A DNA stretch of 64,000 nt, taken from Spongilla lacustris (taxonomy: Eukaryota; Porifera; Demospongiae; Spongillida; Spongillidae). Location of the stretch: assembly GCA_949361645.1 (NCBI GenBank), contig OX442423.1, forward strand, positions 7,968,624 through 8,032,623. Reading direction: 5' to 3'. Position 1 is the first letter of the stretch, and each line of letters starts with the position of its first letter. Shown one piece after another: positions 1 through 64,000 of the stretch. The notes beneath the pieces were generated by a model. That model was given only the letters and a program-made list of their open reading frames with translations, had not been told where the DNA came from and did not search any database. A program made the position numbers and the translations under genes.

Positions 1-1750
1 CATGTGAGACCACAATGTACTGAAACAGTTTAATAAACAACACAATGTCTTCACATGTATGAATCATATAAGTGTGCATGGACACGTATGCTATAAAACT
101 GTTTGCGTGATTAAAAAAAATCATTTTCAGACCATGTGCATATGATTAAAGGTCTGCCTTCAAGTTATTCAGTTGAAGTGTTATCAGCCCAGGTGTACAT
201 GTCAGTACACATCCAAAAATGTAGGCTTGAGCCGAAATATATCCCTGCATTCATGGTACTCACGATCACACCTACATTATGTATCAGGCTATCATGGGGA
301 AGCACTTCTTGTCCAACTTGTAAAGGGGTTTGCAAAAGGGCACTACCATACACCATCATGCAACGTTGTGGATACAAGTGCAGTTAATGCTTTGATGAAC
401 TATACTTTTCAGAATTGTGCAACTGAGACGAATCTAGCTCTGATGACATAATAATTCAGGCTGCAAAGGAAGCACTGCTGAGTGAGAGTTTGGATATGGT
501 TGGACCACATCACTGAAAGAAGCTAGTAAGTATTATTTGCAATCAAACATGTAGAGCTGCAAAACCTGCTGTAGCCGGAAAAAGAAAGTGTACAGCTACC
601 AATTAATTAAAGCTGTATCAAAAAAGTGCATGAACACGTACATGTAAATATTCTTGTGGAGCAACTTGTGGGTTGCTGGAGTATGATGGTGATGATTGAC
701 CTTTGGGCATAGCATGTGACTTGTGCAATATGTGGTACTGTGCCTGATTCGACGGCCTTATTGATGTACCTACATCAGAAACGTACACTGATTACAGCAT
801 GTGAGATTGTCTTTTTGTATATTTGTTTTGAAATTTCCCTACTAGTTTAAAAGTATGATAAACCCGTGTTAGTATACATTTTAAAATAAATAAATGAAAT
901 TACAGCAAGGAGCTAGAAGGTCAGCTACTGGCCATCATTCGATTGAGTGCAATCTTCTACTGATCGACTGGTTTTGGCCGTCCAGTATCCAATATGCAAA
1001 ATGCAAATCACGGTACTCGCGTGTTAGTTATAATTCATTTTAAAGGTATATTAAAACCTGGATTGACCCTAACCCTAACCCTAAGATTACATTACAACTA
1101 TAATTATATTCACCGACGTCATGCGCGTCTTACATCACTATGTATGTTGCTATAAATATACACCGCGTAACGAGGAAAGAAGGCGGTGTTAAACGCTCAC
1201 GTGTGCTTATTTATAGCAACTTATTATGTTCGTATACACCCCAACATACATAGGGAGGACCGCGGAATAGTTTAATTTGATATGACGCAATGGTGTTAGT
1301 ATGAACCTGTATGCATGAATGTATATGTATTAGCTTAGATGCAGTCATAAAATTAAATGACGCAATGTTAAATCCCGACCCCTAGCCCGAGTGGCGTTGA
1401 CATTACAATCACCTCATATAATAAATCATATCCCATCCTGATGTACAAATGTGCGAGTAGCTGCGGGAGAAATATGGGGAAGTGATTGCGACTTCGAGGC
1501 TCACTCACGCTTGGAATGGAGAAGTGCATGCTTTTTAAAATTGGGGGGAGGGGGATGACTGATGGGGCGGGGTTTCCCTATATAGAGCTAAAGAATGTTT
1601 GTCTGCTATATTTCAAATAATAATCACTTTCGTTTTATATTATGAAGTGCAAAGCTTTCATTTGTTATGATCCATTTTTTAAAAAACAAGCTACGTACGT
1701 ATTGCGTAAATGATGCTATTGTTAGAGTGTGCCACACCCTTATTTCTGTC
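1..1750. other. upstream region, no gene seen
   Basis: I find no supported coding exon here; the short open frames overlap on both strands and match nothing I recognise. A short telomere-like run (about three CCCTAA units) sits at 1066-1085 and looks like an interstitial motif. A GC box-like GGGGCGGGG (about 1564-1572) and a TATA-like CTATATAG (about 1579-1586) lie roughly 165 bp before the TRIM-NHL start and could be its core promoter. That assignment is inference. Confidence 0.4.
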
Positions 1751-3778
1751 ATGGATCACAGAGCGGCGATCGAGTCACTAGCGAATGAAGTTTCATGCCC
1801 CATATGTCGTTTAGATTTCGAAGATCCCAGGATCCTCCCGTGCGGTCACTACTACTGCAAGGAATGCATCTTTGGCGTAGCAACCAACGCCCACCCAAAC
1901 CCCTCGTTTCCCTGTCCCGAATGCAGGAGGGACACGAGGATACCAGAGGGCGATGCTGCAAACCTCCCAAAGGCACTGTTTCTGAACAGAGTGAAAAGCG
2001 TGTTGCAAAACGTGCTCCCCGCCGCCGGGGTATTGCCCTCTGCTCGATGCGGAGCTCACGGAGAACCATCGAGCCTCTACTGTACAGACTGCGAGCAGAG
2101 CATCTGTCAACAGTGCACTACATCGGACCACCTCCAGCACCGGTACGAAGCGCAGGCCCTGGTCTTTACCAGAGTGATAGAGGCCGAGTTGGCTAAGTTA
2201 TCTGAGGAGAAAGAAAGACTTGGTGCCCGCTGTCAGGCGAACCAAAGTGAGCAACAGCGAGTCCAAGATGAGCGGGCGCGTCTTTCAACGTACATTAATC
2301 AGACTTTTGAGGAACTAGTAGGGATCGTGCAAAAGAGAAAAGCGGAACTGCTAAGCCACGTGGACACATCACATGACCCCTCTTTGCATGCCCTTGCTGT
2401 ACAGAAGGCAGAGTTCCAAGCCGCTCTGTCTAAGGTTCAGCAGCTGGAAGAAAATGCAGGGAGAGCACTCCAGAATGGCGACCAGCTTGACGAAACACAT
2501 ACGAGGCTTTTATTACACAACATTGACGATGTGATTCGCCTGTGTGCTGGTTTGAATATGAATCCAAGAGCTGTGGTCAGTGCAGAGCATACTGAAGCGC
2601 AAGTCAACGTGTTCTCCGATTTAAGAAACCTATTAGAAAAAGGATGCAAAATATTTCAAGTTGCAGACCTCTCCAGGTGCACCCTGGAGGGTTTCCAGCC
2701 AACACCCACTCTCATGCAATCTGTTAACGCAGCTGTGCGTGTTCAAAATAGCAATGGCGAAATATTTCGTGAGAAGAAAGATGTGAGTGTCTCCTTAGTC
2801 AATGTGTCAATGGGTACCAGTCTACCATGCAATGTATTTGAGACACGTCCGGGAGTGTATGAGTTCTCTTATTGTGCGGTTTATCGTGGACGGCACCACC
2901 TTACAGTGGAGGTGGATGGGCAGGCCATTCCAGGCAGCCCTTTCAAAGTATTTGTGAATATTCCACCTACACAGCTTGGAAGGCCTCTCAGAGCCATTGA
3001 GGTTCATGCAACCAACTCGATCGCCTTTGGATCCGACAACTTAATGATGGTTAATGTCGGGGGAGAAGATGCCAGAGTTGTTGTCATGGATACCCAGGGA
3101 AAGCATCTCCTCAATATCCAAAGTGTTATCCGCACGCCTAACTCTCTAGCTGTTGATAGTGAAGACAACATTTATGCTGTGGACTTCCGTACATACACAC
3201 TACAAAAGTTTAGCATCCAAGGGCACCTTCTGAAGTCCATAAGGAAGGAAAGCTTCCCAGGCGGACAGTTTTCAGGAATAGGTGAAATACGGATCATCAA
3301 AGATGAACTTGTATTTGTGTGTGACACCAGCCAACACAAAATTCATGTATTGGACAAAGACCTGGTCCACCTGAGGTCTATCAGCTGCACCAGTCCCACC
3401 CTAAGTCACCCCTGTGAGCCCTCTGATTTGGTGTACTGCAAGGTTGACCAGCTGCTGTTTGTGGCTGACTGCAAGAACAAATGCATTCTGGTATATTCAC
3501 TGGAAGGTGCTCTGGTGCGAAGCTTTGGTCGCGCAGGACTGCTTACTAATAATGGCCACCGTCTGGAGAAGCCATGGAGTGTGTGTCTTGATCAATCTGA
3601 GAGCTTTTTGTTTGTTCTGGACTATGCAGCTCATCAGATCATCACCTTCACTACTGCTGGGAGGTTTGTGGGCGCATTTGGCTCGACATATTTGCAGAGT
3701 CCTGCTCGTGTGGCAGTTGACAAGGACGGATATGTGTATGTGTGCGATGAAGGTGGTAACAAAATTATAGTCTTTTGA
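1751..3778 (+). CDS. TRIM-NHL protein (RING, B-box, coiled coil, filamin, NHL)
   Basis: Single-exon gene, 675 aa from the ATG at 1751. The open frame extends to an ATG at 1667, but the RING finger starts 15 residues after the 1751 Met and the extra 28 residues look like untranslated leader, so 1751 is preferred. Domains: C3HC4 RING at residues 16-58 (CPIC, CGHYYCKEC, CPEC); B-box 2 at about 97-135 (C-x2-H, C-x2-C, C-x2-C, HLQH); an acidic, Gln/Glu-rich coiled coil at about 140-290; a filamin-type Ig repeat at about 330-430 (GVYEFSYCAVYRG, GSPFKVFV); NHL propeller repeats from about 440 to the end. The order matches the TRIM2/3/71 class. Those proteins are cytoplasmic RING ubiquitin ligases whose NHL propeller binds RNA or protein partners. 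The lack of introns contrasts with every neighbour and could mean retroposition or ancestral intron loss. Its substrate cannot be inferred. Confidence 0.9.
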   Translation: MDHRAAIESLANEVSCPICRLDFEDPRILPCGHYYCKECIFGVATNAHPNPSFPCPECRRDTRIPEGDAANLPKALFLNRVKSVLQNVLPAAGVLPSARCGAHGEPSSLYCTDCEQSICQQCTTSDHLQHRYEAQALVFTRVIEAELAKLSEEKERLGARCQANQSEQQRVQDERARLSTYINQTFEELVGIVQKRKAELLSHVDTSHDPSLHALAVQKAEFQAALSKVQQLEENAGRALQNGDQLDETHTRLLLHNIDDVIRLCAGLNMNPRAVVSAEHTEAQVNVFSDLRNLLEKGCKIFQVADLSRCTLEGFQPTPTLMQSVNAAVRVQNSNGEIFREKKDVSVSLVNVSMGTSLPCNVFETRPGVYEFSYCAVYRGRHHLTVEVDGQAIPGSPFKVFVNIPPTQLGRPLRAIEVHATNSIAFGSDNLMMVNVGGEDARVVVMDTQGKHLLNIQSVIRTPNSLAVDSEDNIYAVDFRTYTLQKFSIQGHLLKSIRKESFPGGQFSGIGEIRIIKDELVFVCDTSQHKIHVLDKDLVHLRSISCTSPTLSHPCEPSDLVYCKVDQLLFVADCKNKCILVYSLEGALVRSFGRAGLLTNNGHRLEKPWSVCLDQSESFLFVLDYAAHQIITFTTAGRFVGAFGSTYLQSPARVAVDKDGYVYVCDEGGNKIIVF

Positions 3779-3960
3779 TGCATGTGATGTTGTGCACAGC
3801 CATGTGGAACAATGACTTTCACATTCTGCTATAACCATTTAGAATAGCATATGTACTGTAAACATTGTTCTTGACAGGACAGTGTTTGAACGCAATATAT
3901 ATAATAATTAGAATTTCATGTTTATAATTTAGTTCACCTTGTCAAGTGAAGCAATATCAC

Positions 3961-8049
<4,089 letters not shown>

Positions 8050-8377
8050 GCTTGCAAATATACTAATTGTGACTTCTAGCTCTTGCAGCTGCTTCAGCAA
8101 TAAGTCACGTGAAGCCCATGAATAACTTTGAGTTAATCCCCGGCTCTGCATGCACAACGACATGTACCTTAGGTTGCTTCCTCTCCCCCTTAACCTCCAT
8201 CAAGGCATTATTATTTAATCGCCTGCACTCTGCACACTTTGTGAGGCTCTGGGGTGTGAACTATACAATGCCGACCTTACACAAACTGCGTGAGCCTTTA
8301 TAGGAAAACTATATGCTCTTGTCAAAATTGTTCATATTATATTCAGTAGCAGAAAACGTAAGAACGCACCATATGCG

Positions 8378-11300
8378 TTACACATTGCTACCAGCAGTGG
8401 GTAATGATTCGTACAAGCCTTCATATACCGTGCCTTCAATGTGTTCGTATTGGTTGCATAATGGCGGGGCTTCAAGTTCGCAATAGTCATGAAGTGAGTC
8501 TCGAGCGGTGTGGGACCGCTGCCAAGAGTTGCTTTCCAGTACAGAATAGAGTGGAAGCTAAGAGCAAAAAAAAGACGACACAGTGTAAAAAGAAATAATA
8601 ATGCTAGGTGTATGGAACTATTTAGCATGCACATGTTTTAATGTATCTAGAAATAAAACCCATGCATATACTATATTTAATGAAACATATTTTGCAAACA
8701 TGCATACTTTACCTGACTGAGAAGAGCATAATCTGAGTGCAGTGCATTGCTGTTGGCATTTGGAGGATGTGATTTGCATGGTCTCATTAATTCCTCGTAC
8801 GGTTGTGGACCACTTGAAGTCTGCATTAGTATTAATTGTAGCTTATACACTATACATGTACGGACAGCTAATGAAAAACTCTTAATTACTGTAAGTACTG
8901 GTATGTTCTGACTATCTCCTATATATCTCCTCCTCCTCCCCTCCCTCTCTCTCCCCTCTCCCCCTCCTACCCTCTCCCCCTCTCTCCCCTCTCCCCCTCC
9001 TACCCTCTCCCCCCTCTCCCCCTGCATATACCGTAGTGCTTGTCATGTTGCTTGTCTGTATGACATCATAATACACCATTTCAATGTTTTCATTTGGTAT
9101 GGCCATATTGTGGTTAGCTGTAGACTGGCATGATAAACATGGTTCAGGATTTGGAATAGCTGGAGTATGTGGTAGGACTGTGAACCTAGCAGCCGAAAAG
9201 CAAATGGGTAGTACCAGTATTGAATTGCAAGGGTAACAAAGGATCATGCAAGCACAAGAGCGCATAAGAACATCTGCTGGGGTTTGCAATCACGGGTATG
9301 GACTTACTTGGGGTCAATTTCACTGCTTTGGGGAAACATAACTGATATTACCACTGCAAAAAATAACATGAAAGCAGATTGATTCAAAATCAAACCATAT
9401 AGCCATAATTACACACGAACATCAATTCTCTTACTTTTTCTGGTTTTCAAATGGCAGCCCAAAACCATCATCACCACTGCTACCACAGCCAATATGGCCA
9501 CTCCACACACTACGCCAGCTATAGTGGATCCTGCTGAAGAGAAGTCTGGCGATACCAATAGAGAAGCAGCATGATCTGAAGTGGTACTTATACCTGTTTG
9601 ATGAAATAAGTATATTATCATGCAGGGTTTCAATACCTATGCTGAAGGTCACGAGCAGTATGCAATACCTGGAGATGATTGGGGTGATGGAGAAGTTGTA
9701 ATAAATGTGTGTGGTGTTAATGGCTCAGGTAATGATGGCTGATCTGCTAATAGAAGGGGGAAAGGAATCAATTTGACATTGTAACATTTAAACTATATAG
9801 CCTTCTATATGTTTATCCAAGCTTGAATCGTGAAACAGTGGACCAAGTATTAGGCTTTATGGATCACAAAGTCAAAGCATGTGGTGCGTGCATTTTTATG
9901 TGGAAACTACTTTTCTGTTTTAAAGCAATCATTATGATGATATTAAAGTATGCAGCAGGCAGAACCTACATGATGGAGACACTTTACAACTTTGGATATC
10001 AGTCTGCAATGACATGTCATTATTCACAGGGACACCCAGAGATCCAATGGATCCATCCTCCTCCCAGTCCACCACTGAGATGTTGTAGCAGTCCACAGAG
10101 AACTCTGTTCTTATCACACCCTTGGCTGTCTCGTTCACTCTGGGTACCATCTTGTATACCACTACTCCTGACTTCTCCAAGCACACAGCACACCCCCTTG
10201 CTTGGGTACCCTCAGCAAAGAAGCAGGTCACATTCAACTGGTGGTCACTACCAGTTATGGTCGATGACTGGACATCAGTTGTGTCTATAGAGAGTGACAA
10301 CTGAATTCATCACATGGTACAAGGTCCATGTTTTCCATTCCTTACACAGAGCTTGTGGGGATGATGTGCTATTTCCAACCATATTAACAGCTGTTATAGT
10401 ATAGATGTATTTCATGTTTGGTTGAAGATACAACTTAATTTCTGTTTTATCGCTATTGGAAGGCGAATATGGTCCAAGAATTAAGGAACTGTTAACAAGT
10501 GTGGTATCAAGTTTGATGAAGTACTCTCCCACTGGGTAATCTTGACAGTGAAGAACCTGAATGAAAATTGCAAATTTAAATCCTCATAATATATCTAGAC
10601 AATAACAGACATTCTAACCCACTATTTAAACAACTATCATACCGTAATGTAAAAGTAGGCTGTAGTATTGTGCACTGATTTGACAGTTGCATTGTCTGAT
10701 AGTATTTGAGGTACTGCGGTATAAGAGAACTCATGGTAAGGAAATAATAACAACACGTAACTGTATGAGGAAACATTTAAAAATTGGTCCCCGGCCGGGG
10801 AAAAAAAAAAGTTAACACAATTAACGATCACGATGAATAACATTATGCATTTACGGTATGAGCCGAACAGCTATAGTTCGCGGCTGAAGCGCCCCGCCCT
10901 CTTTCCCTGCACTTATTCCTCTGCTTCGGTTCCTTCTCACGGTTTCCGTTATTTTCCTTACCTGTTGGCATGTTTTTAATTAAAGGTTGGCTGGCATCAC
11001 TCAGTCCTGCTGGGTTTTTTGCAATCACCGTAAACTGCATTAAACCACATGAATCCTCCGGCAAGTGATGGCGATATTCGAAGGTCTCGCTGTCTGTCCA
11101 GTTGCTTTCAAACACTTCTCCTGTCGCCTCATTTTTCACGAACACTTTGTAAAGTAGCCTAATTCCAAAAGAAAACGGCGCCGTCCAATTGATAGCAATT
11201 TCTCCCTCAGCAATGGCAGTTATGGCAAGACTCCGTGGCGGACTAGGAGAATCTATGCGTAGGGAAAACAAGCACCGCGTGCATTCATAACTATATATTC

Positions 11301-11777
11301 GTTATATCAGTTAACACATGAATCGCTTACTGTAGACCGTAAGAGTTACGCTATTCGAACATATGAAGGCTTGAGTGACTGTGTCAGTAGTGCAGCAGGT
11401 AACGGAGGTAACATTGTTCGCGTTGGTTGAATTGATGTATAGGGTCGAGTCCATTCTGGACCCAGCTTGAGATTGAGTGGCTTGAATACCTCGTGCTGTC
11501 AAAGCAACCCGATGAAGTGGCCAATTCATATTTGCCTGCTGGTTCCCCGAGTTGAATTGCAAGTTCCATCCGTTAATAGTTGCATTAACCACTGTGCAGT
11601 TGAAGTATGCGATCGCGTTCAAGGGTGACAGCACTGGCTTTGGCGGCTGGAGGAATACTCCATCTGCTGTGGAAGCGAATTTGATTCAGCTCAAGAGACA
11701 CGCCTCTTTCGACCATTCAACCACTCACCGATGCGAATTGTAAAAGCGATCCACAGAATTGGAAGTACTCTTTCCAT
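8378..11777 (-). CDS. IgR-B: Ig/FN3 receptor with multiple ITIM-like tail motifs
   Basis: Twelve exons on the minus strand, in transcript order: 11777-11729, 11666-11331, 11252-10962, 10713-10643, 10556-10346, 10284-9970, 9746-9669, 9593-9435, 9353-9308, 9185-9032, 8820-8713, 8557-8378. They total 1998 nt and encode 665 aa; all phases agree. Order: signal peptide (1-16); Ig-like domain (17-128, FNC...GW...VTCC); FN3 (129-225, INWTAP...FEYRH); second FN3-like domain split over two exons (226-319); Cys-containing domain (320-424); Ser/Thr/Pro stalk (425-450); transmembrane helix (about 473-496); cytoplasmic tail of about 165 residues. The tail carries VYYDVI and SDYALL, which fit the ITIM consensus (I/V/L/S)xYxx(L/I/V), plus YEEL, YSVL, YCEL, YEHI, YEGL and YESL. 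Many N-x-S/T sites lie outside. Known ITIMs recruit SH2 phosphatases when phosphorylated; that role here is inference. The Ig and first FN3 exons are symmetric phase 1-1, typical of exon shuffling. It lies upstream of 7TM-A on the same strand, with about 330 bp between coding regions. Confidence 0.88.
8931..9022. repeat. Polypyrimidine tract
   Basis: CT-rich low-complexity tract of about 90 bp (CTCC/CCCTCTC units), almost purely pyrimidine on the plus strand. It lies in the intron between the 9185-9032 and 8820-8713 exons of IgR-B and so is purine-rich in the transcript. Confidence 0.8.
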
Positions 11778-12489
11778 CGCTCATGTAAGACTTATAATTT
11801 TCTGGTCAACAGGAGAATGTTGGAAATCATAGCAGCACAAAACCGCGCACCAATTGTGAATAATTTGAAATAATTAAAGTATTTATACCCATGCACACGT
11901 ACATAAATGTACACACAGCAGACTAAGAAAAAAAAAATCCATTCATTTAATTCCACGAATGATCTGCATGGAATACCATATTTGGTATACAAAAGTAATA
12001 CTGATGTAGAAGAAGTGAGCGTGCGATCAATTGACACCATTTTTTATTCACAATCCTTTTACAAAGTCTACTGACTGTGTATGCTGATCAGTAAAGCCGT
12101 TTCATGCACTGACGTGATAATGGGATTAGAGTACAGGCAATACAGCTCGGTAGTCGGTAATACGCAAAAGGGGCGTAGCTTTAATTAGGTGTGTTTCATC
12201 TTAATTCATCCACAAGTATCCACCCCTCTTTACTAATCACTCAAAGCTCAAGAGAGAGCGTCATAATGAATATGATGCAGGGAATGTTGTGGTTCACAAC
12301 AAATGACATGCACGGGCCGGGTGTATAATAACGCGCACGTGCCTCCTCTTTCACGCTACTTGCTTACGCATGTACTGTCTTGACTTGAGATTTCAATTAG
12401 AAAAAAAAAATACGGGTCTTATTTTTAGTTTGGTGCCAGTAAATCGATCTGAGTGAGCACTGAGCAGTGAGCAATGATTGGTTGTACGT

Positions 12490-12516
12490 CCCCCCCCCCC
12501 CCCCCCCCCCCCCCCC
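12490..12516. repeat. poly-C run (27 C)
   Basis: Uninterrupted C homopolymer in the B/C divergent region. The G-rich complementary strand could form a quadruplex. Confidence 0.95.
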
Positions 12517-12688
12517 AATCCTCACATAAAGGAATGGGGGAACGTATTTTTAGCTGGATGATTCGTAACTAAACTGTATGACATCATTATTACACGGTCT
12601 GGGTACGAGACGTAAAAAAAAAAAAACCAAAAAAACAAAACAAAAAAAACATAAAATTAACGCATTAAATGATAAACACTGCCTACTG

Positions 12689-12691
<3 letters not shown>

Positions 12692-12725
<34 letters not shown>
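12692..12725. repeat. poly-C run (34 C)
   Basis: Second uninterrupted C homopolymer in the B/C divergent region, followed by TCCCC. Confidence 0.95.
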
Positions 12726-12728
<3 letters not shown>

Positions 12729-13012
12729 CCAAAATCGTTACGTCTCAGTGTAGTCTTTACTATTTAGTCTCTGTTATATGAGTCATGTAGCCGGCTGTAG
12801 TATGGGTAGGTGTTCTTTAGATATACAATTAAACCGATATAGCAGAACCAAAACTAAATGAGAATCCTTTTTTATGTGTGTGAAAGGCTGAAAGCTATAA
12901 GATTTTAGTTCCGCAAAATGTGAAAACATCAGCCTCACGTGACTGTGCATGTGCACAGCATGCATGTATTAAATCAATAAAGGCGGTCGTTTGCACACAT
13001 TGGACGGATGAG

Positions 13013-16000
13013 ATGGCACTCCATCGTTTCGCTACATTCGTGCTTGGCTTGCAAATTTTCGTCGCTGGTGGTAACAATGTTTCAGGTCAATCTCTGCCAT
13101 AAAACTGCATGTTAATAATTACATTTCGTCTTGCAGACTTATTCTTGGTGGTACCGCATTCGGTCCAGGCGCCTGTGTACCACATTGTGACGTTCAACTG
13201 TACAATTTCGGGCGGTCAGCTGCAATGGGCTGTTAGATTTAGTGCCGGCAATGCAGCAGTGCTGTTTTGGCCTTTCCAATCTCGGGATCTCCTTCGCCGC
13301 GGTGTGTATGCCGTGAACAAGACTGTCAGTGATTCCACCTTGTTCATCAACGCCACGGAACAGAACAACGGTACGGAGGTGCAGTGCGTGGCAGCAGTAA
13401 AAACGTTTCTCAACAAAACCGAGATAGCGAATCTTACAGTTTTCGGTAAATTTCAGCACGATATACGTTAACGTTATGCGCATGTATTTATTCCTGCTTG
13501 CACGCATGCTTTCTGCACAGGGCCTCCCATGGCTCCGGCGAATCTGAGCGTGTCTTTTTTAGACGATTCGCACGCCTTCATCAGCTGGATTCCTCCGTTT
13601 GTCCTTCAGGGAACGAAGATCTGGTATAGGGTATACTCGAGGTTAGTGGTCCGCAACAATACCACGCCTGCCTTAGCGTTTGAGGGGGCGGTTACGACGA
13701 ACTTTTATCAATACGAGTATCACAACTCTGAGGTCGGTGTTTGTTTGGAGTATCAGTTTGCAGTGGAGGCGGAAAATGAGGCTGGTGCGAGTGTTCAGAG
13801 CCCGCTTCTTGACACAATATTGCCTACACGTGAGCAGATTTTCGTGCAGTATCATTTAATAGTTATCACACCAGGTGCAGTATTGTTGTGAGTAAAGAAA
13901 TGCGCTTTTACTGCAGCGCCCCGCTTCGCAAGTGAACCAAGCAGCACTGTAGTGGTAGTCGGATCTAGCGCGTGCAACGTATACTTCAAACTTCAAGTGT
14001 GTCACGTGCCAATGCGCAATGCATTACGTAATTTTCTCACTTTGCAGGTAACATTTTGTGGAGATCTGCTTGTTGATTACTGTTTAAAACTAATGCGCAG
14101 CACCATCGCGAATGCTTCGTTAACGCTTGGACAGTGTACCTTAGTCCAAAATGGCAGCTGTGATGCGGTTATAATAGCTCAACTACAGCCCAATGCCGAG
14201 TACACGTACATAATCACAGCCTCTAACGTCATTGGAAATGCAACAACTTCAGCACAAACATTATGTGAGAAGCGTCATTTAAATCATTGCTCAATTGATG
14301 CATGCATTAAATGTATTTTCTTATGCATTGTGGTTCTGCATGTTGAACAGACACAACTGATGTCCAGTCATCGACCATAACTGGCAGTGACCACCAGTTG
14401 AATGTGACCTGCTTCTTTGCTGAGAGTACCCAAGCAAGGGGGTGTGCTGTGTGCCTGGAGAAGTCAGGAGAAGTGGTATGCCAGATGGTACCCAGAGTGA
14501 ACGAGACAGCCAAGGGTGTGATAAGAACAGAGTTCTCTGTGGACTGCTACAACATCTCAGTGGTGGACTGGGAGGAGGATGGGTCCACTGGATTAATAAG
14601 CATTCCCACAACTATCAATATCATCCCACAAGCACAGTGTAATACCAAAATTGTGCAGAATAGCATGGAACTATCCGGTAAGGTCTGCAAATTCCTGTAT
14701 ATCTCACAACAAAAGTAATTTATTATATGTTCACATTAAACACACGTGTACAATGAAATATCTGTGTATATTTGTAATGATACTTTTGTAAGTAAGATGA
14801 AGTGACGTCAACAATGCCAATTTGTAAATAGCAGTCAATTCTCTCAATTTCCATACAGCAACTGCCACCAGGTGGTTTTCAGCATCAACTTCTCAACAGC
14901 CATCACCTTATCTGCAATCAGAACCAACACCTTCACTGTTATCCTCACCACCCACATTGTCACCCTTGTCACCTTCACTGTCATCATCACTATCCTTATC
15001 CATAGCGCTGATAGTTATTGGGGTATTACTTGGAGCAAACATCTTGGCGTGTTCTGCAGTTATCATGATTCGATGCCATACAAAGGCTAAGAATAACAGT
15101 GAGCCATTTTGCTTGTATGCAGTTTCATTGTGCTTTTCATTTTCAGAAATCATCAGTTCCGTCACCCTTTCAGCAGCTAAAGGGAGCCAGTGAGTACATG
15201 TATGCAACTCAGATACCATACACATGCTCCTTATGGAGAGTCTCTTAGAATTGTTCAGTTTTTTGCAGTTATCTTTCATGTACAATATGTAGCACAATGT
15301 GTAGACAGATAAGGCACTTTGGATACTGAGCCATGTACCAAAGTATTTTCTGATTTGACATCCAGTTATGTGTCCCATCCCATAGTTGCTCTGGCACACG
15401 GAATGATCCTAATTCACCCACACTTGACTGTGATAACTTGGAGATGGCAGTGTATGACAGCATCGCAATGTCACCTACTACAGGAGAGGTGAAAGTTGGG
15501 AGTGCATATGCATGTGTGCAAGCACATAACAACATTGATGACATTGAGTATTTCTACATGTTGTGCCACTCATACATTTAGCTGTGTATGTATTTAAAAA
15601 ACATTATGCTGTCAACAATTTATCTGCTCTATATAACATTCATTTCAGAAAATGAACACATATTCACACTACAGTGCACTGGAAAGACCTTACTCCCCGT
15701 GCCAATCCACATGTGAATCCAACATTGTGTTAGGGCAGGTATGAGTAGGTTAATTGAAAACTGTGGATTAATTAATGCAGTAACCTCTTTATCTTACCTT
15801 CTTGGTTTTCTTTTTTGTGTAACTGCAAAATTAACTTTAATTCCATTAAATTTTTTTTTTCTATTGTACATGCAGGAGGAGTCTTCGTATGCTGTTCTTG
15901 AAAGTCCATGCAAGTCAACTGGTGGGCCCTACAACATGAACCTGTATTTCGAGCTTGAACTCCAACCCAATGAATACAACTCAGTTGTATCCAATCCACT

Positions 16001-16079
16001 TTCACTGCCATCAGTACCGATGCAGTTAAAGGATGCTTCGAATAATGCTCCCACTCCATCTTCTGGTACCAATATATGA
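13013..16079 (+). CDS. IgR-C: Ig/FN3 receptor with consensus ITIM tail
   Basis: Eleven exons: 13013-13070, 13137-13445, 13521-13829, 13917-13996, 14048-14264, 14351-14677, 14859-15098, 15147-15189, 15386-15488, 15649-15738, 15876-16079. They total 1980 nt and encode 659 aa; all phases agree. Order: signal peptide (1-19); Ig-like domain (20-122, FNC...QWAV...VQC); FN3 (123-225, ISWIPP...YEYHN); second FN3-like domain (226-323); Cys-containing domain (324-432); Ser/Pro-rich stalk and transmembrane helix in one exon (433-512, helix about 480-502); tail to 659. Tail motifs: SHYSAL and SSYAVL fit the ITIM consensus; YDSI, YFEL and YNSV are related. It is the divergent partner of IgR-B and has the same exon plan, except that B has an extra intron between stalk and helix, so one intron was gained or lost. 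Its Cys-domain exon is almost identical to those of B and D. A type I plasma-membrane receptor with inhibitory-type signalling is likely; the ligand is unknown. Confidence 0.88.
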
Positions 16080-16941
16080 TGACATATTGAATAATTATAC
16101 CGTTATTATTATTATCTATATCGGCATGATTTTTATCTACCTCTCATTCTATGTCCCTTTCCTTTTTTCTTAAAAGAAAGTTCAGTAAACTAGAGTTTTA
16201 TTGAATATTCGTTTGAGTTGCGAGATTTGATTCGAGCGTGGGTGTCAAAAGGTTTTTCATGCAGTGCATGTTTGCTAGAATGTCATATACATATGTACGT
16301 GTGTGTTTGCATGGGTGTGTGGGAATGAGTGGGAGTTACGTTCGCGCATATGTATATACAGTATATATGTGATCAGTATAAGGCTTGTGTATATATGCTA
16401 GCTAGTATGTGTATATCAATTGGCGCAACCACTAACGTGTCACTACCTCCATTACTATACTCAATATTACTGCCACAACAATCACCTCCCTCCTCCACCT
16501 GTACTGTAGTAACTGCACAACACATAGGCCACTCCTTGCAAGGGTGCATACCCTAGCTAGCTGTGTATCAGTGCATGGCTCTTCATCCCCAAAATCACCT
16601 CTACATAATTTTATGCACGTGTCATGTATATTAGGTATATAGGTCTATCCGATGCAATAGCGTGTCATTCACTATACTTATGCATTTGAGATCGAGGTGG
16701 TGGTTGCCCGTTATCTTCTAGCATAACCACATGCACTGATCTGATGATTCTGAAGCCATGAAAAATTTATTAAAAGCGGGAGGGAACTCTGCAAGTGGGT
16801 TTTCCGTCTTCGAAGAATAATTAAATTTTACTGTCACAGTAATATTATGATTACAATATCCACGTGACGCATGCATTCAGATTAGTGATGTCATCCCCAA
16901 CACCGTCAATGAGGTCTTTTCCAACAGCTGATAAGATATAC
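16080..16941. other. intergenic, nothing recognised
   Basis: About 860 bp between IgR-C and IgR-D. I see no exon, array or mobile element. It should include the IgR-C 3' end and the IgR-D promoter, but no clear signal stands out. Confidence 0.5.
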
Positions 16942-19388
16942 ATGGCTGCCAAAATATTCTCGCTACGATCCATCCCCGCTGCACTTCTAACGCTTTCTGC
17001 TTTTTTCTGCGCTGTGAGTAAGTTGGTTTATAAGGGATGCGCATATCATAATGGTGATAAGCTTATAAATGCATATATCCGCGCTGTACTGACATAGGTT
17101 CAGATATAATCGTTACGCCACCGCTTTTGGCAATTGAGGCCCAAGGTGGGGACGCCTCGTTCACCTGCACCGTAACTGCGGTACAAGGCGCGGTTAGCGG
17201 CATACAGTGGTACATCGAGTTCCCGAGCGGGGACGTATACTACTGGCTGTGGCACCAGGCCGCGCTGCAAGGCATGGGGTTCATGGCCGAGACTTCTGGC
17301 TTGTCATCGACCTTGCACGTCCCGGCCACAACAGCGACAAACGGTACCCTGGTAAAATGCATAGCATCTCTGGGCGACGTCGGTATCACCAGCGAATCTT
17401 CTAGGGTTTATGTCTTTGGTATGTATATAAAATTACATATATATATATATTATATATCAGTCGTATATGTACAGTGTAGGTATATACCTTTGCATATACG
17501 TGTTTATGCGTATACTGATTCATAGTGTTCCGTGCACCAACAGATCGTCCATCTCGTCCTACGAACCTCTCACTCTCGGCAGCAGGAGAGCGCAGATTAA
17601 TCTTTGCTTGGAGTCCCGTGTTTGCTCCCGCTGGGGTCGTGACATGGTACACAGTCATTGTGAGGGACAAGACGGAAGGCGGGAAGGTAGTCTTAAACAG
17701 CTCTGCAGCAGAAAACGTGTCGTACGAATATCGCCACGACACCAGTTACCCTCCTTGTCACGTGTACACGTTTAGTGTAATGGCTTCCAATGCAGCTGGA
17801 AACGGAGATCCTAGTGAAAGTGTCGCAACTACTATACCAATAGGTATGCTGCATGCATATGGTAATGCAGTTACTTATATACCTGCATGATGCATGGACT
17901 GAAGCAGTTACATGCATGCATGTGGTTGTGTTCATTCAGTGTGGATGGGCTAAGGGGCTTATATGTATTCCTCAAACAGTACCAGAGTTCTCTATGGAAC
18001 CAGTGCATGTCCAAATTACATTCAATCCAGCCTTCATAAACTACTGGATTCAAGTATGTTATATTTATTCTGTGCCACATTCTATTGATAATTTACATTG
18101 CTGCAGCCACCTAATGTTTGCCCTGACTTTCCAGTGAAAGGGTATTTTCTGAAACTTCAGAACATGAATGGTGGTAGCACTGTATCGTTTGGACCCTTTT
18201 CGCTCAATCCTAATGCCTCCAACCTACACATTGCTATTCCCCTGTCCAGTGGGCTTCAAAAAGAATCAATGTACAACTGCAAAGTTGAGGTGTTCAATAC
18301 TGTTGGAAGTTGTACAGCAGCTCTTGTGTTGTGTAAGCTTATAGTTGGGGTGTTCGATGTTATCTATAGTACACACATGCAGACACAACTGATGTCCAGT
18401 CATCAACCATAACTGGTAGTGACCACCAGTTGAATGTGACCTGCTTCTTTGCTGAGGGTACCCAAGCAAGGGGGTGTGCTGTGTGCCTGGAGAAGTCAGG
18501 AGAAGTGGTATGCCAGATGGTACCCAGAGTGAACGAGACAGCCAAGGGTGTGATAAGAACAGAGTTCTCTGTGGACTGCTACAACATCTCAGTGGTGGAC
18601 TGGGAGGAGGATGGGTCCACTGGACCACTAAACATTCCCACAAATATTAATGTTAATCTACAAGCACAATGTGATTCCACAACTGGTGTCGGACTAGGTA
18701 TGTACACTAAATACTTACTATAATTGCCCTGGGTATTTCATGATTTCACCATGTTTCTACCCCACCTCCAAACAGTTGCTGTGGAGAGCAGCATTCCAAT
18801 TGCTATGTACATTGTGATATCTACTGCTTTTGCAACAATTGTTGTCCTTGTACTGGTGATAATTATATTGCTGGGAATTGTAAGGCACTACCGGAAGAAT
18901 AGGTAAAAGCATTTGTTTTATGCTCCACCTATTAGTAGAAATTATTTTGTGCAGATGCATTTTTTCATTTAATTATGAAAATGCCATTGCTATTTTACAC
19001 TTCAGCACGACAGAAATCCACAACAAAATACCACAAAAACTTCCAATTCGGCTGAGGACCCAGCAGAGCACCAGTTCAGAGACAAACCTCCTGCCATCTC
19101 CAGTCACTGAGCAGAGCTTACCATCTGAGCAGAGCTTACTATCTCCAGTCACTGAGCAGAGCTTATCGATATCCAGCAAGCAGACCTGCCCATTTCCATC
19201 CTCTCACTGTGGCATGCTGGTAGGAAATCATCCCTTTGTCTTGCACTGAATTTATGTTTAATAATGGTGTATTTGATTATTTATTTAATGATCATTGTTT
19301 TATTGTGTGACCTCTAACATTTCAGGTCAGTTTGCATAGCTCTACAATGGATACTAAGGACTGCAACTCTCGTTCTACCCAGGTTTAA
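16942..19388 (+). CDS. IgR-D: Ig/FN3 receptor with motif-free tail
   Basis: Nine exons: 16942-17017, 17104-17418, 17544-17843, 17980-18053, 18107-18332, 18383-18697, 18776-18902, 19006-19219, 19326-19388. They total 1710 nt and encode 569 aa; all phases agree. Exon 1 uses the strong donor GTAAGT at 17018. The frame is open upstream to 16864, but the Met at 16942 directly precedes a typical signal peptide. Order: signal peptide (1-24); Ig-like domain (about 26-130, FTC...IQWYI...VKC); FN3 (131-230); second FN3-like domain (about 230-330); Cys-containing domain (331-435); transmembrane helix (about 444-470) with no separate stalk exon; basic stop-transfer HYRKNR; tail of about 90 residues. The tail is Ser/Gln/Pro-rich with a short internal repeat (SPVTEQSL twice, SEQSL once) and has no tyrosine beyond the membrane-proximal HYRK. 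It keeps the ectodomain plan of B and C but not their signalling motifs, so it may be a decoy or a partner-dependent chain (inference). Confidence 0.86.
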
Positions 19389-19396
19389 ACAAATGT

Positions 19397-19402
19397 AATA
19401 AA
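19397..19402 (+). terminator. poly-A signal of IgR-D
   Basis: Canonical AATAAA nine bases after the IgR-D stop codon. It would give a very short 3' UTR, which suits this compact genome. Confidence 0.45.
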
Positions 19403-19917
19403 CACTAGTACTCCTAGGCATACATGATATTCTGATATTTGAATTTATTCTGCATTTATTGACTGAAGTCAGAAAGATGCACTTGTTTTATTAAGTAAAC
19501 CTGCACTAGACCCTGCATAGAATGTATACGTGCGTGTGCTCCTCGAATTGCTAAGCACTGCCGGATGTGTTTTGCAAGACAATTACATTTACATTAAAAA
19601 CATACTTTTCATCACATTAAAAATTGGTACAGGTACACTTTAAACTTGTATCACAAAGTCAAAGTTCCTTAATAAACTGTGCTCTCCTTTGTTGAGTAGG
19701 TGGTCCACCAAATTAATGTCGAGAAAGGGGATGAGTTCCCTGTGTCTTGGATTCTAATTGTATTAATAGCCAAATGCTAATGCATGTACACATACACAAC
19801 CATAATTATTCAGTTATGTCATCATCAACATTCGTGATTTGGATCTTTAAAGTATTGTGTTGATCACAACTCCAGCCATTGTAACCTTATAAGTACATCT
19901 TCAAACTAAGAAAGTAT

Positions 19918-19918
<1 letters not shown>

Positions 19919-19958
<40 letters not shown>
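19919..19958. repeat. poly-C run (about 40 C)
   Basis: The longest homopolymer of the window; G-rich on the minus strand. Its true length may be uncertain in the assembly. Confidence 0.95.
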
Positions 19959-20463
19959 ATCAACAACATGCATGCTAGAGAATCCATTATTTGGATGACT
20001 TACCTTGTATCTCCAAGCTTATTAATCCACATCAGTTGAGTTTATTATGCTTGGGAACTGATTGCACCTCCTCTCCTTTTCACCTCCATAAAAGTATACT
20101 ACTGACTGGCTCAGGTATAGTAATGTGACGCGTGCTGACATCATGCGTGTATATACTCATCATGAATACTGGCATACAAGTTCAGTACATGTACTGCCCT
20201 TAACACACACCATAATTCAAACAAAAGGCTTTTTAAACAAGTCGGTTTGAAATAAGTTGAAGCAGGCAATTCGAAAAAGTTAATTCGTTTAAGCTCTTGG
20301 TCTTCTCACGGTCGCAGTTATGCTTTGTATGCATATACACTGCTGATAGGTGTGGTCAATACAACTATATGTATTTTGTCTGGGGATAAGATGGGCTGCA
20401 TTCCACCTATAATGCACGTATAGGGCCTATGTTGATGCATTGGGTATGCCAAAGAAGCTACCA

Positions 20464-20465
<2 letters not shown>

Positions 20466-20485
<20 letters not shown>
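20466..20485. repeat. poly-C run (20 C) followed by A9
   Basis: Homopolymer pair about 390 bp upstream of the IgR-E start. Confidence 0.9.
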
Positions 20486-20494
<9 letters not shown>

Positions 20495-20876
20495 CGTACT
20501 GCTTTACATACAAATTTGAGCATGCGTGTGTGTGGGGGAGGGAGGGAGGGGGAAGAAACAAATGATGCTACGAATTGCTGTGATGTCATTTGGAACAACA
20601 GGCTGTCAACAACAACACAAAGTACAAACTGACTGTACGATCACTGACATATCCGGCTCACTATGAACATATAGATATTAGAGTAATATCTATGCTACGA
20701 CAAAGCATATAGACGTGCACTATATTGCATTGTTAGAGGAATATGTGACCTTGGTTCCTCACAACAACATGCCACGCCCATTCCTTTACCCACGCGTATG
20801 TGTATCGGAGGTAATATATTTACACCCAAATTACACGTATATCTCATTGCGTAAGCCGTTTGAAGATCAAGCGCGT

Positions 20877-22705
20877 ATGATGGTGCCTTGGGCTTTGCGG
20901 CTGTGCGTATGGCTACTGGTTATTGGCTACCGCGGTGAGTACTAACTGATATGCAGGCGTAGGTCGCATGGAGCCTCCGATAACTTACCTACTCGTGCTT
21001 GCGTGTACATGTATAATCGAGCTAGACCGTTCGCACGGGTCCATTCTTTGCAGTGTACATGATGTACCGTTCCTATTATTTAGTCTGCACGCGCGGTTAG
21101 ACACGTGCTGAGCTGCTAAGATAGCGATCGCTTGTCACCTTGTCACCTTCATGCGCGCAAGATTATTGTGGTACCGCGTAATATATGCATGCAGAAGCTC
21201 ACGATGAGCTATGACTATAATGCTGTTTACCGCAGGTGCGCGGATGAGGGATACAAATTCATACTTTGCGTTAGCGTTAGTCATATCAACTTCATTCATT
21301 CTCTGTTAAATGCTGTAGGCTTATAGTTGCCAATTTTGTACATGTGTACATGCATGTATACTTACTTTGCAGTATCGTTGATATCTGCTGATTGCGAAGA
21401 GTACACGAATGATGTCTACCAGTTCTACAATCTTACTGTATTGGTCCCTATGAATGGAACAGCTGCCTTTCTTTGCAATGTGACGACTCAAGATGCTAAT
21501 TTATTTATATCTACTGGAATTTGGTGGTCATCGACAACAGGGGGTGAAATGCTCAAATATTATGGAATAAACGTACAAAACGTCGACAACCAGGCGGTGA
21601 TTGTGAATGTCAATGGCAGTATTACTTCTGACAATTTATCAATTAGCTGCTATTGCTACAATAACATATTAATTCCTGCGAAAGTATTCGAGGCGCACAT
21701 CCATGTATACGGTCAGGACCTGTATGTGCTAAATTGAATGCATGACTAACATGCATGCACCTTTGTCTTTAGGTCCACCCTCTCCTCCGACTAATTTGTC
21801 GTTGTCTGTTGCTGGTACAAACCTTAACCTATCTTGGACTGCTCCATTGGCACCACCAGGTGTAACGGTGTGGTATCACGTGATTATTGCTGGTTACAAC
21901 AGCGCACCGACTATATACCTGTCAAATGTCACTCATTATGCAACGAATCTTCCGAACTGTCTTCAGTGTAAGTTGTCTGTGCTGGCGATTAACGGAGCAG
22001 GGACGAGTGCTCCCAGCAACACAGTGACGTTCACAACAACCAGTGAGTAGTTTGAATTTTTTTTTTGCATCATATTTACGTACTGCATGTTCTTTGTTCC
22101 TGAAGCAGATGCGACAAGCCCTCTAGTATCGCAGCCAGTAACGCTATCACCATCACATCAACAATCATTAGGTGAGTGGTTGGATGTGTTTTGACTTGCA
22201 AAGCTCATGCATTTATTTAATTTCCCCATACAGAAGACTACACAGTACCACTTCTTGCTTTTGTCATTGTGGCGCCTGTTGTAGGACTTTGTGTCATAGC
22301 ACTCATTATTATTTCGATCGTGGCAGTCAGAAGTTGCGGATCTAGACTTAAAATACCGCAGCCAGGTATGCGCTCCGCGTTTCGGCTAATTAACCATTGT
22401 AATATGTGAAGTTATGTTGACACGCATGCCGTAAGCATTTAGTTATGGCTGATACACATGCACCTTTCCATCCACGTCAGTTTGACATGCGGATCAATTG
22501 GAGAAATTGGTTCATGACATATACGTTTAAACTTAACTTTACACAGCACCCCCTGCATGGGTAAATAAATTAAGCAGGGCATCTTGCATAATTTTATTTA
22601 TATCATTATATTGCAGGACTGACTGCTCATATTCAGGTTCCAGGTATTACGCGGTCCATATCCGCATCACCAAATGATCACCCACCCCCCCATCATCAAG
22701 CTTGA
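20877..22705 (+). CDS. IgR-E: short Ig-FN3 receptor, tail without tyrosine
   Basis: Six exons: 20877-20934, 21373-21711, 21773-22042, 22109-22171, 22234-22365, 22617-22705. They total 951 nt and encode 316 aa; all phases agree. Translation may start at either of two adjacent ATGs (20877 or 20880). Order: signal peptide (1-19); Ig-like domain (20-132, FLCNV...IWWSS...ISCYC); FN3 (133-222, LSWTAP...VWYHV); short Ser/Thr/Pro stalk (223-243); transmembrane helix (about 249-274); tail of about 40 residues rich in His and Pro, with no tyrosine. It lacks the second FN3-like domain and the Cys-containing domain of B, C and D. The Ig, FN3 and stalk exons have the same symmetric phase 1-1 borders as its neighbours, so a B/C/D-like ancestor could have lost the middle exons without a frame change (inference). 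Confidence 0.85.
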
Positions 22706-22824
22706 CTGATTTTATTTTTTAAGTAACAGAACTTAAAATTAATAGTAACAATGCCGGTGTGTATATACATGCATTTTTTACGATCCGAATGACTTTTGTA
22801 ATCCAGCTGCACATGCAATTACAC

Positions 22825-22830
22825 AATAAA
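22825..22830 (+). terminator. poly-A signal of IgR-E
   Basis: AATAAA about 120 bp after the IgR-E stop codon; a plausible cleavage signal. Confidence 0.35.
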
Positions 22831-23146
22831 TCGATTGATGCATCATGTAGCGTGTGCATGAATTTGTATGGTTGTGGTTGTACTACATGTGCATTATGTG
22901 AATCAACTTTTTGTCAGTTATATTAATCAGTTTCAGTTTTTGTGCCAATTCTTGATTTATTTATTAGTTGCGTACAAGCCTCGAGGTAGTAGCTTATCAA
23001 GCCAACTTTAACCACTGTAAAACAGGAAATGCCTGCATGAAATGAATTCTTAATTAAAGGGCTATATAGTCGTCGACCGCATCCAAACAAATGATAGGCC
23101 TGCATGTATGTGTATTGTGTACATGTGCGTCAGTTTTGGAAAAGAA

Positions 23147-23172
23147 GGGGGGGGGGGGGGGGGGGGGGGGGG
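23147..23172. repeat. poly-G run (26 G)
   Basis: Uninterrupted G homopolymer between IgR-E and the hAT element. Confidence 0.95.
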
Positions 23173-23726
23173 AACGCATCGCGACAATGTTTATATGCAT
23201 TTTACAACATGTACTGCATGCACAAGCATCGTGTGTCTATCAAAATATCCGACCCTATATAGACAAGTATAGCTATAGGCCTAGGCCTCTAACTGCAGGG
23301 CCGCTTGCATGCATCATATACCATGCAAGGAACGATTGAGCCACCTGCACGGTCATGAATATATAATTACAGTAAACGTATACCTTATTTTTAAAACGAG
23401 TGGGTATATACAACTTTTATACAACGCGCCTGTAAATTAATCCCTGCAGGCATATGCGTTAGCCTATATACGCATGACTTTAAATTTTGTCGTAAATTAA
23501 TACGTGCATGCTGCATGTTCGTATATCAGGCGCATGATTTGTTTGGCCATAAATATTTATTCATCTACAGAGCAATGAAGCCGATAATGTATAAAAGCAG
23601 AGGGCCGGCCCGGGGTTACATCTATGTGAATACGCTACATGTATACACTTACTGTGTGACGTATTTTCCGGCAGCATCTTCAGTTGAACATCGTATCTAT
23701 ACCATTGTGAAATGATTGCCTCCCCC

Positions 23727-23728
<2 letters not shown>

Positions 23729-23758
<30 letters not shown>
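23729..23758. repeat. poly-C run (30 C)
   Basis: Uninterrupted C homopolymer, about 170 bp before another of equal length. Confidence 0.95.
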
Positions 23759-23760
<2 letters not shown>

Positions 23761-23926
23761 CCATTTGCTGCGCGGAATTGAGGAATGGGCGCCAACAAAA
23801 GGGGGTCACTCTTACACAATTGAATCATTTACGCCCAAGTTCTCAGTTCATTTAGCGTAAGAAGTCTTCTTCTTACACTGACAATCGCATGCATGCAGTT
23901 TGCATTGCGAGGTGATGCAGAGGCGT

Positions 23927-23927
<1 letters not shown>

Positions 23928-23957
<30 letters not shown>
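23928..23957. repeat. poly-C run (30 C)
   Basis: Uninterrupted C homopolymer followed by TTCCCCC. Confidence 0.95.
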
Positions 23958-25546
23958 TTCCCCCCAGTTAATCAATAACCGGCGGGAAGGCAGTGTATTT
24001 TTCGCTCATGCGTATACAGATATGAGGGGGCGGGGTGGGGGAGAGTACGGAGACGTGATTGGGTGTGGGGGGAGAGGAAGGACCACATGCATTATGTATC
24101 CCGACCCAAAATTTAAATGCCTACATTCAACTTGTAATGTCGTATACGTCAGTTGTAACTGATAGTTATAACTAAATTTTACCATGCAGTACATGTGCCG
24201 GTAATACTGACAAATCGAGATGATAATCATTGTACATCATATCTACAACAAAGAGTCATGAGGGCAGGAGCTCGATCCCTTGGGATCTGACCAAGGTGTC
24301 CTGTCTGTAAATGTTCACCAAGATGGAAGGTTTGGCAGAGGACATGCTGATAGTAAGGTGGGATGCCAACCTAGAAAAAGCTAGGTGAGCCTCCTTACCT
24401 CCAATTGCAGTAGGTCTCAATAGCTAATGTATGGAATACATGTCCACCCCAATTCCTGACATTTGGGACCATGCATGCATGCATGCATGTATCTGTATAG
24501 CCGTACTGATAGATGCATGCTTTAATTTACACCCGACATTCGTGGTGATATACTTACTGTGACTACAGGCTTGCCCCTGTCCCACCCAGCAACGAGCACA
24601 TCTACAGGCCTGTTAAGACCACGGCCTTTCTCTGTATGCTCACAGCTCGCCAACAGAAGTCCACAATGACCTCATACATGCATGTGTAATACTACATGCA
24701 GCCCATGGAAGGGACCCAGTATACTGACAGCCATTTGCATGAGGATGCTTCCAACAAAGATTTGAACTGATCCTTATCAATCTTGCTGGACAGCTCTCTC
24801 AGGAGTGGGAGAACTCTGCCATGCATGATTGCTTACCTTGATGTTATAGGCTATCAGTATGAAGATGGTGGCCCAAGCCTGATAAAGACAGTGAGGCAAT
24901 GAAGGTGGCAGCAGCATGGCAAGAGAGAGAACGAATTTAGGCCTAAGCCTCCGAACCTCATGATCAGGTGGAGGAGCTGAAAAAGGTCAAGTACTCTTAT
25001 TGGGAGGGATACCCAGGCACATGTTTCACTCCTATTGCCGATTCCCCTGATCAGCTAGGTGGCAGACACTATAACTGCACAAAGGGGCAATGCAGCCTCC
25101 ATCCTATAGGAACACTCTTCATCTAGTGACTTTTATTGATATGTGTTTTAGGGATTTAAGAGAAGTATTATTGCTATTTTTAGAAAATGAATTTCAAGTT
25201 ACAATTAGTCATTTGTTTATTACATTTAATATTACCGCTCAAGCTGTGAATACATGCAGGGTCAGATGCTTGTCTCGCTCCACTGAGCTCCAGTGGCGTG
25301 GTGGCCAGGGGGGGCCGGGGGGGCAAATGCCCCCCCAGCGGGGCTTAAAAATGGGGGCGCCACCGAGCACAAGGGGCGCCTTAAAATGGAAAGGTTGTAA
25401 CAATTTATTTTTCAGATCGTAAATCATAGCCTAGGCAATTTAAAATCGGCAATCACTTGTTGGAACCAAGGTCTTCAGGCGCCCGGCCATAGTGCAATTT
25501 AGTACTATTGAAAATTTGACCGTATCATGTGCAATTAGAATACTCA

Positions 25547-25750
25547 CCCTCCGCCCCCACCGAAAAAAAGTCTCGTGTTTAAACGAGCGTATTTTCGTAA
25601 TCATTAACGCTTCAGCGTACCTGTTTCAACATTTCAAGAAAGAACTGGTATCGCAACAGGATTTTAAAGAACAGCACTCAACTGCGTTCATGATTACGAA
25701 GATACGCTCGTTTAAGGACGAAACATTTTTTCGGTGGGGGTGGAGGGGGG
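25547..25750. repeat. foldback element nested in the hAT element
   Basis: Inverted arms of about 50 bp (25554-25604 and 25690-25741) match with few mismatches. Both contain CCACCGAAAAAA at the outer side and CGAGCGTAT, CGTAATCAT further in. The loop is about 85 bp. The size and shape fit a MITE inserted into the hAT copy, or an internal palindrome of the hAT itself. Confidence 0.7.
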
Positions 25751-26556
25751 AAGCTTATTCGTGCATGGTACTTTACGGTATATTTCTTTGTCAATCTTAA
25801 AGACATTAGCGCTCGATCCTCGCACGCGCATGCATAGTCTGATCGGAATACATTTGCAGTTGTAAGAATTGTTCGATGGAAGACAAAGGGAAAAGAAAGA
25901 AATCTGATTGGAGCATCGTATCGCAAATGAAAGTGAAGAAGGAAGTCTTGATGAAGAAGCTAAGCGTATGCATATATAGGTTTGGTTATGACTTGACACT
26001 TGGATGCGCGGAGGAGTTATCAAGTTAAGTTTTGCTCAAGTCTTTAATAAGTTTTATAGCTTTTACGAGGAATCAGAACATGCATGTTGATCTGCATGAA
26101 CATGGGTGTAAGGAGAAAGAATAGACTGAGCAAGCTGTCACTGATGACATAAGTATAGAAATAGACAGAAATTATACCGTGGTACTATCCATTGCATTAT
26201 CAATTCTCTGCAACCTCCGGCATGCATGCAGTACCACGTTCTGAATGCTTTTTCTGAATTGTGCAAGCAGTATTCGATAGCAGTTGCAGTACGCAGCTTT
26301 TCGGCACTAAAGAGAGTCCAGAGATCTACGTATTATCTCTAGAAAGGTTAGAAGGGCTCATGTTGATGACAGTAAGGAAGAAAAACTTCTTATGTGCTTT
26401 TCTAATACGGCCATTGTACAGCAAAGTTCATCCGAATTGTCCAGAGCACTTCTTTAACATCGCAATCTACCGTTCAGCCGTTCAGTTAGCGCATGTATAG
26501 TTACATATGCAGTACATGTATTATAGTTTACTCATACGAGCGTTAAAATGGGCTTC

Positions 26557-26578
26557 GGGGGGGGGGGGGGGGGGGGGG
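26557..26578. repeat. poly-G run (22 G)
   Basis: G homopolymer just inside the right terminal repeat of the hAT element, where the left end carries shorter G runs. It has probably expanded from the subterminal G stretch. Confidence 0.9.
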
Positions 26579-26957
26579 CGCCAAAACATGCAAGTGCCCC
26601 CCCAGCCAAGAAGTAGCCACCACGCCACTGCTGAGCTCCTCTTATAGTATAGGTATTTCCCCGCAGGACCCCCCAGACCTTGGGTTTATAACACATACGT
26701 ATACTGAATCGGAGAGATTACATCATCGCTAAGTCTTATATACATGTATACCGAATGTAGTGGTGATGTAATCTATTGGACTTATGCAAGTGACTATAAA
26801 TCGAGGTCTGCGCATGTGTCACAAAATATAGCACAATTGCGTAGTATTTTTTCGATGCTAAAAACAGATTGATTAGTGATTTAAATTTAAAAACGTAAAT
26901 ATAACAAAATCATTATCGCTTACAGCTTTATATATGTTCTACACAATAACAAGTCAC

Positions 26958-27300
26958 GAAAATGATGCCGATCGAGCCAGGAGGGCTCGGGCATTTTGCC
27001 TCAGAACAGTGCCGAGGCGACAATATATTGCATTTAGCATTTCAGTATTGGATGAGTGGGAGTGGATGGCCAAACGCCTAGCAATTCTTGAGAATGTTTG
27101 TTTTGCAGTGATTCCCCAGCCGCCATATGCCTCCACTACGAGAGGGACACATATCCAACCTCTTTCCAGACAACCCAAAGCATTGTTTTCTAATTTCTCT
27201 TGTTCACCCACTGCAGCTGAGGCACCTGAGGTCTGACCAGCATCTGAAATCAATGAATTATTGAGGGGATGTATAACCTTGATGTCAAATGCTGCAACTA
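26958..27300 (-). pseudogene. retroelement relic (3' end of ORF, R2-like endonuclease family)
   Basis: The minus-strand frame carries the C-terminal signature GWICVPLVVEAYGGWG, followed by a helical SRIARRLAIHSHSS segment. The same sequence recurs at 60552-60870 (-), and related signatures (PLVMESYGAWG, VVESYGAWG) occur at 31989-32904 and 29175-29660. The 32-kb copy shows that this segment lies downstream of a zinc knuckle and a restriction-like endonuclease domain. This copy retains only the last part and is non-functional. Confidence 0.65.
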
Positions 27301-27586
27301 AATACGACCTTAGACGTACAGTTATACTTCGTTACTGAACTTGAGATATACCATTTGACGAGATTTGTAGACCGTCCTGAATGCGAGGCGCCGGCCCTTC
27401 ATTATAAAATGGGCGTGGTCGAGTAGAAATAGGACGCTGGAACTATTGCACCACTTCCGCCAGTCCAGTAGCCGCTAGATACGTGGATTATAACTAAACA
27501 ATAATCATTGGTTATACCTATACCGTACCCAAATAGTTATTAAAATCAATTTTGTTTCGCCTCGTTGAAGCATAGATATTCGATCG

Positions 27587-27708
27587 ATGGATTCGGTTGA
27601 TTCCCTTAATATACGGTTACCCCTACTCGTAAGCTATCCTGTTTCCGACTACGGAACATCGAAGACAACAGACAACACAAATTCTAACTCTAAGGATATT
27701 CATACAAG
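27587..27708 (+). other. candidate first exon (7TM family), possibly orphan
   Basis: An ATG-initiated exon of 122 bp (40 codons plus 2 nt) ending AG|GTTAGC. Its start MDSVDS and its YGTSKTTD segment match the first exon of 7TM-F2 at 30983 (MDSADA, YGASKTVD), and it has the same phase-2 donor. The next compatible acceptor is the shared second exon at 33346, so it could be an alternative first exon of F2. It could equally be a leftover from a deleted paralogue. There is no transcript evidence. Confidence 0.5.
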
Positions 27709-27797
27709 GTTAGCAAACATAGAACAGATGAGCATTCTCCCCTATCCCGATCGCGTTCCATAATGTTAGGAATACAATGTGTAAATTAAGAGAAGAG

Positions 27798-27828
27798 TCT
27801 CTCAAACACACTGTAAGTGTTTGAGAGA
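27798..27828. other. perfect 12-bp stem-loop
   Basis: TCTCTCAAACAC and its exact reverse complement GTGTTTGAGAGA are separated by 7 bases. It lies 90 bp after the candidate first exon. It may be a palindromic relic or an RNA hairpin; nothing else supports an RNA gene. Confidence 0.6.
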
Positions 27829-27839
27829 TCGAGGCTAAC

Positions 27840-28700
27840 TAGAGCTCCTAGTCTACCGGCCGGTACGCATATAGGCCTAGCACGTGTCGGAGTCACGGGT
27901 CACGATTACAGAGAACCCGCGCGGCTCCAATCCTCGCACTACAACCTCAGGCCCAACTGAGATTGCTTGGAACTAACTTTGGGTTAGCAAAATTTATTGT
28001 CGAGAAGGAATTGTATGAAAATTGATTGCAGTTTGATTTGTGCACATGTGTTTTAATTAATACAACTGTCAAAAACATAATATGCTTCCATAAGTAACCC
28101 ACAACCTTTCAGGATTAGATTCACACACCACTGCTTTTTGCCATTGTCATCGATGATGCACACAAAATGCACCAACAATCATACAAGGATACCACTTTAG
28201 ATATCGGTGCTTAGTAACATAAAGTTGATCACTGACTGGCACTCTTCAAAATGCCGTTACCAGTTTAGCAATGTAACCAGTAAAATTCACAGATCCCTGG
28301 AAACCTTTTGAACCTTTTGTTGCTTATGCATGATATTAAAAAATGACCTTTCTTTTTCTCTATTTTTATAAGATGAGCATGAATAATTGCTCAAGCACAT
28401 AATTACCTCATTGGGCAAGTAGAAAATATTTCCTGTATTAAAGTCCGGGACAACATCAAGGAAGTCATGTTGCGATGTGGCAGTCAAATATTGCCACAAC
28501 CGTCAAATAGCAATATACTTTCTCGATGCTGTCACAGAATTTGGTGAGTGCATTGATAAGTTCAACATCACTAAAGCACATGGTTTAACTTATCTGACAG
28601 TTTCTATGTACCAATTGTCCGTTGCAGCTTTGCATGCATTTTAATGGTTTACATGTACATAGCTGTATTGATTAAAGTGGCCCAATACTTCTTCAAAAAC
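27840..28700. other. intergenic, nothing recognised
   Basis: No exon, repeat array or element end is visible. It is followed by a short GGGGA array. Confidence 0.4.
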
Positions 28701-28710
28701 AACATGGGAG

Positions 28711-28737
28711 GGAGGGGAGGGGAGGGGAGGGGAGGGA
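28711..28737. repeat. (GGGGA)n microsatellite
   Basis: Five to six 5-bp units (GGGGA/GGGAG register). Confidence 0.85.
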
Positions 28738-29030
28738 ATAAAAATGAGTCACAATACTGTTTTGAAAACAACATGTCACATAGCAACAGGAGAACCAGTA
28801 ATTAGATATTCAAAATGAGCGCCATTTAACGATATCAACAGCAGGAATTCATGTAGAGCCCAAAAAACGAACACAGACAGACTATCCGCGCATTTATAAA
28901 TAGATGTTTGTTTTGAAGAGCTGAACAACGTTTTAATTAGCAGTGGATCTAACACAATGGGGTGCTTGCCCATTAATGGATACAAGATAATGGCTCTATC
29001 TTGCCTCCCTGTGCATTGTGCCTAGAGCAC

Positions 29031-29176
29031 CTTTGGATCCCCTAGGTCACTTTTGGATCCCCTATGTCACCTTTGGATCCCCTAGGTCACCTTTGGATCC
29101 CCTAGGTCATCTTTGGATCCCCTAGGTCATCTTTGGATCCCCTAGGTCATCTTTGGATCCCCTAGGTCACCTTTGG
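29031..29176. repeat. 20-bp tandem repeat, about 7 copies
   Basis: Tandem copies of CTTTGGATCCCCTAGGTCAC with one or two changes each. Every unit carries GGATCC, and most also carry CCTAGG. The array abuts a retroelement relic that starts at about 29175. Confidence 0.92.
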
Positions 29177-29660
29177 ACACCATGCCTTGACATGTAAGCG
29201 AGGTGGGGATGCTGTGTCCAGGCACCACAAGCTCAGGGATGTAATGCTCCAAACCTGCCATCATGCCTGCATCAGTGCCAAGGCAGAAGCTGGCAGTAGA
29301 CTGGGACGTGAGCTCCTGTCGTGCTGACATCCTTAATCTTCGAATTGACTCTGCAGCAAGCCTGCTGCCTCAGACCTTTCTGTGATATCTCCGCTTAACC
29401 CATCCCTTCTCACTGAAGCAGGTCTCACAGCAGGGTCAGCAGCAGTTGCCGCTGAGCTAAGACTCTGGCAATGATGCCAAGTGTTCTGAGCTAGGATGGA
29501 CTTGAATTTTCCTTGTGGTGGAGTCGTATGGAGCTTGGGGCAAAGAAGCTGTTCAAACGTTCTCAAGTCTTATATCTCACCTTGCCACAAGGACCAACAC
29601 CCTCCCCTAATCCATGGTGGTCTCCAACTTGTATGGCCGCCTGAACATAACTCTTGTGCG
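29175..29660 (+). pseudogene. retroelement relic with zinc-knuckle and C-terminal signatures
   Basis: The plus strand encodes, with frameshifts and stops, CKRGGDAVSRHHKLRDV just downstream of the zinc-knuckle position, and later VVESYGAWGKEAVQTF. Both match the better preserved copy at 32140-32904 (CKRGGDVVSRHNKLRDV; PLVMESYGAWGKEA). The endonuclease part between them is damaged. This is a decayed copy. Confidence 0.7.
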
Positions 29661-29947
29661 ACCGGGCCCTCCTCCTAAGGGGTGGATATTCACTCCAAGA
29701 GGGTGATACATGCAGTTCGGCCACCATGACTTTGTTTTGTTTTTTTTAAAATAAAAAAAACATGTAATATCATTTTAATGTATATATTGTATCTAGCATA
29801 TAATTTCCGTAATTCCTTGTTTCCTTACTTTTAAAATCTAAAAATGCATTTTATGTACATATATGACAGAAAGTTAGTTTATATCATATCATGCCCTCAT
29901 TCTCTGTGCTGTGGAAAGGATGCTGTGATATTTTGTGCTACACACGC

Positions 29948-29968
29948 GGGGGGGGGGGGGGGGGGGGG
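29948..29968. repeat. poly-G run (21 G)
   Basis: G homopolymer followed 17 bp later by a short C7 run. Confidence 0.9.
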
Positions 29969-30190
29969 TCTTGGCCTGCCCCCCCCCAATCTTGAGCATT
30001 ATGTATATAAAGTATGCTGAATGTATATTGGACACACCTTTAGCTTCCCCAATCCTGTTTACGTTCCTGCGCTTCTGAAACTATTTATCATGTACTGATT
30101 GTAGTGTGTAGATAGATTATGTCAGAAACCACCATGATAATGGCTGGCATCTAAGTAGCAATGGTGTTTGGACCACAATGGTGGCATTTA

Positions 30191-30318
30191 AACTATAATA
30201 ACTATAATAACTATAATAACTATAATAACTATAATAACTATAATAACTATAATAACTATAATAACTATAATAACTATGATAACTAAGATAACTATAATAA
30301 CTATAATAACTATGATAT
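30191..30318. repeat. 9-bp tandem repeat (ACTATAATA)n
   Basis: About 14 copies of ACTATAATA with a few G substitutions near the end. The minus-strand SYYSYY open frame here is an artefact of the repeat. Confidence 0.93.
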
Positions 30319-30982
30319 ATATTAGCAACAAATGTAGACGTCACCAATATGCTGTTTCCTCCATAGTACCATCGATTTAGTGTGCTAAGTTATTGGAGAT
30401 AGTTAATGTCATATGACAATGTATTTGAAGTGGAGCATGCTAAAGGTCTATACCACACCCATTTACAAATTAATATCAAAATGCGTATTGTCTTCCGTAT
30501 GCCCAGCCCTGGTGGCTACCACTTGAAGAGGCAATATATCCTTGTTGCAGTATATGGGGTCTTTTGCCTTCTATTCACCTGCACAAAAAGGCTTGATCTC
30601 AGGCCTTACTAGAGGCAAGGTTTGCTGAATTGAAATGGATCAATATAAAGACTGGGGGCGAGGTGGGGGAACAATAGTTGGGCGTAGCCCGACCTTCGCG
30701 TACAACGCGCTGTTCCACAGGGGCGTAGACTGACACCTTTTCCTAATTTCAACCAATTAAAAATTCGTAGTTGTCGCGAGCTAATGCCTCGCGTTTTGCA
30801 ACGAAAGTGATCACGGGGAAAAACTACCCCCATCCCCCCCTGACCCCCTTCCCCCCCTGACCCCTTTCCCCCCCCTGCCCCCCTATGAAGTATCCCAACA
30901 ATTGTTCAATCACGCCCTTTAAAATTGGTTTTGATTTCCTTCTCGTACCATTCGCTCACCACTCCGTCTCGTCGAAGAAGAA

Positions 30983-33900
30983 ATGGACTCTGCTGATGCA
31001 TCAGTGCCGTTGCACTCGACATTAAATCCTATTTGGGAATACGGAGCATCGAAGACAGTAGACAGGTCCTCCGGCGGATTATCCGCCAATGATAGCCACG
31101 ACAAAACGTTCGCATCAGAACCCAGGTTAGCAAACAACTAATCACGTACTTCTATAAGCACTGTTGGAGATCGGGTGGCACCAAGTGTGGGCGTGTAGAG
31201 TGGGAGTTGACCTTTGGTACGCACTCGCACGTACATGTACACACGCACACACACAATTCTACACACACAAACACACACATACAAACGCATACGAACAAAC
31301 ACACACATAGGGGCCTACACACGCATACGCGAACACACACATCTGGCAAAACGGCAAGTGGGAGTTGCTGTTTATACATGTACGCACTCGCACGTACCAA
31401 TTGATAATTCTACACACAAACACACATACACAACAACATGTACACACACACACACGTACATCAAACACACATCAAACACACATCAAACACACATAAAAGC
31501 ACACACACATCAAAACACAACACATGCACGCGCATGATGCACAGGTGTAACTGTGTAAACACATTGGCTTTACCGGTATACCAATAGATATGTATGAAAC
31601 TGGTATGCTTGTTCATGGTTGTATAAATGCCTCTGAGAGTGGCTCCTATAGAATATTGACTCAGAATGAAAGCTGAAAGTATAATAACACTTCAAGTCCA
31701 AAAACGACCCTTTGAATGATATCAAAGCACAGTGACTGTGTACCAATGACCATGCATAAACTATCAATAACTTCCTTTATGCCGTTGCAAAGTGAGCTTA
31801 CTGATGAAAGAATACTTTCGATCTATGATGTCTTGATAATAAACTTGCAGGCCTGCAACTATTCTATTTGCAAGGTTAGTTAAACCAACAACGAAAAGAG
31901 GAAATTGTTTAGCTTGATGGCTAATGAATATATTTATGAACTTGTTCTACTGACAAACAGGTGAATAAAATATACTCTACACACCCACTTGTCTTTAAAA
32001 TGTTTCTGCTTGGGCTTCATTCGCTTTGATCCTCACAAGGCTAGGCCAGCTTTTGCACGTGTTCTTTCAGCTGCTCTCAAAGCAGTTGCCACTGATAACT
32101 CTGTTGACTCTTGGTTGAAGCTTTTCATGCTGCCCAAGTGTGTTCTGCCTTCCTCTAAGCGTTGTGGTCGTCATAAAAACCAATGTACTTTGCGATCTCT
32201 GGTCAAAGGGTCACTTTGGTGAACTGTGGCTCAAGGCAGAACCTCCATCGCTGACAAGGCTCGCTTGCTGTCTGTTTCCTCCCCTCATGCAGGTTCATGG
32301 CTGTCTGTTACTCCTTCAGAAGGTCTTGGACCCCTCCCAATTTCAGGTTGCCATCAAGTGGTGGCTTGGCCTAGACCTTTCCTATGGTTCATGCTGCCCA
32401 CTGTGCCCTGAGATTGCCTTGGGCCCACTTGGCCATCATGCTGTTACCTGCAAAAGGGGTGGTGATGTGGTTTCCCGCCACAACAAACTGCGTGATGTCC
32501 TTGCGGAGTCCTGCCGGCGAGCTCATCTGGGTGTCCAGGTGGAAATGGGTAACAATCTCACCAATCACAGCCACACCCGTCCAGCTGACCTTTTAGTTCC
32601 AAATTGGGTCTTGGGCAAGCCAGCAGCTTTTGACCTGTCTGTCACATCTCCGCTTAATCCTACAACTCTTTCGGAAGCGAGTGTGACAACAGGAGTAGCT
32701 GCACTGACCACTGAGCTGAGAAGGCACTCCTCCAATGACACCAAATGTAAGGAACTGGATTGGGTCTGTGTACCATTGGTGATGGAGTCATATGGAGCCT
32801 GGGGAAAGGAGGCTTTGGAGTCTATCTTTCAGCTAGCTTCTCGACTAGCCACTTGCTCATCCAAGGCAAGTCAGTGGTTCTTACTGAACTCTATGGGCGG
32901 CTGAACCTTCACCTGTTACGAGCTACTGCAATTGCCATCCTTTCCCATAGCATCAGTCAAAGTGATGTAGGGTAGATATAGTTAGCATTTTGTGTACATT
33001 GTGTGTAGTCTAGTTGTATATGTTTATATATCAGTGTGTTTGTTTTTGATGAGATAAATATGTGGGCCACCATCAGATGTGTACTAGATACCGTGTTTAG
33101 CAATTAAGGTGTAATGGAGCTTTTATGCTTTGGTAAACAACCACCGTCACAGAACTATTAAATAGAAGTAGCTTAAGTGAACATTCCACTGTGTGGGGGG
33201 GTATTCAATGCGTGAATGCTATTTGGGTCCTGACATGATATTCTAATCACCTGCTGAATAAATCTTTCATAATGTGATTTAAGTTTATACATGTTACATA
33301 AATGTAGTACTGCTGCACGTTTACCATTAAAGTGTAATTTTATAGGATGGACGATGAACCAGAAAGCAACCAAAATCACCAGCAGGAACAAGGTTGGACA
33401 GTTCTCTCAACTGTACATGTAAGTGTGGAAACAACCTCACACACACAACACATACATGTACACGCACCATGACACATGAACATATACATGTATGTATACA
33501 CATTCCACAGGCATAGATAACTTCTGATGTAACAATGACACTTGAAAATTTTAGTGAGAGGATTAAATGAGATTCTGTGATGTGGCGACCAGGTTTGATA
33601 TGATATACATTTACTATTGGCTTTGAGAGGAAGAGTAAAAATGACCCACAACACCCCATGCATACACCCTCCTAGTTACAGGGACCCACGCACCCAGTGC
33701 ATACACCCTCCTAGTTACATTGATCCACAGCATCCCATGCATACACCCTCATAGTTACAGTGACCCACAACACCCCGTGCATACACCCTCCTAGTTACAG
33801 TGATCCACAGCATCCCATGCATACACCCTCATAGTTACAGTGACCCACAACACCCCGTGCATACACCCTCCTAGTTACAGTGACCCACAGCACCCCATGC

Positions 33901-36900
33901 ATACACCCTCATAGTTGCAGTGACCCACAACACCCCGTCCATACACCCTCCTAGTTATAGTGACCCACAGCACCCCATGCATACACCCTCCTAGTTACAG
34001 TGACCCACAACACCCCGTGCATACACCCTCCTAGTTAAGTGACCCACAGCACCCCATGCATACACCCTCATAGTTACAGTGACCCACAACATCCCATGCA
34101 TACACCCTCCTAGTTACAGTGACCCACAGCACCCCATGCATACACCCTCATAGTTACAGTGACCCACAGCACCCCGTGCATACACCCTCCTAGTTACAGT
34201 GACCCACAGCACCCCATGCATACACCTTCCTAGTTACAGTGACCCACAACACCCCGTGCATACACCCTCCTTATTACAGTGATCCACAGCACCCCATGCA
34301 TACACCCTCATAGTTACAGTGACCCACAACACCCCGTGCATACACCCTCCTAGTTACAGTGATCCACAGCACCCCATGCATTAACCCTCCTAGTTACAGT
34401 GACCCACAACACCCCGTGCATACACCCTCCTAGTTACAGTGACCCACAGCACCCCATGCATTAACCCTCCTAGTTACAGTGACCCACAACACCCCGTGCA
34501 TACACCCTCCTAGTTACAGTGACCCACAAAACCCCATGCATACACCCTCCTATTCATCTAGGGGAGTGCCGTGACAGCCTTAAACTGAAGCCATGCATTA
34601 AATCTAATGTTTCAAATGTCCTACAAATGTGCTGATTGTACCAGTTCCTTAGCACTTAAAACCTACATTACACAATATTAGCTTAATGAGATTGATTTTG
34701 CTGCACTTTTATCCACACATTCAGCATTAGGTACATGTATGGTTAATCACAGCATACAATGAACTAACTGGTGGCTATATGATAAGCCCTTGAAAAGGAA
34801 GTCAACACCTTGCAGCCCAGTCACGTTGCTCGGAACTGCATTCTGACATTCATCTTCCATTTTTTTGTTTAAAGGAAAACAATTTTAAAACAAAACACAA
34901 TAACGTGTCACTGCCATCAGTGTGGGCTTGTTTCTCTTGACTGAATGGTTATTAGCTCTTATTATCTAATATCACCATTTTCAAACAGATTGAAATTTGG
35001 ATGTGAGAATCATTTTATTTGAATTCCTTTCAGTCCTGTCAAAATGAGCTGTGGTAATGAACTGCTTATGCAGTCACTTAGATTTTTTCCACATTTCTAT
35101 CGACTTGAATCATGCTCACAGGAAAACGAAAAATATTTTGCCATTGTGATTGCACTACCCATCTCACACCTGACCTTGGACCGTGACAGTTAGTACAGGG
35201 GCAAGAGCTACTCATTGTACACATGTATGCTCTGCACTTGTAAAAATACACTAAACATAAACTGCATTTATGTGTGCTATAAAATTATAGGAACTTTTTA
35301 AAATCGCTATATTGTGTACTTCTGAACCAATGTGATCTGCACTCACAGGAAAATGAAAATGATGTAACTGGAAATGCTTTGCAGGTCTGTGAACGACTGG
35401 TGCTAAAGCCATATCGATTTGCTTTGAAAGGAGTAAGCTTATACTGTGCAGCTTGTAATGTGTGGTCACTAATCATGATCTGTGCTGTGTAGCTTGGATG
35501 GCTGAGTATTTCTGATACATACAGTGGGATGGCTTGTGTTGTCTCACAGTCAGTTGTAATAACCATTTTTCTGCTGTTGATTGGAGCAACGTTTGTCACA
35601 CAAGGCATTCTATGCTTCCAGAGAGATCTGGTGAGAAGGAATTATTGTAATATCATGTGTATACACATGCATATTTTTAAAGACGAACTCTACAATTTAA
35701 TCTTTATACATTGTAACAGCTACTTCTTACTTTGGAGACGTGTGTCAACAATGCTACTCTGGATGCAAACCTCATCTGTTGCAAAGATCACATTGTCAGT
35801 GCCTTTGCAGTTCCAGACTTTCTTCTGATTTCCTCCTACCTGTTTGGAATATACCTTTTCTCAAGGATTGAGACAGAATATCTATCCAATTTGGCAGCAA
35901 AGGTTAGTTGCCCCTTAGAAAATAAAATAAAATTAATTGTTACATTTGCTTGTTTTAGGTGTTCATCAAGTCAATAAATGCCAATGGAGGGAAGCCACCC
36001 ATGCGACTAGTGTACACAATTGGGTATGTGCTGTGTGCTGACCAATCCTGTAGCACTACAAGATCTGTACCCCATTTCAGGATCTACTTTTTAGTGGGGC
36101 TGGTTTGGATCATTGCTTCAGTTATCATGAGGATCGTTTACCTGGCAGCATTTTCCCTGTGGCAAAATAACATCAGCATTTATTGGTCTGATGCCTTCAG
36201 GTAGAATGCTTTATTTAAACCCTGAAGAATTTTATGTGCTTCCTCAATCAGGGTTACTGGGTCTACTAAACGTGGATTGATAGTTGGTGCAATTATTGGA
36301 TTTGTCATATTTGACGTGGTGTATATTGCTTCATTGATGAACTACGCCATCCAAAGTGAGATGAACATCTACTTGCTGAAAGCGATTGGCAAGTTGGCAA
36401 TGGACAAGAAATACAACAATCTGGATGATGCAATTAAAGTGGGCATTTGTTTTTAAGTGTACGAGCATTCAACCATGACATCTGTATGTTGTGCATGTAC
36501 CCACAGGATATTAATGATGCCGGTACTTCTGTTGATGTGCTGAATGGAAAGACTGCGGCTGGAGCATCTCTGGTGATATTCAACCTGAGCATATCAGCCA
36601 TTGTCTGTTAGTTAAAGTCTTGTGTTCCACAGTTTGCAATGCAATCTGCCTTTCTTTTTGTTTCCCTGTACTGTAGCACTGCAACAGTTAGATAAAATCC
36701 AGGACCTAACTGACCCCACCCAATTAGCACGGTTCTCCAACTCAAAGACCATAACTGTTGCATTCCTAAATGCTGTACTGTGGATTGCTTTTGTGGCATT
36801 TGCATTTGTGCAGGTAACCTGTGCACTATCACCACCTCATGCAGTTCACAGCCATTGCGTTACTCCTCTCGTGTGACCTTGCAGGCTAGTAGGGTCACAA

Positions 36901-37242
36901 GCGCCTGCCAAGAGCTGCAGAAATGTGGTGCACAGATCAGGGCACGCCCCTTCCAGTATACTACGGTACCTCAGGTGGACCTAGACAGCTTTGTGCTCTA
37001 CTCTGTTGCTTCTAAGTTGAGGGTAAGAGAATAACTAGGCAGGTGTCAACAAGGTGCCTAGCATATACACATGTACCACATATATGTATATGTTAGTATG
37101 ATCTCCTCCCCTCCCCCCACAGGCAAAGTTATTTGGTATCCCGATCTTTCCATGGATGTTGTATGTGGCTGCTGTTCTGCTTCCATTTATGATCATTGTG
37201 TTGGTGAAGACAGGTGCATATCACCTTTTCACTCATTTCTAA
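30983..37242 (+). CDS. 7TM-F2: unrecognised seven-helix membrane protein
   Basis: Twelve exons: 30983-31125, 33346-33418, 35349-35432, 35493-35630, 35720-35902, 35959-36023, 36081-36200, 36252-36438, 36507-36606, 36677-36813, 36885-37022, 37123-37242. They total 1488 nt and encode 495 aa; all phases agree. Exon 1 ends in phase 2 (CCC AG|GTTAGC) and joins the second exon (ATAG|G ATG GAC GAT) in frame. The Met opening the second exon (33347) could start a 447-aa shorter form. The N-terminal region (about 110 aa) is polar and acidic (MDDEPESNQNHQQEQ). Seven hydrophobic helices follow in the same places as in 7TM-A, with the same motifs ([40 protein letters not shown]). Intron 1 contains a retroelement relic and intron 2 a 0.9-kb minisatellite. 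Donor GTGGGC after exon 8 is weak but shared by F2, F3 and F4. Function unknown. Confidence 0.82.
31240..31520. repeat. degenerate CA-rich simple repeat
   Basis: ACACAC-rich stretch with an imperfect duplication: GTACGCACTCGCACGTAC-type phrases recur at about 31218 and 31381. It lies in intron 1 of 7TM-F2. Confidence 0.7.
31989..32904 (+). pseudogene. non-LTR retroelement relic: R2-like zinc knuckle and endonuclease
   Basis: Inside intron 1 of 7TM-F2. An N-terminal segment (31989-32222) has SWLKLFMLPKCVLPSSKRCG. The C-terminal segment (32226-32904, one frameshift near 32345) has ADKARLLSVSSPHAGSWLSV, then a zinc knuckle CPLC...HHAVTC (C-x2-C...H-x4-C), SRHNKLRDV, then RPADLLVPNW...AAFDLSV, and finally PLVMESYGAWGKEA. 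The knuckle followed by RH(D/N) and a PD..D-type motif fits the restriction-like endonuclease of R2-type retrotransposons. The reverse transcriptase expected between the two segments is missing, so this is an internally deleted, dead copy. Assignment to a clade needs a search. Confidence 0.72.
33648..34553. repeat. 40-bp minisatellite, about 22 copies, two alternating types
   Basis: Tandem 40-bp units built on ATACACCCTCCTAGTTACAG then TGACCCACAACACCCCGTGC. Many neighbouring units alternate between CACAAC...CCCGTGC and CACAGC...CCCATGC, giving a partial 80-bp higher-order period. The array lies wholly in intron 2 of 7TM-F2. There are no unique spacers, so it is not a CRISPR-type array. Confidence 0.95.
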
Positions 37243-37650
37243 CGAGAAGTACATGACAGTGGTAGATATGTAACTCTAACGGCATGTCTTGTTGTTGATA
37301 TTATTTGTACGCGTGATGCTGTGCTGTATTTTGATGCTTCCTGTACTTTTCATGAGCTTTATCAATGAACAACTCATAGTGTATGTGCGTGTCATTGGCT
37401 TTAGCACAAAATACCACACCTTGTTCTCTGCATGGAAACCATTATGTAATCCAAGTTAATTTGAATGTTTTGACCCACATACTTGCAATTGTGTGAAAAT
37501 AATAATTGTTTCCTCTTTACCTAGGTGTTACTGTACTTTCAGTGTATAGTCGTAAATAGCTATCCCCCTCCTCCCCCTTGCTGCGTGTTCCAAGTGTGTT
37601 TTATGTCTCTTTCTTGATAACATGTAGCCAGCATGGATCCAAGTAAACAT

Positions 37651-37900
37651 AAACATTCTTAATGCATGAGAAAGTTGGTGGTATATCAGTATGATTTGAA
37701 GGCAATGGTGGTGCAAAAAGGGACGAAAGTAGTGTCTATTAATAAGGCAAGTGAAATTGTCCTATATTCAGCACAAACAACATAATTTATGTTCTACAAA
37801 TGTGTTGCTATAGGACTATTATATATTTTTAACACTTGTTTCCTTCCTTTATACCGTCCTTTGCATGTGCCTTTAAATCCAACTTCTTCTCGTTAAAAAT
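37651..37900. repeat. degraded foldback (MITE) relic
   Basis: The left side (GAGAAAGTTGGTGGTATATC, GATTTGAAGGCAATGGTGGT) and right side (TTCCTTCCTTTATAC, CCTTTAAATCCAAC) correspond to the two arms of the intact copy at 59411-59689. Both copies lie near 7TM genes. Confidence 0.6.
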
Positions 37901-39390
37901 GTTTTTTCAAATCTATGTTTCATTACTTTCTCAGTATTCATTGTTTGCTTACTTTTCAATTTGTTCCTTAAGAAATCAGTCTTACATCCCCAATTAATAT
38001 ATCTTGTTCATAATTGGATGCTTTCAAACCGTAATGTTTGGATAGACAGTCTAACACATCAAGGATTCCAATATGCCACAATAGAGAAAACAGTACATGG
38101 CATTGTCTGCGAATGTCCATGCATGCACTTAATATAGCAATGGGAAGAAGGGGGGAGAGATGAAACCATGCTATGTTTCCCGGCCCCTGACAGCTCTATG
38201 ACTGCAAGTCTGGATGTAATTATGTAATGAAACACTAGTTACAATGCTATCTAAATTTGGTGTATAGAAAACTATTTACATGCCACCTGTATACCCACAA
38301 TGATGTGGCCACATGTTCAAATCCAAGAACACATTATAGAGGATCACTGATAAATATTGTTCAGTCCATAAACAATGCCACTCAGTTTTTTAATATAATT
38401 ATATAAGTAGTGATACATGTACATCTGCTCAGTACTCTACCCAAGTGATGATAATTTGACAGCAACAGGTGTGGCCACCACATCGACAATGAAGTGCTCT
38501 GCAAATTTAAGTGATTTTTTTCAATTTAGTACCCTGAGTATGTATATATGTTAAGATATTCTTAGGGATGTCCAGGAAGTCATGTACATGAAGGCAGGGG
38601 AAAGAAATACCAGTTTTCACCATCTCCTGTTCTTTGCAGTTTTGAATACTACAACTTGAGATCCTAAATAAATGTGTGCGTATCATATTGTGTGATTATG
38701 TGTCTATTGGCGTGCCTGAATCTTGGCTTGGTAAATACAATTGTCGTAGGTCTTTTTTGAAACTACATAAGCCTCCTGGCCTGTGCATGTTAATAATGTA
38801 CCTTCAGACACAGAATAGGCATTCTATCACCTCTTTCTTAGTCATTTCCACCTGTGCTAAAGTCTCTTCATTCTGATTAAATGCTGTGAATTGTGAGCTG
38901 TACATCAACTTTTATTCTGAGGTGGTTTTTATTTCTTACACATCTGTATCTGATTTAAATATTGTAGGTTTATACAGGACAATAAAGCAAGCCGCCACTA
39001 CATAGTACCTCATATCATGCAGGGATGCCGATGTGAAATTCCATTTCACTGCCAACATGTGCTTTAATAATCACGGTCTACCATTTGAGACCATGTGGGT
39101 CAGAGGTAATCAGTAGACTGGCAAGCAGTGGCTTAAACCTAAAAACATTATTTGCCCTCATTTGGACTAGTTGTGTCACTCACTTGCTCATCTCTAATGG
39201 CTACAGTGAAGCTGCATGTCATCTCTGACATGAGGTAATAAAAAACTTGAAGGCAAAACTACTCATCCTCACCAATAGATCAATGTTTACATGCATGTAC
39301 ATGTTGCAGATATCAGCAAAATAAATGTGTTTTCATCCCCAAGGCACACACATGCCTAGCCTATATGCATCAACACATTCGTAAGCACAC

Positions 39391-39447
<57 letters not shown>

Positions 39448-39460
39448 CACACACACACAC
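39391..39460. repeat. (CA)n microsatellite
   Basis: About 35 CA units with one CG interruption near 39441. Confidence 0.95.
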
Positions 39461-40249
39461 TTGTTTAGTTATAAGTTGTCATCCATAGCACAGAAGCATG
39501 AAGCATCAATTGTGTATTTGTGGTAATATTGAAATGTGAAGTACATGTTATTTTGTGCTTCTATTTGCCATGGGAGAAGGTCCCCCGCAATTTCTGCACA
39601 TACATGTAAGATATATGCGTATTATCCACTCAAGGTGGAGACCCAGCTCGTTCATTGTTGCCTACTTTTGGCAAACATGCAGATTTGATTGAACTATCAA
39701 CACATCATCTTGCAATAGGCATATGCAAAACACAACATTACAATAGCAGAATTGGATGACCGTTTTTATCATATCAGGCTGCATTGTCACTGGTATCAAC
39801 ATTTGATCAGTCGGCAATGGTGGTTCTGTGATAGCTTATATATTACTGAAGTCGTCACCCAAAGGTATGTTGTACGTAGCTACCTAGTTCTGATTGGCCG
39901 GTGTGATAGCTAATATCATCAGGTGTCTGTATCAATGCGTGAACACAAAAGACCTCAGATCTTCTGTTTCCCATGTAGCTCATAAGTCACTGTTGTGTGG
40001 AAATTTGTATGTGCGTTAAACTACATGTATACGTGCATAACATAAAGTATCAAACAAACAAAATGCACTGCGTGATTATTACTCAATGCTGAACAGCTAA
40101 AATGGCTATAATCTTTAAAAGTGCAAATTATACTAGCGTCCGCCTCTATATCATTCTATCACATAGAATATTGATTAAAATCATAATAACGACCAAATCA
40201 CTTACAATAATACATAACATACACAAAGAGTTAAAACTGAATGCATCTG

Positions 40250-40500
40250 GTGAGGATGGCTATGGCAAATGGCTCTCACGAAGTTTATACTGTAAATGTC
40301 ATTAAGAATCAAGAGGAGAAAGCTTCTACAGCTAGCGCTTCACTGCCCCAAGCACCATATGAATCAGTGACAAGCTTAAGGGGGAACACATATCCAACCC
40401 AGTTCATGGCACTGATTTGGTGTCATTGGCCACATGCCTCCTCTCTTCAGCGGGCAGCACAGGAGAGGCCGCAGAGTTGTCAAAGGCAGCTGCCCTGAAA
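40250..40500 (-). pseudogene. weak retroelement relic
   Basis: The minus strand reads, across frameshifts, a GW.CVPL segment followed by TDSYGAWGSEALAV. This resembles the C-terminal signature of the R2-like relics at 26958, 29175, 31989 and 60552. Only this short segment is recognisable. Confidence 0.45.
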
Positions 40501-41103
40501 GCTAAAAATTTATGTATCCCCGAGTTCCGCTACAGCTGTGCGCTTGGGACTCGATTCTATCTGTAGTGTGATGCTGTATACAATATTTGGATGTCTCAAA
40601 GAAACTGACGTGGTTTTCACGAAAAGTTTTTAATTCTATTTGCGAGTTTCTTGGGTTAGCAATTGAGTAAATTATACATTCGTATATTACGTCCTCCTCT
40701 AAACTAACAAATCAAGACTGGATTTGACGCGTTTTTTTTTTTCCCCCCTGCGGGGGTTCAATCTGAATGGAGTTGCCCATCCGATAACCATAATTGTTTT
40801 GGTTGCATACACGTCCGCCCTAGGCCCTAGCTGGTTTTAATATTATTCGTGGACGCGAGGCGAGGGGAGAAGGGAAATTATTCATAATTGTCAATGTACC
40901 GTGTGACGACCTTAATTTTTGTGGTGTAAATTTTTATTTACGAACGGCCTTGCACAACGACATTATTGTACATGTAATCTTATCATAAACACAAGTCAGT
41001 GTGTTATGTTGCACCATAGGTTGCACGTGAATCGATTTATTAAATGCATGTATCGTGCGCCATGATTCATTAATAACTGTATTTACGTATAGTACATGTA
41101 CAG

Positions 41104-44100
41104 TACAATGTCAGAGAAGGAACCAGAAAGCAAGCCTAGTGACCACAACTGTCAGGAGGAACAAGACTGGGCAGTTGTATCTACGGTGAGCATGGTAAAA
41201 ATCAGATACAAGCCGTGTACGTACTATAGATGGTCTGTAGCCTTCAGGATGTATTGGCCTACTATACAACATAGGCCTATGCATACAGATGATGTACGCC
41301 ATAGGCGTAGATAAATCAGCCCGATGTGTACGCCATACGCATAGTCCATAGTTCAGCCTGGTGTACGCGTAGATCATCAGTAGTAGATGTACACCGTACA
41401 CTTATGATTACATGTACAGAGATAATATTTAATAGGCCTATCTCTGGCCTGACGTACACCGTACGCTTGCCTGTAGATAGTTTAGCCTACTCTTACCTGT
41501 AGATAGTTCAGCCTACGCTTAACTGTAGATAGTTCAGCCTACGCTTAACTGTAGATAGCCTACATGGTGTACACCGTACGCGTATAATCAGATACATGTA
41601 GATCTTGCAGTACACCCATATATAGATCAGCCAATGTGCTAGGCCTACACATGTACTCATTTGTGAGAAAATGGATTTTTTGTTTTGTGGTAGGGCCTTG
41701 CGCCTAGCAAGAATCACCAATAAATCAAGTATCATCTATATCTATACCCACGACTATTTTCACCAAACAGTTAGTGACCACCAAATTTCAAGTAGCACTG
41801 AGGTCAAATAGACCTGGTCTGCACCGTAAGTTGCATGCTAGCCGTGCTCTGGTGCACAGGGGCAAAATATCGAATTTCCAGCCCTGGGTTTACCCTGCGT
41901 TTTGTTCAACCAGGTTGATCCTAGGTTGATAGGTTGTTTTGAAACAAAATTCACAGTTGACTTCCTCATTATCAACCTCAGCAATCTAGGAACAAAACCC
42001 AGGGTAAACCCCGTCTATGCTTTTACCAACTTACTACCATAAAAAAACAAACAGCAATTATTGCTCCTAAAATATGTGAAGTATTAGTTTAGAGCATGTG
42101 ATGTCGTGAGATGTCTCTCTTGTGGAATATCCCGTGTATGCTCCCCCCCCCCCCCCCACCAGAGCATGGCCCCCCATCAGAGCATGCCCCCCCCCCCCCC
42201 CCCCCCATGCTGATACTAAATGGCTTCCTGTATTTGTTTAATCTGAGTATTGATGATAACCTCTTGTACACCTTTCTCTTTCATACCTACCTAGTGTGAT
42301 GGCTTGCTTCTCATTAGTTGATTTAAATTATAAGTTTGTGAATGTCAATGTCTGTATTATACTAGCACATTCCAGTTATGCCATCATTTATAATTGCAGA
42401 AAGTTTATAAGCTGAGGCCTTGCCTGCTGGTCCTGTTGGTCCTGCTGGTCCTGCTGGTCCTGTTGGTCCTGCTGGTCCTGTTGGTCCTGCTGGTCCTGCT
42501 GGTCCTGCTGGTCCTGTTGGTCCTGCTGGTCCTGCTGGTCCTGTTGGTCCTGCTGGTCCTGCTGGTCCTGTTGGTCCTGCTGGTCCTGTTGGTCCTGCTG
42601 GTCCTGCTGGTCCTGCTGGTCCTGTTGGTCCTGCTGGTCCTGCTGGTCCTGTTGGTCCTGCTGGTCCTGCTGGTCCTGTTGGTCCTGCTGGTCCTGTTGG
42701 TCCTGCTGGTCCTGTTGGTCCTGCTGGTCCTGCTGGTCCTGCTGGTCCTGTTGGTCCTGCTGGTCCTGCTGGTCCTGCTGGTCCTGCTGGTCCTGTTGGT
42801 CCTGCCGGTCCTGTTGGTCCTGCTGGTCCTGTTGGTCCTGCCGGTCCTGCTGGTCCTGCTGGTCCTGCTGGTCTTGTTCAAACTGTGCAATAATCATTGC
42901 ATTGTTAGTACATTTGGGTCTGAGTACAAAACTACTTCTAAGCTGTACATAGTTGTTTGATAGCATATGCTGGTCCTTATCCTCCTTCCTTGTTTACCCC
43001 CCTCCCAACCATCAAAATAGAAAAATGCAACTGGGAAAGCATTAATTAAAATCACCATTGATGACAGCCACCCAGTTGAGTAGCTATGATTAAAACAATC
43101 AAAGAATCTGTTAGCATGATGGATGCAGGCAGCAGACTGCAGGACACAATGATTTGGTTTAGTGTGTGTAACACTATAGCCTGTCATCACCACCACCACC
43201 ACCACCACCACCACCACCATCCTGCACTCAGTATTGCACTCAATGGGTCAGCCGGCACCAAAGATGGTTTTTTTCCCTAGTTTGTGTTGTGGCAGGGCAA
43301 TGCTGTATTTAACTATAAGCATTAGTTGTTGTTTAAGTGCAAGGACATTATTTTCATTACAGAGATGGTTAGCCGTCATGGTGACCTTTTCATTTATGGA
43401 TATGTATAAACAAAAGATACATGTACAATATGTACATCATGTATTTGTGGCGGTTTGGCTTGACCACACAAATTTTACATGTACTAGACTACTGCTCTTA
43501 GTAGGTGTACAGTACAGCACATGATAAAGGTAAAAGAACAAATTATTCACACATATTTCCTACGAGTTGTGCATAGCAATTAGATCTGCAGGAAACGAAT
43601 AATGCCCACGATACAGCAAGCAAATATTTTTACTGTTCTCTTGCAGGAAATGAATAGCACCCGCGTTATACATGTACAAGCACGTGAATTTAATTTTAGA
43701 GGGTTCCCAGTGTGACATCACATGAGCCATCTTGACGTCCAATATAAACGTAAATTCAATGGTAGTGCACCTGGGATTACCATGATCACGTACCTGAGAA
43801 CCCTTACATGTAATTAAGCACCTTCACATGTAGTTATTCGAATTGCTACAGTGTGCAGTCTATTGGAAAATAGCATTAATGTGAAGGACTGGGAACCAGT
43901 CCTTACGTAATAACATGTGAATGGATGAAGTGTACATCATTTTAGGGGACTGTCATAATTACCTCTTTTAGTGTCTTTGTGTACCAGCCCGCTGGGCCAT
44001 GCTGACCTTTTGTTGTATTATTGCAATATTAAGGATGTGCATTTGTGTAAAGGGGCTATGAACACTTGAAGTTGTAATATTTTGCCATTGTGGTTGCGCT

Positions 44101-47100
44101 AGTAGTCTCACATCTGACCTTGGTCTGTGACAATTACATCGCATGCACTGCATTTATGTGTGCTATAAAATTATAAGAAATGTATTACTGTTGAACCAAT
44201 GTGATCAGCACTCACAGGAAAACGATGCAACTGGAGATGCTTTGAAGGTCTGTGAACGGCTGGTGCTAAAACCATATCGATTTGCTTTGAAAGGAGTAAG
44301 CTAATGTGCCGCTTGTAATGTGTGGTCACTAATCATGATCTGTGCTGTGTAGCTTGGGTGGCTGAGTTTTTCTGATACATGCAATGGGATGGCTTGTGTT
44401 GCCTCGCAGTCAGTTGTAATATCCATTTTTCTGCTGTTAATTGGAGCAACATTTGTCACACAAGGCATTCTATGCTTCCAGAGAGATCTGGTGAGAAGGA
44501 ATTATTGTTGTACAATTGCGTACATATATGGGACAGTGTCCAGCAAAATTGGGCTTGTGGGGTTATAAACTTATCACTATAAAAATTGCACGTTGTACTA
44601 AACAACACATCTTCGCGATGGTACTACGTTTTCCTTTCAAATTTCGTACACTTGTTCCCACACCATTTCTCTGTGTGAAAATCGATTTTTGTGATCTACA
44701 CATTTTCCATGCCGTGGATACAACAATCGTTAACCCCGCGGGTTAGAATTCCTCATTTCTCCACATGTGAGTGTTGATAACGTGTCAAATTCGGGTTGCA
44801 CATAGAAGAGTCCTGTAGCTATTGATTTGTTCTGTTCGTTAATTTCTATATCATCCGTTACGGAGATACAGGTGAAAAAACTACGGGCACGTTTTCCCGC
44901 TTGATTCGCGCCAATGATTTTGGCAAATCGCGTCCTGCTCAGTGAATGGGAAGGCGGTGATTATATCATTGGCGCGAATCAAGCGGGAAAATGTGCCCGT
45001 AGTTTGCTCAACTGTATCTCCGTAACGGATGATTCAGAAACTAACGAACAGAACAAATCAATAGCTACAGGACTCCTATGCACACTCCAAATTTGACACG
45101 TTTTCAACACTCGTACGTGGAGAAATGTGGATTTCTAACCCGCGGGGTTAACGATTGTTGTATCCACGGCACGGAAAATGTGTAGATCACAAAAATCGAT
45201 TTTCACACAGAGAAATGGTGTGGGAACAAGTGTACGAAATTTGAAAGGAAAACGTACTACCGTCGCGAAGATGTGTTATTTAGTACAACGTGCAATTTTT
45301 ATAGTTATAAAATTATAACCCCACAAGCCCGATTTTGCTGGACACTGTCCCTGCATTTTCCTTGTGTGCTCCAACCTCCTCATTTTGTATGGGGGCACAC
45401 TCCTTTTTGATATTGTCTCAATCATCTTCTCCTTTAATAGCTACTTCTTACTTTGGAGAAGTGTGTCAACAATGCTACTCAGGATGCAAACCTCATCTGT
45501 TGCAAAGATCACATTATCAGTGCCTTTGCAGTTCCAGACTTTCTTCTGATTTCCTCCTACCTGTTTGGAATATACCTTTTCTCAAGGGCAGAGACAGAAT
45601 ATCTATCCAATTTGGCAGCAAAGGTTAGTTGCCCATCAGAAAATAAAATAAAATTCATACAATTATGTGCTCTACAGGTATTCATCAAGTCAATAAATGC
45701 CAATGGAGGGAAGCCACCCATGCGACTAGTGTACACAATTGGGTATGTGCTGTGTGCTGACCAATCCTGTGGCACTACAGGATCTGTACTCCATTTCAGG
45801 ATCTACTTTTTAGTGGGGCTGGCTTGGATCATTGCTTCAGTTATCATGAGGATCATTTACCTGGTTGCATTTTCCCTGTGGCAAAATAATATCAGTATTT
45901 ATTGGTCTGATGCCTTCAGGTAGAATGCTTCATTTAAACCCTGAAGAATTTTATGTGCTTCCTCAATCAGGGTTACTGGGTCTACTAAACGTGGATTGAT
46001 AGTTGGTGCAATTATTGGATTTGTTATATTTGATGTAGTGTATATTGCTTCATTGATGAACTATGCCATCCAGAGTGAGATGAACATCTACTTGCTGAAA
46101 GCGATTGCCAAATTGGCAAGGGATAAACAGTATGACAGTTTCGATGAAGCTATTAAGGTGGGCACATGGTTTGCATTAGGAGGAGCATTCACACATAACT
46201 TGTGGACCCACAGGATATTAATGAGGTTACTACCTATATGGATGTACTGAATGGAAAGACTGCAGCTGGAGCATCTCTGGTGATATTCAACCTGAGCATA
46301 TCAGCCATTGTCTGTTAGTTAAACTTCTTGTGGTCCACAGTTTACAATGTATCCTTCATGGTTTTTGTTTCCCTCTAGCATTGCAACAGTTAGATAAAAT
46401 CCAGACCCTAACCGACCCCACCCAATTAGCACGGTTCTCCAACTCAACGACCATAACTGTTGCATTCCTAAATGCTGTACTGTGGATTGCTTTTGTGGCA
46501 TTTGCATTTGTGCAGGTAACCTGTGCAGTCTCACCACCTCATGCAGTTCACAGCCATTGCATTACCCCTCTCATGTGACCTTGCAGGCTAGTAGGGTCAC
46601 AAGTGCCTGCCAAGAGCTGCAGAAATGTGGTGCACAGATCAGGGCACGCCCCTTCCAGTATGCTGCGGTACCTCAGGTGGACCTAGACAGCTTTGTGCTC
46701 TATTCTGTTGCTTCTAAGTTGAGGGTAAGAGAATAACTACGCAGGTGTCAAAAGGTACATCTATTCTCAATTTGACTGGAAAATGAAACAGTCCAGTCAT
46801 AAATACATGGCATTGGGTAAATAGGAATCAAATGTCATTGTATTGACACCAGTTTTCAATTGTAATCAAGAAACATAAACACAGTTTACTGTAATAACAA
46901 TCTCTGCACTGAGACACTAAAGTCTGCAACAGTGTCTAGGAATTATATTGCAATGTGGCCGTGAATTCAAGCTGCAATATTGCGGTTCACGGACTAGTAG
47001 GAGTGTTTTTATCTGCGGTTTGGCTGTAAACTTTTTGTTCCTGGTTTTACCAATGTTTAGGGTTTCAATTCGTCAAGTTAATAAATGATTAATATATATT

Positions 47101-47626
47101 CAAATCTTTAGGACGTCATTTGGTACCGCGTTGATTTTTTTTCCCACTGAAATCAGTTTCTAAAGGTTAGGAGACATCCTAAACAACTTATCACACAGCC
47201 ATCTTTTCTGTGTTCCCTTCTTAAGATCCAGGTTTCTAAATGAAATTTCCCCTTTGGATTGAGCTGACTTGTGGTTGCAAAAACAACTATGAATTTATTA
47301 TTTATAGAACTCATGGTCAAGATACTAATTTAGTTGTTGACATTTATAATTTATATGATGAGAAAATAGGACAAAATATAAATCATAAATTAATCATGTG
47401 ATGTTAAAAATCTTTATTGCGTGATGTAAATATACCTTCTAAATTTAATTCCCCCGGCATTTCTGGTGTTAAACACTGTGTACGTGATTCTTTTTTTATT
47501 TTGCAGGCAAAGTTATTTGGTATCCCTATATTTCCATGGATGTTGTATGTGGCTGCTGTTCTGCTTCCATTTATGATCATTGTGTTGGTGAAGACAGATG
47601 CATACAACCTCTTCACTCATTTTTAA
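41104..47626 (+). CDS. 7TM-F3: unrecognised seven-helix membrane protein
   Basis: Exons found: 41104-41185, 44218-44295, 44353-44490, 45441-45623, 45678-45742, 45800-45919, 45971-46157, 46214-46313, 46379-46515, 46587-46724, 47507-47626. From the Met at 41108 they give 1344 nt and 447 aa; phases agree. By analogy with F2 and F4, the first exon listed is probably internal: a compatible phase-2 acceptor (TGTACAG|T ACA ATG) precedes it. An upstream MDS-type exon should exist but was not found. The N-terminal stretch is acidic (MSEKEPESK...QEEQDW); seven helices and all family motifs are intact. Coding sequence from exon 3 on is very close to F2 and F4, and several introns are also alike, so these are recent duplicates. 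Intron 1 carries a 9-bp minisatellite, intron 3 an 822-bp foldback element, and the last intron is 780 bp. Confidence 0.82.
41471..41563. repeat. 26-bp tandem repeat, about 3.5 copies
   Basis: Units of CTGTAGATAGTTCAGCCTAC followed by GCTTAA, in intron 1 of 7TM-F3. The surrounding 41230-41600 also has scattered GTACGCC/GTACACCGTACGC phrases. Confidence 0.8.
41884..42018. repeat. small foldback element
   Basis: Imperfect inverted arms of about 45 bp (GGGTTTACCCTG...TTTTGTT and its reverse complement) around a 40-50 bp loop, in intron 1 of 7TM-F3. This is a MITE-like relic. Confidence 0.6.
42143..42206. repeat. two poly-C runs (15 C and 20 C)
   Basis: Runs at 42143-42157 and 42187-42206, separated by a short AGAGCATG-containing sequence that itself recurs, suggesting a small duplication. 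Confidence 0.9.
42421..42872. repeat. 9-bp minisatellite (GGTCCTGYT)n, about 50 copies
   Basis: Uniform 9-bp units with T/C variation at one position, all within intron 1 of 7TM-F3. Because 9 is a multiple of 3, every frame is open. One plus frame reads as collagen-like (GPAGPV)n, but it lacks splice borders and flanking conserved domain, so it is treated as a repeat. Confidence 0.93.
43184..43219. repeat. (CAC)n microsatellite
   Basis: About 12 CAC triplets in intron 1 of 7TM-F3. Confidence 0.92.
44530..45351. mobile_element. 822-bp foldback element with about 390-bp arms
   Basis: The whole element is one long inverted repeat. It starts GGGACAGTGTCCAGCAAAAT and ends with the reverse complement of this. 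Arms of about 390 bp match at high but imperfect identity, meeting near 44940. No coding capacity. It sits in intron 3 of 7TM-F3; the paralogues F2 and F4 lack it (their intron 3 is 89 and 71 bp), so it inserted after the duplication. I could not define a target duplication. Confidence 0.88.
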
Positions 47627-48947
47627 GAATTGGTGCACACTGCTTTTTCGTGTGATTAAACCAGCTGATTACATTGTGTTTGATCAGATCAGTTGCCAAT
47701 TGTGTCTTTGTACGTGTGGAACCTTTTTTTTTTTCAATGAAATACAAATATTTGAGCAAGTTCATATGTTCATATGCAGGTTTGCATGTACATTTGTATG
47801 TACACATATATTAGCACCAAGACAAAGATATTTACCCTTGCTTGAGCGTCCGTTTGATGGGATTGTATGTATGGTTAACGGTAAGATGCTCTTTTTATTT
47901 TATTGATATATTGATACCTATATAGTTCTCCTTGCTAACGAGCCGTTTTCTTCGGCTTGGTCCTTTGCTGAATTATTAGAACCGCCTGTGTCTGCAGCTG
48001 TGTACGTTTATTGTGGTAGCCTGGCAACAGTAAATTAAGACGCTTAACGTCATATTGCATACTGCTAGGCAACCGAGAATTTTCACCGATAATGAATTGC
48101 ACCTGCTCGCGTCATTTCACGGCATTTCATCACCAGCTTACAACCGTAGGTATTATTTGTATGAAAGGGCAAGTTTGGAAATCAAATGCAACTTTTTGAA
48201 GCTAATCTCGTCTTCTTACGACGTTCCTGTCGCGAGTTATACGTGATGAACGGAAGACGACGGAGGAGGAGGAGGAGATGAACAAAAATTAAATGGCGGA
48301 ATTTTGGTACCGACTTGTCACTCCTCGTAAACGGCACTGTTTAGCGAAGCTCGCGTTATATGTGCATATCTGTCATGTTTGTGATGGATTATATGCGAGC
48401 TGGTGAGTAAAGGCAACGCTTCGTTACCGTTTTAAAACGCTCGATCGAAAACCACGCCCACGAAGCCAATCCTACATAGGACCCACTACCGTGGGTCCTG
48501 ATATACTTGTATATATGCACAATGAATACTACTGCGCATGTGCGTGCATGATGTAATAACTACGTACATGTACGCTACATTTCTACTGATAATTACAATG
48601 TTGGATCACTTTGCGGATGATTTGGTTGGATTGGGATCCACACGTGATGCAGTATATTGAGCTCAGAGTGTAACTAATGTTTTACACGTTAAATAATCAT
48701 TTCGCGATTAATATACATGCATTTGGATGCCCAAACTTTGAAGCTCCAAATTCGCTACTCAAAGTGTGACGGGCATGCTCCTATGCCGGCTATGCGAGCT
48801 AGTAAACATGATATAGGTGTTTAACCGCAAAGGAAGAAATCATATGGCTTTTGCTTCTCAATAAATATACAACCATATAGTATAATAATCACACACGAGC
48901 AGCATAGAAATTTTGTTGGCTTATATATCGCAGGATTTGGATATTTG
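47627..48947. other. intergenic, nothing recognised
   Basis: About 1.3 kb between 7TM-F3 and IgR-G. No exon, element end or array beyond a short GGA run near 48265 is visible. It should hold the IgR-G promoter. Confidence 0.45.
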
Positions 48948-51243
48948 ATGTCACTAAGTTTCGCCTTTTCACTACTTTTCTTTTGTTGCCAGGCCTACGA
49001 AGGTAAGCGGTCAAACGAGCCTTGTCCCGTGCATTCAATATTTCCCGGACTATATACTTACACGTGCAAACGTGCATGCATGTACGTCTCTTCCATGAGA
49101 AGCATGCATGCTGCATGTACTGTGACATGTACATCGACGTGTTCATGTATGTTCTATTTCTGTTCTATATCCAAGGTCAAGCCGATATCACAATAGCACC
49201 CCTGGTACAGATCACACGACCTGGACAAATCTTGAACTTCACCTGTACATCGGACACGTGCTCTGACGGTATCTCCGTATTCGTAAATGAATCGCCATAT
49301 ATATTTAGTCTGAGCGATTACATGTACACTACAGACTGTACGGAAAGCACCACATTCTTAATATTCACCTTGACCACCCAACTCAACAACACTGTCATAT
49401 TCTGCAGAGATGATTACGGCAGTATTAGCGACAATGCGCACATTTACTTTGCTGGTAATTGCATAAATGCTCGTATACTTCAGTGTACACATATATGAGC
49501 TAATATACGTACCTGCCCCTTTGTATTTTCCACCCAAACAGAACCGCCCCAATCTCCCAGCCCGAGGATATCTCTGCTCAACGCTTCTGCTTTTCTACTC
49601 CAATGGAAGGAGCCGGTCACGTTGCCATACAGCAAAGGTGTTACGTACTACAAACTGAAGATGTACAACAGCAGCGGTCTAGAGTGGCGGAAATGGACCA
49701 TCCCTGCTAATGAAAACTACACGTACAGTTATGATACTGCTGTGACCCTCCGAGCGTTCAGTGACGTTACCCCAGACAAAATAAGCGAAGTATCGGTAGA
49801 AATTTATGTGCGTTACGCACCGCAGCAATGCAACGAACTGGTATTCTACGTCAGCGCAGGGAATGGTGACGGGGAAAGTAACCCTCGGGCCATCAGAGGC
49901 ACTATTCAAACGGGTAACTTAAGGAATGAATGTACTATATATTTTCCTGCGTTATTAATTATAAGGTGGCAAATAATATTATAATACATGTATACAGCGC
50001 TCATGTGGTCAGCCGCACAGCCATTCACATTGGCTCAATTGTGTAAAGCAGATGGGACTATACGCATACTGACAACCATTGCTGTAAGTTGGTCTTTCAG
50101 CTGCATGGCATGGTTTCTGCATGGAGCGAGCTTACATAACCTATAATTATTATTTTGCTGATCTTCTGATCTCTTGTTGCATAGCCTCCTAATGTATGCC
50201 CTCAGCCGGTATCGTATTCCATCATCTTGAATTGCAATTGGACATCAGAAATCAAAGATACCCTTCAGAGCAACACGGCGGAAAAGGAGTTCAATTATTT
50301 GACGACACTGGCCCGTATACCTAAAGATGGTGTTTATAACGTTACTGTATCGGTACTGGTGACGGCTGGTAATCAACAGGGTACCATTCGTGGCGTAGTA
50401 CAAATACAAGTAGGCCGCGGCTGCGGTAATGACCTAGGTAGGTCATGCTGTGTAGTAACTGTGGGAGGAGGATGTCATGCAGCTAAAGTTAAAAACATTT
50501 AATCACGTGTATACGGTGATATACCGGTACCCCGCGCGGCCTCAAAATACAAATAAATAAATAAATAAATAAAGATTTTGAGGTCGGATTTAGAATGGTT
50601 TTGAAATGTTTACTTGGTCTAATCGCGCATATGCATACGGTATATCGCGGTGTAATGTGCATGTGTGTGTGTTTGTGTCAAATTGTGTGTGTGTGTGTGT
50701 GTGGTGGGGGGTTAATCAGTGCGATAAATGTTTTGTTGTCCTCCATATCGGCTTACTATGGAAATGTATAGTCCTGCTTGAGGGCAAAAGTATTTAGCCA
50801 ATGTCAGTTTTCTGCCAGACCGGCCACAATAATACCGAGTATAGGCCCATGCTTTTCTATAGGCGGACTAATTAGACAATGAATGCTATTAAATCTCGCA
50901 TCTATCTATATAATGCCTTCTTATTTCAGTCGATTGGACTGCAAATGGTTTAACTTCATGCAGCAATTCTCCACCAATCATATCTGGATGCGTTTGCTTA
51001 ATTTTGACACCAGCATTGTCCATTCTAATTGGAGCCCTTCTGTGGAAGGAAAGAGGTTAGAGCGTAGATATTAAACTACATGACTAGTTGTTAATAACTC
51101 ACACCTGCATGTATGCAGCTACAGCCAGAAGAAGAAACACAGCCAATGTTCAGCGTCGCGACGAGCGGATCAATCCAATGTACACGGAGACCTCCGAGGC
51201 GAGAGGACATATATACGAACACGTTGAAAAATATCAACAATAA
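48948..51243 (+). CDS. IgR-G: Ig/FN3 receptor with short two-tyrosine tail
   Basis: Seven exons: 48948-49002, 49176-49454, 49542-49913, 49998-50083, 50185-50437, 50930-51055, 51119-51243. They total 1296 nt and encode 431 aa; all phases agree. Order: signal peptide (1-18); Ig-like domain (19-111, LNFTC...VIFCRD), which lacks the usual strand-C tryptophan; long FN3 (112-235, LLQWKEP...VFYVSAG); second FN3-like domain starting PPNVCP, as in IgR-D (from about 265); transmembrane helix (about 367-386); tail of about 40 residues with an Arg-rich stop (RRRNT) and PMYTET, HIYEHVEKYQQ. Only YEHV resembles a YxxV docking site. The exon plan matches the first five exons of B, C and D, but the Cys-domain exon is missing. 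It lies 26 kb from the main cluster, separated by 7TM genes. Confidence 0.84.
50680..50702. repeat. (GT)n microsatellite
   Basis: About 10 GT units followed by a G-rich stretch, in the 50438-50929 intron of IgR-G. Confidence 0.85.
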
Positions 51244-51497
51244 TGAAAACTCATTATGAACTGACGTATATTAACATATTTACAGCTACATGCATGTAGG
51301 TCGATCGCTGCACACATTAAATGCATGCAACCTTTTAGAACTAAGTATACATGTTGTGCGTGCCCATGGCCATGCATGCATGTACATGTACAGCACATAA
51401 TTATACATCAGTTGCACATATGAAATTCACACAATTAATGAATTAAGCACACAGTACACACTCTTAAGTTAATATTAGCCATAAATGTACTTCAGTT

Positions 51498-55176
<3,679 letters not shown>

Positions 55177-57938
55177 TGGGGGAGGGGTGGTTGTTTATAT
55201 TCCATGAGAAAATGCGACACCAAAGGAGTGGAGCCGCGTGATAGCAACCAAAAAATGTGCTGCGTACGCTAATTTAAAGTTGCATGTCATAACAGCCATA
55301 AGTACCAGGTGTGGACTACGTCAATGGAGTCGCGCGAGTGCGGGATATGGCTCGGTGGGACAGCCGAAAAATAATTAAGACTATAATAGAGTGACGTAAC
55401 GCTCCCAAGTATCTCGTGTGGTGGAATGACTAAAGTTAGATACGTTCGAGCTGGCTGGCGTTGGCGCAAAGATTCGCACGCGCATGAACGCCATTCGACA
55501 TGCCTCGCGGTGCGGTTCCAGGCCGGACCCAATTCAATGTTACAAAACTTCATATCACTTTAAGTTTGGAGCCGAGACTGATTTGGTGAGTGACAGGCCG
55601 GCCATGCAGCGGCGTACTTGGCACCAGTCCAAAAACGCTGCAATGCCTGCATGCCTAGCATTGGTGACAGAAAAATCTTTCATGCATTTACATGCTTTAA
55701 AAAAAATTATACTCTAATTCTTGCTCAAAATGTTTTTTTTTTTTTTTTTTTTTTTGGTTGTTGTTGTTTGATTAATGGGCATGACCGTATCAATACGGAC
55801 TGGCAAAGTATCTTTATTTTTTTGCATACCGATGTTTATTTGCATGATACATACCTCTTAAGCTAGCACCTGCTGCCATACGAGGTGTATATGTTGTTTG
55901 GTTTTCTTTTATTTTTATGTTTTGTCTTGTTATGTATTTGTATGATAAACACTGCATGAAATCAAATATAATCATTTCATTCTAAATGCACATGTTCATG
56001 CATATTATGGGTTGCATACATGTGTCTAACCATGCAGCTGCAGCTGAACTCCCGCATATATACATTGATGTAATCGGATGTGATATAGTGCACTGAACAA
56101 TTATGTAATATACCAGTTTTTAGTACCATTATATACATCTTTGTTTCTGCATTACTTAAAGAACGCATATATCCCAGACCCTTCTCATTAAGAGTCGGGC
56201 CATATAGCCCATGATAATTGTACAACGTTTTCGGTTGCACTGAGAACCTGCATATACGCTATGCAATTAATTAATGCCATGCATGCATGGGTTGTTATCC
56301 TTCTTATGGTCAGTTGTAGCGGTTTGAATTCATTTATAATGCCTAGAGGGCACAAATTTATTTATTTTTTTTAACCATACCTAGATATGTCCTTATAAAT
56401 AGTTCGTATTCAAAGATCTATTCACAAATAAGATTCTAGGAAAGTACGTATATCATTTTACAGCACTTTTGGTTCACGCTCTGTTATATAGTTATTCTAT
56501 TTGGAATTCCACCGATGCCCTGAAAGTTTAAACTCGCACTGAGATCGAAGCAGAAGCGTTGCCATTCGTTAGGGAGCTATTCTTAGTCGGCTTTGTTGTG
56601 TATATGTAATGATTGTTATTATATTCCCTCCTAGCTTTTCGTTACAATTTGTGTTAAAAAATATAGTAGCGTTAGCGTTTAGCACGTGATTAACATGGTA
56701 TGCGACTGCATGTACGGTATACATATATGCGGTGATATAGTCTCTATACATGGCACAAGCGGTGGTAGCTGCTTTTTTACAGCAGGTTCAACCTTCAAAT
56801 CTTAACAAGGTATACATGCATGTGGAGCTGCAATTTGAATCTAACATGCAGCACCAATGCACAACGTATACACATGTATGTATATGTAAAGAATTTATAC
56901 TCATTATACTCCAATGGTGTTCCGCGGCTTTGTTTTATTCATTCTTTCCATACGTTGTGCTTTGATGTACATTGTCCGGCCCTATAACGTTGTGAAAAGA
57001 AAAAAAACAAAAAAAAAAACAAAAAAAAAAAAAACATACATTTCAATACAACATATCGCCTGATCAACGTTATACTACACAATTCCTTCGGTTCAGTTAA
57101 CGACAGCATGCATGCATTAACGTTGTGGAATAACTATATATTTTCCTCTCTGTGGTGTATGTACGTACATTGTTTGCATGTCACTCAACTGAGTATTGTA
57201 TACATGCATATATGTATATATGATTTGCTACACAAAACTGTCAATTACTGATTACTATATACTAGAGTTTCTCCCACATCACAAATGTGCGCACCTATCA
57301 TACGGTTTGAGGGATGCACCGGTAACAGTTTATGTAGCAGGCATTTGAAGCCGGCGGAGTTGTACTACTTCCTACAATGAGTTTATGCAGCATACACTCC
57401 TCCTCCTTAGCCCATTGCACCCAGGAATAGAATGGAGTTATATCAATGCACATGCTAATGAAGTTAGACTCATTTGCTAAAGGTCTATATAGTTTCACAT
57501 ATTTAAAATGTACCCCTTTGCAAACACCAAATCAATATTGAGCTATAATAATGTTTTCCATAAAACTTGAATTAAGACGCATGGCAAGTGCAATGTATTG
57601 AAATGCAGGATGGTAAGTTGGTAACTTCTTTGAATTTGGTCTTGTGCATGCAGCATCTGTTATACATGTACGGCAAATAAATAAATCAGTAACGATAGGG
57701 TTGGGGGTGCTAGAGGCGTTTTGTCACAAGCTTTGCTGAAATGGCTCGACATTCCACATAATATTGTATAAGCCTATAAAATGTGTGTGTGTGTGGGGGG
57801 GGGGGGTGCATTGCTTGCAGTCCGCTGTCGTAATTACGTACATGCAGCAATTGTCCAATCAGAAAGCGGTATCGCCGTTTAAATAAACATCGCTTTGCTT
57901 TCCTTCTCGTACCATTAACCCGTATTTTCGAAGAAGAA
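55177..57938. other. intergenic, nothing recognised
   Basis: About 2.8 kb without a supported exon. It holds a poly-T run (about 55734-55755), an A-rich run with single C interruptions (about 57000-57035) and a G12 run after a GT stretch (about 57782-57806). The last 40 bp before 57939 match the region before the first exon of 7TM-F2 (CCTTCTCGTACCATT, CGAAGAAGAAATGGACTCTG), which suggests a duplicated promoter or leader. Confidence 0.45.
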
Positions 57939-58095
57939 ATGGACTCTGCTTATGTGCTGCAATCGACATTAAATCCTGTTTTGGAAAACAAAGCATTGAG
58001 GAGGACCGCAGCAGAAGCCAGGTTAACTAAGTTACACCGTGTGGGCCGTATGTGTGGGCGTGGTGTGAAAATTATAATCAATCCCCTCGGGCCTG

Positions 58096-58183
<88 letters not shown>

Positions 58184-58194
58184 ACACACACACA

Positions 58195-58278
<84 letters not shown>

Positions 58279-61200
58279 GAGTGAGAGAGACACCGTCGAG
58301 TGTTATATAATAATATTAAATATGTCTGGTGACCCTTCAATAACATTAGTACGCGCATGTATCAAGAATCATTTGGGGGAGGCCCTAATCTCGCTCCCCA
58401 ACTCTAAGCTTTACCGCGAATCGCAATCGAATAGCGTCGGTTTGACGCGCTAACTTGGAAGTTGGAACCCAATTGCGGGCCAAGCTCGAAACGACCTGTA
58501 CAATGAGCATGCACCATAAAGGATGCTAAACTGGCAGGCGTGCAGCAGAACGGATATCATTTTCTGTACACCACAGTAAACAAAGGATAACGTCCGGTAC
58601 ATTACTCATTAGTAAACATTTGTGCTGTGTCGTGAAATCATTATAAAAACGCCACCCGAGTGTAACTCGCGTATGATAAACGGATGGATTAGCTCTTTGT
58701 TGCTATCGAACCAGAAGTCAAAGACGATGATTTTCACTAATATTCTATTCAAGTCACCAGGGCGTTTGCTTTAAGAAAACAAAAAACATTCAGATATATT
58801 AAAAGCGTTCCCATGGATTTATTTCATCGATGATGAGAGAGGAATGCGAGACGACGAACTCTGATTAGAGCCCTCCCGAGTTTGGTACAATGTGGATCTA
58901 ACAAAAGCGGGCATCTGCTTGTGACAGGCTAGCGTGCAAATGTTGAGCTTAAACATTCAACCATCTAAGGCTTGCAACACCATGCACAACAGGAATCACA
59001 ACATGCATGGAGCAGTACGTAACACTGCCGGACTACTCTTGAATCCAATTGCAAGCATCAGAAACCTGCTTTCAACATTAGCCGATACTGAAGTAACTGC
59101 CTATTCAAATCACAACCAACAAAAGAGCCTACCCATGTTTAAGTTGTGAACAAGTCAGTGCATAAAGCTTGGCGAGCGAGTTTCAATCTATGACGCTGCA
59201 AAGGTAACAGACATTGCGTTGCTATAGGCAAAATTAATGATAAGTTGATAACATGACATTACAACGGCTGTATTTTTCCGTACAAACCTATGTATGATGA
59301 TTTTGCAATAAACAAACTTTAAAAAAAATTGAATGAAACAAGATACCGGTATACATGTACATGTATACCTGCATGTATAAATTGAAAAAATAAAAATAAT
59401 AAAATAAAAACATTAATTCTCTCTGAGAAAGTTGAGGGTATATAGGATTTGAAGGCAATGATGGTGTAAAAAGGAAGGGAACAAGGGACTGGAGATACGA
59501 TAACACAATATTCCTATATATAGCTCTTTAAAAATTGTACACATGTATAGGCATTACATTTTTATGTTGCTAAACTGATATAGGAATATTGTGTTACCGT
59601 ATATTCAATCCTTTATTCCCTTCCTTATTACATTGTATATCCCCGTTGCCTTCAAATCCTATATACCACCAAATTTCTCAGAGAGAATGGTTTTTATACA
59701 TGTATATTGTACATTTATAGGTCAGAAAATATATGTACACGCAACAAAAATGTACGTTTGCAATTTTGTTGCATGAGCTTTGTGATTGTTGATGCACGCT
59801 AATTATATTAACACAAATACTTGATATGTGAATGTGCATTAAAAAAAAATTGTTGACCACCATCACAATTGGAGTAGATTCTGTGTTTAACAAGGTGTAA
59901 TGGAATTTTTGGAAACATGCATGGTTTGTTAATCAACCTGGTGACGACGACACGGATGCTATAGGTAGTGCGGGTGGCTCATGTTAATGTCACCGTGTAG
60001 AATATCAGGCTAATGTGCAATCGTTGACTTCATCCCAGCGCCTGTATAGAGGCGCTGGATGAGATTAATTATTCCATTTACTCACTGAATAACTTTCATA
60101 ATTTATGCATGATACACATTATTTCAGCTGTACGTTTGCCATTAAATCACGCATTTATTATAATTGTATATAGGATGGACGATGAACCAGAAAGCAACCA
60201 AAATCACCAGCAGGAACAAGATTGGACAGTTCACGAAATGGTAAGTGCGGAAATATAAGCTGACAGCCCTCCTAGATGAATCATATTTAGCACAGAAGTG
60301 TCCCATGCAGAAATGTGTTGTTCCCCTGCTTTTTAGTATCAAATCTTACTTTTTAAATGTACGAATATACGGGGAAATATAAAAGCATATATTTCCCCGT
60401 ATATTCGTAAAAGCGCCATTTAAAAAGTAAGATTTAATACTAAAAAGCAGGGGAACAACATGCACATTTCTGCACGGGACACTTCTGGGCTAAATATGAT
60501 TCATCATTCATAAAATAAAGCATGTTCATGGTATCACTGAATTTTATACTACAAAATGATGCCGATCGAGCCAGGAGGGCTCGGGCATTTTGCCGCATCG
60601 ACAATATGCATTACATTTAGCGTCTCAGAATTGGATGAATGGGAGTGGATGACCAAACGCCTAGCAATTCTTGATAATGTTTCCTTTGCAGTGATTCCCC
60701 AGCCTCCATATGCCCCTCCATTACGAGAGGGACACATATCCAACCTCTTTCGAGACAACCCAAAGCATTTCTCTTGTTCACCCACTGCAGCTGAGGCACC
60801 TGAGTTCTGACCAGCATCTGAAATCAATGAATTATTGAGGGATGTATAACCTTGATGTCAAATGCTGCAGACCGAGACAGTGACCAGTTTGGTATCAAAA
60901 TGTCAGCTGGGCGTGATCTGTCTTTGGCTGGACCAATACCACAACCTTGCTCCAAAAGAGGGGAAAGCCATATCCAGAAATGAGCGGTCAAAAGTCAGTA
61001 TATAATTCGCGCGGTTTGCGAATCAACGAATATTCTTTCCCATAGACAGGTATGGGGTACTTCATTATCAAGCACGCCAGATTTTTCTCAGCATTTGACA
61101 AATGGGGTTGTTAGTACACTACATTTTTAGTGGGGTCGCCGTATTTTTCCTATTTAAGGTAGCGCTTCCCTAGCCTAGGAGTGTCCTCGATCGCGATGTA

Positions 61201-63936
61201 TGGTTATACCATATACATTGAGGACAATCCTAGGGAAGCGACGTCTTAAATAGGAAAAATACAGAATTGGATGAAAAGCAAGAAGACCGCCTATGTATGG
61301 ACCATTTCTGGATATGCATGCTGGGCACGACGACAAAAGTCGCAGTGATATAATCACGTATGCAGTTGTATCGTGCATGTCACCACTCACCACATCCCCG
61401 GCATAGCGAAAAGTAAAAGCACGGTCAAGCTGGCTATAGCTATAGACCAATATGGGTATGTTTCTTCAAAATTACAGAGGGGAAGGCCCAACCACCATTC
61501 AGTTCAGAACAATGTGAGTTTCGTCAGGTTCAAGTGCTAGACCAAGGCCTGGGGATGGCACTGTTCTTAACCATGCATGAGCCTGTGGGACTGACTCTGC
61601 TAACAGTCGGGCTTTAGTTGCTGTTGTAGCATTGTGTAAGAGGCTACTAAATGCAAGCTTCTCAACTTTCTCTGATAGCAAATGCTGCCTGGGTGGTGAA
61701 AGGAGGACTGAAACCGTTGTCAAAGCTTCATTTCACTATATTATTGCGAGTTTTGAAAATACTATAGTAACTATAATTATAAAATTAGACAGTGCGATCA
61801 CGGCAGCTCACAGAGATTGAAACAAGCTCGTTGCAAGATGCACTTAAAAGCGAACTCGCTTTGATTTGTAGCTGGAGCTGGAGCTGTCAGAGGGAGATCT
61901 ATTGGCTAGTTCGATTGGCTAGTTCGAATTACTGCCCGTAGTTGCGTATACATGTGGAATTTATCGTACATTATAAATATACTGGTGCTTTCGTCCGCAC
62001 GTACGTATTGTAACAAACAGTGGCGCGTTCATGTTACGTTTCAGCGTACATGTGTATCGTCAATTACTTTTTAAAAAATCGAATAATGCATGGGCGAATT
62101 ATGGATGCTTGCAGACGACGAATACCGAAGTACCTCCGAATGGAATATCCCCCTAGAAAAGAGCTACTCGTCGTATGCCCATGCAAGGACTTGTAAAAAT
62201 ACACTACGCATGAGCTGCATTTACGTGCATGTGTTAACAATAGTATAAATTTATAGGTAGCTATGCATACTGTTGAACCAATGTGATCAGCACTCACAGG
62301 AAAACGATGTAACTGCAGATGCTTTGAAGGTCTGCGAACGACTGGTGCTAAAGCCATATCGATTTGCTTTGAAAGGAGTAAGCTACTGTGCAGCTTGTAA
62401 TGTGTGGTCACTAATCATGATCTGTGCTGTGTAGCTTGGATGGCTGAGCGCTTCCAATTCACACAGTGGAATCGTTCGTGTTGTCTCACAGTCAGTTGTA
62501 GTATCCATTTTTCTGCTGTTGATTGGAGCAACGTTTGTCACCCAAGGCATTCTATGCTTTCAGAGAGATCTGGTGAGAAGGACTGATAATTTATATTGCG
62601 GGATATCTTTTACACTTATTTTTTCTCCTTCATTTTATAATAGCTAATTCTTAATATGGAGAAGTGTGTCAACAATACTACTGCGGATCCATACCTCATC
62701 TGTTGCGAAGATCACTTTGTCAGTGCCTTTGCAATCCCAGACTTTCTTCTGATTTCCTCCTACCTGTTTGGAATATACCTTTTCTCAAGGATTGAGAAAG
62801 AATATCTATCCAATTTGGCAGCAAAGGTTAGTTGCCCTTCAGAAACTAAAATAAAATAAATTCTTCCAATTATGTGCTCTGCGGCTACAGGTGTTCATCA
62901 AGTCAATAAGTGCCAATAGAGGAAAGCCACCAATGCAACTAGTGTACACAATTGGGTATGTGCTGATGCTGTGGTGGCTGCTACAGGATCTATATTCCCC
63001 ATTTCAGGTTCTACTTTTTAGTGGGGCTGACTTGGATCATTGCTTCAGTTATCATGAGGATATTTTACCTGGATGCATTTTCCCTGTGGGGAGAAGACAA
63101 CATTCATTGGTCTAATGACTTCCAGTACAATGCTTCATCTAACCCCTGAAGAATTTTATTTGCTTTCTCAATCAGGTTATTGGGGCCTATCAAACGTGGA
63201 TTGATAGTTGGTGCAATTATTGGATTTGTCATATTTGATGTGGTGTATGTTGCTTCATTGATGAACTACGCCATCCAAAGTGAGTTGAACATCTGCTTGC
63301 TGAAAGCGATTGGCAAGTTGGCAATGGATAAGAAATACAACAATCTAGATGATGCAATTAAAGTGGGCATTTGTTTTTAAGTGTACGAGCAGTCAACCAT
63401 GACATCTGTATGTTGTGCATGTTCCCACAGGATATTAATGATGCTGGTACGTCTGTTGATGTGCTGAATGGAAAGACTGCGGCTGGAGCATCTCTGGTGA
63501 TATTCAACCTGAGCATATCAGCCATTGTCTGTTAGTTAAAGTCTTGTGTTCCACAATTTACAATGTATCCTTCATGGTTTTTGTTTCTCTGTACTGTAGC
63601 ATTGCAACAGCTAGATGAAATCCAGACCCTAACTGACCCCACCCAATTAGCACGGCTCTCAAAATCAAAGACCATAACCTTTGCATTCCTAAATGCTGTA
63701 CTGTGGATTGCTTTTGTGGCATTTGCATTTATGCAGGTAACCTGTGCACTCACACCAGTTCACAGCCATTGCGTTACTCCTCTCGTGTGACCTTGCAGGC
63801 TAGTAGAGTCACAAGTGCCTGCCAAGAGCTGCAGAAATGTGGTGCACAGATCAGGGCACGCCCCTTCCAGTATGCTGAGGTACCTCAGGTGGACCTAGAC
63901 AGCTTTGTGCTCTACACACATGCTACCAAGTTGAGG
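57939..63936 (+). CDS. 7TM-F4: seven-helix membrane protein, 3' end outside window
   Basis: Exons found: 57939-58021, 60174-60240, 62300-62377, 62435-62572, 62644-62826, 62891-62955, 63008-63124, 63176-63362, 63431-63530, 63600-63736, 63799-63936. They give 1293 nt, 431 codons; phases agree. The last exon (about 39 residues starting AKLFGIP in the paralogues) lies beyond 64000. Exon 1 begins MDSAYV and ends in phase 2 (GCC AG|GTTAAC), joining TATAG|G ATG GAC GAT in frame, exactly as in F2. Differences from F2/F3: exon 7 is one codon shorter and ends FQ rather than FR; helix 3 carries an Asp (FYLDAFSLW). Intron 1 holds a CA microsatellite and a foldback MITE; intron 2 holds another foldback, a palindrome and retroelement relics. 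Function unknown. Confidence 0.8.
58098..58274. repeat. (CA)n microsatellite
   Basis: About 88 CA units with two TA interruptions, in intron 1 of 7TM-F4, 75 bp after the first exon. Confidence 0.97.
59411..59689. repeat. 279-bp foldback MITE
   Basis: Inverted arms start (inwards) CATT..TCTCTCTGAGAAA, continue through GTATATAGGATTTGAAGGCAA and end near TAACACAATATTCCTATAT. Arms are about 100 bp with mismatches; no coding capacity. A degraded relative lies at 37651-37900. It sits in intron 1 of 7TM-F4. Confidence 0.82.
60277..60503. repeat. 227-bp foldback element, near-perfect
   Basis: Arms of about 105 bp, starting TGAATCATATTTAGC and ending with its reverse complement, meet around GGGGAAATATA AAAGCATA TATTTCCCC. 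Identity is very high, so insertion is recent. It lies 36 bp after the second exon of 7TM-F4 and is absent from F2 and F3. Confidence 0.88.
60552..61000 (-). pseudogene. retroelement relic: endonuclease and C-terminal segments
   Basis: The minus strand reads RSRPADILIPNWSLSRSAAFD, then, after a frameshift, GWICVPLVMEG. The first part matches RPADLLVPNW...AAFDLSV of the copy at 31989-32904, the second the shared C-terminal signature. Nucleotide similarity to 26958-27300 is high. It is in intron 2 of 7TM-F4. Confidence 0.7.
61141..61263. repeat. imperfect palindrome
   Basis: Arms of about 45 bp (61141-61188 and 61219-61262): GTATTTTTCCTATTTAAG, CGCTTCCCTAG, TGTCCTC and their complements around a 30-bp loop. 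It splits the retroelement relics on either side (60552-61000 and 61300-61723), so it looks like a later insertion. Confidence 0.75.
61300..61723 (-). pseudogene. retroelement relic, upstream segments
   Basis: Minus-strand 61723-61499 has KARLLAESVPQAHAWLRTVP, matching KARLLSVSSPHAGSWLSVTP of the 32-kb copy. Further along, AGDVVSGDMHDT corresponds to GGDVVSRHNKLRD. With the segment at 60552-61000 it forms one copy in order, interrupted by a palindromic insertion. Confidence 0.6.
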
Positions 63937-64000
63937 GTAAGAGAATAACTAGGCAGGTGCCAAAAATGCATGCCTAGCACATATGTGTATTTGTTTGCAT

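Follow-up and report, generated by a model that had tools for sequence, protein, structure and literature searches.

A row of receptor genes in the freshwater sponge Spongilla lacustris combines differing outer heads with a near-identical inner module that seems to have been copied among the genes, and this combination makes its products promising candidates for cell recognition in a very early lineage of animals. The row comprises at least 11 genes over ~150 kb (C10:7.965-8.117 Mb), five of which (B, C, D, E and G) are contained in the window, the 64,000-nucleotide stretch that was analysed (contig OX442423.1, positions 7,968,624 to 8,032,623). All five are spliced and intact and encode type I receptors, each with an Ig head, FN3 and a single hydrophobic helix. 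Tentatively, the cluster can be read as a set of contact receptors in which gene-specific heads are joined to a shared cis-assembly module kept alike by conversion, an explanation that we regard as quite possible but somewhat short of probable.

Manual rebuilding of the five models with GT-AG introns gave reading frames open to the stop codon without internal stops; in these genes, signal peptides and membrane helices were assigned by eye. Gene B (8378-11777, minus strand; 12 exons, 664 aa) encodes a signal peptide, Ig, FN3, a split FN3, a membrane-proximal (MP) domain exon (9970-10284, minus strand; homogenized over approximately its first 240-265 bases), a linker, the membrane helix and a tyrosine-rich cytoplasmic tail (exons at 8378-9185, minus strand) with the C-terminus SNV. 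Genes C (13013-16079; 11 exons, 664 aa) and D (16942-19388; 9 exons, 571 aa), both on the plus strand, also possess the additional MP exon (14351-14677 and 18383-18697, plus strand), the DNA of which is nearly identical among the three genes. The tail of C (exons at 15386-16079, plus strand) contains SHYSAL and SSYAVL and ends in TNI, and that of D is free of YxxPhi motifs and ends in STQV, which is of the PDZ-ligand type. Gene E (20877-22705, plus strand; 6 exons, 316 aa) consists of a signal peptide, Ig, FN3, a short linker exon, the helix and a short tyrosine-free tail, with no split FN3, and gene G (48948-51243, plus strand; 7 exons, 431 aa) of a signal peptide, Ig-like, FN3-like and split FN3-like domains, the helix and a short tail with YEHV; the domains of G were assigned from exon layout and sequence, no Pfam domain being above the cut-off. 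The signal exons close in phase 1, the exons of Ig and FN3 are 1-1, and the second FN3-like domain of B, C, D and G is split over two exons with phases 1-0 and 0-1. In these genomic models, the helix and tail exons are separate for each gene. The initial annotation had described a signal peptide, Ig, FN3 and one helix in all five genes, 1-1 domain exons and tails of differing type, all of which the rebuilt models bear out; it had overlooked the split second FN3 and the MP exon. E and G lie within the cluster yet are without MP, an observation that counts against the view of MP as a shared module.

The fn3 domain of Pfam was recognized above the cut-off in C, D and E (B reached 23.7 against 25 bits, and G gave no match) and at E≤0.01 in 10 of 12 relatives. 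Neither the Ig heads nor MP were recognized above the cut-off, and three tested pieces of multi-pass neighbour proteins were unmatched in Pfam. A PDB sequence search with the Ig head of D returned weak matches, mostly to antibody V domains (best E 0.0013), and one with a multi-pass protein returned none. The predicted models show Ig/FN3 folds, as the initial annotation had supposed, in the single receptor folded, the D orthologue of Ephydatia muelleri, the head of which has a V-type Ig fold; the other receptor heads are called Ig by sequence resemblance only. MP, modelled from D (m51ce4620844b), is predicted to be FN3/Ig-like. Among the structurally closest folds are NCAM2, LAR, contactin and integrin beta-4, as would be expected if the proteins were general adhesion or developmental guidance receptors in a contactin/LAR/sidekick-like role, each conserved gene having a fixed task and the likeness of MP having arisen neutrally from tandem arrangement and sequence similarity. 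We consider this somewhat unlikely.

FN3 domains as such abound in the genome (1305 candidates, of which 150 were scored). Protein searches, which bear on any homology to cnidarian Alr proteins, were word-based and of limited sensitivity, two of the three being limited to about 8000 scored candidates; the matches listed were proteins of Ephydatia, proteins without a name and generic FN3/titin-like ones. All named relatives among these matches belong to a single freshwater sponge, and the family may accordingly be lineage-specific. Such a distribution would suit innate immune receptors for microbes or for the algal symbiont (the green alga Choricystis was present in the sequenced specimen), with germ-line heads for foreign surfaces and activating members (B and C) beside tail-poor partners; the V-type fold of the D orthologue agrees with this idea, and Ig- and FN3-containing genes of other sponges are described as shifting expression on microbial challenge (PMC6208332). 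We nevertheless judge it unlikely. Among the papers listed by full-text searches on sponge Ig receptors, allorecognition and immunoreceptor motifs, no account of the C10 family was recognized by title or opening of the abstract, and the words immunoglobulin, fibronectin and allorecognition are absent from the main text of the Ephydatia genome paper.

Ten copies of MP were found, nine at C10:7.965-8.115 Mb (in B, C and D and in another six genes immediately beyond the window) and one at 6.93 Mb; none was found elsewhere in the genome at E≤0.001 with single-protein queries, which remote members may escape, and two ectodomain queries of the genome matched C10 only. All copies start at the same base after the intron AG. 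Among the nine (36 pairs), DNA identity is 95.8-98.7% and mean dS is 0.033, and dS to the 6.93 Mb copy is 0.58-0.68. Purifying selection as the sole cause of this identity is rejected, because synonymous sites are equally alike (variable sites by codon position 8/7/7) and the 6.93 Mb copy stands at a dS near 0.6. MP is also unlikely to be a mobile element, since all ten copies sit among Ig/FN3 receptor exons with the same start base and in the same place as in Ephydatia (the reading phase having been modelled for B, C and D), and collapse of the assembly is unlikely because each copy has changes of its own and Ephydatia has its own homogenized version. The 230 kb of locus sequence contain 200 N; contigs of the assembly are reported to be short (N50 0.3 Mb), and the alternate haplotype of the sequenced specimen is public (GCA_949361655.2; PMC12141999).

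The dN/dS among MP copies, calculated from means, is ~0.8, so that recent changes in MP have not been strongly purged. This value is as compatible with conversion acting neutrally as with a function common to the copies and, together with the even spread of variable sites over codon positions, it agrees with the adhesion or guidance role. That role fits less well with the narrowness of the conserved segment: in 34 of the 36 gene pairs the alignable DNA is only the 239-300 bases over the MP exon, and mean identity among the nine paralogues is 31% for Ig, 34% for FN3 and 94% for MP, as if conversion preserved one exon of 250 bases and nothing else. Because GC3 is higher in MP than in FN3 (p=0.012) but not higher than in Ig (p=0.13), the signature of biased conversion is weak.

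E. muelleri possesses an orthologous cluster (EMCRGX_G012041-G012079 / Em0006g437a-468a) with the same domains and recognizable B and D tails; it differs in that its MP exons have shared residues of their own, and its EMCRGX entries are named only hypothetical protein. A search that covered B, C, D and the receptors outside the window gave one-to-one orthologues for B, C, D and five of the outside receptors, eight in all, and Ephydatia gene numbers place six of these in the same order; R1 and R7 had no clear orthologue. The B orthologue, P0006 (EMCRGX_G012053), matches model B in the compared parts (Ig, FN3, MP and tail), its annotation missing the stretch with VYYDVI; the C orthologue, P0009 (EMCRGX_G012054), is a truncated model, and the D orthologue, P0001 (EMCRGX_G012056), is 54% identical over its full length. 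P0005 (516 aa on a contig of 1826 bases) and P0007 (484 aa on one of 1715 bases) resemble cDNA, apparently from relatives of two cluster members. Such conservation is in keeping with a fixed task for each gene, as in adhesion or guidance. It argues against the simple form of the allorecognition complex proposed in the initial annotation, which had itself named one-to-one orthologues in related species as evidence to the contrary.

Between the two species, orthologues are 50-74% identical in Ig, 57-70% in FN3 and 62-91% in MP, the Ephydatia MP being compared as protein. The mean identities of Ig (62%) and FN3 (63%) over the eight pairs are alike (Wilcoxon p=0.81), so interspecific divergence of the head is no faster than that of FN3. 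In this the heads differ from pathogen-driven receptors, which speaks against innate immunity, and the lack of excess divergence in Ig counts against allorecognition as well. Heads required 10 changes of species label and MP required 2, a number as low as which was reached for MP in 0 of 500 shuffles; MP groups by species, with orthologue pairing rejected (AU p=3e-6), in a tree of poor resolution, none of its 18 inner branches being well supported. Given orthologous heads and species-wise grouping of MP, MP looks homogenized within each species, apparently by gene conversion as in clustered protocadherins. Among the Ephydatia MPs, that of P0001 has drifted from the others (77% to P0003).

Tails were scanned with the familiar patterns for ITIM, ITAM, YxxPhi and PDZ-ligand motifs; strict ITIM was defined as [SIVL]xYxx[ILV], ITAM spacing was scored as a Yxx[LI] pair, and chance was estimated by sequence shuffles. 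The tail of B carries nine YxxPhi motifs (YYDV/YDVI, YEEL, YALL, YSVL, YCEL, YEHI, YEGL and YESL), a number reached by 0 of 2000 shuffles; all 9 of its 9 tyrosines lie within them, and 7 of the 9 motifs are kept in Ephydatia, which counts against a plain adhesion or guidance role. The tail of C carries five (YDSI, YSAL, YAVL, YFEL and YNSV; P=0.006). Two overlapping ITAM-spaced pairs occur in B (P=0.003), and no pair of the strict L/I form occurs in its Ephydatia orthologue. Strict ITIMs number two in B (shuffle P=0.077) and two in C (P=0.0545), with none in the tails of D, E and G. YxxPhi motifs in B and C and ITAM-spaced pairs in B exceed chance; the counts of strict ITIMs alone are not clearly above it. 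The immune-receptor-like layout of the initial annotation is supported by the clustering of Ig/FN3 receptors with tyrosine-motif or tyrosine-less tails, and its interpretation as a whole is partly supported, the allorecognition claim being unsupported. YxxPhi tails and the ITAM spacing in B would also serve innate immune receptors.

Returning to contact receptors with a shared module, we infer a cell-contact role, cis assembly, a direction of signalling and PDZ anchoring as follows. The distal Ig head and FN3 stalk, unique to each gene, would provide gene-specific recognition. MP, present in 9 of 11 receptors and probably kept near-identical within the species by gene conversion, would mediate cis pairing among members or docking on one shared partner, so that distinct heads would converge on a single complex. 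Signalling through SH2 proteins, of which the Spongilla genome gave 68 matches, may then fall to the members with tyrosine-rich tails (B, C and R10, the last classed from its Ephydatia orthologue). Tyrosine-poor members such as D may serve as partners or modulators, anchored by the PDZ-ligand motifs at their C-termini.

A second, larger and unlinked family at C2:18.6 Mb, with C23, C22 and C7, has an MP of its own in 15 copies of 94-99% identity (mean dS 0.030 over 66 pairs of 12 copies), and the Ig heads of 12 of those genes are 49-81% identical to one query. From these comparisons it appears to resemble the C10 family in its homogenized MP. Pure neutrality, as assumed for adhesion or guidance receptors, does not predict that the same domain should be homogenized twice. 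That the unplaced contig C23 is the other haplotype of C2:18.6 Mb is unsupported, a single 1.2 kb C23 probe matching most C2 copies over only ~590 bases. A bolder extension, which we hold to be quite improbable, is a protocadherin-like sponge identity system built from Ig/FN3 receptors: a homogenized membrane-proximal constant domain would allow promiscuous cis pairing of receptors with their own Ig heads, the mixture of heads would form a contact code read through the tyrosine-motif members, and the unlinked families (C10:8.0 Mb; C2:18.6 Mb with C23, C22 and C7), each with its own constant domain, would be separate pairing groups, possibly serving allorecognition. If true, variable-constant receptor logic would exist in an animal without neurons or lymphocytes.

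Strain-specific fusion and rejection occur in freshwater sponges, which lends some background to an allorecognition complex like that of Hydractinia Alr or Botryllus fuhc, in which polymorphic heads discriminate self from non-self tissue. The cluster resembles both systems in its clustered IgSF receptors with immunoreceptor-like tails (PMC12065747, PMC11067881): the Alr proteins are described as single-pass, some with ITIM/ITAM-type motifs, and the Botryllus fester co-receptors (FcoR) as type I proteins with a variable-type Ig, ITIM/hemITAM and a core YxxI/L/V motif (PMC12065747). Alr1 and Alr2 are reported as highly polymorphic and fusion-controlling, and FcoR differs in its Sushi and C2-type Ig domains and its pairing with fester genes, the passages on FcoR mentioning neither FN3 nor an MP exon. 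Between sponges, cnidarians and ascidians, the candidate genes for allorecognition are stated not to be conserved (PMC12065747). With its one-to-one orthologues and conserved gene order, the C10 cluster is very doubtful as such a complex, and the C2:18.6 Mb family, larger and more copy-variable, is on these grounds the better candidate.

Vertebrate paired receptors (Siglec-11/16, CEACAM and CD300) are described as undergoing conversion inside Ig receptor clusters and as having tails of opposite kind; there, conversion preserves the extracellular ligand-binding part, whereas in Spongilla it is the membrane-proximal part that stays alike and the distal head that varies. The vertebrate clustered protocadherins are likewise tandem cell-recognition receptors with a membrane-proximal ectodomain homogenized within species and a divergent distal part. 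In fugu, this ectodomain is reported to be homogenized by lineage-specific regional gene conversion (PMC1852091), and EC5-EC6 are said to lead to promiscuous cis pairing (PMC7811963). Protocadherins consist of cadherin repeats, with variable exons spliced to common constant exons, whereas the Spongilla cluster consists of Ig/FN3 domains with a separate tail for each gene. The evolutionary pattern of clustered protocadherins recurs here in unrelated proteins, and a conserved Ig receptor cluster in sponges that combines tails of signalling type with a module held in common, probably by conversion, offers a small and concrete set of genes for neighbour-cell recognition in early animals.

The five Ig/FN3 type I receptor genes of the window, B (8378-11777, - strand), C (13013-16079, +), D (16942-19388, +), E (20877-22705, +) and G (48948-51243, +), have hand-built models with GT-AG introns, which were also verified with a script, and each of the five reads uninterrupted from its ATG to its stop codon. 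The outer limits placed on the cluster in the initial annotation, 8378 and 22705, coincide exactly with the stop codons of B and E. In the shared plan, a signal exon ending in phase 1 comes first, followed by an Ig exon (1-1) and an FN3 exon (1-1), and the gene closes with a single TM exon and the tail exons. Between these parts, B, C, D and G carry a second FN3 domain divided between two exons (1-0, 0-1), and B, C and D a membrane-proximal FN3/Ig-like domain exon (MP; 1-1); B has an additional linker exon 5′ of the TM exon, and the ectodomain of E consists of Ig and FN3 only. The closest protein relatives are found in Ephydatia muelleri, in which the B orthologue, P0006, backs the model of B in the compared parts (Ig, FN3, MP and tail) except for a stretch with VYYDVI. 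Two further near full-length relatives, P0005 and P0007, are on contigs (1826 and 1715 bases) too short for introns and thus probably represent spliced mRNAs from receptors of the R8 and R9 types.

The genome search covered 248,560,934 bases in 51 contigs; the assembly, odSpoLacu1.1, is described as 248.7 Mb in 70 scaffolds, with OX442423.1 (here C10) as the 9.18-Mb chromosome 9 (PMC12141999). At E ≤ 0.001, MP was found in nine copies in C10:7.965-8.115 Mb and one at 6.93 Mb and nowhere else in the genome, and matches to ectodomain queries (the FN3 pair of C; Ig plus FN3 of R9) were confined to C10 at the same threshold. When the MP-less E and G are counted as well, the cluster comprises at least 11 receptors. 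Outside the window, individual exons were read one by one, short of full gene models, for R1 (C10:7.965 Mb, -), R7 (8.052 Mb, -), R8 (8.063 Mb, -), R9 (8.071 Mb, -), R10 (8.104 Mb, +) and R11 (8.114 Mb, -), and for R12 (6.93 Mb, +), which lies apart from the cluster. The receptor cluster is real and conserved; as far as could be judged, no description of it was recognised in the literature searched.

Other sequences share the window with the receptors. A gene for a multi-pass membrane protein recurs at intervals within the cluster (3961-6436, -; 35285-37034, +; 45311-46736, +; 62855-63948, +), and its product gave no Pfam match with three pieces tried and no PDB sequence match. A TRIM-type open frame with RING, B-box, filamin repeat and NHL repeats lies at 1646-3778 (+), and an LCAT-like acyltransferase gene of at least two exons (51498-54441, -) adjoins G. 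At 42362-42893, a collagen-like Gly-Pro-Ala/Val/Thr repeat of 18/27 bases gives one collagen-like open frame per strand, with a Pfam collagen match on the + strand. Three open frames sharing a YGxWG-type stretch (26954-27331, 32119-32904 and 60549-60857) are probably pieces of a repeated element; that at 32119-32904 has no Pfam match.

The nine MP copies of the cluster are 95.8-98.7% identical in DNA (36 pairs over 237 bases), with a mean dS of 0.033 (0 to 0.059) and a mean dN of 0.026, against a dS of 0.58-0.68 to the MP of R12. When 2.0-2.5 kb around MP was compared (blastn, word 11, E ≤ 1e-5; one aligned stretch per pair), 34 of the 36 pairs aligned over 239-300 bases covering the exon, starting at most 13 bases from its 5′ end. 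The exceptions are B/R7 (413 bases, 88%) and R8/R9, whose alignment of 549 bases crosses the intron on its 5′ side and enters the split FN3 exon. The latter stretch (R8, C10:8.0632-8.0638 Mb; R9, C10:8.0706-8.0712 Mb; 96.9% including the intron) is a fresh conversion or duplication tract, datable in principle. The 22 variable sites of MP are spread 8/7/7 over the codon positions. MP identity thus lies at the DNA level and does not stem from protein constraint alone.

Among the nine paralogues, identity is 31% (23-55) for Ig, 34% (26-48) for FN3 and 94% (90-99) for MP; between orthologues (8 genes, 10 comparisons) it is 50-74%, 57-70% and 62-91%, respectively. MP is 94% identical within Ephydatia (seven MPs, 21 pairs) and 86% between the two species (63 pairs), counted without P0010 and P0012, whose MP is truncated, and P0014, the R12 orthologue; adding the drifted MP of P0001, the D orthologue, lowers the Ephydatia value to 89% (28 pairs). 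In a tree of the distal Ig/FN3 parts, or heads (25 rows), species labels change 10 times and eight orthologue groups are well supported, with R1, R7, E, G and Ephydatia P0008, P0010 and P0012 left without a partner, in some cases on long branches. Labels in the MP tree (21 rows) change twice, a number as low being reached in 0 of 500 shuffles, and none of its inner branches is well supported. With 16 MP sequences, constraining orthologues to pair gave a tree that was rejected (AU p=3e-6), and a species-grouped tree was as good as the best tree. The orthologues of B, C, D, R8, R9 and R10 are collinear between the species, provided that the numbering of the Ephydatia genes (G012053, 54, 56, 72, 73, 79) tracks position. 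MP bears a clear, testable signature of concerted evolution, and the pattern is best read as a single exon evolving in concert through gene conversion after the species split while the heads evolve orthologously.

An allorecognition or immune complex had been suggested in the initial annotation. One-to-one orthologues are kept and Ig and FN3 are equally diverged between orthologue pairs (62% and 63% identity, p=0.81), unlike allodeterminants; allorecognition is possible yet not the leading reading. A better candidate is perhaps a second, larger Ig/FN3 family, which is more copy-variable than that in the window and has 15 MP copies that are 94-99% alike to a single query, in C2:18.60-18.77 Mb, C23 (a 151,798-base contig), C22:5.13 Mb and C7:3.16 Mb. 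Ig exons directly upstream of 12 of these 15 copies, paired by position, are at 49-81% to one query. Twelve MP copies of this family have a mean dS of 0.030 (66 pairs), and the similar stretch, about 590 bases, takes in DNA upstream of the exon; MP likeness in this family may come from recent duplication. C10 itself, the chromosome of the window, has a third set of MP-like exons at 0.88-2.31 Mb, most of them at 73-84% to the second family's query. With the R12 MP as query, distant relatives appeared at 34-40% identity (E 0.005-0.45), one of which, a member of the second family at C23:57-62 kb, is accompanied by open frames that look Ig-like, FN3-like and TM-like by eye.

The cytoplasmic tails differ among genes. 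All nine tyrosines of the B tail lie within YxxPhi motifs, a count reached in 0 of 2000 shuffles, and the tail has two overlapping ITAM-spaced pairs (P=0.003); P0006 keeps 8 of the 9 tyrosines and 7 of the 9 motifs. The C tail has five YxxPhi (P=0.006), G one (P=0.30), and D and E none. The 68 SH2 matches in the genome indicate that readers for such tails exist. A C-terminal [ST]x[VIL] occurs in 9 of 14 MP-bearing proteins whose tail was examined (11 database relatives besides B, C and D), which are not independent because several are orthologues of one another. If a background of 4% is assumed, a rough binomial estimate comes to 4e-10, and to 7e-7 when the count is 6 of 10 separate genes. The C-termini of E and G do not fit this motif.

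The closest functional analogue, by likeness only, is the clustered protocadherins, in which the membrane-proximal ectodomain is reported to be homogenised through lineage-specific gene conversion (PMC1852091) and promiscuous cis pairing to occur through EC5-EC6 (PMC7811963), although cadherin domains and shared constant exons are both absent from the sponge cluster. In vertebrate paired receptors, gene conversion is described as acting on the ligand-binding part, the reverse of the sponge pattern. The cluster may encode contact receptors with gene-specific heads, in which MP would be kept common to allow members to pair in cis or to dock to one shared partner. The MP-less members of the cluster, a dN/dS near 0.8 between copies of MP and a mixed GC3 result (MP against Ig, p=0.13; against FN3, p=0.012) count against this reading.
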